Source: Xanthomonas sp. AM6 | GTDB taxonomy: Bacteria; Pseudomonadota; Gammaproteobacteria; Xanthomonadales; Xanthomonadaceae | DNA length: 64,000 nucleotides | Direction: 5' to 3' | Assembly: GCF_025665335.1 (NCBI RefSeq) | Contig: NZ_CP106869.1 | Span: forward strand, 4,552,501-4,616,500 | In this document: positions 1-64,000 of the stretch, piece by piece | Layout: every line of letters begins with the position of its first letter | How positions within the stretch are numbered: position 1 is the stretch's first letter | The notes under the pieces: generated by a model | The model's input: the letters and a program-made list of their open reading frames with translations, nothing else | Database searches by the model: none | What the model was told of the DNA's origin: nothing | Program-made: the position numbers and the translations under genes

Positions 1-375
1 AAGATCCCGCTGCAGGAAGCGCTGCTGTGGGGCACGGTGGTGGCGCTGCTCAACTTCGCCCCGTACGTGGGGCCGCTGATCGGCGCGATCCTGATGCTGC
101 TGATGGGCTTCGTCGAATTCCGCGATCCGCTGAGCGCGGCGCTGCCGGCGATCGTGTACCTGGGCCTGCACATGCTCGAAGGCCAGGTGGTGACGCCGAT
201 CGTGCTCGGCCGGCGCATGGCGATCTCGCCGCTGATGCTGATCCTGGCGCTGATGCTGTTCGGCTGGCTGTGGGGCATGGTCGGGCTGCTGCTGGCGGTG
301 CCGCTGCTGGTGTGCATCAAGATGGTGCTGGCGCGGGTGGAGGGCATGCAGCGCTGGGCCAGGTTGCTGGAATGA
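1..375 (+). CDS. AI-2E family transporter, C-terminal part (truncated by window start)
   Basis: The reading frame is open from base 1 and ends in TGA at 373-375, giving the last 124 residues. They contain the C-terminal signature of AI-2E/PerM-type permeases: a hydrophobic segment with FAPYVGPLIGA, then LEGQVVTPIVLGRRMAISPL, then two membrane segments ending in LLAVPLLVCIKMVL. Family members are inner-membrane proteins of about 350 residues with 7-8 helices; some export autoinducer-2 and others act as antiporters, so the substrate cannot be named. The short spacer to the HAD gene (106 bp) holds a GGGA/CTCGGG-rich stretch like the GGGATT repeats elsewhere in the window. Confidence 0.85.
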   Translation, partial: KIPLQEALLWGTVVALLNFAPYVGPLIGAILMLLMGFVEFRDPLSAALPAIVYLGLHMLEGQVVTPIVLGRRMAISPLMLILALMLFGWLWGMVGLLLAVPLLVCIKMVLARVEGMQRWARLLE

Positions 376-480
376 AGCCGGAACTCGGGACCCGGGGACT
401 CGGAAAAGCAAGCGGCGCGGCGCCGGGGCCTGCGCGCGTGTCTACCCTGGGCGCCGGCCGCTGCGGCGGGTTGGCGTAAA

Positions 481-1215
481 ATGGGCGCAGTGACCTCCTT
501 GCCTTCCTTCCCCGTTCGCGCGATCACGCTGGACCTGGACGACACGCTGTGGCCGTTCGCGCCGATCGGCGCGCGCATCGAGCAGGTGCTGCACGACTGG
601 CTGCTGCAGCACAGTCCGCGCACCGCCGAGCGGTTCCCGATCGCGGCGATGCGGCAGCTGCGCGATGAGGTGTTCGCCGCGCATCCGCACCTGGTCCACG
701 ACCTGAGCGAGATGCGGCGGCTGACCCTGCGCCGCGCGCTGCGCGACAGCGGCGCCGACGAGGCGCTGGCGGAGCCGGCGTTCGCGGTGTTCTACGCCGC
801 GCGCAACCAGGTGGAGTGCTATCCGGACAGCATCGCCGCGCTGCAGCGGATCGCCGCGCGGGTGCCGGTGGCGGCGCTGAGCAACGGCAACGCCGACCTG
901 GCCACGATCGGCCTGGCGCCGCATTTCGCATTCCAGCTCAGCGCGCGCGAGCACGGCGCGGCCAAGCCGGACCCGAGCATCTTCCACGCCGCCTGCGCGC
1001 GCCTGGGCGTGCCCTGCGCGCAGGTGCTGCACGTCGGCGACCACATCGAGATGGACGTGCTCGGCGCGATGCAGGCCGGCCTGCGCGGCTGCTGGATCAA
1101 CCGCGACGCGCAGGCCTGGCATCCGTCCACGCCGCCGGACCTGCACTTCGCCACCCTCACCGGCCTGGCCGACTGGCTCGACGCCACCCAGCCGGCCGCC
1201 GGAGCGCGCGCTTGA
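481..1215 (+). CDS. HAD family hydrolase (HAD-IA type phosphatase)
   Basis: Predicted cytoplasmic phosphatase of 244 residues, a normal size for the subfamily. All four HAD motifs are visible: motif I DLDDTLW near residue 18 (nucleophile Asp and acid/base Asp), motif II ALSNGN near 132, the motif III lysine in AKPDPSIF near 161, and motif IV HVGDHIEMD near 182. The cap lies between motifs I and II. Substrate is not predictable; related proteins act on small phosphorylated metabolites or FMN. The first ATG is used, although no clear Shine-Dalgarno site precedes it. It lies 85 bp upstream of the M17 peptidase on the same strand and may be co-transcribed with it. Confidence 0.85.
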   Translation: MGAVTSLPSFPVRAITLDLDDTLWPFAPIGARIEQVLHDWLLQHSPRTAERFPIAAMRQLRDEVFAAHPHLVHDLSEMRRLTLRRALRDSGADEALAEPAFAVFYAARNQVECYPDSIAALQRIAARVPVAALSNGNADLATIGLAPHFAFQLSAREHGAAKPDPSIFHAACARLGVPCAQVLHVGDHIEMDVLGAMQAGLRGCWINRDAQAWHPSTPPDLHFATLTGLADWLDATQPAAGARA

Positions 1216-1300
1216 ACCGCGCCTGCGCGGCCGCCTGCGACCACTTCTTCGTCCCCACCGCGCCCACCGACGGCCGCGCCCGACCCACAAGGACCCGCTG

Positions 1301-2671
1301 ATGTCCCTGCCTTCCGGCTTCACCGACGCCTCCACCCACGCGCTGCCGCTGCATGTGCTGGACCGCGAACGCCTGGCCGAATGGCGCGCCGCGCAGGCGC
1401 CGGCGTGGGTCGCGTGGCTGGACGCGCAGCAGTTCGTGGCCGCGCCCGGCACGGCGCTGCTGCTGCCGGGCGCCGACGGCGTGGCCGCGGCGGTGCTGGG
1501 CGTCGGCGACCGCGGCGATGCCTACGCCTACGCGCACGCGCCGCTGGCGCTGCCGGCCGGCAGCAGCTGGCGGCTGGCCAGCGACCTGAGCGAGGAAGAG
1601 CAGGCCGCGCTGCAGCTGGGCTGGGGCCTGGGCAGCTACCGTTACGCCCGCTACAAGCAGCCGACGCGCCAGCCGGCACGCCTGCTGGCCACGCCCAGCG
1701 CGGAAGTGCGCGACCTGCTGGAGGCCTGCGTGCGCGTGCGCGACTGGGTCAACACGCCGGCCGAGGACATGGGCCCGGAGCAGCTGGAAGCGCTCGCGCG
1801 CGAGCTTGCGCAGGCGCATGGCGCGCAGTGCGAGAGCATCGTCGGCGAGGAACTGCTGGCGCAGAACTTCCCGGCGATCCACGCGGTCGGCCGCGCCTCG
1901 CACCGCGCGCCGCGGCTGATCGTGCTGCGCTGGGGCGACGCGGCGCACCCGCACGTGGCGCTGGCCGGCAAGGGCGTGTGCTTCGACACCGGCGGCCTGG
2001 ACCTGAAGCCGGCCGACGGCATGCGCCACATGAAGAAGGACATGGGCGGCGCGGCGCATGCGCTGGCGCTGGCCGGGCTGGTGATGGCGCAGCGGCTGCC
2101 GCTGCGGCTGACCGTGCTGATCGCGGCGGTGGAGAACGCGGTCGGCCCGGATGCGTTCCGCCCCGGCGACGTGATCGCCACCCGCCAGGGCATCAGCGTG
2201 GAAATCGACAATACCGATGCCGAAGGCCGGCTGGTGCTGTGCGACGCGCTGACCTACGCCAGCGAGCAGGCGCCGGACGCGATCCTGGATTTCGCCACGC
2301 TGACCGGCGCGGCACGCATCGCGCTGGGCCCGGACCTGCCGGCGCTGTTCTGCAACGACGACACGCTGGCGCAGGCCTGGATCGCCGCCGGCGAACGCAG
2401 CCGCGACCCGGTCTGGCGCATGCCGCTGTGGCGCCCGTACCTGCGCTACCTGACCAGTTCGATCGCCGACCTGGCCAACGCCGGCTCGCGCATGGCCGGC
2501 GCGGTGACCGCGGCGCTGTACCTGGAACGCTTCGTGCCCGCACGGCAGGCCTGGGCGCACCTGGACGTGTACGCCTGGAACGACAGCGACCGCCCCGGCC
2601 GCCCCGCCGGCGGCGAAGCGCTGGCGCTGCGCTCGGCGTACGCGATGCTGAAGGCGCGTTACGCGGGGTGA
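1301..2671 (+). CDS. M17 (leucyl aminopeptidase) family metallopeptidase
   Basis: Cytosolic di-metal aminopeptidase of 456 residues that removes N-terminal amino acids from peptides. The catalytic half is C-terminal. The metal- and substrate-binding lysine lies in GKGVCFDTGGLDLKP near residue 223, and the signature NTDAEGRLVL sits near residue 304, followed by DFATLTGAARIALG. The N-terminal domain is divergent, as in the shorter PepA-like group. The ATG at 1301 is preceded by AAGGACCC, a plausible ribosome site. Which peptides it cleaves is unknown; PepA-type DNA binding is not implied. Confidence 0.92.
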   Translation: MSLPSGFTDASTHALPLHVLDRERLAEWRAAQAPAWVAWLDAQQFVAAPGTALLLPGADGVAAAVLGVGDRGDAYAYAHAPLALPAGSSWRLASDLSEEEQAALQLGWGLGSYRYARYKQPTRQPARLLATPSAEVRDLLEACVRVRDWVNTPAEDMGPEQLEALARELAQAHGAQCESIVGEELLAQNFPAIHAVGRASHRAPRLIVLRWGDAAHPHVALAGKGVCFDTGGLDLKPADGMRHMKKDMGGAAHALALAGLVMAQRLPLRLTVLIAAVENAVGPDAFRPGDVIATRQGISVEIDNTDAEGRLVLCDALTYASEQAPDAILDFATLTGAARIALGPDLPALFCNDDTLAQAWIAAGERSRDPVWRMPLWRPYLRYLTSSIADLANAGSRMAGAVTAALYLERFVPARQAWAHLDVYAWNDSDRPGRPAGGEALALRSAYAMLKARYAG

Positions 2672-2726
2672 GGCCTGGTGGGTGGCGTGTTGGAGGCGTG
2701 GCCGAGGTGGCTGCGGGCGCCTTCCT

Positions 2727-3162
2727 GTAGGAGCGGCTTCAGCCGCGACAGACAACCTACACCGCCGTGGTTCCCGGTATTGCTCGTCGCGGCTGAAGCC
2801 GCTCCTACAGAGGGCCTGCAGCCTGCTCGCTGGGTGCACTGTAGGAGGGACTTCAGTCCCGACGCTACGGGTGCCGCAGCTCCATCGCTTCGTTCGTCGC
2901 GGCTGAAGCCGCTCCTACAAGGAGCCTGCAGTCTGCCTGCTGGGTGCACTGTGGGAGGGACTTCAGTCCCGACTGCTCTAATGCATCTGCCACACGAAGA
3001 CCGAAGCTGTGGCGGTCGGCTCCGCTCGTCGCGGCTGAAGCCGCTCCCACAAGGGGCCTGCGGCCTGCTCGCTGGGTGCACTGTGGGAGGGACTTCAGTC
3101 CCGACACGCTACGGGAGCCGCAGCTCCATCGCTTCGTTCGTCGCGGCTGAAGCCGCTCCTGC
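2727..3162 (+). repeat. Cluster of eight palindromic repeats (GTAGGAGCGGCTTCAGCCGC family)
   Basis: Eight copies of a 23-bp imperfect palindrome begin at 2727, 2786, 2841, 2896, 2951, 3028, 3083 and 3140. Orientation alternates. Two sequence types occur: the GGCTTCAGCC centre and the GGACTTCAGTCC centre. Spacing is about 32-55 bp, and the spacers are themselves repeated (for example the CTGCTCGCTGGGTGCACTGT spacer). The cluster fills the space between the convergent M17 and anti-sigma genes. Such REP-like palindromes are common in xanthomonads and pseudomonads. Long open frames across it are artefacts of the repeat. Confidence 0.9.
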
Positions 3163-3214
3163 GGGGAGCCGTTGCGCGGCAGGCATTCGCCACGCGCAGG
3201 TGTGCCGTGCTGGC

Positions 3215-3961
3215 TCAGCCTTCCCCGCGCAGCAGCGGGGCGATCTGGCGCATGCGGGTCTGGGTGGCCGGGCCGACCAGGGCGAAGGCGGTGCCGCCTT
3301 CGGACCAGTACTGGGCCAGCAGGCGGCCGTCGCGGCGTTCGCCGTCGCGCAGGCGGGCGCTGCCCGGGCGCAGGTACAGGCCGATGCGCGCGCCGGCGGC
3401 GTCCTGGTAGACCAGCATCGCGGCCGCGCCCTCGGGCGTGGACAGCAGGCGCCCGCCGCGCAGCGCGAAGCCCTGCGCCTGCAGGTCCGGCACCGCGCCG
3501 GCGTCGCCGAAATGGGTGCGCAGCCAGCCCTGCAAGGCCACCCGCCGCGCCGGGTCGAATTCCAGCGGCTGCTCGCCGTCGGCGAACAGGCGGTAGGCGG
3601 CCACCGCGTCGGCCATCGGCAGGCGTTCGCCGCCCAGGCGGCTGTCGCGCAGCTGCCAGCCCAGGCCGATCCCCAGGCCCAGCGTCAGCACGCAACTGGC
3701 GGCCATCGCCGACAGCGTGCGGCGGCGCTGGCGCACGCGGCGGCGCAGGGCCGAGGCGCTCAGGGCGGGATTGGCCGGCATCGCTTCGGCGCCGGCCCAG
3801 GCCGCGCGCAGCGCGTCGGCGTCCTGCTTCCAGCCGGCCACGCGCGCGGCCTGCGCGGGATGGGCCTGCAGCCAGGCGGCGACCTGGGCGCGGCGCGCGG
3901 GGTCCAGGCGGCCATCGACATAGGCGTGCAGGGTTTCGTCGTCGGGGCGCAGGTCGGTCAT
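3215..3961 (-). CDS. Anti-sigma factor, single-pass membrane protein
   Basis: Predicted partner of the ECF sigma factor directly upstream. The 248-residue protein has an N-terminal cytoplasmic helical domain (LRPDDETLHAYVDGRLD..., residues 1-60). One membrane helix lies near residues 87-105 (ASCVLTLGLGIGLGWQL), and a periplasmic C-terminal domain follows. No HxxxCxxC zinc site is present, so it is not a ZAS-type redox switch; sensing more likely involves the periplasmic part. The start at 3961 is chosen because its ATG overlaps the sigma stop codon (ATGA), implying translational coupling. A longer open frame upstream only shadows the sigma gene. Confidence 0.85.
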   Translation of the reverse strand: MTDLRPDDETLHAYVDGRLDPARRAQVAAWLQAHPAQAARVAGWKQDADALRAAWAGAEAMPANPALSASALRRRVRQRRRTLSAMAASCVLTLGLGIGLGWQLRDSRLGGERLPMADAVAAYRLFADGEQPLEFDPARRVALQGWLRTHFGDAGAVPDLQAQGFALRGGRLLSTPEGAAAMLVYQDAAGARIGLYLRPGSARLRDGERRDGRLLAQYWSEGGTAFALVGPATQTRMRQIAPLLRGEG

Positions 3962-4473
3962 TTGAGCACTCGCAAGACAGGGCCGGCGCCGCTGCGGCCT
4001 TCGCCGATCTGGCGCAGTTTCTCGCGGGCGCGCGACAGCCGCGACATCACCGTGCCGATCGGCAGGCCCAGCGCGGCGGCGGCGTCGCGGTAGCTGAATC
4101 CCTCGACGCTGACCAGCAACAGCAAGGCGCGCTGTTCGGCCGGCAGCTGCGCGAAGGCGGCCAGCATCGCGCGGCCGTCGTGCACCTGTTCGGCCGACGG
4201 CGCCTGGGTCGGCTGCTGCGGCGCGAACAGCGCCAGCACGCGCTGCCAGCGCTGCGCCCGCCGGCGCGTATCGACGAACTGCCGGTACACGATCGCGAAC
4301 AGCCACGGCTGCAGCGCATCGGCGTCGCGGCGGGTGGACCAGCGCCGCAACGCGCGCTCCAGCGCCGCCTGCACCAGGTCGTCGGCGCTGGCCGCATCGC
4401 CGCTCAGCGATTGGGCGAAACGCCGCAGCCGCGGCATCAGCGCACGCAGGGAGTCGTCGTCGAGGTCATGCAT
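3958..4473 (-). CDS. ECF-family RNA polymerase sigma factor
   Basis: Group 4 sigma factor of 171 residues. Region 2 (residues about 10-75) includes SADDLVQAALERALRRW and the DALQPWLFAIVYRQFVDTRRR segment. A linker of about 35 residues follows, then region 4 with LPAEQRALLLLVSVEGFSYRDAAAALGLPIGTVMSRLSRAREKLR, a typical helix-turn-helix. It forms an operon with the anti-sigma factor (4-bp overlap). Its own promoter contains GGAATA-N16-GTCC and the divergent catalase gene has GGAATA-N16-GTCT, so autoregulation plus control of the peroxidase operon is likely. The role in oxidative stress is inferred from these neighbours. Confidence 0.92.
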   Translation of the reverse strand: MHDLDDDSLRALMPRLRRFAQSLSGDAASADDLVQAALERALRRWSTRRDADALQPWLFAIVYRQFVDTRRRAQRWQRVLALFAPQQPTQAPSAEQVHDGRAMLAAFAQLPAEQRALLLLVSVEGFSYRDAAAALGLPIGTVMSRLSRAREKLRQIGEGRSGAGPVLRVLK

Positions 4474-4514
4474 GGCTGGGTTCGCGCGGCAGGGTCGGGA
4501 GGGCGGTCACGGGT

Positions 4515-4541
4515 AGGACGCACGGCGAGGCGGATTATTCC
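4515..4541 (-). promoter_or_regulatory. Probable ECF promoter for the sigma/anti-sigma operon
   Basis: Read on the minus strand, a -35-like GGAATA (4541-4536) is followed after exactly 16 bp by GTCCT (4519-4515), about 42 bp upstream of the sigma ATG. Its hexamer, spacing and -10 core match the element in front of the divergent catalase gene, which points to one sigma recognising both. Confidence 0.6.
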
Positions 4542-4666
4542 CGGGGGCGGGTTAGCCGATTGTCGGGATCGGCCGGTCGGCGCGATCGCACCACGTGCGC
4601 GCCGGCCGGACACGCTGCCGGCGACGGCGCGTTCCCACAGGCAACGCACAAAAAACACCGGCGCCG

Positions 4667-4693
4667 GGAATAGAACGCGGCGCCGCACGTCTC
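4667..4693 (+). promoter_or_regulatory. Probable ECF promoter for the catalase/cytochrome b561 operon
   Basis: GGAATA (4667-4672), a 16-bp spacer and GTCTC (4689-4693) lie 34 bp upstream of the catalase ATG. The arrangement is the same as the minus-strand element at 4515-4541. GGAA...GTC with 16-17 bp spacing is the usual ECF promoter form. Confidence 0.6.
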
Positions 4694-4726
4694 ACTGCCG
4701 ATCGCCGCCGCCACAGGAGTTCCCCC

Positions 4727-5830
4727 ATGTCCCATCCCGATCCCACTTTGCCGCCGCCACGCGCCCGGCCCTGGCTGCCGCTGGCGGCCATCGCCGCGAT
4801 CGCCGCCGCGCTCGCCGCCGCCTTCGCCTGGAGCGCCGGCTGGCTGGGCGGGCCGCAGCGCTTGACCGCGCAGCGCATGACCGACGCCATCGAGGCCGGC
4901 GGTCCGCCGCATCCGGGCTTCCGCCGCGCGCACAGCAAGGGCATGTGCGTGAGCGGGCATTTCGAAGGCAACGGCCAGGCCAGCGCGCTGTCCTCGGCGC
5001 GGGTGTTCGCCCAGGCCTCGGTGCCGGTGCTGGGACGGATGTCGATCGGCGGCGGCGACCCGCACGGCGCCGACGCCAGCGCGCGGGTGCGCAGCATGGC
5101 GCTGCTGCTGCGCAGCGACGACGGCCAGCAGTGGCGCACGGCGATGAACAGTTTCCCGTTCTTCGTGGTGGCCACGCCGGAAGGCTTCATGGCGCAGACC
5201 CTGGCCGCGCAGCCGGACCCGGCCACCGGCAAGCCGGACCCGGCGAAGATGGCCGCGTTCCTGCAGCGCTATCCGGAAGCCAAGAAATTCCAGCAGTGGG
5301 CCAAGACCGCGCCGTGGTCGGACAGCTGGGCCAACACCCAGTACAACGGGGTCAACGCGTTCCGCTTCACCGCCGCCGATGGCAGCAGCCATTTCGTGCG
5401 CTGGTCGATGCGGCCGCAGACCGCGTTCAAGGAATTGTCCGCGGCGCAGCGTGCGCAGGCCGACGCCGATTTCCTCGGCGAGGACCTGCAGGCGCGGCTG
5501 GCCCGCGGTCCGCTGCGCTGGGACCTGGTGCTGACCGTCGCCGCGCCCGGGGACCCGGTGAACGATCCGTCGCAACCCTGGCCGCAGGACCGGCGGCAGG
5601 TGGTCGCCGGCACCCTGGTGCTCGATCACGCCGAGCCGCAGGCCACTGGCCCGTGCCGCGACCTCAACTACGATCCGCTGATCCTGCCGCGCGGCATCGC
5701 CGGCTCCGACGATCCGATCCTGGCCGCGCGCTCGGCGGTGTATTCGCATTCGTTCAACCGCCGCGAGCGCGAGATCGGCCGCGGCCAGGCGCCCGAGGCC
5801 ACCGGCCAGGCGCAGGGAGGTGCGCGATGA
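4727..5830 (+). CDS. Catalase family peroxidase (SrpA-like), membrane-anchored or periplasmic
   Basis: Heme peroxidase of 367 residues. An N-terminal hydrophobic segment (residues about 17-35, LPLAAIAAIAAALAAAFAW) acts as a signal or anchor. The minimal catalase core follows: the distal histidine in FRRAHSKGMCVSG, the NSFPFF asparagine region, and the proximal heme tyrosine in RSAVYSHSFNRR near the C-terminus. This short form is typical of SrpA-like catalases, which usually have peroxidase rather than strong catalase activity. The start at 4727 has ACAGGAG upstream. The stop codon overlaps the start of the cytochrome b561 gene (ATGA), a pairing seen in many proteobacteria, suggesting electrons are supplied from the quinone pool. 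Confidence 0.88.
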   Translation: MSHPDPTLPPPRARPWLPLAAIAAIAAALAAAFAWSAGWLGGPQRLTAQRMTDAIEAGGPPHPGFRRAHSKGMCVSGHFEGNGQASALSSARVFAQASVPVLGRMSIGGGDPHGADASARVRSMALLLRSDDGQQWRTAMNSFPFFVVATPEGFMAQTLAAQPDPATGKPDPAKMAAFLQRYPEAKKFQQWAKTAPWSDSWANTQYNGVNAFRFTAADGSSHFVRWSMRPQTAFKELSAAQRAQADADFLGEDLQARLARGPLRWDLVLTVAAPGDPVNDPSQPWPQDRRQVVAGTLVLDHAEPQATGPCRDLNYDPLILPRGIAGSDDPILAARSAVYSHSFNRREREIGRGQAPEATGQAQGGAR

Positions 5831-6414
5831 GCCGCGCGAACCGGACCGGCCACTTCAACGCCACCGCGCGCGTGCTGCACTGGCTGATGGCGGCGATGAT
5901 CCTGACCATGCTGTTCGTCGGCGTGGGCATGGTCGCCTCGGTGTCGCAGCGGCCGTGGCTGCTCGACCTCCACCGTCCGCTGGGCATCGCGATCTTGCTG
6001 CTGGCGATCGTGCGCCTGGGCAACCGCCTGCGCCACCGGCCGCCGCCGCTGCCGGCGGACCTGCCGGCCTGGCAGAAGGTGGCGGCGCACGCCTCGCACT
6101 GGTTGCTGTACGCGCTGATGCTGGCGATGCCGCTGCTCGGCTGGTCGCTGCTGTCGGCCGGCGGCTATCCGATCGTGCTGTGGCCGGGCATGCAGCTGCC
6201 GCCGATCGCGCCGCACGATCCGGCACTGTACGCGTGGCTGCGCAGCGCGCATGGCTGGCTGGCGTACCTGCTGTTCGCCACGGTGCTGGGGCATCTGTGC
6301 GCGGCGCTGTTCCATGCCTGGGTGCGGCGCGACGGGGTGTTTTCGAGCATGGCGCGGGGTGGCGGGGCGCCGGTGATGGTGGTCGAGCAGGCGCCGCGGC
6401 GGGAGGAGGCTTAG
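5827..6414 (+). CDS. Cytochrome b561 (di-heme membrane electron carrier)
   Basis: Inner-membrane protein of 195 residues with four predicted helices. Heme-ligand histidines are visible in RVLHWLMA near residue 18, LLDLHRPLG near 49, AHASHWLLYALM near 92, and RSAHGWLAYLLFATVLGHLCAALFH in the fourth helix. Family members pass electrons from ubiquinol to periplasmic acceptors. The ATG overlaps the catalase stop codon, so the two proteins are probably made together and may act as a peroxide-detoxifying pair at the membrane. Expression is probably set by the ECF promoter at 4667-4693. Confidence 0.9.
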   Translation: MSRANRTGHFNATARVLHWLMAAMILTMLFVGVGMVASVSQRPWLLDLHRPLGIAILLLAIVRLGNRLRHRPPPLPADLPAWQKVAAHASHWLLYALMLAMPLLGWSLLSAGGYPIVLWPGMQLPPIAPHDPALYAWLRSAHGWLAYLLFATVLGHLCAALFHAWVRRDGVFSSMARGGGAPVMVVEQAPRREEA

Positions 6415-6496
6415 CCGCTCTGTTCTTCTTCGTCTGGGGCGCTTGCGAGCCGCTTTGGTGGGCTGTCGGTCGCGATGGGGGTTATCGGTAATGCCT

Positions 6497-6739
6497 GTCG
6501 CGACTGAAGTCGCTCCTACAAGAAAAGCGGCGGCGTGCTGGCCCGGTGCTTTCGTAGGAGGGGCTTCCGCCCCGACAGATGCCTGCAGAAGGTTGGGTTC
6601 CTGTCGCGGCTGAAGCCGCTCCTACACAAGAGGCGTACGGTGTATTGGCCGGGCATCCATGGGAGAGCTGCAGGCTCGGCAGATTCCCATCACCGGCCAA
6701 GTGTCCGGCTCCGTTCGTCGCGGCTGAAGCCGCTCCTAC
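6497..6739 (+). repeat. Four palindromic repeats of the GTAGGAGCGGCTTCAGCCGC family
   Basis: Copies begin at about 6497, 6554, 6603 and 6717 in mixed orientation. The copy at 6554 has the GGGCTTCCGCCCC centre, with compensating changes in both arms. They occupy the space between the convergent cytochrome b561 and ThuA genes. Nothing else is recognised between 6415 and 6782. Confidence 0.85.
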
Positions 6740-6782
6740 GAAGGCAGGCGGCGTGCGGGCGAGCGTGGCGTAAAGGAGCGGC

Positions 6783-7592
6783 TCAGCGCGGACGTGGCGT
6801 TGCTTTCGCATCGCCGGCGATGCCGTGGCCGGTGGCGGCCCAGTAGATGCCGCCGTACAGGTGTTCCAGGTAGCGCGGGTCGTTGTAGGCCTCGGCCTGG
6901 TGGCCGAGCGCGGTGGCGAACACGCGCGCGCCTTCGAAATGGTGGTACCAGGCCACCGGGTGCTGCTTGCCCATGCCCTTGGCGACCTGGCCGGGCCAGA
7001 TCAGCGTCGGGTCGTAGCTGGTTTCGTCCACCGTCATCAGCGTGACCAGGTCGTCGCTGTACGGCGGGTCGTATTCGTACCACTCGTCCGACCACATCCA
7101 GCGCTGCGGCAGGCCGGCGGTGGCGGGGAAGTTGTGGTCGACCACGTCGACCATCGCGGTCTGCAGGTAGGGATGGGTGCGGAACGAGCGGCCGATCAGG
7201 CGGTCGTACCAGTCCCACTGCCCGCGCGCGATCGCGAACGCCTTGTGCACCGCGACCACGCCGCCGCCGGCACGCACGTACTTCTGGAAATTGGCGCGCT
7301 GCGCCGGGTTGAGGTCGGTGGCCGGCGTGTTGAGCAGCACGATCGCCGCGTACTGCGACAGGTCGCCGTCGAACGCCTCGGCGTTCCACGCCCACACCAG
7401 CTCGAAATAGTGCTGCCGCGCCATCGCCTCGAACCGCGGCTTGGCCACCGGGATGTAGTCGTGGTGGTACTTGTTGGGGATCGCCGCGACCAGCACCTTG
7501 AACTGGCCGTCGGCCGCGAACGCGGCACCGGCCGGCAACGCCCACGCCACCAGCAGCGACCAGCCCAGGCACAGCGCACGCATCCACTTCAT
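6783..7592 (-). CDS. Secreted ThuA domain-containing protein
   Basis: Protein of 269 residues starting MKWMRALCLGW, with a signal peptide ending near AGAAFA (residue 26). The remainder is a ThuA-like fold related to class I glutamine amidotransferases: FKVLVAAIPNKYHHDYIPVA, then YAAIVLLNTPATDLNPAQ, the GGGVVAVHKAF turn, and the C-terminal PVAWYHHFEGARVFATALGHQAEAY. ThuA proteins are linked to sugar (trehalose, glycoside) metabolism, but their chemistry is poorly known. The start at 7592 is preferred because GGGGAG lies just upstream and the signal peptide begins there. Confidence 0.87.
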   Translation of the reverse strand: MKWMRALCLGWSLLVAWALPAGAAFAADGQFKVLVAAIPNKYHHDYIPVAKPRFEAMARQHYFELVWAWNAEAFDGDLSQYAAIVLLNTPATDLNPAQRANFQKYVRAGGGVVAVHKAFAIARGQWDWYDRLIGRSFRTHPYLQTAMVDVVDHNFPATAGLPQRWMWSDEWYEYDPPYSDDLVTLMTVDETSYDPTLIWPGQVAKGMGKQHPVAWYHHFEGARVFATALGHQAEAYNDPRYLEHLYGGIYWAATGHGIAGDAKATPRPR

Positions 7593-8409
7593 CCCGCACT
7601 CCCCGTCGACCGATGCAGGCGAGCATAGCCACTGGCGACCGCGGCGCCGCGCGGCCACGCACAATTTCATAGGCACGTGCCGAACCGGCATACCGGACGG
7701 GCGTCGGCAACGGCGGTTGCGACGCGGGCCGGCAGGCGCGCGTTCAAGCGCCGCGCCATCGCACGGCAAGGGCGATGCGGCCTCTGCACTGGCCATTCTC
7801 GTGGAAGCCCACGCTGCCGATTCGCCGGAGCGGCCGCCAGGCCGCGCGCCATCGCATCGAGGGCTGCACCATCGCGCGGACGCCGTACGGGAACTGCCTG
7901 GCCATCGCCGCGGGCGCTGAAGTCGCCGGCCGCGGCTTCGGCCAACTGCTGGACCTGCGCGTTCTCATCGGCGTCGGGTCGGCGTTGGCGATGACCACCC
8001 CAGTCATGGCGGGCCTCCTCGCCGGGCACGCGCGCGGCCAGCGCCTCGTGCCTGGCTGCCTGAGAGTCGCCCTGCCCGGCCACGGTGCGGCGCCGCGAAT
8101 GGCTGCGCCAAGCGCCATGTGGCAGCGCCCGACATGGCCTTGCCGCGCCGACGCCGTTACACTTGCCGCCGTGGGCTTCACCCTGATTTAACGGCCACGA
8201 AGCCCGTTTCCGAGAAATCCGTCATTCGCCGGCCGCCTTCCGGGGCAGCCGGCTGCGTCGACAGCGCCAGCCAGGTGCGACGCCCCGGCAGCAGGCTTGC
8301 CTGCACCCGGTGGTCGTCCCGCTCCAAGCCAGCTCCACAACCCGACCGTCCTTCCGGCGCTGCATGCAGCGCCGTCGATGGCCATGCCTGCTTGCCCTGG
8401 AGTCCTGCA
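7593..8409. other. 817-bp stretch with no convincing gene
   Basis: Several overlapping open frames exist on both strands between 7667 and 8191. None has a recognisable domain, a ribosome site or consistent codon use, and two minus-strand frames look equally good or bad, which suggests decayed coding DNA. It must contain the promoters of the ThuA gene and the TonB receptor. No Fur box or riboswitch was recognised. Confidence 0.5.
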
Positions 8410-10560
8410 ATGAACCGTTTCCTCCCTCCCCGCCCCTTCCCGCGCCGCTCGGCATTGGCCATGGCCTGCCTCATCGCCACCCTGCCGGCCTTCGCTGCCG
8501 AACCGGCTGCCGACAGCGCCGCCGACAGCGACGTCACCACCCTGGACAAGGTCAGCGTCAAGGGCGAGCGCGCCGAAGGCTACAGCGTGCGCAAGACCAC
8601 CGCCGGCACCCGCTTCGAACTGGCGCCGCGCGAGATCCCGCAGTCGGTGAGCATCATCAGCCACCAGCGCATCGAGGATCAGAACCTGGACGACATCATC
8701 GACGTGCTGGAGAACACCACCGGCGTGTCCAACACCCGTTCCGACAGCGAGCGCTTCGAGTTCTACGCGCGCGGCTTCTACATCGACAACTACCAGTTCG
8801 ACGGCATCCCGACCACGATGGTGCAGAACTGGAGCTACGGCGATTCGGCGCTGGACCTGGCGCTGTACGACCGCGTGGAAGTGGTGCGCGGCGCCACCGG
8901 CCTGATGACCGGCGCGGGCAACCCGTCGGCCTCGGTCAACCTGATCCGCAAGCATGCCGACAGCGCCGAGCTGACCGGCAGCGTGCAGGTCACCGCCGGC
9001 AGCTGGGGCCGCACGCGCTCCACGGTGGACGTCACCACCCCGCTCAACGCCAGCGGCAGCGTGCGCGCGCGGGTGATCGGCAGCTACCTGGACACCGACT
9101 CGTACGTGGACCGCTACAGCCAGACCAAGGCCCTGGGCTATGCGGTGATCGATGCCGACCTGACCCCGGACACGCAGCTGAGCGTGGGCTACGACTACCA
9201 GAAGAAGCAGTCCGACGACGTCACCTGGGGCGGCTTCCCGCTGTGGTATTCCGACGGCAGCCGCACCGCCTATTCGCGTTCGTTCAACCCGGCCGCGGAC
9301 TGGACGTTCTGGGACACCACCACCAAGCGCGCCTTCGCCACGGTGCAGCACGATTTCGCCAGCGGCTGGAAGATCAAGGCCAACGCCACCCACGACCAGA
9401 CCAACGTCACCGACAAGCTGTTCTACCCCTATTACACGATCTACGGCTTCGACCGGGCCACCGGCGCCGGCGTGGTGCCGTACTCGGGCTACTACATCAC
9501 CGAGCGCAAGGTCGATGGCCTGGACGGCTATGCCGAAGGCCCGTTCCAGCTGTTCGGGCGCGAGCACGAGCTGATGGCCGGGGTCAGCTACAACCGCCGC
9601 CGCTACGCCAACAACGGCGCGTTCGATTTCCCCGGGCCGATGGACAGCTACCTCGGCTGGACCGGCAACTACCCGGAGCCGACCTGGGCGGCGCTGGCCG
9701 AATTCAGCCGCGGCACCGTCACCCAGAAGGCCGGCTACGCGGCGGCGCGCCTTTCGCTGGCCGACCCGCTGAAGCTGATCGTCGGCGCGCGCTACACCGA
9801 CTGGAAGGTGGACGGCGCCGAGAGCGGCGTGCCCTACAGCAGCCGGCAGAAGGAAACCACGCCGTATGCCGGCCTGGTCTACACGATCGACGAGGTGTGG
9901 TCGGCCTACGCCAGCTACACCGACATCTTCCAACCGCAGACCGCGCGCACCCGCGGTGGCGCCTACCTGGATCCGGTGATCGGCAAGAGCTATGAGGCCG
10001 GGGTCAAGGCCGCCTGGTTCGACGACCGGCTCAACGCTTCGCTGTCGGTGTTCCGCATCGAGCAGGACAACGTGGCCCAGGCGACCACCGAGTTCGTGCA
10101 GGGCACCACCGAGACGGCGTACGTCGCCGCGCAGGGCACGGTCAGCCGCGGCTTCGAGTTCGAAGTGAACGGCGAACTGGCCCCGGGCTGGAACGGCACC
10201 TTCGGCGCGGCGCGCTACGTCGCCAAGGACGCCGGCGGCGCGGACATCAATTCGCAGCTGCCGCAGACCACGCTCAAGCTCTACACCAGCTACACCCCGC
10301 GCAGCCTCACCGAGCTGACCTTCGGCGGCGGCGTCAACTGGCAGAACCGCATCTACTACGTCGATGCGGTGTACGGCCGCTTCGAGCAGGACGCCTATGC
10401 GCTGGTCAGCGCGTTCGCGCGCTACCGGTTGTCGGAGGAGTTCACGGTGCAGGCCAACCTCAACAACCTGCTGGACAAGAAGTACTACGCGCAGATCTAC
10501 GGCTACGGCGCCTGGGGCGAACCGCGCAGCGGCTCGCTGAGCTTCACCTGGTCGTTCTGA
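8410..10560 (+). CDS. TonB-dependent siderophore receptor (FhuE/FpvA-like)
   Basis: Outer-membrane receptor of 716 residues. The signal peptide ends at LPAFA (about residue 29), followed by a TonB-box-like stretch TTLDKVSVKG. The plug domain runs to about residue 170 (REIPQSVSIISHQRIEDQNLDDIIDVLENTTGV, then YDRVEVVRGATGLMTGAGNPSASVNLIRK). A 22-strand barrel ends in the typical terminal aromatic SLSFTWSF. These are hallmarks of ferric-siderophore receptors. There is no N-terminal signalling (STN) domain and no adjacent FecIR pair, so it is a plain transporter. The start at 8410 was chosen for the signal peptide; a longer frame begins at 8119 without support. Confidence 0.92.
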   Translation: MNRFLPPRPFPRRSALAMACLIATLPAFAAEPAADSAADSDVTTLDKVSVKGERAEGYSVRKTTAGTRFELAPREIPQSVSIISHQRIEDQNLDDIIDVLENTTGVSNTRSDSERFEFYARGFYIDNYQFDGIPTTMVQNWSYGDSALDLALYDRVEVVRGATGLMTGAGNPSASVNLIRKHADSAELTGSVQVTAGSWGRTRSTVDVTTPLNASGSVRARVIGSYLDTDSYVDRYSQTKALGYAVIDADLTPDTQLSVGYDYQKKQSDDVTWGGFPLWYSDGSRTAYSRSFNPAADWTFWDTTTKRAFATVQHDFASGWKIKANATHDQTNVTDKLFYPYYTIYGFDRATGAGVVPYSGYYITERKVDGLDGYAEGPFQLFGREHELMAGVSYNRRRYANNGAFDFPGPMDSYLGWTGNYPEPTWAALAEFSRGTVTQKAGYAAARLSLADPLKLIVGARYTDWKVDGAESGVPYSSRQKETTPYAGLVYTIDEVWSAYASYTDIFQPQTARTRGGAYLDPVIGKSYEAGVKAAWFDDRLNASLSVFRIEQDNVAQATTEFVQGTTETAYVAAQGTVSRGFEFEVNGELAPGWNGTFGAARYVAKDAGGADINSQLPQTTLKLYTSYTPRSLTELTFGGGVNWQNRIYYVDAVYGRFEQDAYALVSAFARYRLSEEFTVQANLNNLLDKKYYAQIYGYGAWGEPRSGSLSFTWSF

Positions 10561-10569
10561 TCGGCCGTT

Positions 10570-10640
10570 GCCCGCCCGTTGCCATGCAGCGGGCGGGCCT
10601 GGATCCAACCCGAATGCCGGTGGCCTGCCACCGGCATTCG
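10570..10640. terminator. Two hairpins between convergent genes (bidirectional terminator)
   Basis: The first stem-loop is at 10570-10598 (GCCCGCCCGTTGC paired with GCAGCGGGCGGGC). The second, at 10611-10640, is a perfect 14-bp stem CGAATGCCGGTGGC with a 2-nt loop. They lie between the ends of the TonB receptor and the response regulator. Confidence 0.7.
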
Positions 10641-10654
10641 CGTCTGTGGCGGCG

Positions 10655-11257
10655 CTACAGCCAGCCCTTCTGCCGCGCCAGCCGCGCCGCCTCGATGCGG
10701 TTGCCGACGCCGAGCTTGCCGATCGCCTCGGACAGGTAGTTGCGCACGGTGCCGTGCGACAGCCCGAGCCGGGCGGCGATGTCGCCGGCCGAGGCGCCCT
10801 CGCCGGCCAGGCGCAGCACCTGGCGCTCGCGGTCGTTGAGCGGGTCGGCCTCGGACCAGGCCTCCAGCGCCAGTTCCGGATCGATCGCGCGGCCGCCGCG
10901 ATGCACCTGGCGGATCGCATCGACCAGGCGCTCGGGCGGCGCGTCCTTCAACAGATAGCCGCCCACGCCGGCGTCCAGCGCGCGGCGCAGGAAGCCGGGC
11001 CGGGCGAAGGTGGTGACGATGACCACACGGATCGGCAGCTGCTGGCGCTGGATCCGCTGCGCCAGTTCCAGGCCGCCGAGGCCGGGCATCTCGATGTCGG
11101 TGACCAGCAGGTCCGGCGTATGCGCCTGCAGCGCGCGCCACGCGGCCTCGCCGTCGGCGGCGCTGGCGACCACGGCGATGTCCGCTTCCAGGCCCAGCAG
11201 CGCGCCCAGCGCGCCGCGCACCATCGCCTGATCTTCCGCCAGCACTAGTCGAATCAC
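10655..11257 (-). CDS. NarL/LuxR-family response regulator (DesR-like)
   Basis: Regulator of 200 residues. The receiver domain (1-115) has the acidic pocket AEDQ, phosphoacceptor Asp54 in LLVTDIEMPGLGG, the threonine in VTTFARPG, and Lys in YLLKDAP. The C-terminal LuxR helix-turn-helix (about 135-200) has LNDRERQVLRLAGEGASAGDIAARLGLSHGTVRNYLSEAIGKLG. Its cognate kinase lies 39 bp upstream, and an ABC exporter precedes that. DesKR relatives respond to membrane state, but the signal here is unknown; the neighbouring exporter is the obvious candidate target. Confidence 0.93.
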   Translation of the reverse strand: MIRLVLAEDQAMVRGALGALLGLEADIAVVASAADGEAAWRALQAHTPDLLVTDIEMPGLGGLELAQRIQRQQLPIRVVIVTTFARPGFLRRALDAGVGGYLLKDAPPERLVDAIRQVHRGGRAIDPELALEAWSEADPLNDRERQVLRLAGEGASAGDIAARLGLSHGTVRNYLSEAIGKLGVGNRIEAARLARQKGWL

Positions 11258-11296
11258 GGCTCCCCCGGTCCTTGTGGACGCATTGTAGGGCGGCGC

Positions 11297-12496
11297 TCAG
11301 CGCAGCGCGGAATCCTGGTAGCCGCGCGGCTCCGGCGCGGTCTCCGCAAGGGGCGCCGGCGCAGGCTGCGGCGTGCGCGGCAATGGCGCCGCCGCCAGCA
11401 GGCGGGTGCCCTGGCCGCGTTCGGAATCGATCCGCAACGAACCGCCCACCGCTTCCAGCCGTTCGCGCATGCTGGCCAGGCCGGTGCCCGGCTGCATCGC
11501 GCTGCCGCGGCCATCGTCGCGGATCTCCAGCCAGGCCTGGCCGTGCTCGCACCACAGCCGCAGCTGCGCATTGCCGGCGCCGGCATGGCGCTGGATATTG
11601 GTGGCGGCCTCGCGCAGCACCATGGCGAACACGGTCTCCAGCTGCGCGCACTGCGGCAGCGCATCGACCTGGTAGCGGAAGGTCACCCCGGACGATTCCA
11701 GCAGCAGTTTGGCCGAGGCCATCTCCGCCGCCAGCTGCGCGGCGCGGATGCCGCTGACCGCGCGCCGCACCTGGCCCAGCGCCTCGCGCGCGACTTGGCC
11801 GACGTCCTCCATCTCCTGCCGCGCCGCGTCCGGGTCGCGCGCCAGCAGGCGCGCGGCCAGGTCCGACTTCAGCGCCACCAGCGACAGGGTGTGGCCGAGC
11901 AGGTCGTGCAGGTCGCGGCCGATGCGCTCGCGTTCGGCGACCGCGGCCAGCCGCCGCACTTCCTCGTGGCTCAGGCGCAGCTGCGCGTCGGCGCGCATGC
12001 GGCGCTCGAAGCTGATGTTCATCAAGCCCGTCGCCAATCCCACCAGTACCGCGCTGGCCATGTACAGGGGCGACCAGCCGCGCGACCACCAGGCCGCCGC
12101 GAACAGCGCCAGCAACAACAGCATCGCCAGCAGCGCCCGCGACGCGGTGAAACAGAACGGCAGGAACGCGCAGGCGAAGATGATGTAGCACTGCGCGCCG
12201 GGGTTGTACGGCAGCAACGCGAAGGCCAGCGCGGCCATGCCGGCCACGCACCAGCGCAGGTAGCGGCGGTGGCGGTAGTAGGCGCAGTAGTACAGCGCCA
12301 GGAATACGGCATAGCTGGCCATGGTCGGCCAGAACCAGCGGGTGAAGTAGTGCGGCTCGTACAGCGGGGTGACGAACAGCCAGATCGACCAGATCAACGA
12401 CAGCCACACGAACCAGTGCGCGCCGGGCCGGGCGGTATTCCAGCCCAGGCGGCGGGCGATCAGCGATTCGGACGAGGCGTGCAGCAAGGCGATCAC
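11297..12496 (-). CDS. DesK-like sensor histidine kinase
   Basis: Membrane kinase of 399 residues. The N-terminal half contains about five hydrophobic helices (residues 28-165) with short loops, as in DesK. The HisKA_3 dimerisation domain has the phosphorylated His197 in ERERIGRDLHDLLGHTLSLVALK. The HATPase part has REAATNIQRHAGA (N box) and DDGRGSAMQPGTGLASMRERLEAVGG. The start proposed is GTG at 12496, because CTGGAG lies 6 bases upstream; an in-frame ATG at 12535 has no ribosome site. It is paired with the response regulator just downstream. Confidence 0.9.
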   Translation of the reverse strand: MIALLHASSESLIARRLGWNTARPGAHWFVWLSLIWSIWLFVTPLYEPHYFTRWFWPTMASYAVFLALYYCAYYRHRRYLRWCVAGMAALAFALLPYNPGAQCYIIFACAFLPFCFTASRALLAMLLLLALFAAAWWSRGWSPLYMASAVLVGLATGLMNISFERRMRADAQLRLSHEEVRRLAAVAERERIGRDLHDLLGHTLSLVALKSDLAARLLARDPDAARQEMEDVGQVAREALGQVRRAVSGIRAAQLAAEMASAKLLLESSGVTFRYQVDALPQCAQLETVFAMVLREAATNIQRHAGAGNAQLRLWCEHGQAWLEIRDDGRGSAMQPGTGLASMRERLEAVGGSLRIDSERGQGTRLLAAAPLPRTPQPAPAPLAETAPEPRGYQDSALR

Positions 12497-12629
12497 GGCA
12501 GGCTCCAGGGGCGGCGCGGCCGCGGTGCGTAGCATAGCGAGTGCGCAGGGAGGCCGCGCGGCGGCGCGGGCGGCCGGGCGCGGGCGGCGCGTCCCCGCCC
12601 GGCCGGGCCACCGTGGCGCAGGCCGGCCA

Positions 12630-13457
12630 TCAGCCTTGGCGCAGGCGCCGATGCGCCAGCGCGTAGAACGCCACGGTCACCGCCAGCAGCGCGGCGACAT
12701 GGCCGGCGCTGCTGCCGCCGCCATCCTGGCCCACCACCCGCAGCGCCAACTGGCCCAGGTGATACGACGGCCACAGCGGCGCCAGCGTGGTCAGCAGCGA
12801 CGGCAGCAGTTGCAGCGGAATCCACAGGCCGGACAGGAACGCCATCGGCAGGTAGACCAGATTGACCAGCGCCGGCGCGCCGCTGCCGCCGACGCGCGCG
12901 CCGATGTACAGGCCGATCGCGCAGAACGGCAGCGTGCCCAGCACATCGACCAGCAGCAGCAAGGCGCGCTGCGGCAGCGCCAACCTGACGCCGCCGAGCG
13001 CGCTGCCGAGCAGTTGCAGCAGCACGCCGATCGCCAGCGCGAATAGCATCGCCAGCACCGTGCGCGCCAGCAGCATCGCCCCCGGCGGCACCGGCATCGC
13101 GCGCTTGAGGGTCAGCAGGCCGCGCTCGCGGTCCAGCGCCAGGCCCACGCCGAAGCCGAACAGCGCCGGCGCCATCACCCCGAACACGCCGTAGCTGGCC
13201 ATCAGGTACACCGCGGCGGCGGGATTGCCGCGGTTGAGCACCACGCCGAACAGCAGATAGAACATCGGCGGGAACAGCAGGGTCGGCAACGCGAACGACG
13301 GCGTACGCAGCCAGCGCAGCAACTCGTAGCGGATCTCGCGCAACAGCAATGCGGCGTACTCGCGCAGCGGCAACGCAGACGCGTCGTACGGCCGCGCGGC
13401 GGCGCCATGCGCTGGCGCGGCGACGGGCGCGATGCGGCGTGGATCGGGAGCGTTCAT
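12630..13457 (-). CDS. ABC-2 type transporter permease
   Basis: Integral membrane subunit of 275 residues, of the DrrB/YhaP-like ABC-2 class. A cytoplasmic N-terminal amphipathic region (LREYAALLLREIRYELLRWLRTPSF) is followed by six hydrophobic helices, with the conserved PTLLFPPMFYLLFGVVL and LVNLVYLPMAFLSGLWIPLQLLPSLL segments. The start at 13457 overlaps the stop codon of the ATPase gene (ATGA), so translation is coupled. With the ATPase it should form an exporter of lipid-like compounds or drugs. The following DesKR-like pair is on the same strand 133 bp downstream. Confidence 0.9.
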   Translation of the reverse strand: MNAPDPRRIAPVAAPAHGAAARPYDASALPLREYAALLLREIRYELLRWLRTPSFALPTLLFPPMFYLLFGVVLNRGNPAAAVYLMASYGVFGVMAPALFGFGVGLALDRERGLLTLKRAMPVPPGAMLLARTVLAMLFALAIGVLLQLLGSALGGVRLALPQRALLLLVDVLGTLPFCAIGLYIGARVGGSGAPALVNLVYLPMAFLSGLWIPLQLLPSLLTTLAPLWPSYHLGQLALRVVGQDGGGSSAGHVAALLAVTVAFYALAHRRLRQG

Positions 13458-14356
13458 GCGGCCTCCGCACGGGTAATGGCGAGGAACGCCTCGGCGAGGC
13501 CGGCGCGCTTCACTTCCAGTTCGTCCAGCCCCGGATCGGCGGCGAGCAGTCGCGCCACCACCGGCTCGGCCGGTTCGGCGACGATCTCGAGCACGCCGTC
13601 GCGGCCTTCCGCGCGGCGCACCTGCGGCCAGTCCGCCACCTGCGTCGCGGCCAGCGCGCTGCGGCAGCGGATGGTGCGTTGCTCGAAGCGCGCGCGCAGC
13701 TGTTCCACACTGCCTTCGGCGATCAGCGTGCCACGCTGCAGCACCGCGACCTGGTCGGCCAGCGCTTCGGCCTCTTCCAGGTAGTGCGTGGTCAGCAGCA
13801 CCGCGCAGCCGTCCGCGACCAGTTCTTGGATGGCCCGCCACAGGCCCTGCCGCGCCTCGATGTCCAGGCCGGTGCTGGGCTCGTCCAGGAACAGCACCTG
13901 CGGCCGGCCGCAGATCGCCAGCGCGAACTGCACGCGCCACTGCTGGCCGCCGGACAGGCTGCCGTAGCGGCGCGGCAACAGGCCGTCCAGCCCGGCCAGC
14001 GCCACGCAATCGGCGACGCTGCGCGGGCGCCGGTAGTAGCCGCGCGCCTGCGCCAGCAATTCGCCGACGCGCAGGGCGTCCGGCAGACCGGCGGACTGCA
14101 GCATCACCCCGGCCTGGCGCCGCGCGCCGAGCGCACGCGGGTCCTGGCCGCACAGGGACACGCTGCCGGCATCGGCCACCTGCAGCCCGAGCATGAGCGC
14201 GACCGCGGTGCTCTTGCCCGCGCCGTTGGCGCCGAGCAACGCCAGCAACTGGCCGCGCCGCAGTTGCAGGTCCACGCCGTCCAGCGCGACCGCCGCGCCG
14301 TAGCGCTTGTGCACGCCGCGCAGTTGCGCCAGCGGGGGAATGTCGGGAGCGTGCAT
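13454..14356 (-). CDS. ABC transporter ATP-binding protein (exporter type)
   Basis: ATPase of 300 residues. Walker A is GANGAGKSTAV near residue 41, the signature LSGGQQWRVQFA near 138, and Walker B VLFLDEPSTGLD near 158. The switch histidine is in LLTTHYLEEAEALADQV. The C-terminal extension of about 80 residues, which diverges between family members, is typical of DrrA/CcmA-like exporters. It is the first gene of a four-gene minus-strand group: ATPase, permease, kinase, regulator. Confidence 0.92.
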   Translation of the reverse strand: MHAPDIPPLAQLRGVHKRYGAAVALDGVDLQLRRGQLLALLGANGAGKSTAVALMLGLQVADAGSVSLCGQDPRALGARRQAGVMLQSAGLPDALRVGELLAQARGYYRRPRSVADCVALAGLDGLLPRRYGSLSGGQQWRVQFALAICGRPQVLFLDEPSTGLDIEARQGLWRAIQELVADGCAVLLTTHYLEEAEALADQVAVLQRGTLIAEGSVEQLRARFEQRTIRCRSALAATQVADWPQVRRAEGRDGVLEIVAEPAEPVVARLLAADPGLDELEVKRAGLAEAFLAITRAEAA

Positions 14357-14606
14357 CGGCGTGGACCGGTGGTGGCGGGAGTGGCCATGCTGCGCCGTGC
14401 CCGCGGCGCCTCCCAGTGCGGCCCGTCAGCCGCCGCGGGTGACAGCTGTCACTGGCGATGGCCGCGCGATTGCCGCATGCTGCGCTCCACGCCATGGGGA
14501 TGGCGCCGCCGCATGCCGCAGTGCAACGCAGAAAGTGACTTCCGGCAACTGGGAAACGCATGCCCCGCCGCGCCACACTGCGCCTACCGATTCGTCCAGG
14601 GACAAG

Positions 14607-15851
14607 ATGAGTACCTCCGCCGACCTGCTCAAAGAACTCCGTATCGACCGCAAGGCCCCGCCGAGCGCGCCGCCGTCGCGGCGCGGGCTGTGGATCGCCG
14701 TGATCCTGGTGCTGTTGCTCGCGCTCGGCGTCGGCGGCTGGCTGCTGTTCGGCCGCGGCAAGGCCATCGAAGTGACCACCGCGCCGGTGGTGGCGATCGC
14801 CGCCGGCAGCAGCAGCGCCTCGGTGCTGGACGCCAGCGGCTACGTGGTGGCGCGGCGCATGGCCACGGTGTCGGCGAAGATCACCGGCAAGGTGCGCGAG
14901 GTGCTGATCGAGGAAGGCATGCGCGTGGAGCAGAACCAGGTGATGGCCACGCTGGACCCGATCGACGCCGGCGCGCAGCGGCAGCTGTCGGCCTCGCAGC
15001 TGGACGCGGCGCGCAGCCAGGTGGCGAACATGCAGGCGCAGCTGCGCCAGGCCGAGGCCGACGCGCAGCGGCTGCAGACCCTGTCCACGCAGCAGCTGGT
15101 GTCGCGCTCGCAGTACGAGCAGGCGCTGTCGCAGCGCGACGCCCTACGCGCCCAGCTGCAGAGCGCGCAGCGCAACGTGGTGGTGGCCGGCAACCAGCTG
15201 TCGATCTCCGACCTCAACGTGGACAACACCATCGTGCGCGCGCCGTTCGCCGGCGTGGTCACCGCCAAGGCGGCGCAGCCGGGCGAGATCGTCTCGCCGC
15301 TGTCGGCCGGCGGCGGCTTCACCCGCACCGGCATCGGCACCATCGTGGACATGGAATCGCTGGAGATCGAGGTGGAAGTGGGCGAGGCCTTCATCGGCCG
15401 GGTCAAGCCGGGGATGCCGGTGGAAGCCGTGCTCAACGCCTATCCGGAGTGGAAGATCCCGGCCGAGGTGATCGCGATCATCCCCTCGGCCGACCGCGGC
15501 AAGGCCACGGTGAAGGTGCGCGTGGCGCTGAAGCAGAAGGACCCGCGGATCGTGCCGGAAATGGGCGTGCGGGTGAGTTTCCTGGAGGCGCCGCAGGCGC
15601 AGGCGCAGGACAAGCCGCAGGGCGTGCGCGTGCCGGGCGCGGCGATCGTCAAGCGCGACGGCCAGGACGTGGCGTTCGCCTTGAAGGAGGACAACACGGT
15701 CGAGCGGCGCGCACTGAAGACGGGCATCGCGCTGGGCGACGACCGACAGGTGCTGTCGGGCCTGGCGCCGGGCGATACGGTGGTGCTGGATCCGCCGGAA
15801 ACGGTACGCGACGGGGTCAAGGTGAAGATGGCGGAGGCAACCGAACAATAG
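14607..15851 (+). CDS. Efflux periplasmic adaptor (MacA/RND membrane-fusion type)
   Basis: Adaptor of 414 residues. An N-terminal cytoplasmic tail is followed by a membrane anchor (residues 28-47, LWIAVILVLLLALGVGGWLL). Then come a lipoyl/barrel-sandwich half (GYVVARRMATVSAKITGKV), a coiled-coil hairpin (about residues 120-205: QLSASQLDAARSQVANMQAQLRQAEADAQRL), the second lipoyl half (VRAPFAGVVTAKAAQPGEIVSP) and beta-barrel domains. AGGGACAAG lies upstream of the ATG at 14607. The downstream ATPase and two FtsX-like permeases on the same strand suggest a MacAB-type exporter, although a 1.1-kb repeat structure separates them. Confidence 0.88.
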   Translation: MSTSADLLKELRIDRKAPPSAPPSRRGLWIAVILVLLLALGVGGWLLFGRGKAIEVTTAPVVAIAAGSSSASVLDASGYVVARRMATVSAKITGKVREVLIEEGMRVEQNQVMATLDPIDAGAQRQLSASQLDAARSQVANMQAQLRQAEADAQRLQTLSTQQLVSRSQYEQALSQRDALRAQLQSAQRNVVVAGNQLSISDLNVDNTIVRAPFAGVVTAKAAQPGEIVSPLSAGGGFTRTGIGTIVDMESLEIEVEVGEAFIGRVKPGMPVEAVLNAYPEWKIPAEVIAIIPSADRGKATVKVRVALKQKDPRIVPEMGVRVSFLEAPQAQAQDKPQGVRVPGAAIVKRDGQDVAFALKEDNTVERRALKTGIALGDDRQVLSGLAPGDTVVLDPPETVRDGVKVKMAEATEQ

Positions 15852-16075
15852 CGCGGGCGCGTGTGAGGTACCGCGCCTTGGCGCGAACCATTGCATGCAC
15901 CTCGACGTTGGCTTCACCACACCCTATAGGCAGCATCGCGTTCACCGGCTTCGTCCAGTGCTTGCCGTGGCGAATGCCTTTTCAACCATCGTTTCCTAGC
16001 AATATTCGTTTCTGCTCGTACTCGATCCAACCTGCAACAAGTTCCACGCTCGCCCCAACCATCACGGCACTCTAG

Positions 16076-16900
16076 TTTTTGTTTTTTGCTGTTGCTCTGG
16101 CTATTGCTGTTGCCCTGATTGCTGCTGTTGCCCTGGTTTTTGCTCTCAGTTCTGGCTATCGCTCCGCTCTGGCTCCGCTCTGGCTCTGCTCTGGCTCTGC
16201 TCTGGCTCTGCTTTGGCTCTGCTTTGGCTTTTGACTTACCGGGTTCCCTTCCGCAGCGGCGGATGGACCGGGGAAACACCCGAAGGGCGGCGCACATGGA
16301 TGTGCGCCGTTCGCGGCAGGGGCAGGATGCCCCTTCCGCGAATCCCCGGTGCATCCGCGGACCCGGAGCGCGCAGCGCGGAGGGCGCGCAGGCAGGGCGC
16401 GCTTTCTTTTGGTTACTTTTCTTTGCGCGAGCAAAGAAAAGTAACCCGCCAAGGGCGGAAGCTTTTGCTTTGGTTTTTGCTTCAAGCGTTTGCCTTTGTA
16501 GGAGCGGCTTCAGCCGCGACGCTCTTCCTGTCAGATCTGGTCGCGGCTGAAGCCGCTCCTACAAGGATTCTTCCCACTGCCATCGCAAGAGCAACAGCAA
16601 AGCTTTCGCCTACGGCGAGTTACTTTTCTTTGCTTGTGCAAAGAAAAGTAACCAAAAGAAAGCACACCCTGCCTTCGCGCCCTCCGCGCTTCGCGCTCCG
16701 GGTCCGCGAATAGGACGGGATTCGCGGAAGGGGCATCCTGCCCCTGCCGCGAACGGCGCACATCCATGTGCGCCGCCCCTTCGGGGTTTTTCCCGCCCTA
16801 TTCGCCGCTACGTAAGGGACCCGGTAGAGCAACGGCAACACAGCGACAGCAAAACCAAAGCAACAGCACAGCAACTGCACTGCAACCGCTAGCCATACCG
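16076..16900. repeat. Large imperfect inverted repeat with low-complexity ends
   Basis: The left arm (about 16240-16447) and right arm (about 16618-16815) are reverse complements over about 200 bp. Each contains CGCACATGGATGTGCGCCG, GGGGCAGGATGCCCCTTCCG, and the small hairpin GGTTACTTTTCTTTGC...GCAAAGAAAAGTAACC. The outer flanks are also inverted: TGCTCTGGCTC/TTGCTGTTGCC tracts at 16076-16232 mirror GGCAACA...AGCAACAGCA tracts at 16825-16900. Between the arms sit two REP palindromes at 16498-16520 and 16540-16562. Arginine/serine-rich open frames across it are not genes. It lies between the efflux adaptor and the ABC ATPase. Confidence 0.85.
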
Positions 16901-16943
16901 CAACCCGCACCTCCGACACCCGTCCACTGCCAGGAACACCACC

Positions 16944-17636
<693 letters not shown>

Positions 17637-17712
17637 ACCGGCCGCTGCCGCATCGCGGCACGCCGCTGCGCGCATTCGGCGCGGCGGCATCCCGCTCCTT
17701 CGAGGATCGAAC

Positions 17713-18870
17713 ATGAAATACTTTTCGTTGGTCTGGGCGCAGCTGTTCCGCAGCAAGACCCGCACCCTGCTGACCCTGCTGTCGGTGGTCGCCGCGTTCC
17801 TGCTGTTCGGCATGCTCGACTCGGTGCGCGTGGCGTTCAACTCCGGCGGCAGCGTCGAGGGCGCCAACCGGCTGATCGTCTCCTCGCGGCTGTCGATCAC
17901 CCAGTCGCTGCCGGTCAGCCTGCAATCGCAGATCGAATCGGTGCCGGGGGTGAAGAAGGTCACCTACGCGATGTGGTTCGGCGGCATCTACCAGGATCCG
18001 AAGAACTTCTTCCCGAACTTCTCGGTGGCGCCGAACTTCTTCGACGTGTACAGCGAGTACGATGTGCCGCCGGCGCAGCTCAAGGCGTTCCGCGAAACCC
18101 GCACCGCCGCGGCAGTGGGCGCCGCCTTGGCCAAGAAGCACGGCTGGAAGATCGGCGACACCATCCCGCTGCAGGCCACCATCTTCCCGCGCGGCGGCAG
18201 CAACGACTGGCCGCTGACCCTGACCACCATCTTCAAGGTCAAGGACGCAAAGAACGCGCAGGCGGAGAACCAGTTGATGATGAACTGGAAATACTTCGAC
18301 GAGTCCAACGACTACATCAAGAACAAGGTCAGCTGGTACACCGTGCAGCTGGCCAATGCCGACCAGGCCTCGCGCGTGGCGCAGGCGATCGACGCGCTGT
18401 CGCTGAACTCCGACCACGAGACCAAGAGCCAGACCGAGGCCGCGTTCTCGCAGGCCTTCGCCAAGCAGTTCGCCGACATCGGCCTGATCGTCACCGCGAT
18501 CATGGGCGCGGTGTTCTTCACCCTGCTGCTGCTCACCGGCAACACCATGGCGCAGGCGGTGCGCGAACGCATCCCGGAACTGGCGGTGCTGAAGACGCTG
18601 GGGTTCCGCGACGGCACCGTGCTGAGCCTGGTGATGGTCGAATCGGTGCTGCTGATCGTGCTCGGCGGGCTGATCGGCATGGGCCTGGCGGCGCTGGTCA
18701 TCCCCGGCGTGGCCGCGGCCAGCGGCGGCATGATGCCGATGCGCGGGGTGCCGGCGCAGACCTGGCTGGTGGCGCTGGGGCTGATGGTCGCCATCGGCAT
18801 CGTGGTCGGCCTGCTGCCGGCGCTGCGCGCGCAGCGGCTGAAGATCGTGGACGCGCTGGCCGGGCGCTGA
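17713..18870 (+). CDS. ABC transporter permease (MacB/FtsX family)
   Basis: Permease of 385 residues. One N-terminal membrane helix (about 17-38, RTLLTLLSVVAAFLLFGML) is followed by a periplasmic MacB_PCD-like domain (about 45-255). Three C-terminal helices form the FtsX domain (about 260-385) with AVRERIPELAVLKTLGFRDGTVLSLVMVESVLL. It ends in LPALRAQRLKIVDALAGR, the usual coupling tail. It is 76 bp downstream of the ATPase and 45 bp upstream of a second permease, so the transporter is probably a permease heterodimer. Confidence 0.92.
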   Translation: MKYFSLVWAQLFRSKTRTLLTLLSVVAAFLLFGMLDSVRVAFNSGGSVEGANRLIVSSRLSITQSLPVSLQSQIESVPGVKKVTYAMWFGGIYQDPKNFFPNFSVAPNFFDVYSEYDVPPAQLKAFRETRTAAAVGAALAKKHGWKIGDTIPLQATIFPRGGSNDWPLTLTTIFKVKDAKNAQAENQLMMNWKYFDESNDYIKNKVSWYTVQLANADQASRVAQAIDALSLNSDHETKSQTEAAFSQAFAKQFADIGLIVTAIMGAVFFTLLLLTGNTMAQAVRERIPELAVLKTLGFRDGTVLSLVMVESVLLIVLGGLIGMGLAALVIPGVAAASGGMMPMRGVPAQTWLVALGLMVAIGIVVGLLPALRAQRLKIVDALAGR

Positions 18871-18915
18871 GCCCGCCGCCGCACCGTTCCCTTCGCATTT
18901 TCGGAAGACGCACTG

Positions 18916-20229
18916 ATGAAACTCAAACACTGGCTGGGAAATCTGCTCACCTTGCTGCTGCTGGCGGTCGGGCTGGGGCTGTGGATCGCGCTGCCCTGGT
19001 ACGGCGTGCTGGCGCTGGCGGGCGCTGTGGCGCTGTGGCTGCTGCTGACCCGCAGCGGGCGCCTGGCCCTGGCGGCCACCCGCATCGGCGTGGCCAGCCT
19101 GCCGCAGCGCTGGGGCGCCTCGTCGGTGATCGTGGTCGGCATCGCCGGCGTGGTCGGCGTGCTGGTGGCGATGCTGGCGATGGGCGAAGGCTTCCAGGCC
19201 ACGCTCGACAGCACCGGCGACGACAACACGGCGATCGTGCTGCGCGGCGGCTCGCAGGCCGAGACCAATTCGGTGATCACCCGCGACCAGGTGCCGTTGA
19301 TCGCCAGCCTGGCCGGCGTGGCCAAGGGCGCCGACGGCAAGCCGCTGGTTTCCCCGGAGCTGTCGCAGGTGATCAACCTGCCGAGCAAGGCCGACGGCAC
19401 CGACACCAACGTGCAGTTCCGCGGCGTCGGCGATGCCGGCTGGGCGGTGCACGACAAGCTCAAGATCGTCGAGGGCCGCCGCTTCGGCGCCGGCCTGCGC
19501 GAGATCGTGGTCGGCCAGGGCGCCAAGGCGCAGTTCCGCGGGCTGGACGTGGGCAAGACGCTGAGCCTGGGCCGCGAGCAGTGGACCGTGGTCGGCGTGT
19601 TCGCCTCCGGCGACGCGCACGACTCGGAGCTGTGGGCCGACGCGCAGACCCTGGCCTCCACCTACAACCGCAGCGCCTACCAGTCGATCAGCGTGCGCAC
19701 CGCCGGCAAGGACGGCTTCGCCCAGTTCAAGGCGGCGATGGCCGCCGACCCGCGGCTCAAGCTCGACGTGGAGACCACCCGCGTCTACTACGCCAAGCAG
19801 GGCGGCAACCTCAGCAAGCTGATCAGCGTGCTGGGCACGGTGATCGGCGCGATCATGGCGGTCGGCGCGGTGTTCGGCGCGCTCAACACCATGTACGCGG
19901 CGGTGGCCACGCGCGCGCGCGAGATCGCCACGATGCGCGCGATCGGCTTCCGCGGGCTGCCGGTGGTGACCGCGGTGATGCTGGAGACCATGCTGCTGGC
20001 GCTGCTGGGCGGGATGCTGGGCGGGTTGATCGCCTGGGCCATCTTCAACGGCTACAGCGTCTCCACGCTGGGCAGCAACTTCAGCCAGGTGGTGTTCCAG
20101 TTCAAGGTCTCGCCGGAACTGCTGTGGAGCGGGCTGAAGTGGGCGCTGGGCATCGGCCTGGTCGGCGGGCTGTTCCCGGCGCTGCGCGCGGCCCGGCTGC
20201 CGATCACCACCGCCTTGCGCGCGCTGTAG
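18916..20229 (+). CDS. ABC transporter permease (MacB/FtsX family), second subunit
   Basis: Permease of 437 residues with the same plan as its upstream neighbour but with two extra hydrophobic segments at the N-terminus (residues 8-50). These come before the usual first helix (SSVIVVGIAGVVGVLVAMLAMGEGF). A periplasmic domain of about 200 residues follows, then the FtsX module with ATRAREIATMRAIGFRGLPVVTAVMLETMLLALLGG and tail ALRAARLPITTALRAL. The substrate is unknown. GGAAG upstream of the ATG at 18916 is a weak ribosome site. Confidence 0.92.
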   Translation: MKLKHWLGNLLTLLLLAVGLGLWIALPWYGVLALAGAVALWLLLTRSGRLALAATRIGVASLPQRWGASSVIVVGIAGVVGVLVAMLAMGEGFQATLDSTGDDNTAIVLRGGSQAETNSVITRDQVPLIASLAGVAKGADGKPLVSPELSQVINLPSKADGTDTNVQFRGVGDAGWAVHDKLKIVEGRRFGAGLREIVVGQGAKAQFRGLDVGKTLSLGREQWTVVGVFASGDAHDSELWADAQTLASTYNRSAYQSISVRTAGKDGFAQFKAAMAADPRLKLDVETTRVYYAKQGGNLSKLISVLGTVIGAIMAVGAVFGALNTMYAAVATRAREIATMRAIGFRGLPVVTAVMLETMLLALLGGMLGGLIAWAIFNGYSVSTLGSNFSQVVFQFKVSPELLWSGLKWALGIGLVGGLFPALRAARLPITTALRAL

Positions 20230-20602
20230 CGGCGGCTGCCCCGGCGCTCGGGACACCCCGTGCCACGCCGGCGCGGATGCGCGGAAGGGCATCGGCGCTC
20301 CCGCGTCCGCGCGCCAGCGCGGCGCGACGGGTCTGGCCGGGCGCCGCAAGCCGGCGCGGCATCGCCCGACCTGAACGCCGGCCGGTCCCGCGCGGCGCCG
20401 GCCGGGCGCCGGATATCGCCGCGGCACCCCGCGTGCGCTGGGCGAATGCCCGCCGCGCAAGGCACGGCCGGCCAAACCGGGCCGGCACTCCCGCTTCGGT
20501 GCGCCACGCCTGCACCGCGTCATCGTTTCGTCATCCAATTGCGGTAGAGCCGCGCCGGCGAAGACGGTAGCCTGCGCGGCCGTTCATCCACCGCCTACCG
20601 CC
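20230..20602. other. 373-bp intergenic stretch, no gene seen
   Basis: GC-rich sequence between the permease and the hydrolase. Open frames on both strands are compositional. It should hold the transcription end of the efflux operon and the promoter of the hydrolase, but no clear hairpin with a T-tract or promoter could be recognised. Confidence 0.4.
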
Positions 20603-21760
20603 ATGTCGTCGCGCCTGCGTCTCCTGCTCGTCCTCTGCGCCAGCCTGTGCCTGGCGGCCTGCTGCGTGGCCGCAGGCACCTCCACCTCGCTCAGCGACCG
20701 CCTGGTCGCGCCGGGCGGCGTGTCGCCGCTGATGGACGAAGAACGCATCCAGGGCCTGCTGGCGACGCTGCCCAACCGCAGCGGGCACGTGCTCACCCCC
20801 GGCGGCATCCCGATCTTCTGGCGCGCGATCGACCCGGGCGACTACCGCATGCGCTACCGCTACGAGCGCGCCGGCCGCGACGCCAGCGGCCACGAGCGCG
20901 CCGATTTCGCGATGGACGTGGCCGCGCCGCAGCCCGGCCCGCACGCCGCCCCGCGCGGCACCGTGGTGCTGCTGCACGGCTGGATGATGGACGGCGATTC
21001 GCTGCTGCCCTGGTCGCTGGACCTGGCCCAGGCCGGCTACCGCAGCATCAGCATCGACCTGCGCAACCACGGCCGCTCCGGCGGCGGCCCGGCCGGCTAC
21101 GGCACCCGCGAGTCCGACGACGTGGCGGCGGTGATCCGCGCGCTGCGCGCGCGCGGCGAGGTGCAGGGCCCGCTGTACCTGTTCGGCGTGTCCTACGGCG
21201 CCGCCACCGCGCTGTTCACCGCGCAGAAGCTGGGCGGCGAGGTCGATGGCGTGGTCGCGATGGAATCCTTCGCCAATGCCGGGCGCGGCATCCGCGACAT
21301 GATCCCGCACATGCTGGCCAGCCGCCCGCAGGGCCTGATGGCCAGCGCGGCGATGGACCTGGCGCGCTGGCGCTACGCCGGGCAGAACCTGGATGCGGTC
21401 ATCGGCAACGCCAGCCAGCGCCTGGCGCTGAACCTGGACCAGGTCGACGTGACCGTCGCCGCACGCGCCGCCCCGGCCTGCGTGCTGCTGCTGCACGGCA
21501 GCGCCGACCAGCACATCCCGGTCGCGCACGGCCGCCTGCTGGCGCTGGACGCGCCGCGCGCGCACTACCTGGAGATGCCCGGCGAGAACCACATCAGCCT
21601 GCCGATGCGGCTGGACCTGCTGGCGCCGACCGTGGAGGACTGGTTCGCCGACCTGCCGGCGCAACGCCACGACGGCCACTGCCCGTCGCCGCTGGCGCCG
21701 CGCGTGGACGCCGCCCAGCAGCTGACCGGCGCCCCGGCCGCGAGCGCCAGCCGGAGCTGA
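20603..21760 (+). CDS. Lipoprotein alpha/beta hydrolase
   Basis: Serine hydrolase of 385 residues. The N-terminus has a signal peptide with a lipobox-like LAACC at residues 16-20, so attachment to the membrane by Cys lipidation is likely. The fold shows the oxyanion segment VVLLHGWMMDGDSLLPW, the nucleophile elbow GVSYGA (Ser near residue 197), the acid Asp in LLHGSADQHIPV, and the catalytic His in MPGENHISLP. Substrate is unknown; it may be an esterase or lipase-like enzyme. It stands alone, convergent with the RarD gene, with a GGGATT repeat between the two. Confidence 0.88.
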   Translation: MSSRLRLLLVLCASLCLAACCVAAGTSTSLSDRLVAPGGVSPLMDEERIQGLLATLPNRSGHVLTPGGIPIFWRAIDPGDYRMRYRYERAGRDASGHERADFAMDVAAPQPGPHAAPRGTVVLLHGWMMDGDSLLPWSLDLAQAGYRSISIDLRNHGRSGGGPAGYGTRESDDVAAVIRALRARGEVQGPLYLFGVSYGAATALFTAQKLGGEVDGVVAMESFANAGRGIRDMIPHMLASRPQGLMASAAMDLARWRYAGQNLDAVIGNASQRLALNLDQVDVTVAARAAPACVLLLHGSADQHIPVAHGRLLALDAPRAHYLEMPGENHISLPMRLDLLAPTVEDWFADLPAQRHDGHCPSPLAPRVDAAQQLTGAPAASASRS

Positions 21761-21770
21761 GCGGGAGGCC

Positions 21771-21876
21771 GGGATTCGGGATTCGTAACAGCGGCCTGCG
21801 TGCGCGGCCGCGCTATCGCTGCGAGCGGCTGCGGCCCTTGCGAATCCCCAATCCCGAATCCCCAATCCCGGCTCCT
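21771..21876. repeat. GGGATT-type inverted repeat
   Basis: GGGATTCGGGATTCG at about 21773 faces GAATCCCCAATCCCGAATCC at about 21842, with a GC-rich core between, forming an imperfect inverted repeat of about 105 bp. A very similar unit lies at 27975-28080. The C-terminus and stop codon of the RarD gene fall inside it. Confidence 0.75.
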
Positions 21877-22769
21877 CGCCCCCAGCCCGAGCGCCACAGG
21901 CTCTCGCCGGCGAACAGCAGCAGGCCGACCCAGATCGCGGCGAAGCCGATCGCCTCGCCGGTGTCGAACGGCTCGCGGAAGAACCACACGCCCAGCAGCA
22001 GCTGCAGGCTCGGCGCGATGTACTGCAGCAGCCCGACCAGCGACAGCGGGATGCGCCGCACGCCGTAGGCGAAGCCGATCAGCGGCACCGCGGTGACCAC
22101 GCCACCGAACACCAGCAGCAGATCGTTGCGCCAGCCCCAGCCGCCGGCGAACCCGCCGCCGTGCCCGGCCTCGCCCCACAGCACGAAGCCCAGCGCCGGC
22201 AGGAACAGGTACAGGCTCTCCACCCCCAGCCCGGCCACCGCATCCACCTGCACCAGCTTGCGCAGCAGCCCGTACAGCCCGAACGAGCCGGCCAGGCTCA
22301 GCGCGATCCACGGCAACGCGCCGGCGTCGACGGTGAGCCAGGCCACGCCCAGCGCCGCGCACGCCACCGCCAGCCACTGCAGCGGCCGCAACCGTTCCTT
22401 CAGCACCAGCACGCCGAGCAGCACGTTGACCAGCGGGTTGATGAAATACCCCAGGCTGGCCTCGATCACGTGGCCGGCGTTGATCGCCCAGATGTACAGG
22501 CCCCAGTTGAACGCGATCGCCACGCTGCTCAATGCCAGAACGCCCAGCGCGCGCGGCTGCGCGGCGATGCTGCGCCACCACTGCAGGCGCGTGCGGTACA
22601 GCAGCCAGCCCGCCACCAGCACCGCGCTCCACACGATGCGGTGGGCGATGATGTGCGCCGACGGCACCGCCTTGAGCAGATGCCAGTACACCGGCACCAC
22701 GCCCCACAGCGCGAAGGTCAGCGCGGTGACCAGCAGCCCGCGCCGCGTGTCCTGCTCGGTGGGGGTCAT
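21813..22769 (-). CDS. rarD: EamA-family permease RarD
   Basis: Inner-membrane protein of 318 residues with ten predicted helices in two EamA halves. The RarD signature is clear: GLLVTALTFALWGVVPVYWHLLKAV at the N-terminus, AHRIVWS, then NWGLYIWAINAGHVIEASLGYFINPLVNVLLGVLVLKERLRPLQW. The second half has GLLQYIAPSLQLLLGVWFFREPF. E. coli RarD is linked to chloramphenicol resistance but its substrate is unknown. The start at 22769 overlaps the stop of the upstream EamA gene (ATGA). The last 20 or so residues (GIGDSGLGIRKGRSRSQR) are encoded by an intergenic repeat and are probably not native. Confidence 0.9.
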   Translation of the reverse strand: MTPTEQDTRRGLLVTALTFALWGVVPVYWHLLKAVPSAHIIAHRIVWSAVLVAGWLLYRTRLQWWRSIAAQPRALGVLALSSVAIAFNWGLYIWAINAGHVIEASLGYFINPLVNVLLGVLVLKERLRPLQWLAVACAALGVAWLTVDAGALPWIALSLAGSFGLYGLLRKLVQVDAVAGLGVESLYLFLPALGFVLWGEAGHGGGFAGGWGWRNDLLLVFGGVVTAVPLIGFAYGVRRIPLSLVGLLQYIAPSLQLLLGVWFFREPFDTGEAIGFAAIWVGLLLFAGESLWRSGWGRGAGIGDSGLGIRKGRSRSQR

Positions 22770-23668
22770 CGCCGCGTCCGCGCCACGGTGATGACCACCA
22801 CGCCGGCCAGGATCACCGCCATCGCGCCCAGGTCGCTGGCGGTGAAGCGCTCGCCGCCGAGCCAGCTGCCCAGCGCCACCGCGATCACCGGATTGACGTA
22901 GGCGTAGCTGCCGGCCAGCACCGGACGCACGTTCTGCAGCAGCCACACGTAGGCGGTGAACGCCACGATCGAGCCGAACACGCACAGGTACGCGACCGCC
23001 ATCAGCGCATGCGGCGTCGGCCAGGCGTGCGGCCGCTCGCCGCTCAGCAGGCCCGCGGCGACCAGCAGCACACCGCCGCACAGCATCTGCCCGGCCGCGG
23101 CCATGAACGGCGTGGGCAGGTCGCGCCCGCGCGACCACACCGACCCGAACGCCCAGCCGATCGGCGCGATCAACAGAAACACCAGGCCCTTGGGGGTGGC
23201 ACTGAGGCTGCTGCCGGCGTTGAGCCACAGCACGCCGACGAACCCGACCACGATGCCCAGCCATTCGCCGCGGCTGGCATGTTGCCCGCGCAATGCACCG
23301 AACAGCGCCATCCACAGCGGCACCGACGCCACCGCGACCGCGGCCAGGCCCGAGGACACCTGGCGCTCGGCCAGCACCACCATGCCGTTGCCGCACACCA
23401 GCAGCAGTGCGCCGAGCACCACCAGCGAACGCCATTGCGCGCGGGTCGGCGCGGCCACGCCGCGCCAGCGCAGCACCGCGTACAGCAGCGAACCGGCGAC
23501 CACGAAACGCAGCCCCGAGACCATGCTCAACGGCGGCGTCCCGCCCTCCAGCGCGAAGCGGATCGCCAGATAGGTCGAGCCCCACACGACGTAGACCAGC
23601 AGCAGCGCAAGGACGACGAAACCGCCGCGTGCGGGAACGGCGGCGACGGGAGAAGACGGGGACGACAT
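22766..23668 (-). CDS. EamA/DMT-family exporter (YedA-like)
   Basis: Ten-helix transporter of 300 residues with two EamA domains. Characteristic segments are VVWGSTYLAIRFALEGGTPP in helix 1, the GNGMVVLAERQVSSGLAA motif, and the second-repeat VAYLCVFGSIVAFTAYVWLL and GSYAYVNPVIAVALG. YedA-like proteins export metabolites such as amino acids; the substrate here is unknown. The ATG at 23668 is chosen over an in-frame TTG two codons upstream; neither has a strong ribosome site. It is coupled to rarD by a 4-bp overlap. Confidence 0.9.
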   Translation of the reverse strand: MSSPSSPVAAVPARGGFVVLALLLVYVVWGSTYLAIRFALEGGTPPLSMVSGLRFVVAGSLLYAVLRWRGVAAPTRAQWRSLVVLGALLLVCGNGMVVLAERQVSSGLAAVAVASVPLWMALFGALRGQHASRGEWLGIVVGFVGVLWLNAGSSLSATPKGLVFLLIAPIGWAFGSVWSRGRDLPTPFMAAAGQMLCGGVLLVAAGLLSGERPHAWPTPHALMAVAYLCVFGSIVAFTAYVWLLQNVRPVLAGSYAYVNPVIAVALGSWLGGERFTASDLGAMAVILAGVVVITVARTRR

Positions 23669-23833
23669 GCGCAAAGAGACCGTGCGGTGTGGACATGGAT
23701 TCTAGGCCAGCGAGCACGACCAGCGACAGCAACGCGGCACGCCATCTACGGCACACTGCTTTGCGGGCGGCGCAAGGCTTGGACCGGCAGATATGCGACG
23801 GCAGCGTACTTGCCATGGCTGCGGCGCTTTTTT

Positions 23834-24424
23834 GTGGGAGCGACTTCAGTCGCGACGCGCGAAGCCGGGACCGCACCGGCTCCGGACACTGTCGGGGCTG
23901 AAGCCCCTCCCACAGTGCACCAGCACGCAACCCGCAAGCTCTTGTAGGAGCGGCTTCAGCCGCGACAACGGCATCGGAAGCCACTACCTCGGACACTGTC
24001 TGCCGGGGCTGAAGCCCCTCCTACAGTGCACCCAGCATGCTATCCGCGAGCTCTTGTAGGAGCGGCTTCAGCCGCGACAACGGCGTCGGAAGCCACACTA
24101 CCTCGGACACTGTCTGTCGGGGCTGAAGCCCCTCCTACTGTGCACCCGGCATGCGACCGCAATCCTTTGTGGGAGCGGCTTCAGCCGCGACAAGCGGCGT
24201 CGGAAACAACACCAGCCTCGGACACTGTCTGCCGCGGCTGAAGCCCCTCCTACAGTGCACCAGCGTGCTCATCGCAAGCCCTTTGTAGGAGCGGCTTCAG
24301 CCGCGACAGACGGCATCGGAAACTGCACCAGCTGCGGACATTTTCTGTCGGGGCTGAAGCCCCTCCTGCAGTGCACCCAGCATGCTATCCGCGAGCCTCA
24401 GCAGGAGCCCGCTTCAGCCGCGAC
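23834..24424 (+). repeat. Large cluster of REP-like palindromes (about eleven copies)
   Basis: Copies begin near 23834, 23891, 23944, 24002, 24056, 24117, 24170, 24231, 24284, 24349 and 24402. They alternate between GTAGGAGCGGCTTCAGCCGC (forward) and G(T/C)CGGGGCTGAAGCCCCTCC (reverse complement of a related form). The whole two-palindrome unit (about 113 bp) is tandemly repeated, with similar spacers such as GGACACTGTCTGYCGGGGCT. It separates divergently read parts of the window and carries no gene. Confidence 0.92.
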
Positions 24425-24548
24425 AAGCGAAGTCGGAAACTGCGCCGGCTCCCGGCACTGTCTGCACCAGTCGATGGCCTTCTGCCCGACGGCGGTTCCT
24501 CACGACGAGCGGGCGCACCCGACATCGCGAGGAGCACCGCCTGTGCGC

Positions 24549-25775
24549 CTACTTCGGTGTGAGCCGGTACAGGCCACCGGGCCTGGCATCTTCCAGCAAC
24601 CACAGCGAGCCGTCCGGCGCTTCCTCGATATCGCGGATGCGCTTGCCGACGTTCCAGCGATTGGCCGCGGTGGCGCCACCCTTGCTGTCGACGGTGACGC
24701 GGACGATGCCCTGGCTGGCCAGGCCGCTGATCAACGCGCTGCCCTTCCACTGCGGGAACAGGTTGCCCTTGTAGAACATCAGGTTGCCGGGCGCGATCAC
24801 CGGCGTCCAATAGATCGCCGGCCTGACGAGATCGGGCCGCGTCTCGGGCTTGGGAATCGGCACGCCGTTGTAATTGACGCCATACGAAACCAACGGCCAA
24901 CCGTAGTTCTTGCCACGCTGGATCAGGTTCAGTTCGTCGCCGCCATTGGGACCGTGCTCGAGCTCCCACAGCCGACCGTCAGGAGCGAAGGCAAGACCGT
25001 AAGGGGTGCGGTGGCCGATGGACCAGGTTTCGGCCGGCGTGAGGTTGGCTTTGGGGAACGTATACGTGCTGACCACCGGTGCCGTCTTGGCCGCCTCGGT
25101 ATCGCTCGCCGGATCGATCAGCGGGATGGTGCGCGCGCCGCCCCTGCCTGCCCACGGATTGCCCGGCGCGGGCTTGCCGTCCAGCGTCAACCGCAGAATC
25201 TTGCCTACCGGCTGATTGAGATCCTGTGCCGGCGTGAAGCGCTGGCGGTCGCCCACCGTGAGGAACAGGTACCGGCCGTCCGGCGAAAAGGCGATCTGCG
25301 CACCGGCCTGGCCGCCCTTGCCCGTGGGCATCTGGCGCCACAGCACCTTGAAGTTGTCCAGCCGGGCCTCGTTGCCCTCGACCACAAGTCTGCCCCGGCC
25401 CATGGCCAGGCCACCGCCGTAGTCGCCAGGTGCGACATAGGTCAGGTACACACTCTTGTCGATGGCGTAGTGGGGCGACAGGAACACGCCCAGCATGCCG
25501 TTCTGGCCCTCCACGTAGCTGGCCGGCACGCCCTTGACTTCGGTCTTGGCGCCTTGCGGGGTCACCAACTGCACGCGACCGACCTTCTCGGTGATCAGCA
25601 TGCGGCCATCGGGCAGGAACGCGATGCGCCAGGGCAGATCGAAGCTGGCCACCTTGGTGACGTTGAAAGGGATGTCGGGGTCGGGCTTTTGATTGCCTGC
25701 GTTGGTCTGCGCGTGCGCGACACTCGTCAGTAGGATTCCGAGCAGGACCGCATTTGCCAGCGTCTTCATCTGCAT
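24549..25775 (-). CDS. PQQ-dependent sugar dehydrogenase (soluble aldose dehydrogenase type)
   Basis: Periplasmic enzyme of 408 residues with a signal peptide (MQMKTLANAVLLGILLTSVAHA) and a six-bladed propeller of the glucose/sorbosone dehydrogenase family. Visible landmarks are LPWRIAFLPDGRMLITEKVGRV, YVEGQNGMLGVFLSPHYA, the TVGDRQRFTPAQDLNQPVGKILRL segment, and GLAFAPDGRLWELEHGPNGGDELN, where the cofactor and calcium ligands lie. The family oxidises free or oligomeric sugars using PQQ; the E. coli relative is YliI. Two close ATGs (25775 and 25769) follow GAGGAA; the first was used. Confidence 0.88.
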   Translation of the reverse strand: MQMKTLANAVLLGILLTSVAHAQTNAGNQKPDPDIPFNVTKVASFDLPWRIAFLPDGRMLITEKVGRVQLVTPQGAKTEVKGVPASYVEGQNGMLGVFLSPHYAIDKSVYLTYVAPGDYGGGLAMGRGRLVVEGNEARLDNFKVLWRQMPTGKGGQAGAQIAFSPDGRYLFLTVGDRQRFTPAQDLNQPVGKILRLTLDGKPAPGNPWAGRGGARTIPLIDPASDTEAAKTAPVVSTYTFPKANLTPAETWSIGHRTPYGLAFAPDGRLWELEHGPNGGDELNLIQRGKNYGWPLVSYGVNYNGVPIPKPETRPDLVRPAIYWTPVIAPGNLMFYKGNLFPQWKGSALISGLASQGIVRVTVDSKGGATAANRWNVGKRIRDIEEAPDGSLWLLEDARPGGLYRLTPK

Positions 25776-25859
25776 GATTCCTCGCGTCCAGGTGGCGCGA
25801 GGAATCGTAGTGTGTTCGACGTCGCCCGGGTGTGACACCGGCCCGTCTTGGGATGTCGG

Positions 25860-26235
25860 TCAGAAACGCCAGTCGGCCAGCCACTCCCACCGGAGACCTC
25901 AAGAACGGTTCCGGCGGCGCAGGGTCGGTCAGCAGGAGGACCCCCACGTGCCCAACGTCGGCGATCGTGCCGACCCGGCGCAAAACGCCGTCGCGACCTT
26001 GTTGCGGAAGGCCTCCACATCGTCGGCGCGCAGGGCGCCCAGAATGCCGGGTCAATGAACCGGGCCCTATCGTGTTCACCCGGACGGGCGCCAGCTCCAG
26101 GGCGAGGGAACGCGACAGCGCGTCGACAGCGGCGAACGTCGAGGCGACGGCCGCCATGCCAGGCTTCGCCCTCGCTCCGCTACCACCGCCAAGGAATGGC
26201 ATCGAGCCGTTGCGCGCCCGATGCGGAACGGCATG
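25860..26235 (-). pseudogene. Remnant of a short-chain dehydrogenase/reductase gene (C-terminal half)
   Basis: On the minus strand, one frame reads SGARAKPGMAAVASTFAAVDALSR, then SLALELAPVRVNTIGPGSL and RVGTIADVGHVGVLLLTDP. This is the end of an SDR: the helix after the catalytic Tyr/Lys, the LALELAPVRVN strand and the PGxxxT turn. The final strand GTVLEVSGGSGW continues in a different frame, so there is at least one frameshift. The N-terminal Rossmann half is missing; the M28 peptidase gene abuts the broken end. Confidence 0.65.
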
Positions 26236-26251
26236 CTGGACGCCGCCACCT

Positions 26252-27934
26252 TCAGCGTCGCGCCGCCTCGCTCGCATCGCGCGCCGGCTTGAATTCCGAA
26301 CCCTCGTCCCAGCGCGGCCATTCGCGGCCGTCGGCCAGGCGCTGGCCCAGGTCGTACAGCAACAGCGTATCGGCGGCCTGCCCGGCCGGATCCCATGACG
26401 CGCTCCAGCGGTCGCAAGGCTGGTGGTAGCACTCGGCGAAATAGCGGTCGCGGATCGCCTTGCCGGCGGCCACGCCGCCGTCCAGCTTGTCCAGCCCCGG
26501 CCCCACCGTGATCGCCGGCACCCCGGCGCGGGCGAAGGCAAAGTGGTCGGCGCGATAGAAGAAGCCTGCCTCCAGGTTCGGATCCGGCGAATAGGCGCGG
26601 CCGCGCGCCTGCGCCGCGGCCGCCAGGTCGCGCTCCAGCGACACCCGCCCGCGGCCCCAGGAGGCGATGTCGCGGGTGGCGCCGTCGGGGCTGAACATCT
26701 CGCTGTTGATCACCGCCACAGTGGTCGCCAGCGGCGCCAGCGGATGCGCCGCGTAGTAGGTCGCGCCGAGCAGGCCCTTCTCCTCGGCGGTCAGGGCGAT
26801 GAAGTACAGCGTGCGCTGCGGCCGCGGGCCGGCCGCGAACACCCGCGCCAGCTCCAGCACGCTGGCCACGCCGGTGGCGTTGTCGACCGCGCCGCGGCGG
26901 ATGCGGTCGCCGCTGGCGTCGGCCGCGCCGAGGCCGAACGCGTCCCAATGCGCCGAATAGATCACCGTCTCGTCCGGATGCGTGCTGCCTTCCAGCTTGG
27001 CCACCACGTTGTGGGTGACCACGCGCTCGCGCTTGACCGCCAAGCGCACCGACAACGTGGCATCGCCCAGCACCTGCGGGCGAAAGTCGGCGCGCTGCGC
27101 GCGCTTCTTCTCCGCCTCGAAGTCCAGCCCGGCGCGCTGGAACAGCGACACCGCCAGCGCGCGCTGCATCCAGCCGCGCACCGGCACGTGCTGCGCGCGC
27201 GCCTGCGCGTCGCTGCGCTCGATGTCGAACAGCGGCGACAGCCCGGAACTCTTCACCGTGGCCCAGCCGTACGCGGCCGGCGCGGTCTCGTGCACGATCA
27301 GCACGCCGGCCGCGCCCTGCCGCGCGGCCTCCTCGTACTTGTAGGTCCAGCGCCCGTAGTAGGTGACCGCGCGGCCGTCGAAGGCGCCGGGCTGCGGCGT
27401 CTCGAAGTCGGCGTCGTTGATCAGCATCACCGCGATCTTGCCCTTCAGGTCCACGCCCTTGTAGTCGTCCCAGCCGCGCTCGGGCGCGTGGATGCCGTAG
27501 CCGACGAACACCAGCGGCGCGTCCTTCAGCGCCACCTTCTTACCGGGGCGCAGGCTCTGCAACACCACGTCCTCGCCGTTGACCAGCGCCTGCGACGCGC
27601 CGGCCACGCGCAGCGTCGCGGTCACCGGCCCATCCACCTGCGCGCGCACCAGCGGCACCGCCTGGGTCCAGCCGCCATCGTCGCCAGCCGGCTGCACGCC
27701 GGCCAGGCGGAACTGTTCGCTGAGATAGGCGACGGTCTTGTCCTCGCCCGGCGTGGCCGGCGCGCGGCCCTCGAACGCGTCGGAGGCCAGCGTGCGCACA
27801 TGCCGCTCCAGCGCCTGCGCATCGATGCCGCCGCCGGGCAGCGCCTCGTTGGCCGCCTGCGCGGCGCCCCCCATGAACAGGCAGGCGGACAGCAGCAACA
27901 TGCGCATCGGATTCACGGCGGGGACCTGGGACAT
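26252..27934 (-). CDS. Secreted M28 family metallopeptidase
   Basis: Periplasmic or secreted zinc aminopeptidase of about 560 residues. A signal peptide (MRMLLLSACLFMGGAAQA) is followed by an N-terminal region and an inserted PA domain (about 120-260, LVFVGYGIHAPERGWDDYKGVDLKGKIAVML). The M28 catalytic domain has ligands in SAHWDAFG, GAVDNATG and TAEEKG; the last histidine is probably in the YHQPCDRW segment. The usual fourth ligand position reads INSEMF, with Glu where many have Asp. The start is uncertain: 27934 or 27907 both give a good signal peptide, and neither has a strong ribosome site. Confidence 0.88.
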   Translation of the reverse strand: MSQVPAVNPMRMLLLSACLFMGGAAQAANEALPGGGIDAQALERHVRTLASDAFEGRAPATPGEDKTVAYLSEQFRLAGVQPAGDDGGWTQAVPLVRAQVDGPVTATLRVAGASQALVNGEDVVLQSLRPGKKVALKDAPLVFVGYGIHAPERGWDDYKGVDLKGKIAVMLINDADFETPQPGAFDGRAVTYYGRWTYKYEEAARQGAAGVLIVHETAPAAYGWATVKSSGLSPLFDIERSDAQARAQHVPVRGWMQRALAVSLFQRAGLDFEAEKKRAQRADFRPQVLGDATLSVRLAVKRERVVTHNVVAKLEGSTHPDETVIYSAHWDAFGLGAADASGDRIRRGAVDNATGVASVLELARVFAAGPRPQRTLYFIALTAEEKGLLGATYYAAHPLAPLATTVAVINSEMFSPDGATRDIASWGRGRVSLERDLAAAAQARGRAYSPDPNLEAGFFYRADHFAFARAGVPAITVGPGLDKLDGGVAAGKAIRDRYFAECYHQPCDRWSASWDPAGQAADTLLLYDLGQRLADGREWPRWDEGSEFKPARDASEAARR

Positions 27935-27974
27935 AGCGGGTTGCACAGTGTAGGGCGTGCTGCCGTCATGAGAC

Positions 27975-28080
27975 AGGCTGGGAATGGGGAGCCGGGAATC
28001 GGGAATCGGAAGAGCGGAGTGCTCCGTGCTCGCTCAGCCGCCGTGACGAATCCCCAATCCCAAATCCCCGATCCCGGCCC
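27975..28080. repeat. GGGATT-type inverted repeat
   Basis: GGGAATCGGGAATCGG at about 27995 faces AATCCCCAATCCCAAATCC at about 28051. The total length is about 105 bp and the layout matches the element at 21771-21876. It lies directly downstream of the MBL hydrolase stop codon and upstream of the M28 gene. Confidence 0.75.
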
Positions 28081-29004
28081 TCAACGCTCCAGCCAGCAGG
28101 CCAGGCCCTGCGCATTGAGCTCGATGTCCATCTGCAACACCTGCTCCACGCCGGCATCGTCGAGCGGGCAGCCATGCAGACGCGCACGCTCCAGGTACAG
28201 CGCGCTCAGCGCCGCGACCAGGCAGCGGTGGCGATCGGAACGGCCGTCGCAGCTGCGCGCGATCGCCACCATCGCATCGAGTTGCTCGAACAGGTCCGCG
28301 GCCAGTTTGTCCGCCGCGCCGACTGGGCCGTAATGGGTCAGATACAGCGTTTCCGGCGCGTAATCGAGCATGCGCTGGATCGAGGCGCGCATCGCCTCCG
28401 GGTCGAACTGCACCGGCGAGGACGTCGGGATCACGAACGCGCCCTGCGCGCTGTCCAGCTCGCGGTACGACAGGCCGAAGGTGTCGCCGCTGAACCAGCT
28501 GCGGCTGCGCGCGTCCCACACGCACAGATGGTGGCGCGCGTGGCCGGGCGTATCGATGCACAGCAGGTCGCGCTCGGCCAGCCACAGCCGCTGGCCGTCC
28601 TCGGCGACGACGACGCGGTCGGCCGGCACCGGCAGGATCGTGCCGTAGCTGCGCGCGATCTCGGCCTCGCCGTACACCGCGGTGGCGCCGGCGATCAGCC
28701 GCGTGGGATCAATCATGTGCGGCGCGCCGCGCGGATGCACCACCAGCCGCGCGTTCGGCAACCGCTGCAGCAGCGCGCCGGCGCCGCCGGCGTGGTCCAG
28801 GTGCACGTGGGTCAGGATCAGCCAGTCCACGTCGCCCGGCGCCAGGCCGGCGCCATCGAGCGCAGCGAGCATCGCCGGCAGCGAGTGGCTGGTGCCGCAA
28901 TCGACGAACGCGCCGCGCCCATGCTCCACGATCAGGTAGGCCGCATCGAACTGCGCGCGCTGGAAGCCGGTGTCGATGAGATGGATGCTGGAATCGCGTG
29001 GCAT
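28081..29004 (-). CDS. MBL-fold metallo-hydrolase
   Basis: Metallo-beta-lactamase-fold enzyme of 307 residues. The metal-binding motif is THVHLDHAGG near residue 82, with further ligands in CIDTPGHARHHLCVWD (His) and FSGDTFG (Asp), and the final His in LYLTHYGPVG. A helical C-terminal tail of about 60 residues follows. Related proteins include glyoxalase II-like and lactonase-like hydrolases; the substrate is not predictable. Starts at 29034 and 29004 are both possible; 29004 gives MPRDSSIHLIDTGF, where family similarity begins. Confidence 0.85.
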   Translation of the reverse strand: MPRDSSIHLIDTGFQRAQFDAAYLIVEHGRGAFVDCGTSHSLPAMLAALDGAGLAPGDVDWLILTHVHLDHAGGAGALLQRLPNARLVVHPRGAPHMIDPTRLIAGATAVYGEAEIARSYGTILPVPADRVVVAEDGQRLWLAERDLLCIDTPGHARHHLCVWDARSRSWFSGDTFGLSYRELDSAQGAFVIPTSSPVQFDPEAMRASIQRMLDYAPETLYLTHYGPVGAADKLAADLFEQLDAMVAIARSCDGRSDRHRCLVAALSALYLERARLHGCPLDDAGVEQVLQMDIELNAQGLACWLER

Positions 29005-29210
29005 GCGCAATGCGGTGGCTGGGCGAGGGTCCATTCTAGGCCGTAGGGAGGGTGTTGCCAGCCCTGCTGGCGGCGCCTGCCCCGGCATCGTGGCTCCCGC
29101 CATGCCATCGGCACACGCGGTCCAGGCCCAGCGGATGCACCACGCAGCCGGCTTTCTGACCGGCTTTGGCGCGGACGACCTTCTTGCAGCCAGCGGCGAC
29201 CCAGGCCTTT

Positions 29211-29275
29211 GTGGAAGGGACTTCAGTCCCGACGCCTTCCCGACAAGGCCGCGTCGGGACTGAAGTCCCTCCCAC
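29211..29275 (+). repeat. Pair of inverted REP-like palindromes
   Basis: GTGGAAGGGACTTCAGTCCC and its reverse-oriented partner GTCGGGACTGAAGTCCCTCC face each other across about 20 bp, downstream of trpS. They could form a single large hairpin and may serve as the transcription end for trpS. Confidence 0.75.
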
Positions 29276-29310
29276 ACGATTCATGGCCGCGCATGCGGCC
29301 TGCTCTGGCG

Positions 29311-30606
29311 TCAGCCCGCGTCGCGCAGCCGCTGCAGCGCGGCCAGCACCGCGTCGGCGGGCACCGCCAGGGTGAGGTCCGCGCCGTGCAGCGCATCGGC
29401 CTGCGTGGCCTGCTTGAGCGTGCCGATCACGCGCCCGGCCTCGCGCGGCGAGTCGAAGCCGCCGCTCTGCAGCAGCAGGGCGCCCTCGCCGTCGAGCAGC
29501 TTGAAATAGAAGCGGCCGTCGCCTTCGCGGTACTGCTTGAAGGTCGGCAGCGCCTGCCTGGCCGTCGCCGCGGCGTCGGCCTGCCCCGCTTCGCGCAGCG
29601 ACAGGTCGCGCAGGCCCACCGCATGCCGCAGTTCGGCCAGGAACGGCGTGGCGTAGCGGTCGCGCAGGCGCTGCGCGTTGTCGCGCAGGATCGCCTCGAT
29701 CTCGCCCGGGCGCGCCATCAGCGCCTCGTAGCGCTCGCGCATCGGCGCGATCTCGGCATCGATGCGCTCGAACAGCTGCTGCTTGGCCTCGCCCCAGCCG
29801 ATGCCGGCGGCGAAGGCCTGCGCGAACGCCGCGGCCTCTTCGGCGCTGGCGAAGGCCTGGTACAGCTGGAACAGCGCCGAGCCCTCGGTGTCCTTCGGCT
29901 CGCCGGGCGCGCGCGAGTCGGTGACGATCGCGAACACGCGCTTCTTCAGGTCCTCGCGCGGGGCGAACAACGGGATCGTGTTGTCGTAGCTCTTGCTCAT
30001 CTTGCGCCCGTCCAGCCCGGGCAAGGTGGCCACCTGCTCGTCGATCAGCGCCTCGGGCAGGGTGAAGTAGTCGCGGCCGTAGACGTGGTTGAAGCGCTGG
30101 CCGATATCGCGCGCCATCTCGATGTGCTGGATCTGGTCGCGGCCCACCGGCACCTGCTGCGCGTTGAACAGCAGGATGTCGGCGGCCATCAGCACCGGGT
30201 ACATGAACAGCCCGGCGCTGATCCCGGCGTCGTCGTCCTCGCCGTCGGCGCGGTTCTTGTCCACCGCCGCCTTGTAGGCGTGGGCGCGGTTGAGCAGGCC
30301 CTTGCCGGCGACGCAGGTCAGGAACCAGGTCAGCTCGTTGGTCTCCGGCACGTCGGACTGGCGGTAGAACCACACCTTCGACGGATCCAGCCCGGCGGCC
30401 AGCCACGAGGCGGCGATCTCCAGGGTCGAGCGCTGGGTGCGCGCCGGGTCCTGCGCCTTGATCAGGCTGTGCAGGTCGGCCAGGAAATAGAAGCTCTCGA
30501 TGCCGGGACGCAGGCTGGCCTGCAGCGCCGGGCGGATCGCGCCGACGTAGTTGCCCAGGTGCGGGGTGCCGGAGGGGGTGATGCCGGTGAGGACGCGGGT
30601 GGTCAT
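29311..30606 (-). CDS. trpS: Tryptophan-tRNA ligase with C-terminal extension
   Basis: Class I aminoacyl-tRNA synthetase that charges tRNA-Trp. It has 431 residues against about 330 for E. coli TrpRS. The HIGH-equivalent is in TGITPSGTPHLGNYVGA near residue 15, and the KMSKS loop in GRKMSKSYDN near residue 201. The catalytic and anticodon-binding core ends near residue 340. The remaining part contains DGRFYFKLLDGEGALLLQSGGF and a following helix, which resembles the DUF1508/YegP fold. The start MTTRVLTGI at 30606 is supported by the conserved N-terminus. It is divergent from the secreted-protein gene at 30716. Confidence 0.95.
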   Translation of the reverse strand: MTTRVLTGITPSGTPHLGNYVGAIRPALQASLRPGIESFYFLADLHSLIKAQDPARTQRSTLEIAASWLAAGLDPSKVWFYRQSDVPETNELTWFLTCVAGKGLLNRAHAYKAAVDKNRADGEDDDAGISAGLFMYPVLMAADILLFNAQQVPVGRDQIQHIEMARDIGQRFNHVYGRDYFTLPEALIDEQVATLPGLDGRKMSKSYDNTIPLFAPREDLKKRVFAIVTDSRAPGEPKDTEGSALFQLYQAFASAEEAAAFAQAFAAGIGWGEAKQQLFERIDAEIAPMRERYEALMARPGEIEAILRDNAQRLRDRYATPFLAELRHAVGLRDLSLREAGQADAAATARQALPTFKQYREGDGRFYFKLLDGEGALLLQSGGFDSPREAGRVIGTLKQATQADALHGADLTLAVPADAVLAALQRLRDAG

Positions 30607-30715
30607 GCGGGGAATCGAAGGCCGAAGAAAACCCGGCGAGTTTAACCGCTGCGCGGCAACCCCGTTCCGGCGCCTGGCGCGTTCAATGCCAGGTCCCCTT
30701 CCTGGAGTCGCCGCA

Positions 30716-31549
30716 ATGCGCACGTTCGCCCGCCTGCTTTCGCTCCGCCCGATCGGCCCGTTGCCGATCGCCCTGCTGTGCATCGGCCTGCTCTGCGGGT
30801 TCCGCCCCTACCCCGGGCCGCCGCCGTCCGCGCCGCTGGTCGCGCTGAGCGTGGTCGACCGCGACAGCGGCGCCGATCTGCCGCAGCACGTGCAGCGCGG
30901 CGAGCGCTGGATCGCCGCCACGCCCGGCCACCGCTATGCGCTGCGCCTGACCAACCTCACCGGGCGCCGCGTGCTGGCGGTGCTGTCGGTGGACGGGGTC
31001 AACGCGGTCAGCGGCGAAACGGCCTCCAGCGACCAGCGCGGCTACGTGCTGGCGCCGTGGCAGAGCACCGAGATCGCCGGCTGGCGCAAGTCGCAGCGCG
31101 AGATCGCGCAGTTCGTGTTCACCGACCTGGCCGACAGCTATGCCGCGCGCACCGGCCGCCCCGACAACGTCGGCGTGATCGGCATGGCGGTGTTCGACGA
31201 AGCGACGCGCATCGTGCCGCAGGCGCGCATCGAGGAGCGCGCCGAACGCGCTGCCGCGCCGGCCCAGGCACCGGCCCCGGTGGCTGCACGCACCCAGGAA
31301 AGCGATGCCGCGCTGGGCGCGGTGCAGCGCCTGGGCACCGGCCATGGCGAACGCGAATGGTCGCCGTCCAGCGTCACCGAGTTCGAGCGCGCCAGCGAGC
31401 TGCCGCAACAGCGCCTGCAACTGCGCTACGACAGCCGTGCGCGGTTGATCGCGCGCGGCGTGATCCCGCCGCCGCGGCCGTACCCGCGCGTGGCCGACGC
31501 CCCGCACGCCTTTCCGGGCGACTTCGTGCCCGAACCGCCGGCACGCTGA
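30716..31549 (+). CDS. Secreted protein of unknown function
   Basis: Protein of 277 residues with an N-terminal hydrophobic signal (about residues 10-28, IGPLPIALLCIGLLCGF). The central region, VLSVDGVNAVSGETASSDQRGYVLAPWQSTEIAGWRKS followed by AQFVFTDLADSYAARTGRPDNVGVIGMAVF, is highly patterned and looks like a beta-rich domain. An alanine-rich linker follows, then a conserved-looking tail RYDSRARLIARGVIPPP. No enzyme motif is visible. CTGGAG lies upstream of the ATG at 30716. It is convergent with csbD, with a terminator between. Confidence 0.75.
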   Translation: MRTFARLLSLRPIGPLPIALLCIGLLCGFRPYPGPPPSAPLVALSVVDRDSGADLPQHVQRGERWIAATPGHRYALRLTNLTGRRVLAVLSVDGVNAVSGETASSDQRGYVLAPWQSTEIAGWRKSQREIAQFVFTDLADSYAARTGRPDNVGVIGMAVFDEATRIVPQARIEERAERAAAPAQAPAPVAARTQESDAALGAVQRLGTGHGEREWSPSSVTEFERASELPQQRLQLRYDSRARLIARGVIPPPRPYPRVADAPHAFPGDFVPEPPAR

Positions 31550-31565
31550 AACTGGATGCGCGCGC

Positions 31566-31600
31566 GCAAAAAGGAACGGGCCGCGATCGCGGCCCGTTCC
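31566..31600 (-). terminator. Intrinsic terminator downstream of the CsbD gene
   Basis: A perfect 28-nt palindrome (31573-31600, arms GGAACGGGCCGCGA and its complement) is followed on the minus strand by a run of five T. It can stop transcription of the CsbD gene and, as a hairpin, may also serve the convergent gene ending at 31549. Confidence 0.85.
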
Positions 31601-31622
31601 GGCACAAGGCGCATCGATCGCC

Positions 31623-31838
31623 TCAGTTGCGGTAGTCCTTGTCCAGGCTGTCCTGGAACGTGCGCACCTCGCGCTCGGCGCGGTCGCGATCCCAGCCATA
31701 GCGTTCCTGCAGCTTGCCCGACAGGTACTGCGCATTGCCTTCGGCCACGTCGAAATCGTCGTCGGTCAGGTCGCCCCACTGGGCCTTGATCTTGCCCTTG
31801 AGCTGGGTCCACTTGCCGGAAATGATGTCTTTGTTCAT
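31623..31838 (-). CDS. CsbD family stress protein
   Basis: Small hydrophilic protein of 71 residues with the CsbD pattern: [58 protein letters not shown]. Family members are general-stress induced in many bacteria (sigma B in Bacillus), but their biochemical role is unknown. It is monocistronic, with a strong terminator downstream and GAGAGCG upstream of the ATG. Confidence 0.92.
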
Positions 31839-31982
31839 AGCAGCGCTCTCGTTGGTATACGCGGCGATTGAACCGCGCGCACAGGATCGCGCCGGCGCCG
31901 TTGCCGCTCGATCAATACGCCGTCAACGATGCATGAGCGCAAGAACGTATTCACCTCGCGTCCAGCCGCATCATCGGAACGC

Positions 31983-32012
31983 AAAAAAAACGGGCCGGCA
32001 AGGCCGGCCCGT
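31983..32012 (-). terminator. Intrinsic terminator of the first entericidin-like gene
   Basis: On the minus strand a GC-rich stem (ACGGGCCGGC pairing with GCCGGCCCGT, 3-nt loop) is followed by a run of eight T. It lies about 23 bp past the stop codon at 32035. Confidence 0.85.
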
Positions 32013-32034
32013 CTTCGTCACCGAGCGCGCGGGC

Positions 32035-32169
32035 TCAGTTCTTGGCGGCGTCTTCGACCTTCTCGCCGGCGCTCTGCACATCCTTGCCGGCACCGGCAAC
32101 GGTGTTGCAGCCGGACAGCAGGCCAACCGAGAACATCGCCAGCAGCATCCACGCAAAAGTACGCTTCAT
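32035..32169 (-). CDS. Entericidin-like small lipoprotein
   Basis: A 44-residue lipoprotein too short for most gene callers. MKRTFAWMLLAMFSVGLLSGC is a signal peptide with lipobox LSGC, and the mature part NTVAGAGKDVQSAGEKVEDA is the entericidin A/B core. In E. coli, entericidin A is the antidote and B the toxic, membrane-destabilising partner. Here two genes lie in tandem, but which plays which role cannot be told. AGGAGTGACC is a clear ribosome site upstream of the ATG. Confidence 0.88.
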   Translation of the reverse strand: MKRTFAWMLLAMFSVGLLSGCNTVAGAGKDVQSAGEKVEDAAKN

Positions 32170-32254
32170 AGGTCACTCCTTCATTGATCAGTGGGAACAC
32201 GGCGCGCGGCCGCGCCTGGATTTTGGAAAACGCGAAGCCACTACAGCTGATCGA

Positions 32255-32407
32255 TCAGCACTTGCCGTCGCTGCAATCGCCCGCCTTGTCTTCCACCTTC
32301 TCGCCCGCCTTCTGCATGTCTTTGCCGGCACCGGCCATGGTGTTGCAGCCAGTCAGCATGCCCGCGCAGAACAGGGTCAGCATCATCAAGGTGAGCAGTC
32401 GCTTCAT
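32255..32407 (-). CDS. Entericidin-like small lipoprotein, second copy
   Basis: A 50-residue lipoprotein, MKRLLTLMMLTLFCAGMLTGC with lipobox LTGC, followed by NTMAGAGKDMQKAGEKVED. It ends with a cysteine-containing tail KAGDCSDGKC that its neighbour lacks, so the mature protein could form a disulfide. It lies 85 bp upstream of the first copy in the same direction, and the pair may be one transcript ending at 31983. GAGGAATCCACG precedes the ATG. Confidence 0.87.
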   Translation of the reverse strand: MKRLLTLMMLTLFCAGMLTGCNTMAGAGKDMQKAGEKVEDKAGDCSDGKC

Positions 32408-32553
32408 CGTGGATTCCTCGCAGTAAGACGGGTCTAGGGGACAGCGGCGATAGCCGTTGCCGAGCTACCGTCTGGCGGTGAATCTGACTTCACCACTGTG
32501 GATTTCACGTGAATGAAGCGGCCTGGTGTTCAGTTTCCTTCCAGAAACGCGGC

Positions 32554-33477
32554 TCAGTCGCGCATCAGCGTGGACTTGCCGAACAGGCTTTCGACCAGGT
32601 CCACCGCCAGTTCGGCGGTCAGGTTGCGATGGTCCAGCACCGGGTTGAGCTCGACGATGTCCAGCGAGCCCATGCGCCCGCTGTCGGCGATCATCTCCAT
32701 CACCAGTTGCGCTTCGCGATAGTTGGGACCGCCGGGCACGGTGGTGCCGACGCCCGGCGCGATGCTGGGGTCGAGGAAATCCACGTCGAAGCTGACGTGC
32801 AGGTGGGTGTCGGCATCGAGCCCGTCCAGCGCCGCTTCCATGGTCCGCTTCATGCCCATCTCGTCGATGTAGCGCATGTCGTACACATCGATGCGGTGCT
32901 GCTTGATCAGCCGCTTTTCGTCCGGGTCCACCGAGCGGATGCCGATCTGGCGGACCTGGTCCGGGCGCAGCGCCGGCGCGTCGCCGCCCAGGTGAGTCAG
33001 CTCCTGCGGCCCCAGCCCGCACAGGCAGGCCACCGGCATGCCGTGCACGTTGCCCGACGGGGTCACCTCGCTGGTGTTGAAGTCCGAATGCGCGTCCAGC
33101 CACAGCACGCGCAACGTGCGCCCCTGTTCGCGGCAATGCCGCGCCACTGCGGTGATCGAGCCGATGCCCAGGCAATGGTCGCCGCCGAGCATGATCGGCA
33201 TGCGGCCGGCGCGCAGTTCGGCGTAGCTGGCCTCCATCAGCGCGCGGTTCCACGCCACCACCTCGTCCAGGTGGCGGTAGCCGCCGACCGGGGATTGCCA
33301 CGGATTGCGCGGGCCGTCGAGGTTGCCCAGGTCGCGCACCTCGATGCCGCGATTGGCCAGCGCCTCGTGCAGGCCGGCGATGCGCAACGCTTCCGGGCCC
33401 ATGCGCGCGCCACGGTGGCCGGCGCCGATGTCGGTGGGAACGCCGATCAGGGACACCGGCAGGAAAGGGGAACTCAT
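32554..33477 (-). CDS. rocF: Arginase
   Basis: Manganese enzyme of 307 residues that hydrolyses arginine to ornithine and urea. All metal-binding motifs are intact: MLGGDHCLGIGS (near residue 117), WLDAHSDFNT, and SFDVDFLDPSIAPG. The conserved GNVHGMP and the C-terminal ELNPVLDHRNLTAELAVDLVESL also match true arginases rather than agmatinases. The gene is monocistronic. No urease or ornithine-cycle genes are nearby, so the role is probably arginine catabolism or ornithine supply. Confidence 0.95.
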   Translation of the reverse strand: MSSPFLPVSLIGVPTDIGAGHRGARMGPEALRIAGLHEALANRGIEVRDLGNLDGPRNPWQSPVGGYRHLDEVVAWNRALMEASYAELRAGRMPIMLGGDHCLGIGSITAVARHCREQGRTLRVLWLDAHSDFNTSEVTPSGNVHGMPVACLCGLGPQELTHLGGDAPALRPDQVRQIGIRSVDPDEKRLIKQHRIDVYDMRYIDEMGMKRTMEAALDGLDADTHLHVSFDVDFLDPSIAPGVGTTVPGGPNYREAQLVMEMIADSGRMGSLDIVELNPVLDHRNLTAELAVDLVESLFGKSTLMRD

Positions 33478-33697
33478 GCGGACACGCTCCAGCGAAAAAT
33501 GTGCGCCAGTCTAGCGAGCCGCCCGCGGCGCGACCCGCCGCGGCGCAGCAGGCCGCGCCGGCGCCGGTGCGACGAACCGGCGTGCAGTGGGTCCGCCGCT
33601 GGTTCGGCAGTGCCGAGAGCCGGGCGATTCGGACGCTGAACGCGGGAGCCGCGTTGCCGGCTTCCGGCTGCCGCGCCGATGCGCGGCAGCCACGGGT

Positions 33698-34471
33698 TCA
33701 ACGCGGCGCGCCGCCCGTCGCGGTTGCCGTCGCGCCCACGCCGTAGGAACCGAAGACCTCATCCGCCGAGCGCATCTCCGGCAGGATGTAGACCACGCCG
33801 CTGCTGTGCGCGAACGCGGGGCCGATCACGCGTTCGTAGAACGCCGCCGCCACGTTGATGCAGCCGTAGGAAATGCGATTGTCCGCCGGGGTGGCGCTTT
33901 GCAGGCGTTCGGCGCGCCGCTCCGACGGCGTGCCCTTGGCGATGCGGTGCAGCGCAAGCGCCGAATCGTAGTCGATCCACAGGATCTGCCTGCCGTGCAG
34001 GTCGAGGGCCAGGGATGCCACGTACCTGCCCGCAGGCGTCGTGCGTTCGCCGGGTGCGATGGCCGCGAGCCGGCGCGCGCCGATCCCGCTGACGGTGCCG
34101 TCGCCGCGCTCCATTCCAAGCAGCGCTGGTCCCGCGCCCTGCAGCCGCCCGAGCCGGTCGAACACGAACACCCTGGCCTGGACCTTGTCCACGATCAGGT
34201 ACGGCATGCCGGCGTTGTCGCCGGAGTGCACGGCCCAGTCCGCCACGCGCCTGGCCTCCGGCGACGGCGATTCTTCGCCGAAGTCGGCCAGCGGCGACGG
34301 TGTGGCCGTCGCCTTGTCCGCCGCCGGATCCGCGCCCGAGACCGGTGCGCCTTGCGCAGCCGCTGCGTCCTGCAGCGCCGCCATCAGCATGAAGGCGCCC
34401 ACCAACCTCGCCGCGGCGCGCAAGCCGCGCGGCGGCCGGGATGCCATGCAGCCATCGGTCGCGCTGGCCAT
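33698..34471 (-). CDS. Secreted L,D-transpeptidase-type protein
   Basis: Protein of 257 residues with an N-terminal hydrophobic segment (LVGAFMLMAALQDAAAA, about residues 23-39) and a C-terminal YkuD-like region. The catalytic cysteine motif reads DNRISYGCINVAAAFYERVI near residue 200, against the usual HGxxxxxxxG...SHGC, with the upstream SALALHRI histidine near 175. Such proteins cross-link peptidoglycan or attach proteins to it. Its ATG lies one base after the stop of the haemagglutinin-type exoprotein gene, so it is probably the third gene of the two-partner secretion operon. Confidence 0.78.
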   Translation of the reverse strand: MASATDGCMASRPPRGLRAAARLVGAFMLMAALQDAAAAQGAPVSGADPAADKATATPSPLADFGEESPSPEARRVADWAVHSGDNAGMPYLIVDKVQARVFVFDRLGRLQGAGPALLGMERGDGTVSGIGARRLAAIAPGERTTPAGRYVASLALDLHGRQILWIDYDSALALHRIAKGTPSERRAERLQSATPADNRISYGCINVAAAFYERVIGPAFAHSSGVVYILPEMRSADEVFGSYGVGATATATGGAPR

Positions 34472-34472
34472 G

Positions 34473-36845
34473 CTAGTTGCGGTACGGCTTGGGCACGCGC
34501 ACCGGCGCCACGTATGCAGGCGCCTGGACCGGCGCCGACACCCGCTCCGGCGCCACCACCGTCAGCGTCTGCGGCAGTTCCTCCTGCGCCGCGACCGCCA
34601 CCAGGGTTTGCGGCGGCAACCACGGCAGTTCGGAACGCGACCGCGACGCGAAGTAGGGTTCACCGGTGGACGACACCATGCTCGACGTTGGCGGCGCGGC
34701 GGAGGTCGTCACTGGAGGGGTCGAGGGGGGCATCGTGGGTGTCGTAGGTGTCGTGGGTGGGACGGTCGGTGGCGTCACAGGCGGCGTCACGGGTGGGCTG
34801 ACAGGCGGCGTCACGGGCGGCGTGACAGGCGGAGTGACAGGCGGCGTGACAGGTGGTGTCACGGGCGGAGTGATCGGCACTGCGGCGGTGATGTTGCCCG
34901 TGGTATGCGCCACGACCGGGCCGCAGCAGTTCAACGGCAGCGCGAAGGCGCCGGCGTCGGCGCCGGCCAGGCTGTAGCCGGTGAAGCTGATGGCCTTGTC
35001 GCTGCCCGTCTGCGGAGTGGCGAAATTGGCGCTGGCGCCCAGACCGGCGAGCAGGATCACCCCGTCGGGATTGCCTTTCAGCCCGGTCAGCGTGGTCGCG
35101 GTGGTGCCGTCGAAGGGCTTGTCGCCGCCGGTGGCGAACACCAGCATGAACTGGCGCAGCGCCGCGCCCTGGGTGAGGGTGAGGCGGGTGGAATAGTCGG
35201 TCGGCGCCGTGTACGACACGGGGTTGTAGTAGATCGTCACCGGCGCGGCGGTCACCGTGGCCGGCGGGGCGAGCGCATCGAACACGACCGTGCCGCCCTC
35301 GATGCCGGGACCGGTGCCGTCGGTGTCCGCGCTCAGGGTCAGGCCCAGCGGCAGGTTCAGGCTGCGGGTCGGATCGCCGGTGCCGCGGGTGACGGTGATC
35401 GCGCCGCCGATGTTGACGTCGTTGGCCGCGCACATCATCAGGTTGCCGTCGGTCACCGTGATCGCCGCGTCCTGGTTGATGTCCCGGCCCGCGCTGAGCA
35501 GCACGCTGCCGTTGGTCGTGGTGATGGCGGCGTCGACGTTGACGTCCTGGCCGCAGCACACCACCAGGTTGCCGTTGGTGGCGGTGATGGGTGCATTGAT
35601 GTCGACGTTGCGGTCGGCGGTGAGGGTGAGCGTGGTGGGGCTGCCGCTGGCCGACCAGGTGACCGCGTCGTTGACGAAGATGTCGCCGTTCTCGGTCCCG
35701 GCCCCGCTGGTGCTGATCTCGATGTTGTTGGTCACCAGCTGGGCCGAGAGCGTGGAGCCGGCGATGTTGTCGCCGGGGTCGCTGCCGATGGTGAAGTCCT
35801 GCGGATCGATCAGCCAGCTGCCGGTGCGGCCGGCGGTCGCCGCGGTGGTCACGCGTGCACCCGCGTCGACGGCGACCGTGGCGGCCGAGGTTTCCACGAA
35901 GCCGCCGTCGCCGCCGCCGGGCGCGCTGGCGTCGATGATGCCGCCGACCGTGACCGTGCCGCTGCGCATGTCGCCCAGCAGCAGGATGCTGCCGTTGCGG
36001 CGCTCGATGGTGCGGGCCTGGACCACGCCGGTGTTGTTGACCGTGGTGTGCAGCAGGTTGCCGGCGGCCTGCGCCGTCATCAGCACGCGACCGCCATCGG
36101 CGCGAAGCAGTCCGCCGTTCTCGGCCAGCGCGTGCAGCGCGCCCGCGGAGACCGTCACGTTCAATAGCCCGTCGCCAGCGACATCCAGGGTGACCGCGTC
36201 GCCGGCGGCCAGCGCCACCGTGCCCAGCCGGGCGACGATCAGGCCCTGGTTGCTCACGCTCCTGCCCATCAGCGCCACGTAGCCGCCATCGGCGGCGGCG
36301 ATGCTGCCCTGGTTGACCACCGAGCCGGTGCCGGCGCCGGTGAAGGCGTACCGCCCCGCCTGGAAATCGGCGTCGCTGATGGTCATGGTCGAGGCGACGA
36401 GCCCGCCGACGTTCACCGACGCGCCCTGGGCAAAGAGAATGCCGTTGGGATTGAGCAGGAACACCCGGCCGTTGGCGGTCAGGTTGCCCAGGATCAGCGA
36501 CGGATTCGCGCCAAGCACGCGGTTCAGCGCGATGGAACTGGCGCCGGGCTGCACGAACTGCACCGACTCGCCGGCGCCGATGCTGAAGTCCTGCCAGTTG
36601 ATCGAGGCGTTCGCCGTGGTCTGGGTGATGCGGGTGTGCGCGCCGGCCTGGTCGATGCTGGCCGCGCCGGTGGTCACCACGCCGCCCGATGGCGGAGCGG
36701 CGTGCAGCGCTGGCGCCAGCGCCAGCAGCAGGGCGGCCGACAGCGCATGGGTAACCATGCGATCCAGTGCGCGACCAGCGTGGGGACGGCGCGCGTTGGC
36801 GGTGGCCGGACTTGTCGCCCGGCTGGAAGCTTGGACACGGTTCAT
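34473..36845 (-). CDS. Two-partner secretion exoprotein (filamentous haemagglutinin N-terminal domain)
   Basis: TpsA-type protein of 790 residues. After a long signal region (about 49 residues, ending LAPALHAA) comes the TPS domain: ITQTTANASINWQDFSIGAGESVQFVQPGASSIALNRVLG and then LTANGRVFLLNPNGILFAQGASVNVGGLVAST. A beta-helix part follows with repeated DVNVDAAITTTNGSVLLSAG-like units. An MBG/YDG-like domain is at about residues 560-650 (GGDKPFDGTTATTLTGLKGNPDG), then a PVTP repeat and a short tail. It is small for the class. Secretion should need the FhaC-like partner directly upstream. An adhesin role is inferred from the family. Confidence 0.9.
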   Translation of the reverse strand: MNRVQASSRATSPATANARRPHAGRALDRMVTHALSAALLLALAPALHAAPPSGGVVTTGAASIDQAGAHTRITQTTANASINWQDFSIGAGESVQFVQPGASSIALNRVLGANPSLILGNLTANGRVFLLNPNGILFAQGASVNVGGLVASTMTISDADFQAGRYAFTGAGTGSVVNQGSIAAADGGYVALMGRSVSNQGLIVARLGTVALAAGDAVTLDVAGDGLLNVTVSAGALHALAENGGLLRADGGRVLMTAQAAGNLLHTTVNNTGVVQARTIERRNGSILLLGDMRSGTVTVGGIIDASAPGGGDGGFVETSAATVAVDAGARVTTAATAGRTGSWLIDPQDFTIGSDPGDNIAGSTLSAQLVTNNIEISTSGAGTENGDIFVNDAVTWSASGSPTTLTLTADRNVDINAPITATNGNLVVCCGQDVNVDAAITTTNGSVLLSAGRDINQDAAITVTDGNLMMCAANDVNIGGAITVTRGTGDPTRSLNLPLGLTLSADTDGTGPGIEGGTVVFDALAPPATVTAAPVTIYYNPVSYTAPTDYSTRLTLTQGAALRQFMLVFATGGDKPFDGTTATTLTGLKGNPDGVILLAGLGASANFATPQTGSDKAISFTGYSLAGADAGAFALPLNCCGPVVAHTTGNITAAVPITPPVTPPVTPPVTPPVTPPVTPPVSPPVTPPVTPPTVPPTTPTTPTMPPSTPPVTTSAAPPTSSMVSSTGEPYFASRSRSELPWLPPQTLVAVAAQEELPQTLTVVAPERVSAPVQAPAYVAPVRVPKPYRN
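34768..34875 (-). repeat. 12-bp tandem repeat encoding PVTP units
   Basis: About nine degenerate copies of a 12-bp unit (GGCGTGACAGGC and variants on the plus strand) encode PPVTPPVTPP within the exoprotein. They form a proline-rich stalk between the beta-rich domain and the C-terminal tail. Copy number is likely to vary between strains. Confidence 0.85.
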
Positions 36846-36888
36846 GGGTGATCCTTCGAATGAGTGGGTGGGCGCGTGCGGCGAACGC

Positions 36889-38574
36889 TCAGAAATACTT
36901 GATGGCCTGGATCCAGAAGCGCCCGGACCTGTCCGCTGCGGAGACCGCGTCTTCGCCGCCCAGCTTGCGTGCGTAGTAGGTTCTGACCGCGAAGTCGCCC
37001 GGCGCCTCCCAGGTGGCGCCGATGCCGGCGCCGCTGAGGGTGCGGTCGTTGGAACCGGCGAACCACGGATCCCGGTTGGCCGCGATCCTGCCGGCGTCGA
37101 TGAAGCCGACCAGGTGCACCTGGCCGGGCACGCGCTCGCTCAGCCCCGTCAGCAACACGCGTGCTTCCACATTGGCCAGGATGCCTTCGTCGCCGAAGCC
37201 TTCGCCCTGCGGATAGGCGCGCACGCCGTCGATGCCGCCAAGCACCATCTTTTCGTAGGGGTCCAGGTTGCGCGAGGCGATCTGTCCGCCGATCGCGCCG
37301 TACAGCGCGACCCGGTCGGTGACCCGCTGCAGGCGCGAGGCGTTGAAGGCGAGCTTGGCGTAGCCGCCATCGCTGCGCGCGCTCGCCGCGTCGGCGGCGC
37401 GCGCGGTCGGCGTGCGGATGTCGAGTTCGCCCACCGACAGCCCCAGGTAGAACGTGTTCGCACCGCCGCCGCCGAAACCGTCGTAGCGGTTGCCGTAGAG
37501 ACTGGCCGTGGCCACGCGCGCCTGCTTGTCGACCACCGAGGAGATCAGGTCGATCCGGTCCTGGAAGTCGCGGTGTTCCAACAGCAGGCCCGTGTAGAGA
37601 TTGGTGTCGCGCGAGCGGATCAGCGGGACCGAGCCGAAGAGGCTGGCGATGTCGGCGCTGCCGTGGGCGCCGAGGCCTTCGTACCGATCGCCCAGCTCGT
37701 ATTCCAGGCGGCTGTAGGCCATGCCCGCGGTGGCCCGGCCGAACGGCATCTGGTAGGCGGCGCGGCCGTAGCTCAGGCCCGAGCCGGAGGTCAGCACGCG
37801 CAGCGAGGCCACGTCGCCGCGTCCGAGCGGATTGTTGAGGTTGACCGTGGCGCCGACGCGGTATTCCCCGGTGTACGGGTTGCCGGCGTTGTCGGCGTCG
37901 ACGCTGCCGGTGACGCGCCGGCCCGGAGCGACGTCCACGACCAGGTCGGAACTGCCCGGCGCCTGGCCGGGTGCCATCGTCGACCGTACGACGACGCCCG
38001 GCAAGTCCGACAGCAGCAGTAGGCGGTCCTCGATCGGCTCGATGGTGAGCCGATCGCCGCTGTCCAGCCCGGCCAGGCGGCTCCTGGCCACCTGGTCGGC
38101 CAGGCCGCTCTGGTTGCGCAGGATGACCTGCCCCAGAACACCTTCGCTGACCGCGATGGTCAACGTGCCGGTGGTGACGTCCTGCGCCGGTAGATAGGCG
38201 CGCGCAACGAAGTAGCCGTGGTTCCGGTAGTGGTCGGTGATGCGCGCGGCCATCGCCTGCATCTGCGCCAGGGTCTGCGTGGCGCCGGGGACGAACCCGG
38301 CGACCGCGACCAGTTCGGCTTGCGGATAGGCGGTGGCGCCGGCGATCCGCAGCTGGTTGACCAGTACGCTGGGCGCATCGGCGGTGGATGGGGCGGCAGT
38401 GATGCCGTCCTCGATGCGGATCTGCGGCGGCGGCAGCGGCGCGGGCGGCAGCGGCGCGGGCGGCGGCGTCGGCAGCTGGCGCAACTGGCTGCCTGCTCCA
38501 GGCAGTTGCTGCGCCAGCGCTCCGTGGCCGATGGCGAGCAGCATCAGCGGCAATAGTTTCAATCTTGGATTCAT
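36889..38574 (-). CDS. Two-partner secretion outer-membrane transporter (FhaC/ShlB/HecB family)
   Basis: TpsB protein of 561 residues. A signal peptide (MNPRLKLLPLMLLAIGHGALA) is followed by a proline-rich linker, a POTRA_2 domain (LVNQLRIAGATAYPQAELVAVAGFVPG) and a second POTRA region (VILRNQSGLADQVARSRLAGLDSGDRLTIEPIEDRLLLLSDLPGV). The 16-stranded barrel contains the conserved motifs GGIDGVRAYPQGE and LVGFIDAGRI, and the protein ends in Phe. It should export the exoprotein encoded 43 bp downstream. The start at 38574 is where the signal peptide begins, with AAGGA upstream. Confidence 0.92.
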   Translation of the reverse strand: MNPRLKLLPLMLLAIGHGALAQQLPGAGSQLRQLPTPPPAPLPPAPLPPPQIRIEDGITAAPSTADAPSVLVNQLRIAGATAYPQAELVAVAGFVPGATQTLAQMQAMAARITDHYRNHGYFVARAYLPAQDVTTGTLTIAVSEGVLGQVILRNQSGLADQVARSRLAGLDSGDRLTIEPIEDRLLLLSDLPGVVVRSTMAPGQAPGSSDLVVDVAPGRRVTGSVDADNAGNPYTGEYRVGATVNLNNPLGRGDVASLRVLTSGSGLSYGRAAYQMPFGRATAGMAYSRLEYELGDRYEGLGAHGSADIASLFGSVPLIRSRDTNLYTGLLLEHRDFQDRIDLISSVVDKQARVATASLYGNRYDGFGGGGANTFYLGLSVGELDIRTPTARAADAASARSDGGYAKLAFNASRLQRVTDRVALYGAIGGQIASRNLDPYEKMVLGGIDGVRAYPQGEGFGDEGILANVEARVLLTGLSERVPGQVHLVGFIDAGRIAANRDPWFAGSNDRTLSGAGIGATWEAPGDFAVRTYYARKLGGEDAVSAADRSGRFWIQAIKYF

Positions 38575-39199
38575 GGCCTGCGTCCTTACCGGTATCGGCC
38601 ATCGCCGCATCTGGGTGCAGATGCGTGCGGTCGGCCGCGTCGCGTTGATGGGAGGTAGTGGCCGGCCACACGGCGCGCGTGCGGACGTAAGCGCAGCTGG
38701 ATGCAGGCGCAGGCGTTGCCGGCAATCGCGGCGGCGAATGCAGGACGGACGGGCTACGGGCGTTCCTGTTGCCTGAGGCGAGTGGCGCAGTGGTTTGCGC
38801 CGATTCCTTGCCCTGGCAAAGCGGTCTTCGGCCTGATGTGGCGATGGAGAGAGCGGCACGGACGGGCCGTGGCAAATCCACTACTGGGTCGGCGTATGCA
38901 ACCAACGCAATCCCGGTGGATGGGCCATTAGGGACCGTTTGTTAGAAAATCGTTGTGACAGGGTTGGCAGACGGCCGGGCAGCAGTGACTGCGGTTAAGG
39001 CTGGCCCGACAAAGCGCGGCTGAACGCTCAGGCGTTCGCCGTGATGGCGTGATGGATCGCGCAGCGCGTGATTGCCGGACAGGTATCGCGCAGTTGCATG
39101 CGCGGCCGAAGGGCGACGCCGCATCGCAGGTGCAAAAAACCCGCGGCAATGCGCGGGTGCGATGAAGCGGCACGACAGCGGCGTCCCTGGACCGCCCGA
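38575..39199. other. 625-bp intergenic stretch, no gene seen
   Basis: The region lies between the start of the two-partner secretion operon and tRNA-Thr. It is lower in GC around 38930-38970 and contains no open frame with recognisable similarity. The promoter of the secretion operon should be here; no specific box could be identified. Confidence 0.4.
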
Positions 39200-39275
39200 T
39201 GGTGCCGACACCCGGATTCGAACTGGGGACCTACCGCTTACAAGGCGGTTGCTCTACCAACTGAGCTATGCCGGC
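39200..39275 (-). tRNA. tRNA-Thr (anticodon TGT)
   Basis: The minus strand folds as a full cloverleaf of 76 nt: acceptor GCCGGCA pairing with TGTCGGC, D arm GCTCAGTTGGTAGAGC, anticodon stem ACCGC/GCGGT with loop CTTGTAA (anticodon TGT), and T arm with GTTCGAATC. An encoded CCA follows the discriminator A. Confidence 0.96.
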
Positions 39276-39316
39276 AAAGGCTGCGCGACGCGCGTGCCGC
39301 GTGGCGGCGCGCCATT

Positions 39317-40144
39317 CTAGCGCAGCGCGGCGCAGTCCAGTGAGCGCTGCCGCTGCGCGCCGAGCTGGCGCCGCAGCGACGTGGCCTGCGCCGCGGAGGC
39401 GGCGCGCAGGTCCAGCCACCAGCGCGACTGGCCGCTGCCGCCGCTGGGGATCAGGTCCACGTTGAAGCCGACCTTGGCCAGTTCGGCGCGGCGGCGTTCG
39501 GCGCCTTCGCGGCTGCGGTACTGGCCGAGCGCGATGGCGCCGGTTTCCTCGCCCTGGCGGATCGGGTAGTAGTCGCGGATGCCGGCGGCGACGATGCGAT
39601 CGACCGCGGCCTTGACCCCGTCCTCGCCGCCGATGGTCGGCAGCAGCACGCGGAAGCTGGTGGCGTCGTCGTCGCCGACCTCGCGCAGGCGCGGGCGCGG
39701 CGCGGCGGCGCCGAGCGTGGCGACGGCGGCCTCGGCGGCGGCGCGGTCCGGATACGGGCCCAGGCTCAGGCAGACCGCGGCGGCGGCAGGTTCCGTGGCG
39801 GCGACTGGCGCGTCGCTGTCGCTGGGTGCCTTGGGAGGTAGCGGCGCGGCGGCGGTCGGCGCGGCGGTCGCTGGCACCGCGGTGGCCGCGGGTGCGTCGG
39901 GGACCGCAGCGGCAGCGGCCGGCGCGGTGGCGGGAGGGGCATGCGCTGGCGCCGCAGCGGACGCAGGCGCCGTGGACGCCGCCGCTGGCACGGCCTGCGA
40001 TGCCGGGACCAGCTGCAGCGACGCCACCCCGGCAGGCGGCGTCGGCAGCGGCGCCGGCGCGGGGGTCTGCGGCTGCGTCGCCCACCACAGCGCGACGCCG
40101 AGGTTGAGGATGGTCAGGACGACGAGCAGGGCGCGGACGAGCAT
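39317..40144 (-). CDS. SPOR domain-containing protein
   Basis: Protein of 275 residues with an N-terminal signal-anchor (VRALLVVLTILNLGVALWW). A long Pro/Ala-rich linker (about residues 25-125) is followed by a region with two SPOR-like patterns, including the terminal TGAIALGQYRSREGAERRRAELAKVGFNVDLIPSGG. SPOR domains bind denuded glycan strands in septal peptidoglycan, so a cell-division or envelope role is likely. It follows coaX by 9 bp and probably belongs to the birA-coaX transcript. Confidence 0.85.
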   Translation of the reverse strand: MLVRALLVVLTILNLGVALWWATQPQTPAPAPLPTPPAGVASLQLVPASQAVPAAASTAPASAAAPAHAPPATAPAAAAAVPDAPAATAVPATAAPTAAAPLPPKAPSDSDAPVAATEPAAAAVCLSLGPYPDRAAAEAAVATLGAAAPRPRLREVGDDDATSFRVLLPTIGGEDGVKAAVDRIVAAGIRDYYPIRQGEETGAIALGQYRSREGAERRRAELAKVGFNVDLIPSGGSGQSRWWLDLRAASAAQATSLRRQLGAQRQRSLDCAALR

Positions 40145-40153
40145 GCGCGGATT

Positions 40154-40894
40154 CTACCCGGCGCGTCCGGCCGCGGCGTGCGCCTGCGCCCACAGCGCCA
40201 GCCCGTCCAGCACCAGCGACGGCCGCTGCTCGGCCGCCGGCAACGCGTGCAGCAACGGCGGCGCGCCGCCGCCATGCAGCAGCAGCCGCGGCGGCCGCGC
40301 CAGCAGCGCCTGGCCCTGCTGCAGGCTGCGCTCGATCAGCGCCAGCGCCGCGCCGTCGCACCCGGAGGCCAGCGCATCGGCGGTCTCGGTGGCGAACTCG
40401 CGGTAGCTGCCGCCCTCGGCCGGCAGCTGCGCGGCGCGCTGCTGCAGGGCCTGGCGCATCGTGGTCGGCGACGGCGCGATGCGCCCGCCGTGGTGCAGGC
40501 CGTCGCGATCGAGCAGGTCCACGGTCAGCGCGGTGCCGACCCCGACCACCAGCACGTCGCCACCGCCATGCGCGGCGAGCAGCGCCAGGAAGCGGTCCAC
40601 GCCGAACTTGTGCGGCTGCGCGTAGGCGATGCGCACGCCGGCGCAGGCGGCCTCGGTGCGCGCTACCTGCACCTGCGCGAACCGGCTGCGCAGCGCGTCC
40701 AGCACCGCCGCGGTCAACGCCGGCGCGGCGACGCTGGCGACATAGGCGGTGTCGCCGCGCGGCAGCGCCGCCACCGCGGCCGCGTCCATCGCCTCGGCGC
40801 CGTGCGCCCAGGCCTGCACCGCACCGGCGCGGCCGCGTTCCAGTGCGGCGAACTTGAAGCGCGAATTGCCCAGGTCGAACAGCCAGTCGCTCAT
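40154..40894 (-). CDS. coaX: Type III pantothenate kinase
   Basis: First enzyme of coenzyme A synthesis, phosphorylating pantothenate, in the acetyl-CoA-insensitive CoaX form (246 residues). Motifs seen are the N-terminal phosphate loop FDLGNSRFKFA, PHKFGVDRFLAL (catalytic Asp), VVGVGTALTVDLLD, and GGRIAPSPTTMRQAL. The ATG overlaps the birA stop codon (ATGA). The birA-coaX order is widespread, linking two cofactor enzymes. Confidence 0.94.
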   Translation of the reverse strand: MSDWLFDLGNSRFKFAALERGRAGAVQAWAHGAEAMDAAAVAALPRGDTAYVASVAAPALTAAVLDALRSRFAQVQVARTEAACAGVRIAYAQPHKFGVDRFLALLAAHGGGDVLVVGVGTALTVDLLDRDGLHHGGRIAPSPTTMRQALQQRAAQLPAEGGSYREFATETADALASGCDGAALALIERSLQQGQALLARPPRLLLHGGGAPPLLHALPAAEQRPSLVLDGLALWAQAHAAAGRAG

Positions 40895-41862
40895 GCCGGC
40901 CTCACGCTGACTTCGCCGGCATGCAGCGGCCGCTCGCCATCGGCGAAGGCCACCCGCAGCGCGCCGTCGTCGGCCAGGCCCAGCGCCACGCCCTCGCGCG
41001 CGACGCCGCCCTCGTCGATGCGGATCGCGCGCCCGGCGAGCAGGTCCAGCGCGGCATAGCGCGGCAGGAACGGCGCCAGGCCCTGCGCGTCGAACAGCGC
41101 CAGCGCCGGCAGCAGGTGCGACAGCACCGCGGCGGCGATGGCGTTGCGCGACACCGCGGCCTCGGCGCCGGCCAGCGTGGCCAGGTCGGTCCACGGCTGG
41201 TCGATCGCCGCGGCGCTGGCCGCCGGCATGCGCACGTTGAGCCCCAGGCCGATCACCGCCCGCGCCGGCCCGGCGAACTCGCCGCCGCCTTCGACCAGCA
41301 GCCCGCCGAGCTTGCGCCCGTCGGCGAGCAGGTCGTTCGGCCATTTCAGCCCGACCGTGGCGAAACCGGCCGCGCGCAGCGCCTCGGCCACGGCCACGCC
41401 GGCGGCCAGGCTCAGCCCGCCCAGCCGCCCCAGCCCGCCGCCGAAGCCGCGCGCCACCGACAGGTACAGGTGCGCCGCCAGCGGCGAGGCCCAGACCCGG
41501 CCGCGGCGGCCGCGGCCGCCGGTCTGGCGCTCGGCCAGCAGCACCTCGCTGCCGCGCGCCGGGGCCGGCCGCGCCAGCAGCGTGCTGTTGCTGGAGGCCA
41601 GGCTCCAGGCGATCTCCAGCCCGGCCAGTTCGGCGCGCGCCGCCGGCGCCAGCGCGGCGCCGATGCGCTCGGCCTGGAGCAGTTCCAGCGGCCGCGCCAG
41701 CCCGTAGCCCTCGCCGGCGCGGCCGTCGATCTCCACCCCGGCCGCGCGCAGGCCCTGGATACGCTTCCACACCGCGGCCCGGGTCAGCCCGAAGGAGCGC
41801 GCCAGGGCGTCGCCGGAAAGGCGGCCCTGGCTGAGCCGGGCCAGTAGTTCGCGCTCGTCCAC
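40891..41862 (-). CDS. birA: Biotin-[acetyl-CoA carboxylase] ligase / biotin repressor
   Basis: Bifunctional protein of 323 residues. An N-terminal winged helix (LLARLSQGRLSGDALARSFGLTRAAVWKRIQGLRAAG) is followed by the ligase domain with the biotinyl-AMP loop TGGRGRRGRVWASP, LKWPNDLLADGRKLGGLLVE and GLGLNV, and a small C-terminal SH3-like domain. The DNA-binding domain suggests it also represses biotin genes. No ATG is available near the conserved start; GTG at 41862 (MDERELLARL) is used. Confidence 0.92.
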   Translation of the reverse strand: MDERELLARLSQGRLSGDALARSFGLTRAAVWKRIQGLRAAGVEIDGRAGEGYGLARPLELLQAERIGAALAPAARAELAGLEIAWSLASSNSTLLARPAPARGSEVLLAERQTGGRGRRGRVWASPLAAHLYLSVARGFGGGLGRLGGLSLAAGVAVAEALRAAGFATVGLKWPNDLLADGRKLGGLLVEGGGEFAGPARAVIGLGLNVRMPAASAAAIDQPWTDLATLAGAEAAVSRNAIAAAVLSHLLPALALFDAQGLAPFLPRYAALDLLAGRAIRIDEGGVAREGVALGLADDGALRVAFADGERPLHAGEVSVRPA

Positions 41863-42024
41863 GCCGGTTCCATCGCCTCGTTTCAATCCGCACGCCCCTG
41901 AAGACGCGACCTCGAAGCGGAAAAGTATGCGGGAAGCGTCGCCCCTGCGTGCAGCGTCGCCCCTGCCCGGGGCGAAAACCGCGCTAGAATCGGGATTCAC
42001 CGCCGCTCGCCCTGGATGCCGACG

Positions 42025-42297
42025 ATGCGCCGCTTCCTGCCGTGCCTGATCCTGCTGCTGCTCCCGCTGGCGGCCGCCCACGCGTCCGACGCGCTGGCGA
42101 GCAAGCAGCGCAACGACTGCGTCTACACCGATGCGACCGACGCGGACACCGCGCCGGCACGCCCGGCCGCGGCAGCGCACCCGCCGGCCTCCGCCAAGCC
42201 CGGCGCGGCGCCGAGCGGCGGCGGCGGCGACAGCGACCTGGTGCCGCGCCTGCGCATGCCCAAGTGGCACAGCTTCCTGCCGGGGATGTTCCGCTGA
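42025..42297 (+). CDS. Small secreted protein of unknown function
   Basis: Protein of 90 residues: signal peptide MRRFLPCLILLLLPLAAAHA, then a short mature part with a single Cys in KQRNDCVYTDATDAD, an Ala/Pro/Gly-rich middle and a tail PRLRMPKWHSFLPGMFR. No known domain. An ATG three codons upstream (42016) is an alternative start. Its stop codon overlaps the start region of the MtfA gene, so the two are probably co-expressed. Divergent from birA. Confidence 0.65.
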   Translation: MRRFLPCLILLLLPLAAAHASDALASKQRNDCVYTDATDADTAPARPAAAAHPPASAKPGAAPSGGGGDSDLVPRLRMPKWHSFLPGMFR

Positions 42298-43052
42298 TCC
42301 CACGCTGGTTGCGCTGGCTGTCGCCGGCGCCTGTCGCGATCGACGAGACGACCTGGCAACAGGTGCGGCAGCGCTGCGCGTGGGTGGCGGCGCTGGACGC
42401 GGCGCGCGCGCAGAAACTGCGTGCGCTGGCCGCGCAGTTCCTGCACAGCAAGACCATCTCGCCGCTGGCCGACCTGCATCTGGATGCGGTACAGCGCGCC
42501 GTGCTGGCCGCGTTGTGCTGCCTGCCGCTGCTGGAATTCGGCGGCGACGGCCTGCGCGGCTGGTCGCAGCTGCTGGTGTATCCGGACGCGTTCCGCGTGC
42601 AGCGCAGCCACGTCGATGCGGCCGGCGTGCTGCACGAATGGGAGGACGAACTGATCGGCGAATCCTGGGACAGCGGCCCGCTGATCCTGTCCTGGGCCGA
42701 CGTGCAGGCCGACCTGGACGACCCGCGCGCCGGCTATTGCGTGGCGGTGCACGAGATGGCGCACAAGCTCGACGTGCTCGACGGTGCGCTGGACGGCACC
42801 CCGCCGCTGCCGCGCGACTGGCAGCGCCGCTGGGCCGCCGACTTCCAGCGCAGCTACGACGCATTCTGCGAACGCGTGGACCGCGGCCGCGCCAGCGAGA
42901 TCGACGCCTACGCCGCCGAGGCGCCGGAAGAATTCTTCGCGGTGGTCAGCGAATACCACTTCTCCGCACCGCAGCGGCTGCAGCGCGAGATGCCGGACGT
43001 CGCCGCGCACCTGGCGCGGTTCTACGGCCCCTCGCCGTTCGCCGCGGCGTAA
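42294..43052 (+). CDS. mtfA: M90 zinc-dependent peptidase MtfA
   Basis: Cytoplasmic metallopeptidase of about 252 residues. In E. coli, MtfA binds the glucose-PTS repressor Mlc and has aminopeptidase activity. The zinc motif HEMAHKLDVLDG (near residue 151) and the downstream glutamate in AEAPEEFFAVVSEYHF are intact. FLHSKTISPL and PLLEFGGDGLRGWSQLLVYP also fit the family. No ATG is suitably placed; the frame could begin at CTG 42294, overlapping the upstream stop codon, or at TTG 42309, so the start is uncertain. Confidence 0.85.
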   Translation: MIPRWLRWLSPAPVAIDETTWQQVRQRCAWVAALDAARAQKLRALAAQFLHSKTISPLADLHLDAVQRAVLAALCCLPLLEFGGDGLRGWSQLLVYPDAFRVQRSHVDAAGVLHEWEDELIGESWDSGPLILSWADVQADLDDPRAGYCVAVHEMAHKLDVLDGALDGTPPLPRDWQRRWAADFQRSYDAFCERVDRGRASEIDAYAAEAPEEFFAVVSEYHFSAPQRLQREMPDVAAHLARFYGPSPFAAA

Positions 43053-43099
43053 GCGCGCGGCGCGCGGCGCGCAGGCGGCGGTCACGCATCGCGGGCGCC

Positions 43100-43457
43100 C
43101 TGCAGGAACGGCTCCAATCGCGACAGGCGCAACGGCGAACTCTCCGGCGTCGGACGCTGTCGGGACTGAAGTCCCTCCCACATGCGCCAGTGAGCTTGCC
43201 GCGCATCCTGTAGGAGCGACTTCAGTCGCGACGAGCGAAGCAGTGGACCTACCGCAACCGATCACGGGTCGGGGCTGAAGCCCCTCCTACAGCGCACTCG
43301 GCCAATCGATCGCGAGCTCCCTGCGGGAGCGGCTTCAGCCGCGACGAACGCAGCGATCAGCTTTCCGGCGACGGACACTGCAGGGCCGAAGCCTCTCCTA
43401 CAGCGAACCATCCAGCTTGCCGCAAAAAGCCCCTGTAGGAGCGACTTCAGTCGCGAC
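43100..43457 (+). repeat. Cluster of about seven REP-like palindromes
   Basis: Members begin near 43104 (degenerate), 43159, 43209, 43268, 43323, 43383 (degenerate) and 43435, alternating in orientation and differing in the centre (GACTTCAGTC, GGGCTGAAGCCC, GGCTTCAGCC). They fill the space between the convergent mtfA and DUF1501 genes. Confidence 0.88.
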
Positions 43458-43541
43458 GAGCGAAAGCGGCAGACCCGACGGGATCGAACAGCACCCAGGG
43501 CGATGCACCAAGCCACGCCGGCTCATGGCGAACACCACGCC

Positions 43542-44741
43542 TCACACCAACTGCAGATCCCGCACACGCGCCTGCGGAAACACCTGCTGCAACTGCGACG
43601 GCGACAACCCCCACATGCGGCGCAGCAGCCCGGCCAACAGGTCGCGGTAATTGGTCAGCACCGGATAGTCGCGATCCTGGAACAGCTTCTCCCTGCTCAC
43701 CGCGACCTGCTCGCCGGCGATGCGCCCGCCATTGACCGCGCCGCCCATCACCCAGTACGTGGTGCCGTGGCCGTGGTCGGTGCCCTTGTCGCCGTTCTCG
43801 CGGAAGGTGCGGCCGAACTCGGACAGCACCACCACCACGGTGTTGCGCCATTCCGGCCCCAGCGCCTCGGCATACGCCGCCAGGCCCTCGGACAGGTTGC
43901 CCAGGTTGGTGGCCAGCGGGCCGTCGGTGCTGCCCTGGTTGACGTGCGTGTCCCAGCCGCCGACGTCGACGAAGCCGAGCCGGTAGCGCTCGCGCATCAG
44001 CGTGGCGATGCGCCGGGTCTCGTCGGCGAAGGTGCGGGCGCTGGCGGCGCCGCGGTTGGCCTGCTGCATCTCGTCCTGCAGCGCCTGCGACACCTGCTGG
44101 CGCAGCGCCAGGCCGTGCGCGGCGCTGGCCAGCGGCGTGCCCTGGTACATCTGCGCCAGGATCCCGGCCTGGCGCTGGTCGAAGGCCGGCGCGGGAGTGC
44201 GCTTGAGCGACAGGTTGGGGATGTCGCCGCCGCCCTGGAAGCTCAGCGGCAGCGAATCGGTGAAGGCGATCGCCGGGGTGCCGGTGGCCACCTGCGACAG
44301 CCGCGCCAGGAACCCGGAGCGGTAGTCGCTGCGCTGCCCGGCCGGCTGCCCGGCCTCGATGCTGTCCTGGGTCTCGAAGTGGCTGCGCGACAGGTCGTCG
44401 GTGCCGGCGAACGGCACGAACGCCAGCTGCCTGTCGTTCCACAGCGGCAGCAAGGTGTCGCGCAGCCGCGGGTTCAATCCCCACTGCGCGTCCAGCGCGA
44501 TGGCGCTGTTCGGGTTGCCCGGATCCGGCCGCGCGATCGCCAGGGTCGGCCGCGCCGCGTAGTAGAAATCGCTGGCGCAGGGAACCAGCAGGTTGTTGCT
44601 GTCGTAGCCGCCGCGCAGGAACACCACCAGCAGGCGCGGCGACGGCGCCGGCGCGGCGAACAGGCGCCCGGCGAACGGCAGGCTGGCGGCCGCGGCGGCG
44701 GAGGCGGAGGCGGAGGCGAACAGGAAATGGCGGCGGTGCAT
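43542..44741 (-). CDS. DUF1501 domain-containing protein
   Basis: Protein of 399 residues with an N-terminal export signal (MHRRHFLFASASASAAAAAS), which starts with RRHF and may be a Tat-type signal. The DUF1501 domain shows VVFLRGGYDSNNLLVP, FAGTDDLSRSHFETQDSIE, VGGWDTHVNQG, VVVLSEFGRTFRENGDKGTDHGHGTTYWVMGG. This is a sulfatase/alkaline phosphatase-like fold with likely metal-binding Asp/His residues. The function is unknown. It lies 63 bp downstream of a DUF1800 gene, its near-universal partner. Confidence 0.9.
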   Translation of the reverse strand: MHRRHFLFASASASAAAAASLPFAGRLFAAPAPSPRLLVVFLRGGYDSNNLLVPCASDFYYAARPTLAIARPDPGNPNSAIALDAQWGLNPRLRDTLLPLWNDRQLAFVPFAGTDDLSRSHFETQDSIEAGQPAGQRSDYRSGFLARLSQVATGTPAIAFTDSLPLSFQGGGDIPNLSLKRTPAPAFDQRQAGILAQMYQGTPLASAAHGLALRQQVSQALQDEMQQANRGAASARTFADETRRIATLMRERYRLGFVDVGGWDTHVNQGSTDGPLATNLGNLSEGLAAYAEALGPEWRNTVVVVLSEFGRTFRENGDKGTDHGHGTTYWVMGGAVNGGRIAGEQVAVSREKLFQDRDYPVLTNYRDLLAGLLRRMWGLSPSQLQQVFPQARVRDLQLV

Positions 44742-44804
44742 GGCGGGGATCTCCGTGATCGCCGGACGCGGCGACGAGCGCTGCGCCCGGCGCTATGGGC
44801 CGGA

Positions 44805-46388
44805 TCAGCGGTAGTTGAAGTCGGGCGATGACAGCAGGAACGCGTTCCACTCCTGCTGCGAGCGTGCCTGCGCCAGCGCCTGGCGGGTGGCCTCGCCGAG
44901 CTGCGGTTCGATCGCCTGGTAGTACAGCGGCGTGGTCAGTCGCGGAAAGCCGCCGCGCTGCTGGCCGTCGCTGGTGAACAGCTGGGTGTTGCCGCCGCCG
45001 ATCGCCCGCGCGATCTCGAAGCGCTGCGCCATCTGCCCGGAACTGTTCCAGGCGCTGGACTGCAGCGGCCAGCCGTCGGGAGTGATGCGGCCGTAGCTCG
45101 GCTCGCCCATCTGGCTCAACCAGCCCAGCAGCGGCTGCGGATTGACGATGGTCTGCCCGTCGTAGGCCAGGCGCAGCGAGGACACCAGGAAGCGGTACGG
45201 ATCCTTGAACTTGTGCGGCGCGCCGGCGGCCATCTCCGGCGCGGCGAACATCACCTGCAGCACGGCGGCGATATCGCCGTCGCTGCGCTGGAACGCGCGC
45301 GCCATCTTCTCCACCAGCGCCGGCGGCGGATCGTCGGCGACGAAGTACTCGGCCAGGCGCCGCGACACGAAGTGCGCGCATGCGGATTGGCGCACGATCA
45401 GCTGCACCGCGCGCTGCACCTCGTCGAAACCGCCGCCGGCGATGCGCTGGCCGAGCAGGGTCTTGTCGCCGGGCTGGTGCCGCGCCGGATTGAACTCGAA
45501 CGCGCCGCGGCGCAGGTATTGCGCCTGCTGCGGCGGCGCCAGCTTCGGCGGATCGCGGTTGGGCGGGGCGATGCCGGCGCCGGTGAGGATCAGCGCCAGC
45601 TGCTGCACGTCGCGCTGGCCGTAGCCGCCATCCACGCCCAGCGTGTGCAGCTCCATCAGTTCGCGCGCGTAGTTCTCGTTGACCTTGCCCTTGGCGTTCT
45701 GCGCGTTGTCCAGGTATTCGAGCATGGCCGGGCTCTGCAGCGTGGCCATCACCAGGTCGGAGAACTTGCCCAGCGCGTGCGGGCGGATCGCGTTGTCGGT
45801 GTAGTCGGCGACGGTCCAGCGCAGGCGGCCCTTGTCGGCGAACACGCTGAAATGGTTGAGCCAGAACCACACCATCTGCTCGCGCAGCTGGTCGCGCGAA
45901 TACACCGCCCGCAGCAGCTGCGCCTGCCGCGCCTGCGCCAGCAGCGCGTCGGCGCGCTGCCGCAAGGCCTTCTTCGCCGCGACCTTGGCTTCGCCGTCGG
46001 GCATCGCCTTGATGGACTGCTGGCGCGCATCCAGCTGCCTGAGCAGTTCCTGCACCGGCGTGTGCAGCGCTTCGTAGCCGTCCAGCTGCGCGCGCACCGG
46101 CGCCGGCAGCGCGGCGTCGCCGCTGGCGGCCTGCAGCTGCTCGCGCAGGTAGCGCTTGCGCCCGTCGCGCTGCAGCTGCGCCACGCTGGCGCTGTCCAGG
46201 CCGGTGGTCATCGATTGCAGCCAGCGCGCATCGTCGCGTTCGAGCACCTTCTGGCTGCCGGCGATGGCGGCCACGGTGAACAGCACCAGCAGCAACGACA
46301 GCAGCAACCGTTGCGCGTTGCGCAATGCGCGCCGCCCATGCACGCGCAGGCGCAGGCGCGATGCGGGACGAAGCCGGGGCTCGGGCAT
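44805..46388 (-). CDS. DUF1800 domain-containing protein
   Basis: Protein of 527 residues with an N-terminal membrane segment (about 27-45, LLLSLLLVLFTVAAIAGS). The DUF1800 region contains QMVWFWLNHFSVFADKGRLRWTVADYTDNAIRPHALG, ENYARELMELHTLGVDGGYGQRDVQQLALILTG, and RRLAEYFVADDPP. The function of the family is unknown, although it co-occurs with DUF1501 proteins across many phyla. The pair probably acts together outside the cytoplasm. Confidence 0.9.
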   Translation of the reverse strand: MPEPRLRPASRLRLRVHGRRALRNAQRLLLSLLLVLFTVAAIAGSQKVLERDDARWLQSMTTGLDSASVAQLQRDGRKRYLREQLQAASGDAALPAPVRAQLDGYEALHTPVQELLRQLDARQQSIKAMPDGEAKVAAKKALRQRADALLAQARQAQLLRAVYSRDQLREQMVWFWLNHFSVFADKGRLRWTVADYTDNAIRPHALGKFSDLVMATLQSPAMLEYLDNAQNAKGKVNENYARELMELHTLGVDGGYGQRDVQQLALILTGAGIAPPNRDPPKLAPPQQAQYLRRGAFEFNPARHQPGDKTLLGQRIAGGGFDEVQRAVQLIVRQSACAHFVSRRLAEYFVADDPPPALVEKMARAFQRSDGDIAAVLQVMFAAPEMAAGAPHKFKDPYRFLVSSLRLAYDGQTIVNPQPLLGWLSQMGEPSYGRITPDGWPLQSSAWNSSGQMAQRFEIARAIGGGNTQLFTSDGQQRGGFPRLTTPLYYQAIEPQLGEATRQALAQARSQQEWNAFLLSSPDFNYR

Positions 46389-46530
46389 GCGGCGCTCCTT
46401 GATCGGGAAACCGTGCGTGACGATCCGCGCAGTATCCGCGCACAGCCAGCGCGCGCGTTAAGCGGATGTCGGAAAGCGCTGCGACATTCGCACGGGATTC
46501 ACCCTCGCGACAACGCAGGTCGAACGCCGG

Positions 46531-47946
46531 CTACAGGCCGGGCGGCAGCGTCACCAGGAAGCGCGCGCCACCCAGTTCCTCGGAGCGGCTCACCTGCAGT
46601 TCGCCGCGGTAGCCCTTGACCAGGTCCTGCACGATGGCCAGGCCGATGCCGTGGCCGTGCACGCGCTCGTCGCCGCGTACGCCGCGCTGCAGGATGTGCG
46701 CGACTTCCTCCGGCGCGATGCCGGGGCCATCGTCCTCCACCGACAGCACCAGCCCGGCGCGGCGGCTGCCGGCGGCCGGGGCCGGGCGCACGCTCAGCAG
46801 CACCCGCCGCCGCGCCCACTTGAAGGCGTTCTCGAGCAGGTTGCCGAGCAGTTCCTGCAGGTCGCCGGGCTCGCCGTGGAAACGCGCGCTCGGCTCGATG
46901 TCGAACTCGCACAGCACGCCCTTGGCCGCGTACACCTTCTCCAGGCCGCGCACGATCTCCTCGGCATTGGGTTCGATCGGCAGCGGCGCGGAGAACAGCT
47001 TGTGGCCGCTGGAGGCGGCGCGGCTGAGCTGGTAGGTCACCAGGTTGTTCATGCGCCGCAGCTGCGCGTCCAGTTCCTCGCGCAGCTCGGGGCCGTCGTT
47101 GCCGCTGTCGAGCTGGGTGCGCAGCACCGCCAGCGGCGTCTTCAGGCTGTGCGCCAGGTCGGCCAGGGTGTTGCGCTGGCGGTCCAGGTTCTCGCGCTCG
47201 CTCTCGATGAAGGCGTTGATGCTGTCGGTCAGCGGTTCCAGTTCGCGCGGATGGCGGTCGCCCATGCGCACCGCTTCGCCGCGCTGCACCTTGGTCAGCT
47301 CGTTGATCACCCGCCGCAGCGGGCGCAGGCTCCATTGCAGGATGAAGGCCTGCAGCAGCAGCAGGATCAGCCCGGCGCCGCCGAGGTTGAACCACACCCG
47401 GCCGCGGAACACGCGCAGCTGCGCGCCCAGCGCGCGGGTGTCCTCCATGACGTAGATGGTGACCGGGGTTTCCTTGTCGCGGCGCACGTAGGCCAGGCCG
47501 ATGCCGTAGCGGTAGACCTCGCCTTCGCTGCCGTCGATCTGGGTCATCGGCCAGGGGCCGTCGAAGGTTTCCTGGCGCGGTTCGAGCATGCCGCCCTTGG
47601 GCGGCAGCGGGCCCTCGCTGGACATCGAGATCCAGCGTTCGTTGGGCATCACGATCTGCGCGTACAGACCGCTGCCGGGCCGGTCGAAATGCGGGTCCGG
47701 CGGCGGCTTGTCGTTGTTGATGTACAGCGAGCCGTCGCGCGCCACGTCGACGTTGTTGGCGTAGGCGGTGGCGTAGCTCTTCAGGCGTTCGCGCAGGTTG
47801 CTCAGCGCGGTGTCGGCGAAGGCCTGGTCCAGCGCGTAGCCGGCCGCGGCCAGGAACGCCACCAGGCTCAGGCTGGCCGCCAACAACTGGCGCGCCTGCA
47901 GCGAACGCGGGCGCCAGCGCTTGTACCACCTGGGTCGTGCCACCAC
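46531..47946 (-). CDS. phoQ: Sensor histidine kinase PhoQ
   Basis: Kinase of 471 residues. TM1 lies at about 20-42, a periplasmic sensor at 43-184, and TM2 at about 185-205. A HAMP-like linker follows, then HisKA with His266 in LADLAHSLKTPLAVLRTQL. The ATPase domain has the N box LLGNLLENAFKWA, VEDDGPGIAPEE and GHGIGLAIVQDLVKGY. It follows phoP by 40 bp. PhoQ of xanthomonads senses low Mg/Ca and is tied to virulence; that ligand is inferred from the family, since the periplasmic domain is not strongly acidic. Confidence 0.92.
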   Translation of the reverse strand: MVARPRWYKRWRPRSLQARQLLAASLSLVAFLAAAGYALDQAFADTALSNLRERLKSYATAYANNVDVARDGSLYINNDKPPPDPHFDRPGSGLYAQIVMPNERWISMSSEGPLPPKGGMLEPRQETFDGPWPMTQIDGSEGEVYRYGIGLAYVRRDKETPVTIYVMEDTRALGAQLRVFRGRVWFNLGGAGLILLLLQAFILQWSLRPLRRVINELTKVQRGEAVRMGDRHPRELEPLTDSINAFIESERENLDRQRNTLADLAHSLKTPLAVLRTQLDSGNDGPELREELDAQLRRMNNLVTYQLSRAASSGHKLFSAPLPIEPNAEEIVRGLEKVYAAKGVLCEFDIEPSARFHGEPGDLQELLGNLLENAFKWARRRVLLSVRPAPAAGSRRAGLVLSVEDDGPGIAPEEVAHILQRGVRGDERVHGHGIGLAIVQDLVKGYRGELQVSRSEELGGARFLVTLPPGL

Positions 47947-47986
47947 GCCGTCGCGTCCTTCGCTTGCTCGTCGCAGGCGCGTGGGA

Positions 47987-48670
47987 TCAGCCTTCGGTGC
48001 GCGGGATGGCGAAGCGGTAACCGCGGCCGCGCACGGTCTCGATCGGCTTCAGCTCGCCATCGGGGTCCAGCTTCTTGCGCAGGCGGCCGATGAACACTTC
48101 CAGCACGTTGGAGTCGCGGTCGAAGTCCTGCTGGTAGATGTGCTCGGTGAGGTCGGCCTTGGAGACCAGTTCGCCGGCATGCATCATCAGGTATTCGAGC
48201 ACCTTGTATTCGTAGCTGGTCAGATCGACGTTGCTGCCGCTGACGCTGACCGTCTGCGCCGCCAGGTCCAGCGCCACCGGGCCGCATTCCAGGGTCGGCT
48301 TGCTCCAGCCCGCGGCCCGGCGCAGCAGCGCGTTGACCCGCGCCAGCAGCTCTTCGACGTGGAACGGCTTGACCAGGTAGTCGTCGGCGCCCTGCTTCAG
48401 GCCCTCGACCTTGTCCTGCCAGCTCGAACGCGCGGTGAGGATCAGCACCGGGAACTTCTTGCCTTCGTCGCGCAGCGCCTTGATCAGCTCCATGCCCGAC
48501 ATCTTCGGCAGGCCGAGGTCGATGATGCCCACGTCGAAGGGCACTTCGCGGCCCATGTACAGGCCTTCCTCGCCATCCTGCGCCGCGTCCACCGCAAACC
48601 CCTCGCGCTTGAGGCGAGCCGCCAGGGTCTCGCGCAGGGGGGCTTCGTCTTCGACCAGAAGGATACGCAT
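47987..48670 (-). CDS. phoP: Response regulator PhoP
   Basis: OmpR-family regulator of 227 residues. The receiver has the acidic VEDE pair, phosphoacceptor Asp51 in VGIIDLGLPKMSG, LTARSSWQDKVEGLKQGADDY and Lys in YLVKPFHVEE. The winged-helix domain includes LTSYEYKVLEYLMMHAGELVSKADL and VFIGRLRKKLDPD...VRGRGYRF. It is followed directly by its kinase gene and preceded by a PepSY-like gene, forming a three-gene unit. CTAGGGAGAG precedes the ATG. Confidence 0.95.
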   Translation of the reverse strand: MRILLVEDEAPLRETLAARLKREGFAVDAAQDGEEGLYMGREVPFDVGIIDLGLPKMSGMELIKALRDEGKKFPVLILTARSSWQDKVEGLKQGADDYLVKPFHVEELLARVNALLRRAAGWSKPTLECGPVALDLAAQTVSVSGSNVDLTSYEYKVLEYLMMHAGELVSKADLTEHIYQQDFDRDSNVLEVFIGRLRKKLDPDGELKPIETVRGRGYRFAIPRTEG

Positions 48671-48751
48671 GAACTCTCCCTAGTTACTTCTTTACGGATG
48701 GCCGACGGCCGGGGCATTGGGGTGATGCAAGCTGAACCAAACTATCCGGGT

Positions 48752-49135
48752 TCAGGGGTTATCGTCGCGTGGTGGTTGCTGCGGGTCGATCGGGCGCGGC
48801 ACGCGTGGCGGCACGGCGCCCGGTTGCGGGTCGTCCATGTAGCGCACGCGCCCGCGCCCGTCCATGTACTTGACCCGGTTGATGTCGCGCCCGTCGAACG
48901 GCACGCGCTCGGCACCCAGGATCTGCCCACCGGTGGAGCGCTGCACCCGGCGCACCGCATCGGACAGCGAGCTGCCATGGTAGTCGCGCGCCCGGGCCGC
49001 CTCGCGGGCCTGGGCGATGCCAGGACCCGGCGGACCCGGCTGCTGCGCCCAGCCATCGCCGACGGCCGTGAGCGCGAGTGCGATCACGGCGGCGGTGCGG
49101 CAGCGGCGGAGAGTGGCAGAGGTCACGACTGGCAT
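48752..49135 (-). CDS. Secreted PepSY-like protein upstream of phoPQ
   Basis: Protein of 127 residues with a signal peptide (about 1-31, ending VGDGWAQ). A small domain follows that resembles PepSY: LSDAVRRVQRSTGGQILGAERVPFDGRDINRVKYMDGRGRVRYMDD. The tail is proline-rich. PepSY domains often modulate peptidases or kinases in the periplasm. It lies 81 bp upstream of phoP on the same strand, so a role in PhoPQ signalling is a reasonable guess, not a demonstrated one. The start MPVVTSATL at 49135 fits the signal peptide. Confidence 0.75.
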   Translation of the reverse strand: MPVVTSATLRRCRTAAVIALALTAVGDGWAQQPGPPGPGIAQAREAARARDYHGSSLSDAVRRVQRSTGGQILGAERVPFDGRDINRVKYMDGRGRVRYMDDPQPGAVPPRVPRPIDPQQPPRDDNP

Positions 49136-49491
49136 CCTAACGGACTGATCGGAAACGTTCAAAAGTTGTGAAACGTGCCGCATGGCAACGGCGGCACGAT
49201 TCCGCAAAATCGAGCCAAATTCTTGATTTTTCGGGGTGAATCCGATCTGAACTTTTCCGGCCCGGGCCGTCATCGTTCAGTCAAATGAACTCCCCTTTCC
49301 GATGCGGCAGGCCGCCATCGACAGTGTCCGGCCCCGCCCCCGCGGGGCTCTGCCGGTCCCCTTGCGGCGGCAGTGGCCGCCATTACAACCTGAACAAAGT
49401 AACTGAACGCCTATCCCAAAAGCAGCATTGGCGTCTTGCCGCTGAAGGGAATGGAGGGCGGACGCCCAGGACAACGCGACCGCGAAAGCCG
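49136..49491. other. 356-bp intergenic stretch holding the phoPQ-unit promoter
   Basis: It includes AT-rich DNA around 49140-49260 upstream of the PepSY-like gene, where a promoter is expected. No clear PhoP direct repeat could be identified. The part from 49280 to 49490 holds no gene. Confidence 0.4.
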
Positions 49492-50511
49492 CTACGCCGC
49501 GGCGCGTGCCCCGCCCTCGGTCAGTTGCAACGCCTGTTCCAGCAGCGTCCAGTCCGCGCCCGGCCGATGCGCGCCTTCGCTGAGCACCTGGCGGAACGCG
49601 CGGCCGCCCGGCTGGCCGTGGAACAGGCCGAGCAGATGGCGCGCGATGTGCTTGAGCGCCACGCCGTCGGCCAGGCGCGCCTCGACGTAGGGCCGCAGCG
49701 CACGCAGCAGCTCGGCGCGCGGCCGCGGCGCGGCGCCGGTCAGGGCCGCGTCCAGCCGGTGCAGCACGTAGGGATCGTGGTAGGCCGCACGCCCCAGCAT
49801 CACTCCGTCCACCGCCTCCAGCTGCGCCTGCGCCGTGGCCACCTCGGCCAGCCCGCCATTGAGCACGATCTGCAACTGCGGGCGCTCGCGCTTGAGCCGA
49901 TGCGCCCACTCGTAGCGCAACGGCGGCACCTCGCGGTTCTCCTTCGGCGACAGGCCCTGCAGCCACGCGTTGCGCGCGTGCACCACGAACAACCCGCAAC
50001 CGGCGGCGGCGACCTCGTCGACGAAGGCGAGGAAGACCGCGTAGTCGTCGTCCTGGTCCACGCCCAGCCGGCACTTCACCGTGACCGGGATGTCCACCGC
50101 CTGCACCATCGCCGCCACGCACTCGGCGACCAGCGCCGGCTCGCGCATCAGGCAGGCGCCGAAGCGCCCGGCCTGGACCCGGTCGGACGGGCAGCCGCAA
50201 TTGAGATTGACCTCGTCGTAGCCCCACTCCTGGCCGATCCGCGCCGCCTGCGCCAGCAACGCCGGATCGCTGCCGCCCAGTTGCAGGGCCAACGGATGCT
50301 CGACCGCATCGAAGCCCAGCAAGCGCGCGCGATCGCCCAGCACCACCGCATTGGCGTGCACCATCTCGGTATACAGCCGCGCCGACGGCGCCAGCAGCCG
50401 GTGGAACACGCGGCAGTGGCGATCGGTCCAGTCCATCATCGGCGCGACGGACAGGCGCAGCGAGGCGGCGTAGCGCGCGGACAGGTCGGAGGTCGGGAGC
50501 GGAAGCGTCAT
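49492..50511 (-). CDS. dusA: tRNA-dihydrouridine synthase A
   Basis: Flavoenzyme of 339 residues that reduces U20/U20a in tRNA. The family motif SVAPMMDWTDRHCRVFHRLL is at the N-terminus, the catalytic Cys in EVNLNCGCPSDRVQAG near residue 103, then KCRLGVD, FVVHARNAWLQGLSPKENREVPPLRYE, and the FMN-binding VLNGGL. The gene is intact. Its 5' end and upstream DNA are duplicated at 59514-59692, which shows that an element integrated here and that the first residues and promoter are now supplied by the element's own DNA. Confidence 0.95.
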   Translation of the reverse strand: MTLPLPTSDLSARYAASLRLSVAPMMDWTDRHCRVFHRLLAPSARLYTEMVHANAVVLGDRARLLGFDAVEHPLALQLGGSDPALLAQAARIGQEWGYDEVNLNCGCPSDRVQAGRFGACLMREPALVAECVAAMVQAVDIPVTVKCRLGVDQDDDYAVFLAFVDEVAAAGCGLFVVHARNAWLQGLSPKENREVPPLRYEWAHRLKRERPQLQIVLNGGLAEVATAQAQLEAVDGVMLGRAAYHDPYVLHRLDAALTGAAPRPRAELLRALRPYVEARLADGVALKHIARHLLGLFHGQPGGRAFRQVLSEGAHRPGADWTLLEQALQLTEGGARAAA

Positions 50512-50605
50512 CGGGTGCGGCGGTGCTGCGCTGTCGCCCCGGGGGCTTTAGCGGCAGATCATTGCTTTTGGGATCAACAGCTTACACGTTTACCGCGAAC
50601 GCTGC
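50423..50605. repeat. Left direct repeat: dusA 5' end and upstream DNA (attL side)
   Basis: These 183 bp align with 59514-59692. The first 38 bp are identical; the rest is about 85-90 % identical, with a 6-bp deletion in the other copy. The repeat covers the first about 30 codons of dusA and roughly 95 bp upstream, including the GGGATCAACAGCTTACACGT promoter-proximal block. Confidence 0.85.
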
Positions 50606-50776
50606 CGGGCGCAGCGCTGACCCAGAGAGGGAAGAGCCGAAGAGACTCGCCGCCATCCGGACCGGCAAAAGCGGACTCGGCCTCTACCGACGCACATGTC
50701 CGCTTCCGCCGGAAGCAGACCTTCAGGAACCCACCATCAAGCCACGCCGCGAAACGGCGCCGGTCCGGATGCATCG

Positions 50777-51127
50777 TCAGGGCGCATCCGGTCCCCAGTC
50801 CGTGACTGCCAGGAATCTCTCGGACTCCGGCGTCTTCTCGAAGGCACTGCCCTCCGGCGCCTCGAGAAACGGGACGATGCTTGGATCGTAGTTCGCAATG
50901 GTGTTGACGTCGTAGATGCCATGGTTGTCCGGGTCGTCCATGTAAGCGCCGTCCTCGAACCCGGACATGAACCGCCAACCGCTGTCCATCTCGTTGTTCG
51001 GGGCTTCCCGATACATGAATCGGACGGGATAGCCGTCGACCGTGATCTTGTCCGTGGCGATGCAGGCGCCGTAACCCTCTGCCACCGGTTTGATCTGGCC
51101 GGCGGAGCGCTGGAACTGTTTGGTCAT
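50777..51127 (-). CDS. DUF2185 / Imm33-type protein
   Basis: Protein of 116 residues. The C-terminal two thirds match the DUF2185 pattern: GACIATDKITVDGYPVRFMYREAPNNEMDSGWRFMSG, then YMDDPDNHGIYDVNTIANYDPSIVPFLEAP and GSAFEKT. Members of this family act as immunity proteins (Imm33) in polymorphic toxin systems or as stand-alone proteins of unknown role. No toxin gene is adjacent. It lies inside the dusA island. AGGCACGAC upstream of the ATG is a weak ribosome site. Confidence 0.85.
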   Translation of the reverse strand: MTKQFQRSAGQIKPVAEGYGACIATDKITVDGYPVRFMYREAPNNEMDSGWRFMSGFEDGAYMDDPDNHGIYDVNTIANYDPSIVPFLEAPEGSAFEKTPESERFLAVTDWGPDAP

Positions 51128-51237
51128 GCGTCGTGCCTGCCTGATCGCGCGATCGTCGCATCCGATTATACGAGTTGCCGACGGCGCGCCCTGTGCGCGC
51201 ACTATCTTTCGACACCACGCGCTCTCAGCATTCGACC

Positions 51238-52632
51238 TCAAGCCACGCTTTCCTGCAGCGACCTGCGCAAGACTTCGTAGACGCGCCGGTCGGAACATTG
51301 GGCGACGTTGAAACGGAAGAACGCATCGCCCGCTTCGCTCAGGCTGAAGGTGCTTCCCGGCGCGAGAACCACACCGTGTTTCAATGCCACGCGCGCCACC
51401 TTGACCGCGCTGGCGCCGTCCGGGAGCCGGCTCCACAGATACATGCCTTCGCCAGGCTCGGCCCATGGCGTGATGCCGACACTCTCCAGCTTGCGCCGGA
51501 CGTTCGGCATGGCGCGCGCCAGCCGTTGCCGCAGTGTCTCCACATGGCGTCGATAGCCGCCATCGCGCAACATCGAGTAGACCAGTTCCGATGCCAGGCG
51601 GCCGCTGCCGAACGCGGTGGCGATCTTCAGATCGGTCAGTGCGTCGATCCAGTCCGCACGCGCGGCGATATAGCCGCAGCGAACCGACGCCGACAGGGTC
51701 TTGGAAAAACTCCCGACCTGGATGACGTGCTGCAGGCCATCGAATGCCGCGAGCCTGGCCGAGGGCACCGACTGGAACTCGGCGAAGATGTCGTCCTCGA
51801 TGATTGTCACACCGTGCTGCTCCGCCGCCTTCAGCACACGGTGCGCGGTCGCCGGCGACAGCGTGGCGCCCGTGGGATTGTGCAGCGCCGAATTGGTCAG
51901 GTACAGGCGCGGCTTGTGTCGGAGCACGGCGCCTTCGAACGCGTCCACGTCCGGCCCGTTCGGGGTGTAGGGCACGCCCACCACAGTTGCCCGGTGCGCG
52001 CGCAGCAGCGCATGGAAATTGAAATAGCAGGGATCGTCCACCAGCACCGTGTCGCCAGGCTCAAGCAGGAAGCGGCAAGCCAGGTCGACAGCATGCGTGC
52101 CCGATTCCACCAGCAGGATCTGGTCGGCGTCGGCCTCGACGGCGCGGTCGGCCAGCCTGCGGGCCAGCAGTTGCCGTAGCCCAGGATGACCGAGCGGCGT
52201 GGCGTAATCGGCTAGCTCGGCATCGTCCAGCTTCGCCGATGCCCTGAGCGCGCGCCGGATGCTCTCCTGCGGCATCCAGTCCGACGGCAGCCAACCGCAG
52301 CTCGGTTTCAACAACCCCTCCTGGCCGCTCAACGACTGGTGTGCGACCCATAGCGGATCGACGTCGCGATCCGCCCTCGGATTGCCGGGAGCCAGAGAAA
52401 GCACTGCCTTGCGCTGGGGAACGTAGAACCCCGAGCCGGGCCGGGCGAGGATGGCGCCCTCGGCTGCGAGCCGGTCATACGCCTCGACGACTGTCGACTT
52501 GGACACCCCCAGGCTCTCGGCAAGCCCTCTGATCGAAGGAAGCCGGGCACCCGGCGGAAGTTGGCACCGATCGATGCGCTTGCGGATGTCGCCGACCACG
52601 CGCGCAGTCAGCGTTTCTGGCTTGGCGTTCAT
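51238..52632 (-). CDS. MocR-type transcriptional regulator (GntR HTH + aminotransferase fold)
   Basis: Regulator of 464 residues. The N-terminal GntR winged helix (TARVVGDIRKRIDRCQLPPGARLPSIRGLAESLGVSKSTVVEAYDRLAAEG) is joined to a fold-type I aminotransferase domain. PLP-binding residues are visible in SGTHAVDLACRFLL, DDPCYFNF, HNPTGATLSP, and the Schiff-base lysine in VGSFSKTLSASVRCGYI. MocR proteins use PLP or amino-acid adducts as effectors. It diverges from an EamA exporter gene, and a palindrome in the 122-bp spacer is a likely operator. The pair is a typical effector-export module. Confidence 0.92.
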   Translation of the reverse strand: MNAKPETLTARVVGDIRKRIDRCQLPPGARLPSIRGLAESLGVSKSTVVEAYDRLAAEGAILARPGSGFYVPQRKAVLSLAPGNPRADRDVDPLWVAHQSLSGQEGLLKPSCGWLPSDWMPQESIRRALRASAKLDDAELADYATPLGHPGLRQLLARRLADRAVEADADQILLVESGTHAVDLACRFLLEPGDTVLVDDPCYFNFHALLRAHRATVVGVPYTPNGPDVDAFEGAVLRHKPRLYLTNSALHNPTGATLSPATAHRVLKAAEQHGVTIIEDDIFAEFQSVPSARLAAFDGLQHVIQVGSFSKTLSASVRCGYIAARADWIDALTDLKIATAFGSGRLASELVYSMLRDGGYRRHVETLRQRLARAMPNVRRKLESVGITPWAEPGEGMYLWSRLPDGASAVKVARVALKHGVVLAPGSTFSLSEAGDAFFRFNVAQCSDRRVYEVLRRSLQESVA

Positions 52633-52664
52633 ACGCGATCCGATGTGTACCGACCAATGGACCA

Positions 52665-52685
52665 GTACAGTTCTATTGACTGTAC
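52665..52685. promoter_or_regulatory. Candidate MocR operator in divergent intergenic region
   Basis: GTACAG (52665-52670), 9 bp, then CTGTAC (52680-52685) form a perfect inverted repeat. TGGACCAGTACAG and TTGACTGTAC also resemble a direct/inverted set of half sites, and the TTGAC at 52676 could be a -35 box. It is midway between the regulator and exporter starts. Confidence 0.5.
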
Positions 52686-52754
52686 CCATGATTGTCCCTG
52701 CCCACCGCCTTGGCAACTGCCGAGCATGAGCGCATCCAAGACCCGGGAACGGCG

Positions 52755-53675
52755 GTGCAGAAAAAGGCGGACGGTTGGTTGAGCGGGATCGTGGGGGTGG
52801 CGATCTTCAGCGGCTCGCTGCCCGCCACGCGCGTAGCGGTCGCGGATCTGTCCCCGGTGTTCCTCACCTCGGCGCGCGCAGTCATCGCTGCGGCCATTGC
52901 CGTCGCGATCTTGTTCGCATTCAGGGCGAAATGTCCGGCGCCACGGCAGCTGCCGCCGCTGGCGGCGATCGCCGTTGGCGTGGTGATCGGCTTCCCCCTG
53001 CTCAGCGGCTATGCCCTTCAACACATCTCCGCGGCGCGCTCGCTGGTGTTCGTCGGTTTGCTGCCGCTGTCGACCGCAGTGTTCGGCGTACTGCGCGGCG
53101 GAGAACGGCCGCGTCCCGCCTTCTGGCTTTTTGCCGTCCTCGGCAGCGCCTGCGTGATCGGCTTCGCTTCACTGCGGCAGCAGGCCGCCACCCTCCATGG
53201 CGATCTGTTGATGCTCGCCGCGATCGTCGCCTGCGGGTACGGCTATGCCGAGGGAGGACGTCTGTCACGGGAGCTGGGCGGCTGGCAGGTCATCAGCTGG
53301 GCGTTGGTGATCGCGCTGCCGGTCACGCTGCTGCTCACGCTGACGCATCTGCCGATGCATCCGGCGCAGGTTCGGACGAGTTCGTGGATCGCCCTGGCGT
53401 ACGTTGCGATCTTCAGCATGCTCATCGGATTCTTCTTCTGGTATCGTGGCCTGGCGCTGGGAGGCATCGCGGCCGTAGGCCAACTGCAATTGTTGCAGCC
53501 TTTCATGGGGCTAGCCTTGGCGACACTGCTGCTGCACGAACCCGTCGGCTGGCAGTTACTCGCGGCAGCCCTCTCCGTCGCCGCGTGCGTCGCCGCTGCC
53601 AAGCGTTTCTCAAGCAATCGTGCCGTTGCTTTCACGCGCGGCCGAAGCGTGCCCGGTATGCCAGGACAGCAGTAA
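52755..53675 (+). CDS. EamA/DMT-family exporter
   Basis: Ten-helix transporter of about 306 residues. The first EamA repeat begins WLSGIVGVAIFSGSLPATRVAV and includes FPLLSGYALQHISAARSLVFVGLLPLSTAVFGVL. The second has VAIFSMLIGFFFWYRGLALGGIAAVGQLQLLQPFMGLALATLLLHEPVGW. Relatives export amino acids or similar metabolites. GTG at 52755 is proposed as the start because GGGAAC precedes it; a TTG at 52692 is an alternative. Control by the divergent MocR regulator is likely. The C-terminal tail beyond about residue 285 is polar. Confidence 0.88.
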   Translation: MQKKADGWLSGIVGVAIFSGSLPATRVAVADLSPVFLTSARAVIAAAIAVAILFAFRAKCPAPRQLPPLAAIAVGVVIGFPLLSGYALQHISAARSLVFVGLLPLSTAVFGVLRGGERPRPAFWLFAVLGSACVIGFASLRQQAATLHGDLLMLAAIVACGYGYAEGGRLSRELGGWQVISWALVIALPVTLLLTLTHLPMHPAQVRTSSWIALAYVAIFSMLIGFFFWYRGLALGGIAAVGQLQLLQPFMGLALATLLLHEPVGWQLLAAALSVAACVAAAKRFSSNRAVAFTRGRSVPGMPGQQ

Positions 53676-53761
53676 GGCAATGCGCTGGCGGCGGCATTCC
53701 GCTGCAGCGACGCCGCCCTTCCCTCAAACGATACCCGGACAAACACACTCGTCATCGGTCT

Positions 53762-53815
53762 GCTTGACCCGCCGCCGCATCCGGCCTATCGTGCGCTCGC
53801 CGAAGGTATCCATCG
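53762..53815. repeat. 54-bp copy of DNA from the dusA upstream region
   Basis: This block, beginning GCTTGACCCGCCGCCGCATC, is identical to 59716-59769. There it lies about 110 bp upstream of the leftover dusA 5' fragment. It marks an internal junction of the island. Confidence 0.85.
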
Positions 53816-53967
53816 GCATGCATAGGATTTCGCGCGGCCCGGTCGGACGCTATCAGCGAACGACGCAACCGATTGTCGGAGAAGCCCTACGCGATGCCTG
53901 CGGCCGGTACGCCGCCTAGCTGCTGGGAAACGGCGCGGATCTGCGCCGCTCTCCCCTGCATGCTGGC

Positions 53968-54607
53968 GTGCAGTACCGCGCTACCGGTGCAGAGCGGACC
54001 CAGGTACCGCCGCACAAGCGGCTAGAGAATGCGCCGGCAGGCCGCGGCCTGCCGATCGGCAACCTGTCATCGCAGTTCTTCGCCAACGTCTACCTGGACG
54101 CGCTGGACCAGTTCGCCAAGCGCGAGCTGCACGCCAAGCGCTACCTGCGGTATGTCGATGACTTCGTGCTGTTTCATCACGACCGCGCCCAGCTGCAGCG
54201 CTGGCAGACGCAGATCGAGCAATTCCTGAGCGATCAGCTCAGCCTTGGGCTGAAGGCCGACATCCGGCTGCGCCGGCTGACGGATGGGTTGGATTTCCTT
54301 GGCTACGTGATCTACCCCACCCACACGCTGGCGCGGCGGCGCGTCATCGGGCATGCGCGTGCGGCCATGGCGGTATGGGGGGGGTGCGCACGTCGTCGCC
54401 GGCAGCATCCGATGCACGCCGCAGGACTTACGTGACATCCGCGCGCGCCTGGCGAGCTACGAAGGCCATCTTCGGCATGCGAACAGCTTTCGCCTCCGCG
54501 CCGCGCTGCACCGTCGTTTCAAGTGGCTCCGCTCCGCTACGGCCCCGCGTCGCTTCAGCGCTCAACTGGAGGGCTGCCGCGTCCGCTTTCGCACGAGGAG
54601 CGATTGA
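53968..54607 (+). pseudogene. Reverse transcriptase gene, N-terminally truncated and frameshifted
   Basis: Frame 1 encodes RT motifs 4-7: GLPIGNLSSQFFANVYLDAL (an IGxxxSQ motif in place of QGxxxSP), the catalytic YVDD in AKRYLRYVDDFVLFHHD, and GLDFLGYVIYPTHTLARR. The fingers domain with motifs 1-3 is missing. At a run of eight G near 54373 the frame shifts, and the C-terminal helical part (RDIRARLASYEGHLRHANSFRLRAALHRRFKWL) continues in frame 2 to TGA at 54605. IGxxxSQ is characteristic of diversity-generating-retroelement and related phage or Abi RTs. No template or variable repeat pair was recognised. Confidence 0.8.
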
Positions 54608-54783
54608 TGCGTTCAGACACGACGCAGATGGATCTCGGAATCCGACTAAAGCCTACGGCCGAGGATTGGCGCCAGGCCGCCGCTACTGCCATGGTCAATC
54701 CATACGAAACGCCGGAGCGTTGCCGCTGGCGCGCCGAGTATTGCCTTGCACAGGCAAAACAACTGGATGAGCGCGGCGAATGA
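54607..54783 (+). CDS. Small protein of unknown function after the RT gene
   Basis: Protein of 58 residues, MRSDTTQMDLGIRLKPTAED followed by WRQAAATAMVNPYETPERCR and WRAEYCLAQAKQLDERGE. The ATG overlaps the RT stop codon (TGATG), and GAGGAG lies 6 bp upstream, so it is well placed for translation. No domain is recognised; charge and helix content suggest a small soluble phage-type protein. It converges with the next gene. Confidence 0.6.
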   Translation: MRSDTTQMDLGIRLKPTAEDWRQAAATAMVNPYETPERCRWRAEYCLAQAKQLDERGE

Positions 54784-54791
54784 CAAGAACC

Positions 54792-55409
54792 CTAGAAGTC
54801 CGTTTCAGCCAAATCCCCCTTGCCATCGGTAGCCCAATGCAGAGTCAGCTCGCGAGCGGATCTCAACACTTCAAGGAATGTCTCGAATGCCAGAGCGATC
54901 GACCGAAGGTCGTCAGCAATCTGCAGCGCGCTGTCTTCTTGGAAGCGCCCCTGATCGAGAAACGTGCGATTCACGTACCAACTACTCAACGCAGAAAGCA
55001 GCTTTGCGGCGCCACCTGCGCCAAAGGCGTCCAAATCGCCCGCGAAGCGAGTCAGCATCGGCAGAGGGTCGACCGGCATCTGCTTTGCGGCCCAGGCCGC
55101 CGTGGCGACTGGATCTTTCAACGCCTCTGGGTGAGAAAGCACGTCCGCTATACGACGTATCTCGCCCCCAAGGACATAGAGCTCGTGGTCGAGCACGATC
55201 GCTCGAGCCACAGCTCTGTCCTTATCCGCCTGCAGTCTTGCAGCTCGATCTTCGTCGCGCATCCGACGCGCCTCGTCCACGGCAGTGCGGCTCGTCCTCA
55301 TCGCAACAAGGACCGCCCAGAAGGTCGCTCCCGCGGCAATCGCGGCGATCACCACTGCCGCCCAGTCCGCCCAACTACCCCAATCCGCCGAGAGCGGACA
55401 CATCTCCAT
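54792..55409 (-). CDS. Membrane-anchored coiled-coil protein of unknown function (copy A)
   Basis: Protein of 205 residues. A short N-terminus with a Cys (MEMCPLSADWGSWADW) leads into one membrane helix (AAVVIAAIAAGATFWAVLVAM, about 15-38). A charged coiled-coil stretch (SRTAVDEARRMRDEDRAARLQADKDRA) and an all-helical cytoplasmic domain follow. The layout matches the two genes upstream. GGGGGAGGT directly precedes two near ATGs; 55409 has the better spacing. Function unknown; inside the dusA island. Confidence 0.65.
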   Translation of the reverse strand: MEMCPLSADWGSWADWAAVVIAAIAAGATFWAVLVAMRTSRTAVDEARRMRDEDRAARLQADKDRAVARAIVLDHELYVLGGEIRRIADVLSHPEALKDPVATAAWAAKQMPVDPLPMLTRFAGDLDAFGAGGAAKLLSALSSWYVNRTFLDQGRFQEDSALQIADDLRSIALAFETFLEVLRSARELTLHWATDGKGDLAETDF

Positions 55410-55513
55410 TGCCATACCTCCCCCTTTGTTTAGCTGATGCTGCCATGACCGGCATACACGCGAGCGAAAAACTCGCCCTCCCGCAGTGGGGCGTCAAGTG
55501 CACCGTGATTTAC

Positions 55514-56068
55514 TCAGGCCTCTTCGTCAAACAGCTGGCCGAGTTCTTCCGACGCTTTGCGCATGAGTTCCAGAACAGCATCCAGCGAACGTTTCGCTGC
55601 GGTAACTGCCTGCCCGTTTCTCGTACCGTCGCTCCTCGATCCGCATTCCATAAGCTTGCCGCGCAGAAAAGAAAGCTCAAGCAGCGCCAGTTGCAGCGTG
55701 CTTCCTGCGGGCCCAAGTTCGTGCAATTGCTTGACCGCGTCCTTAAGGCGGGCAGGAAGGGCTATTCGGAAGACCGCCGAGGCATAGCCGTACACGTCTC
55801 CGAGGGTCTTGTACCCGTCTTCGTGCAATGCCTGTATGGAAGCCGTCAATGCTGTCATGTCGTCGAGCACGTCCACTGCCAAAGACCGTGCCTTTGCTTT
55901 AGCATCCGCCACCTTCGCCAGGTTCGCCTGTCGCTGCAGTCGAAGTGGCACGAGTACCGCAACGAGGATTGCGACCACGCTGCCGATGGCCTGCCACCAC
56001 GCGGCCCACACCTCCGGTTTCAGGCACGGTGCGGCGAGAAGCCACGGACAGTAGAGAGGATCCGCCAT
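55514..56068 (-). CDS. Membrane-anchored coiled-coil protein of unknown function (copy B)
   Basis: Protein of 184 residues with the same plan as copies A and C. The N-terminus has two Cys (MADPLYCPWLLAAPCLKPEVW), one membrane helix follows (WWQAIGSVVAILVAVLVPL), then a basic coiled coil (RLQRQANLAKVADAKAKARS) and a helical domain ending SEELGQLFDEEA. Sequence identity to the neighbours is low, so they are at best distant paralogues or share only architecture. The ATG at 56068 is chosen as the start of the hydrophobic-segment module. No motif points to a function. Confidence 0.62.
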   Translation of the reverse strand: MADPLYCPWLLAAPCLKPEVWAAWWQAIGSVVAILVAVLVPLRLQRQANLAKVADAKAKARSLAVDVLDDMTALTASIQALHEDGYKTLGDVYGYASAVFRIALPARLKDAVKQLHELGPAGSTLQLALLELSFLRGKLMECGSRSDGTRNGQAVTAAKRSLDAVLELMRKASEELGQLFDEEA

Positions 56069-56245
56069 GTCGGTGTTCCGGGATTGAGGCCCGAATCGTG
56101 CAGTGGCTTGAGTCCCGAAGCAAGCATGGGAGCAGGTGCCGTCGGCCACGGAGACTATACGAGCCCCCGCCGCCAGCGCTGTGCAGCGACCGGGCGACAA
56201 GATCGACCTGGCTGCTATGAGGATCGGCGAGTGAACGCGTGGCGC

Positions 56246-56956
56246 TCAGCCGTTCCCAGCGTCACGCGCCGCCAAGTCACTGACTGCCTTCGCGGCGGCC
56301 GCGTCGTTCAGTGCCCGAACCTCCTCAGGCGTTATCGGCGTGATGCCCGGAAGGTCCGCAAAGAATGGCTCCAGCATCGTCATTGTCTCCCGATGAAGCT
56401 CGCAGACCTCTCGCGCTTGCGCAATGATCCTTGGCTGAGCCTTTCGAAAGAACTCGCCTGCTGGCATGTTGGGAAAACCATCCGATATATACGGCATGGC
56501 CTTCCAGTTCGTCATGTTGTTTACCAATGCGATAGCGAGCTGGTCGGGGAATACATCCAACGAACCCAGGAACCGTTCGTGCATCGCGAAAACGCGCGGG
56601 TTCAGTGGCTGGGCATAGACCTTTATGTACTGCTCAAGATCCACCTGCGTGCGGACTGCTTCGGTGACGTGGATCAGCGCCACCATCTCGGCAAGCCCTT
56701 CGTACACCTCCCGATGGAAGATCTTTGCAAGTCGGCGAGCCAGAGATTTCCGCTCGCCCGCCATCCTCGCGAGTTCCTCTCTCTGAGCCTGATCGGCCCG
56801 ATTTCGCTCTGTGTTCCGATGTTCGTTTTCAGATCGAATCGCATGCCATGCGAAGTAAACGGCTGCAGCGGTAGCAACTGCGGAAATCGCGTCCCAATCC
56901 AGAACGCACGTTGCACTTAGCGGGGCGCACTGCACCACCCCATCGAACCAGCCCAT
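56246..56956 (-). CDS. Membrane-anchored coiled-coil protein of unknown function (copy C)
   Basis: Protein of 236 residues. MGWFDGVVQCAPLSATCVLD (two Cys) precedes a membrane helix (WDAISAVATAAAVYFAWHAI), followed by a long charged coil (RSENEHRNTERNRADQAQREELARMAGERK) and a helical domain. The C-terminal SDLAARDAGNG is unstructured. AAGGGAGTGGCT gives a good ribosome site for 56956. It is the first of three like-arranged genes transcribed toward lower coordinates. Confidence 0.65.
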   Translation of the reverse strand: MGWFDGVVQCAPLSATCVLDWDAISAVATAAAVYFAWHAIRSENEHRNTERNRADQAQREELARMAGERKSLARRLAKIFHREVYEGLAEMVALIHVTEAVRTQVDLEQYIKVYAQPLNPRVFAMHERFLGSLDVFPDQLAIALVNNMTNWKAMPYISDGFPNMPAGEFFRKAQPRIIAQAREVCELHRETMTMLEPFFADLPGITPITPEEVRALNDAAAAKAVSDLAARDAGNG

Positions 56957-57138
56957 AGCCACTCCCTTGTCCGAGAGGTAATTCTGCCATGACCGCCATC
57001 TACACGAACGACAGCTGGCCGCCCTGCAATGGGCTGTCGAGCGCGCGCACCAGGTCGCCGCCGGAGATGATCTGGTGCGCCCAACGTCCTGCCGAACCTA
57101 GATCCGGCGCATCAATTGCCGGTGGCTGCATGACCGGA

Positions 57139-57357
57139 CTAGTTATCGATCAGAGTCGTCGCGAATGCCAAGCCAGCGTTGATGGCCGCATCGAGCGTCG
57201 GGTGGTTGCCGCAATCGGGGCTCTCGATTGGGGGCAGCTCCCCTGCTTCGATCATATGGACGAAGGCCTCCCCTCCCTCCGGTTGCCAAGCCTCGATGAA
57301 GATGTCCTGGCCGTAGTAGCTGACGACGCTAGACTTCCTGAAGATCGCTGGTGGCAT
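57139..57357 (-). CDS. Small hypothetical protein
   Basis: Protein of 72 residues: MPPAIFRKSSVVSYYGQDIF, then IEAWQPEGGEAFVHMIEAGE and LDAAINAGLAFATTLIDN. It looks like a compact alpha/beta domain, with acidic residues throughout. The ribosome site AGGGAGCG precedes the ATG by 5 bp, which favours a real gene. Unknown function; located among phage-like fragments of the island. Confidence 0.6.
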   Translation of the reverse strand: MPPAIFRKSSVVSYYGQDIFIEAWQPEGGEAFVHMIEAGELPPIESPDCGNHPTLDAAINAGLAFATTLIDN

Positions 57358-57538
57358 GGCTCGCTCCCTGTCATTGGGCCGAGTCTCTCCGGCATACGAT
57401 GCGCCGTCAATGCTGCGCGAGCAGCTGGCCCAAGCCGCCAGCGAGATCAAGCGGGCTGCGAGCCAAGAACGAACGCCTGCGTGCGCCCTGGTGGCGCCGC
57501 TTCACAATGAGCCGGCGCCGCGCGCCGAAGGATACGCA

Positions 57539-57678
57539 ATGAACACGATCACGCCCGAGGCGCTGGAGCGCGCCCTCTCCGCCGCACGCGCCGCACTCTC
57601 CCTAGGCGATCAGGCCGAGATTCCCACGCGCACTACGACGCGCTGGTCGCCGGCTGGCTTGCGCTGCAAGCAGTGTAA
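57539..57678 (+). pseudogene. Frameshifted small gene
   Basis: The frame starting MNTITPEALERALSAARAAL at 57539 looks coding, but after about 28 codons its sense is lost. A plausible ending HAHYDALVAGWLALQAV with TAA at 57676-57678 lies in another frame, so a frameshift near 57620 is likely. Immediately upstream (57410-57538) a coiled-coil stretch REQLAQAASEIKR also changes frame into LRAKNERLRAPWWRRF. This is consistent with decay of a run of small phage-type genes. Confidence 0.5.
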
Positions 57679-57788
57679 CCGGCCTCATCGGACGCCGCGC
57701 AGTTGACAGATGAACAGGGCCGACCAATGACCTATTGGGGCGGCAAGGCCACCGCACAGCCACAGCAGCCACAGGCGCCGCAACTGCG

Positions 57789-57938
57789 GTGCCGGAGAGC
57801 GACTTCACGGCCGAAGAAGTGGACGAAGTGATCGAAGCAGCGCTCAGCAAAGGCACGCGCTTGATCTCTGTCGAAATCATCGAACAGATGCGCCAGGTGC
57901 TGCTCGCCGCCGCGTCGGCGCCGGAGGCGCCGCGATGA
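57789..57938 (+). CDS. Small hypothetical protein
   Basis: Protein of 49 residues from a GTG start: MPESDFTAEEVDEVIEAALS, then KGTRLISVEIIEQMRQVLLA. It is helical and acidic at the N-terminus. Its stop codon overlaps an ATG (ATGA), and the PrtN-like gene begins 37 bp downstream on the same strand, so the three may be coupled. A frame starting with ATG at 57727 (MTYWGGKATAQPQQPQAPQ) breaks off, so the N-terminus may be truncated by a frameshift. Confidence 0.5.
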   Translation: MPESDFTAEEVDEVIEAALSKGTRLISVEIIEQMRQVLLAAASAPEAPR

Positions 57939-57974
57939 GCCTGCAGCAGCTTGAAGATGCGGAGGGCCATAGCC

Positions 57975-58196
57975 ATGGCCGCTGACGACTACTCGACGTT
58001 CTGGCTGCTGTTCGGCAAGTACGGCGCCACGATGACGATCGAGCAACTGCGCGATGCGTTCTTCCCTGGCACCGCCATGAAGACCATGGCGAACAAGCAC
58101 AGCGCGCGCTTATTGCCGGCAAGGACCGGCGACGTGTACGACACGCGGGACGTGGCTACGTGGTGGGATGCGCAGAGACGGCAGCGAGCGTCCTGA
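57975..58196 (+). CDS. PrtN-like / pyocin-activator-type small DNA-binding protein
   Basis: Protein of 73 residues: MAADDYSTFWLLFGKYGATM at the N-terminus, then TIEQLRDAFFPGTAMKTMAN (helix-turn-helix-like), and TRDVATWWDAQRRQRAS at the end. The TFWLLFGKYG...F(F)PG..M..MAN..A...LP pattern resembles PrtN, the activator of pyocin genes, and related phage excisionase-like proteins. GGAGG lies 9 bp upstream of the ATG. Its presence fits a prophage-derived island; the target genes are not visible. Confidence 0.6.
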   Translation: MAADDYSTFWLLFGKYGATMTIEQLRDAFFPGTAMKTMANKHSARLLPARTGDVYDTRDVATWWDAQRRQRAS

Positions 58197-58203
58197 CCTA
58201 CAG

Positions 58204-58237
58204 CAAAAAAAAGGACCGCCCTGCTACAGGCGGCCCT
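58204..58237 (-). terminator. Intrinsic terminator after the small minus-strand gene
   Basis: On the minus strand, stem AAGGGCCGCC/GGGCGGTCCTT with a short loop is followed by a run of eight T. It lies 15 bp beyond the stop codon at 58252 and also faces the end of the PrtN-like gene. Confidence 0.85.
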
Positions 58238-58251
58238 TAAGAAATATTAGT

Positions 58252-58446
58252 TCAGCGCTTGTACGTTGGCGCTTGTGCGACTCCAACCCAACCTACAGCG
58301 ATACCGTAAGAATCTTCGGTTACTAAACCCTGCTTGACCAGTCGGTCGAATTTCACGTTGAGCTCATTGACGCGCGCAGCAGAAGCGGGCTCAAGCCTCT
58401 TAACCGCTTGCGCGATTGCCTCATTTGTGCGGGTTGCGATATCCAT
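58252..58446 (-). CDS. Small hypothetical protein downstream of the SDH protease
   Basis: Protein of 64 residues: MDIATRTNEAIAQAVKRLEP, then ASAARVNELNVKFDRLVKQG, ending VGWVGVAQAPTYKR. The middle is helical. The gene begins 8 bp after the protease stop codon on the same strand and ends at a strong terminator, so it is the second gene of a two-gene operon. Base composition is near 50 % GC, like the protease and unlike the chromosome. Confidence 0.65.
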   Translation of the reverse strand: MDIATRTNEAIAQAVKRLEPASAARVNELNVKFDRLVKQGLVTEDSYGIAVGWVGVAQAPTYKR

Positions 58447-58454
58447 GATTGGTC

Positions 58455-59318
58455 TCAATGTCTGTGGTGAATTCTGAACGAGGCTCGCTGCTGATCCAAG
58501 TAGTCTAGCAACAAGCGCGTGTAAGCGTGTAGCGGCTTCCGAATCTCATCAATCGCACTGTAGTCCTCAATTCTCAGCTTCAGGGACCCCGTTAACGTAT
58601 CCGCGCTGATCATGCGGCCATGTGAATGCCAATGCTTGTTGTCACTAAGCTGACGGGCAATCTCTTCCGCGCGCGCGATCTTCTCGTCTTGCGTCACAAC
58701 TTCGCCGTTTGAACTGTGCTGAACCCAATCTTTGAACTTATATTTAACCAACCACTTTTTCAGCAGACTGATTGACAGTTCTTTCGCTTGCTCATAACGC
58801 TTTAAGGTAGCGAGATCCAGCCTTTGAAGCATCATGAGTTCAGCGTCCGTGATAGTCCCATCAGCAGACTTTCCGATCAATTCATCGACCTTATCAATGT
58901 AGCCAAGGGCCGGCACAAAATGCCCATCAGGGTTCTGGACTTGCGGGTCAATCGGCCCTAATGAAGAAGTGTAGTCCATGAATATTTTGTCGCCCGACAT
59001 AGAAAATATAGTCCCGGCAGACATTGCAGACATGGGAACTAGAAAATAAACTTCGGAAAAATGGTGCCGAGTAACCTCTACCATCTTTTCAACGGTTTCC
59101 ACCACACCGCCTGGCGTAGTCAGCGCAATAATTATCCTATCGCTATCAGAGTATTCGCCCTTAGCAGCCGCAACCTTCTCCACAGCGTCTATATACGCTT
59201 GAAGAACCGACGGATGAATCTGCCCCACATAGGACATCACCGGGCTACCAAAGTAATTCTCGACTTCTCGACACTGAAAATTTAGCGCATAACCAATGTA
59301 GTTAGATAGCTCTTCCAT
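58455..59318 (-). CDS. SDH-type serine protease (ClpP fold)
   Basis: Protein of 287 residues related to the serine dehydrogenase proteinase family (ClpP/crotonase fold). Landmarks are DRIIIALTTPGGVVETVEKMVEV (oxyanion GG), the nucleophile region FLVPMSAMSAGTIFSMSGDKIFMDYTSSLGPIDPQV, and a helical C-terminal half. Ser in SAGT is the likely nucleophile. Codon use and GC (under 50 %) are unlike the chromosome, so it was acquired recently. GGGGGAGGC directly precedes the ATG. Similar genes are often found in mobile islands; their biological role is unknown. Confidence 0.82.
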   Translation of the reverse strand: MEELSNYIGYALNFQCREVENYFGSPVMSYVGQIHPSVLQAYIDAVEKVAAAKGEYSDSDRIIIALTTPGGVVETVEKMVEVTRHHFSEVYFLVPMSAMSAGTIFSMSGDKIFMDYTSSLGPIDPQVQNPDGHFVPALGYIDKVDELIGKSADGTITDAELMMLQRLDLATLKRYEQAKELSISLLKKWLVKYKFKDWVQHSSNGEVVTQDEKIARAEEIARQLSDNKHWHSHGRMISADTLTGSLKLRIEDYSAIDEIRKPLHAYTRLLLDYLDQQRASFRIHHRH

Positions 59319-59513
59319 GCCTCCCCCTAATCCTTGCTAATCTCACTGACCCATGAGCCGCTAGCCCAGCTGCGGCGCGAGCTTATCAGCGTTTTGCAGC
59401 TGAGTCCTATACAGAATAGCTAAGCAAATGCCGTGCCACACGAGGTCAGCAGTGCCATGGCGAATGTACCCATAGTGCACCAACGTGTCCGGAAGCCCTG
59501 ACCTGTCTATTGG

Positions 59514-59692
59514 TCGGTCCAGTCCATCATCGGCGCGACGGACAGGCGCAGGGACGCGGCGTAGCGGGCTGGCAGGTCGGAAGTCGGAAGCGTCATCGGG
59601 CGCGGTGGTGCTGCGCTGTCGCCTGCTGGCGGAAGCGGCAGATCATTGGCTTTGGGATCAATAGCTTACACGTTCGCCATGAACGCTGCCGA
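59514..59692. repeat. Right direct repeat: duplicated dusA 5' end and upstream DNA (attR side)
   Basis: Counterpart of 50423-50605. On the minus strand, positions 59596 down to 59514 still read MTLPTSDLPARYAASLRL and then SVAPMMDWTD before running into island DNA. This is the displaced original start of dusA, now a pseudogene fragment. Confidence 0.85.
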
Positions 59693-59774
59693 TGCCTGCC
59701 CGCAATGCACTTGGCGCTTGACCCGCCGCCGCATCCGGCCTATCGTGCGCTCGCCGAAGGTATCCATCGCTTCA

Positions 59775-59978
59775 TTCGGATGAAGGGATGGATTTAAACG
59801 GGAATCCGGTGACGGCCGGCGCCGCAAGCGCCTGCCCATTCCGGAGCTGCCCCGCAGCGGTGAATGGAAACGACCTCCGTCAATGGCACTGGGCCGGCGC
59901 ATGCCGGCCTGGGAAGCGGCGGACAGTAGGCGCGCAGCCGGCACGGTGCGCTCGTCCATCAGCCCGAATACCGGCCCC
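59775..59978 (+). promoter_or_regulatory. Cobalamin riboswitch in the metE leader
   Basis: The leader contains the conserved blocks of the B12 aptamer in order: GGGAATCCGGTGACGG, CCGGAGCTGCCCCGCAGCGG with TGA (59839 region), GGCACTGGG near 59885, CTGGGAAGCGGCGGACAGTAGG near 59920, and AGCCCGAATACCGGCC at 59961-59976. B12 binding would switch off metE, the B12-independent methionine synthase, when cobalamin allows MetH to work. A hairpin pair follows at 59983-60032. Confidence 0.85.
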
Positions 59979-59982
59979 GGCC

Positions 59983-60032
59983 GGAGGACCTGTGCGTCCT
60001 CCGATTCGACCTGGCGCCTCCGCGGGGAGGCG
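59983..60032 (+). promoter_or_regulatory. Two hairpins following the riboswitch aptamer
   Basis: GGAGGAC (59983-59989) pairs with GTCCTCC (59996-60002), and CGCCTCC (60015-60021) pairs with GGAGGCG (60026-60032). They sit between the aptamer and metE and lack a T-run, so they may be part of a Rho-dependent or structural expression platform. Confidence 0.5.
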
Positions 60033-60206
60033 GCCGGAAGTCGTGTCGCGGCCCTGCGCCGCGCCGCGCTCTTCCGCCTGCCCGCGTGGCGCCGGTTCGC
60101 CCGCGGGGGCGAAGGTCGCTGGCGTGGCGGGCGTCCCGTGCGAACGGGCGGACGGCGCGCGGTTCCTTCGTTCCTCAATGCCCATGAACGCAATGAGGAA
60201 ACGCAA

Positions 60207-62498
60207 ATGACGATCGTGACCAACCTGGGCTTCCCGCGCATCGGCGCGCGGCGCGAGCTCAAGCGTGCGCTGGAAAGCTACTGGCGCCGCGAAACCGACG
60301 GCGCAAGCCTGCAGGACACGGCGCGGCAGCTGCGCCAGCGGCACTGGCGGCTGCAGGTCGAGGCCGGGGTGGACCTGCCGCCCAGCAACGACTTCAGCCT
60401 GTACGACGCGATGCTCGACACCGCGTTCCTGTTCGACGCGATCCCGCAGCGCTACCGCGCGCTGGCCGATGCCGATCCGCTGGCCGGCTACTTCGCGATG
60501 GCGCGCGGCACGCAGGAGGACGGGCTGGACCTGCACGCGCTGGAAATGACCAAGTGGTTCGACACCAACTATCACTATCTGGTGCCGGAACTGGCGCGGC
60601 GCCAGCACTTCCGCCTGCGCGGCGACAAGCCGCTGGCCGAGTTCCTGGAAGCCCAGGCGCTGGGCATCGCCACGCGGCCGGTGCTGATCGGGCCGGTGAC
60701 CTTCCTGCTGCTGTCCAAGACCGTGGACGGCAGCGACCGCTGGGCGCTGCTGGACGGCCTGTTGCCGGTCTACGCCGAGCTGCTGCAACAGCTCCACGCG
60801 GCCGGCGCGGAATGGGTGCAGATCGACGAGCCGGCACTGGTGCTGGACCTGGACGTCGCCGCGCGCGAGGCCTACGGCCGCGCCTATGCGTTCCTGGCCC
60901 AGGCGCCGCGGCCGAAGCTGTTGCTGACCACGTATTTCGGCGAGCTCGGCGACAACCTGGAACTGGCCACGGCGCTGCCGGTGGACGGCCTGCACGTGGA
61001 CCTGGTGCGCGGCGTGGCGCAGTTGGACGCGGTGCTGCAGGCGCTGCCGGCCGACCGGGTGCTGTCGGCCGGGCTGGTCAACGGCCGCAACGTGTGGCGC
61101 ACGCCGCTGGACAACGCGCTGACCCTGGCGCGCTACGCGGCCGGGCACGTCGGCCGCGAACGCCTGTGGCTGGCACCCTCGTGCTCGCTGCTGCACGTGC
61201 CGGTGGACCTGGAGCAGGAAAAGGCGCTGGACCGCGAGCTGTACGCATGGCTGGCCTTCGCCAGGCAGAAGCTGCAGGAGCTGCGCACGCTGGCCGACGC
61301 GCTGCACGGGCAGCCGCATGCGCAAGCCGAACTGACCGCGGCGCGCGAGGCGCTGGAGACGCGGCGCGCGTCGGCGCGCGTGCATCGTCCCGAGGTCGCG
61401 CGCCGGGTGGCGGCGCTGAGCGAGGATGCCGGCCGCCGGCAATCGCCGTATCCGCAGCGGCGCGAGGCGCAGCAGGCGGCGCTGCGGCTGCCGGCCTACC
61501 CGACCACCACGATCGGCTCGTTCCCGCAGACCGCGCAGGTACGGCAGGCGCGCGCGCAGCACAAGGCCGGCAAGCTCGGCGACGCCGAGTACGACGCGTT
61601 CCTGGCCGCGGAGACCGAGCGCTGCGTGCGCGCGCAGGAGCAGATCGGGCTGGACGTGCTGGTGCACGGCGAGTTCGAGCGCAACGACATGGTCGAATAC
61701 TTCGGCGAGCAGCTCGACGGTTTCGCCTTCACCAGGCACGGCTGGGTGCAGAGCTACGGCTCGCGCTGCGTGAAGCCGCCGATCATCTTCGGCGACGTGC
61801 AGCGTCCGGCGCCGATGACGCTGCGCTGGACCCAGTACGCGCAGTCGCTGACCGACAAGCCGATGAAGGGCATGCTGACCGGGCCGGTGACGGTGCTGCA
61901 GTGGTCGTTCGTGCGCGACGACCAGGAGCGCGCGCAGACCTGCCGGCAGATCGCGCTGGCGCTGCGCGACGAGGTGCGCGACCTGGAGGCGGCCGGCATC
62001 GGCGTGATCCAGATCGACGAGCCGGCGATCCGCGAGGGCCTGCCGCTGCGCCGCGCGCAGTGGCAGGCGTACCTGGACTGGGCGGTGCAGTGCTTCCGCA
62101 TCGCCGCGGCCGGGGTGCGCGACGCCACCCAGATCCACACCCACATGTGCTACTCGGAGTTCAACGACATCATCGAAGCGGTGGCGGCGATGGACGCGGA
62201 CGTGATCTCGATCGAGACCTCGCGCTCGCGGATGGAACTGCTCGATGCGTTCGTGCGCTTCCGCTATCCGAACGCGATCGGCCCGGGCGTGTACGACATC
62301 CACTCGCCGCGCGTGCCCGGCACGCAGGAGATGCTGCAACTGCTGGACAAGGCGCGCGCGGTGCTGGATCCGCAGCAGCTGTGGGTCAATCCGGATTGCG
62401 GGTTGAAGACGCGCGGCTGGCCGGAAACGCGCAGCGCGCTGGAGGCGATGGTGGCCGCGGCGCGGCAGCTGCGCGCGCAGCAGGCGCAGGCGGCATAG
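60207..62498 (+). CDS. metE: Cobalamin-independent methionine synthase
   Basis: 5-methyltetrahydropteroyltriglutamate-homocysteine methyltransferase of 763 residues, the full family length. It performs the last step of methionine synthesis without B12. The N-terminal domain starts [22 protein letters not shown]. The C-terminal catalytic domain has [57 protein letters not shown] and the zinc ligands HMCYSEFND and [21 protein letters not shown] precedes the ATG. Expression is likely controlled by the cobalamin riboswitch upstream. Confidence 0.97.
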
Positions 62499-62504
62499 GC
62501 CGAC

Positions 62505-62533
62505 GATGCCCGGCGTGCTTCACGCCGGGCATC
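62505..62533 (+). terminator. metE terminator hairpin
   Basis: A perfect 13-bp stem (GATGCCCGGCGTG and its complement) with a 3-nt loop begins 6 bp after the metE stop codon. The T-run is absent, but stem strength and position support a terminator. Confidence 0.7.
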
Positions 62534-62737
62534 ACAGCGGCAAGCGCGCGCGGCATCCCAGTTCGGACGCATTGCTGCGCTGCGTCTTTGTCCGGCAACC
62601 TGGGCTGGCTATAAGCGGAAGGAATCTTCGCGGCGAGGGGGCGCCGCGTCCTCACGGACGTGCCGCCGCCGCTGCGCAACGCCGCGATGCGCCGGCCACG
62701 CACGTCCGCTTCTTCGCACCGCCACGGAGAGCGCGTC

Positions 62738-64000
62738 ATGCCGAAGCTGTCGAGAGTGTCCGCCGTTTGCATCCTGTGTCTGGCCCTTCCTGCCGCAGCG
62801 CAGGCGGCCGAGCTGATCCCCAAACAGCTGGCCGGCCCGCCCGAGGAGTTCGCGCAGATGCGCGCGCCGGCGCCGGCCGAGGCCGCGATCCTGTCCAAGA
62901 GCGCGTTGCTGCCGGTGGAATTCTCTTCCGCACGCAGCGGCGCGGCCGCGCAATGGCAGGCGACGCTGCCGGTGGAGAACGGCAAGCTGCGCTTCGTGCT
63001 GCTGTCCGGCGCGCACGACTGGCAACCGCAACTGCATGCGCCCGGCGCAGCGAACGCACGCGCCAGTGCCGCGAGCATCGTGCCAAACGCCATCGCCACC
63101 CGCCTGGGCAGCGGCGACGCCGCGCTGCCGGCGCGCGAATACCGCGTGGACGCGGCCGCCAATGGCGACTGGACGCTGACCCTGCGCGCCGACGGCGCCG
63201 ATCCGCAACGCGGCTACCTGCTGATGGAAGGCGATGCGCGCACCCAGCTGGCGTCCTATCCCAGCGATCGCCGGCAGCTGCGCAGCGGCCAGCGCATCGG
63301 CCTGACCGCGCTGCTCGGCGGCACCGACAGCCACGGCGCCACTGCGCTGGGCGCCAATGCCGGGCGCATCCGCGATGCGCAGCTGCGCGTCACCGCGCCC
63401 GACGGCACGGTGACGCAGTGGCCGATGGCCGACGACGGCCGCCATGGCGACGGCGCCGCCGGCGATGGCGTCTATGCCGGCGATTTCCCGGCGAAGGCGC
63501 CGGGCAGCTATCTCGCGCAGGTGGTGGTGCACGGCGAGGACGCCGCCGGCCAGGCCTTCGTGCGCACCGCCGAACACGTGTTGCCGGTGCTGGACACGTC
63601 GCTGCGCATCGCCGCCGACGCGGTGGCCGCCAGCGCGCAGGCCGGCACGCGGCTGGCGCTGCCGATCCCGGTCAGTGCCGACGGCCAGGCGCCGGCGCAC
63701 TACCGCGTGCTCGGCGAACTGTGGGGCACCGGCCGCGACGGCGGCGCGGTGCCTGTGGCCTGGATCGGCGGCATGCTCGCGCCGCAGGACGGGCGCCTGC
63801 CGCTGAGCGTGGACGAGCGCTGGATCGTACGCGCCGGCGCGCGCGCGCCGTTCACGCTGCGCAACCTGCGCATCGAGGACCCGGACCATTTCGTGCCGCT
63901 GGCCACGCGCGCCACGCTGCCGCTGACCCTGCCGGCCCTGCGCCGCAGCAGCGTGGCGCGCGGCGGCGCGATCGACGCCAGCATGCGCATGGGCGAGCGT
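62738..64000 (+). CDS. Secreted DUF4785/choice-of-anchor-type protein (truncated by window end)
   Basis: The frame opens at ATG 62738 and is still open at 64000 (421 residues seen). A signal peptide (MPKLSRVSAVCILCLALPAAAQA) is followed by an N-terminal domain. A choice-of-anchor-X-like beta module then appears at about 205-290: VTAPDGTVTQWPMADDGRHG, DGAAGDGVYAGDFPAKAPGS and YLAQVVVHGEDAAGQAFVRT. Another beta-rich part begins after 310. Related DUF4785 proteins are exported by the type II system in Legionella and occur in Xanthomonas; the function is unknown. CACGGAGAGCG precedes the start. Confidence 0.75.
   Translation, partial: MPKLSRVSAVCILCLALPAAAQAAELIPKQLAGPPEEFAQMRAPAPAEAAILSKSALLPVEFSSARSGAAAQWQATLPVENGKLRFVLLSGAHDWQPQLHAPGAANARASAASIVPNAIATRLGSGDAALPAREYRVDAAANGDWTLTLRADGADPQRGYLLMEGDARTQLASYPSDRRQLRSGQRIGLTALLGGTDSHGATALGANAGRIRDAQLRVTAPDGTVTQWPMADDGRHGDGAAGDGVYAGDFPAKAPGSYLAQVVVHGEDAAGQAFVRTAEHVLPVLDTSLRIAADAVAASAQAGTRLALPIPVSADGQAPAHYRVLGELWGTGRDGGAVPVAWIGGMLAPQDGRLPLSVDERWIVRAGARAPFTLRNLRIEDPDHFVPLATRATLPLTLPALRRSSVARGGAIDASMRMGER

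Follow-up and report, generated by a model that had tools for sequence, protein, structure and literature searches.

Do two identical stretches of dusA, 9 kb apart, mark the two ends of a single integrated island? We addressed this question in Xanthomonas sp. AM6, using a window of 64,000 nucleotides (contig NZ_CP106869.1, positions 4,552,501 to 4,616,500). Genomic islands and prophages specific for dusA, with dusA-associated integrases, have been described, and that work names an integrase gene next to dusA as the only universal DAI gene (Farrugia et al., 2015; PMC4482086). Our comparisons suggest that the region is probably the right end of a prophage together with a second allele of the host flank, rather than a single 9-kb island bounded by two att sites.

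The repeated dusA end and its empty sites

A repeat scan found exact identity over 38 bp between 50423-50460 and 59514-59551 (spacing 9091), flanked by similarity of 91% over 79 nt, 95% over 39 nt and 88% over 58 nt. By BLAST, the two dusA-end copies are 85% identical across about 180 bp, and the right copy encodes a leftover dusA start, MTLPTSDLPARYAASLRL, as read from the sequence. The repeat, its wider similarity and the leftover start were thus all as the original prediction had described them. A dispersed repeat had been named as the alternative; a 401-bp query spanning the left copy retrieved from the strain's own complete genome only the two copies and one 25-bp match elsewhere in dusA, with 40 of 242 first-look candidates scored. 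The features concerned are:

49492..50511, minus strand: dusA, complete, with a host-type 5′ end at 50423-50511 (ORF; alignment with native alleles)
50423..50460: att core, left copy, 38 bp (repeat scan)
59514..59551: attR core (repeat scan; xis-core-dusA start order in related prophages)
59552..59596, minus strand: displaced host dusA 5′ remnant, the putative recipient allele (same-genus comparison and sequence)
59634..59691: native dusA upstream segment, right allele (repeat scan; allele alignment)

The gene that follows the site, at 60207..62498, is one that we take to be metE. As anticipated for an integrated element, empty sites exist: in 9 of the 19 other same-genus genomes, dusA with its own 5′ end runs straight into the metE leader and metE. 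An insert begins at the att core in six of these 19 genomes, while three carry one further upstream that lacks a second att core. Genome G019 has no dusA within 9 kb upstream of metE, and its dusA-side flank lies elsewhere on the chromosome.

The left end and the metE leader copy

When we analyzed the sequence past the left core, it proved to be element-specific at five of the seven filled sites in the genus (G005, G008, G012, G014 and G015) and in all five IMG/VR left ends that reach dusA (11 fetched). In the window and in G003, a host-type dusA 5′ end and upstream DNA are found there instead, and we therefore consider a single island with two att ends improbable. The host upstream segment extends about 96 bp beyond the dusA start codon at the left copy, and is absent from all 10 element-type left ends in the comparison. 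It is followed by Imm33, MocR and EamA genes, a 54-bp copy of the metE leader and a shortened reverse-transcriptase (RT) gene, in that order.

50461..50607: left allele of the dusA 5′ end with its upstream region, of host type and not an element-type attL (aligns over its full length with the native alleles of 9 empty sites; element-type left ends differ)
50777..51127, minus strand: Imm33-domain immunity-like gene, its start codon being our choice (PF09951, E 3e-34 on the longer ORF 50777-51466)
51238..52632, minus strand: MocR-type (GntR-aminotransferase) regulator (PF00392 and PF00155; PdxR-like in NCBIfam, below cut-off)
52692..53675, plus strand: EamA transporter, divergent from MocR (PF00892, E 1e-27)
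53762..53815, plus strand: left D3, copy of the metE promoter/riboswitch start (100% identical to 59716-59769)
59716..59769, plus strand: right D3, native metE promoter/riboswitch start (before metE in 19/19 other same-genus genomes, 80-100% identity)
59740..59993, plus strand: cobalamin riboswitch of metE (RF00174, 81.6 bits)
60207..62498, plus strand: metE, the outer boundary gene (same gene after the site in 19/19 other same-genus genomes)

The exact 54-bp repeat D3, absent, like the excisionase and the cobalamin riboswitch, from the original prediction and found by the repeat scan at 53762-53815 and 59716-59769, changed our interpretation of the region. Together with the host-type left end, it argues against the single 9-kb island of the original prediction. 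The attL/attR reading survives in part: an element targeting dusA and an attR-like right copy are well in keeping with the data, but the left copy is host-type, unlike the 10 element-type left ends. The left 3.2 kb, comprising Imm33, MocR, EamA and the metE-leader copy, reads as the host flank of another strain, judging by its sequence. Extra sequence between the upstream segment and D3 occurs in 4 of the 19 other genomes (G001, G006, G013 and G014), which makes a cargo-bearing flank allele plausible; G001 and G013, with the same gene in the flank, may retain an ancestral state. Neither MocR/EamA nor Imm33 is present in the dusA-metE stretches fetched from the 19 genomes. Relatives lie elsewhere in family genomes (67-72% for MocR/EamA and 76-86% for Imm33, in the best two candidates per genome), and a donor with the Imm33/MocR/EamA flank was not found in the best two candidate stretches from each of 149 family genomes, our own included. 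At least 80 MocR relatives in genome_contigs are 60-66% identical and belong, by title, to other genera; no donor flank was among the matches listed.

The right end and the missing integrase

56997..58196, plus strand: shortened prophage right end, collinear with the G014 element (four collinear blocks, 72-86% DNA identity)
57951..58196, plus strand: excisionase, xis (phrog_1300, E 1e-10; 20 IMG/VR relatives)

The prophage right end spans 1.2 kb in the window, compared with 3.2 kb in the G014 element. The dusA core lies downstream of xis in 15 of the 20 IMG/VR relatives, and RT, xis and a partial core follow one another in L107; xis had no match in phage records. The right copy therefore looks like the genuine attR of a dusA-integrating prophage, with the displaced host dusA start beside it. 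The G014 integrase matches an annotated shufflon-specific recombinase and Burkholderia phage DC1 (35%), the latter named as a DAI phage in the dusA survey (PMC4482086). Integrases 69-76% identical to that of G014 were found in 11 IMG/VR records, so that relatives sharing the right end of the window carry a DAI-type integrase. The original prediction had suggested looking for an adjacent recombinase in islands with the same ends; the right-end relatives have their integrase at the opposite end: in all of the 11 among the 20 relatives in which it was found, it lies at most 2.3 kb from the other end of the record.

The loss of the integrase, claimed in the original prediction, is borne out: PF00589 has no match at E <= 0.001 within the window, and a search of 49001-61000 with a related element's integrase yielded E 0.3 at best. 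PF00589 is likewise missing at 4 of 5 same-genus sites with element-type left ends, so the loss requires no special model. The strain's own genome has four PF00589 places; the integrase ORF of one of them (G000:C1:3420000-3439500) had no match to the dusA-type integrase.

Genes of the middle part and the protease cassette

53941..54607, plus strand: phage RT gene lacking its 5′ part, frame broken (phrog_1423 from model position 275; frame check)
54607..54783, plus strand: small ORF whose relatives in two other genomes share a stretch with RT genes (tblastn to L099 and L101)
54792..55415, minus strand: membrane-protein-like gene 1, hydrophobic N-terminal stretch by eye (no Pfam, PHROG, PADLOC or NCBIfam match)
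55514..56068, minus strand: membrane-protein-like gene 2, by eye (no Pfam, PHROG or NCBIfam match; weak PADLOC match to PD-T4-6)
56246..56962, minus strand: membrane-protein-like gene 3, by eye (no Pfam, PHROG, PADLOC or NCBIfam match)
58252..58458, minus strand: small gene paired with the SDH protease (tblastn: matches located behind SDH in L125, L126 and L127)
58455..59318, minus strand: ClpP-like SDH-type serine protease (PF01972, E 6e-15; phrog_11747, E 2e-62)

The RT of L107 matches phrog_1423 from position 106, as opposed to 275 in the window. DNA relatives of the RT gene were found in seven family genomes, five of the seven matches beginning at 53941, and the same search returned no match for 53816-53940. 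The window RT is related to 129 phage records, including Bordetella and Pseudomonas phages, while many other RT classes also match it in PADLOC. A general scan for repeats across 49000-61500 showed no conspicuous template/variable repeat pair, as a diversity-generating retroelement would have, the 5′ side of the RT being missing. Membrane gene 3 shares 38% identity, across 71 aa, with another site of the strain's own genome (tblastn) and had no match in phage records. The PD-T4-6 identity of membrane gene 2 was not relied on, given the weak PADLOC match (E 0.006).

Between xis and attR, the SDH protease exceeds the PF01972 cut-off and misses the NCBIfam SDH equivalog (67 of 250 bits). The SAGT serine motif is conserved in 11 of 11 alignment rows (L134, a wrong ORF, was left out), and GC content drops to 49-50% over the gene. 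The protease and its small partner also occur as a pair in other prophages, several beside CI-like repressors. Matches of the SDH protein in phage records are distant (8 records, at most 31% identity), the pair has no match in PADLOC-DB 2.0.0, and none of the papers listed under the SDH family names concerns phages by its title. From this context, the pair may be a phage exclusion system.

Discussion

The region looks like two dusA-metE flank alleles around a prophage right end. What we observe directly is the gene order, the two repeats, a left end of host type, a xis-attR end and the empty sites; from these we infer a donor, a circle and a crossover. We tentatively favor a scar of the specialized-transduction type, made by faulty prophage excision in a donor and then one crossover at dusA, a reading to which we would give not quite an even chance. 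In specialized transducing phages of the lambda gal/bio type, part of a prophage and adjacent host DNA are joined by faulty excision and inserted by homologous crossover. The donor here would have held an RT-bearing dusA prophage beside a flank consisting of dusA 5′ end, upstream segment, Imm33/MocR/EamA and metE leader. Faulty excision would have fused an internal position of the RT gene with one lying some 30 nt into the metE riboswitch, yielding a circle with the RT fragment, membrane genes, xis, SDH cassette, attR and donor flank, and leaving the integrase behind. A single crossover between the dusA 5′ region of the circle and the recipient dusA would have produced the insertion. Its left half would then be dusA body, core, donor 5′ end, donor flank and D3 copy, followed in the right half by RT to xis-SDH, core, recipient 5′ end, D3, riboswitch and metE. 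Without a helper integrase, the region would at present be immobile.

Several findings support the transduction scar: a left copy that is host-type through the upstream segment, unlike the element-type left ends; an exact D3 copy at the expected end of the donor flank, shortly before a 5′-truncated RT; the extra flank sequence in four other genomes; the same topology with a different junction in G003; and a xis-attR end that is the usual far end of the IMG/VR relatives, with RT, xis and a partial core in succession in L107. Against it, the proposed donor flank was absent from all the genome stretches and listed matches compared. An integrase loss that requires no special model, the lack of a match for 53816-53940 and the possibly ancestral flank of G001 and G013 weigh against it too. 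The D3-RT junction could also be a later deletion.

A close rival, which we consider possible but doubtful, is that the recipient already held a complete dusA prophage and received linear donor DNA running from dusA through the upstream segment and Imm33/MocR/EamA to D3. Homologous recombination in or left of dusA and illegitimate recombination inside RT would then have deleted attL, the integrase and most of the prophage. This requires the same number of events, gives the same order and explains why the left end is host-type and why D3 is present twice. It also predicts different nearest relatives on the two sides. The nearest relative on the dusA side is G017 (43500-47900 and 48700-50422), whereas for 47900-48700 and the metE side G003 or G005 is marginally nearest; the differences are one or two per cent throughout, and comparison of 36000-40000 gave partial matches. 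However, since G017 is nearest from 43500 already, the donor DNA would need to extend 7 kb or more to the left of dusA, and the nearest relative shifts again at the core, to G003/G016, over 89 bp only. The dusA tree places the window with G017 (support 0.88), and the metE tree gave no resolved placement. The nearest-relative tests and the trees do not decide between this replacement of the left end and the transduction scar.

Worked out as a classical island, the original prediction would mean one site-specific integration into dusA by an element whose attP bore both promoter and 5′ end of a host-like dusA, with Imm33/MocR/EamA as ordinary cargo and an integrase lost by internal deletion. Islands of this kind do supply a new dusA 5′ end (PMC4482086), the empty sites and attR are real, and integrase-less remnants are common at the dusA site. 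We nevertheless regard this history as quite unlikely: it leaves the exact metE-leader copy at 53762-53815 without explanation, and the host upstream segment, which here runs roughly 96 bp past the start codon, is seen in 0/10 element-type left ends. Stepwise accretion, with separate insertions of Imm33, MocR/EamA and prophage DNA and repeats from local duplications in place of transduction, would suit the mosaic region, the low GC over SDH and the phage gene fragments (including repeat family D7), but is very improbable, as both ends of one host intergenic region would have to be duplicated in the correct order and orientation.

The phage type is known, and the architecture of the probable scar is unusual. 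As in lambda gal/bio transducing phages, part of a prophage is joined to adjacent host DNA, with insertion by a putative crossover; unlike them, the window case is deduced from the chromosome alone. The region resembles the DAI family (PMC4482086) in its target in the dusA 5′ end, the displaced original 5′ end as outer boundary and its prophage genes, and differs in having no integrase, a left end that is host-type and not supplied by the element, and a second copy of the host flank inside. A comparable scar was not found among titles and abstract openings of the literature on dusA prophages and aberrant excision, and may still be in print. Antiviral hotspots at fixed places in temperate phages (Rousset et al., 2022; PMC9122126) and lateral transduction of defense genes (PMC12829572) have been reported. 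The former share with our case a single slot, here xis to attR, with cassettes that differ among elements, and the latter host flanking DNA able to travel with a prophage end; both concern another phage group, while the SDH pair has a putative defense role and no PADLOC-DB match.

Should the SDH/small-protein pair prove to exclude phages, it would represent a lysogeny module based on a protease, one that PADLOC-DB 2.0.0 does not match. A broader proposal, which we think unlikely as a whole, is that repeated faulty excision of dusA prophages (window and G003) moves the right end and the dusA-metE flank between species, spreading flank alleles and cargo as passengers, and that the xis-attR SDH cassette, elsewhere beside lysogeny repressors, is an unrecognized phage-exclusion system. 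Direct repeat pairs in integration targets are easily mistaken for attL and attR, and this locus suggests that the same pattern may be obtained from a prophage end plus a captured host flank. Whether the left end is element-type or host-type would be a simple discriminator.

The repeated core and the dusA-metE stretch in the genus

The sequence and a repeat scan bore out the 38-bp identity between dusA (50423-50460) and a second copy (59514-59551), as well as the wider similarity of about 180 bp and the leftover dusA start adjoining the right copy, all as originally predicted. It had been considered that the match might belong to a dispersed repeat; when a 401-bp query was searched against the window's own genome (one contig, 4.9 Mb), we found, among the 40 of 242 initial candidates scored, these two copies alone, plus a 25-bp match to a different part of dusA. 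Beyond the right copy come, in order, the dusA start remnant, the upstream segment of the native allele, the cobalamin riboswitch at 59740-59993, and metE. The words Xanthomonas, tandem and excisionase are absent from the main text of a published report on dusA islands (PMC4482086).

Empty sites, the check proposed with the original prediction, were sought in 20 genomes of the genus, the window's own among them; counts refer to the other 19 (G001-G019). In nine (G002, G004, G007, G009, G010, G011, G016, G017 and G018) dusA with its own 5′ end runs through the upstream segment into the metE leader and metE without interruption. An insert begins at the att core in six (G003, G005, G008, G012, G014 and G015). 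Three more (G001, G006 and G013) carry extra sequence solely in the interval from the upstream segment to the metE leader, with no second att core, and G014 has an insert there in addition to that at its core. In G019, the 9 kb examined before metE (4613723-4616441) contains no dusA. Sequence matching the dusA-side flank, 43500-47900 of the window, lies about 840 kb from metE, at G019:C1:3773699, which therefore places a rearrangement breakpoint at or near the dusA-metE locus. The slot before the metE leader in G006 (locus L051, 4330-11621) holds weakly HEPN-like, methylase-like, ORC-CDC6-like ATPase and PRTase-CE genes, a second variable slot with a possible conflict or defence cluster.

The right end of the region and its relatives

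The features at the right end are as follows.

57951-58196, plus strand: excisionase (xis, phrog_1300), preceding the right core
58252-58458, minus strand: small partner gene
58455-59318, minus strand: SDH, a ClpP-like serine protease

Twenty relatives of the excisionase were found in IMG/VR. An att core lies downstream in 15 of these loci (in L107 just 15 bp of it match, where the record ends), with a recognisable dusA start in 14 of the 15. Of the 20 records, 11 have a PF00589 integrase, which always lies at the other end from the excisionase, no more than 2.3 kb from that end; the nine records without one are the shorter ones, at most 26.6 kb. G014 holds two tandem copies of a ~37-kb dusA prophage, 99.997% alike over 36.8 kb (G014:C2:77742-152319, L054-L057), each with its integrase towards dusA and its excisionase towards metE. 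The right end of this element is matched collinearly by 56997-58196 of the window, which is shortened to 1.2 kb from 3.2 kb. In L107, the one record of the 20 with an RVT_1 match, a reverse transcriptase (RT) gene is directly followed by the excisionase and then by the partial core, and because of this the window's RT fragment (53941-54607) can be tied to the same kind of element. Judged by sequence, the right end of the region belongs to a prophage.

Other observations concern neighbouring genes. The membrane-protein genes lie between two similar fragments (55432-55467 and 56976-57011; repeat scan) that seem to come from the start of a single phage gene, which suggests cassette insertion or duplication. 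Membrane gene 3 has a partial relative elsewhere in the same genome (G000:C1:3429303-3429511, L104), close to another integrase ORF. Two excisionase copies in the single record L112 (6001-7766) may represent a tandem or nested insertion.

The left end and the origin of the region

The left copy had been taken for an attL. In the window and G003, two of the seven filled left ends, the sequence past the core can be aligned to the empty-site native alleles, across the start codon and as far as the upstream segment. In the other five (G005, G008, G012, G014 and G015) it is element-specific, with about 20 bp of host-like sequence at most. Five of 11 fetched IMG/VR records run from the integrase into dusA; there the integrase match starts 60-64 bp from the core, and neither a host-type dusA 5′ end nor the upstream segment was matched. 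Being host-type past its core, unlike these five genus and five IMG/VR left ends, the window's left copy does not look like an attL. Since just one of the five element-type left ends in the genus, that of G014, has an integrase match, integrase loss is common at this site.

The repeat scan revealed a second duplication: a 54-bp stretch made up of the promoter side and the first 30 nt of the metE riboswitch has an exact copy at 53762-53815. In the nine empty sites only a short gap separates this stretch from the dusA upstream segment that precedes it. Four other genomes have extra sequence between the two; G001 and G013 share one gene there, which may be an ancestral state kept. The left half of the window's region (dusA, upstream segment, Imm33/MocR/EamA genes, 54-bp stretch) is thus laid out like a cargo-bearing host intergenic region that breaks off about 30 nt past the riboswitch start. 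What can be recognised next, 125 bp further on, is the middle of an RT gene, and the RT match starts at the identical base, 53941, in five of seven family genomes.

We tentatively favour an origin in which, in a donor lysogen, faulty joining would have linked the riboswitch start to the middle of the RT gene, and a single crossover at dusA would then have inserted the donor-derived piece into a recipient with an empty site. One faulty joining and one crossover would give the entire observed order. Specialised transduction classically proceeds in this way. Replacement of the left end in a recipient already lysogenic at dusA takes an equal number of events, and we regard it as a close alternative, somewhat less likely. 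The nearest relative is G017 over 43500-47900 and 48700-50422, G003 and G005 (marginally) over 47900-48700, and G003/G016 over 89 bp of core and dusA 5′ end (in a comparison of eight genomes); towards metE it is G003, G005 or G002. This pattern does not decide between faulty excision and left-end replacement. A donor allele with the Imm33/MocR/EamA flank was found neither in the dusA-metE stretches fetched from the 19 genus genomes, nor in 149 family genomes, own included (two candidate stretches scored in each), nor among the genome_contigs matches listed. G003 has a host-type left copy stopping just past the upstream segment, then a prophage excisionase, two other genes, attR and the native flank; in sequence terms, it shares the topology of the window region.

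The slot between excisionase and core

We measured the excisionase-core gap in 19 elements (15 IMG/VR loci, two in G014, G003 and the window). It spans 112-144 bp in ten, 424-496 bp in five and 1245-1551 bp in four, and all four long-gap elements encode their cargo on the minus strand.

Table. Cargo of the long-gap elements.
Window: SDH protease and small gene, minus strand
L106: SDH (39% identical) and small gene, minus strand
L123: DUF4760 membrane protein, minus strand
G003: two genes of unrecognised kind, minus strand

The same gene order, SDH included, occurs in L105, whose record stops short of the core. SDH relatives occur at 17 IMG/VR loci, and in the host family protein matches were found in 16 of 198 genomes, own included, two others exceeding 40% identity. 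A search of solved structures gave weak matches only, to the nfeD-type membrane protease 1510-N (E 0.006). Ten loci were inspected closely: L106, from the xis search, and nine of the 17. Seven have an ORF of 64-77 aa behind SDH on the same strand; in an eighth, L127, the small protein of the window finds a match by tblastn, L130 has no small ORF behind SDH, and the record of L138 is too short to show one. The gene before SDH looked repressor-like by eye in five of the ten, and all five match Peptidase_S24. On phage contigs L127, L128, L130, L133 and L137, SDH genes lie directly 3′ of such CI-like repressors, in most cases with the small ORF behind. We infer that SDH is co-expressed with the repressor in the lysogen and, because of that expression, may have a role in excluding other phages.
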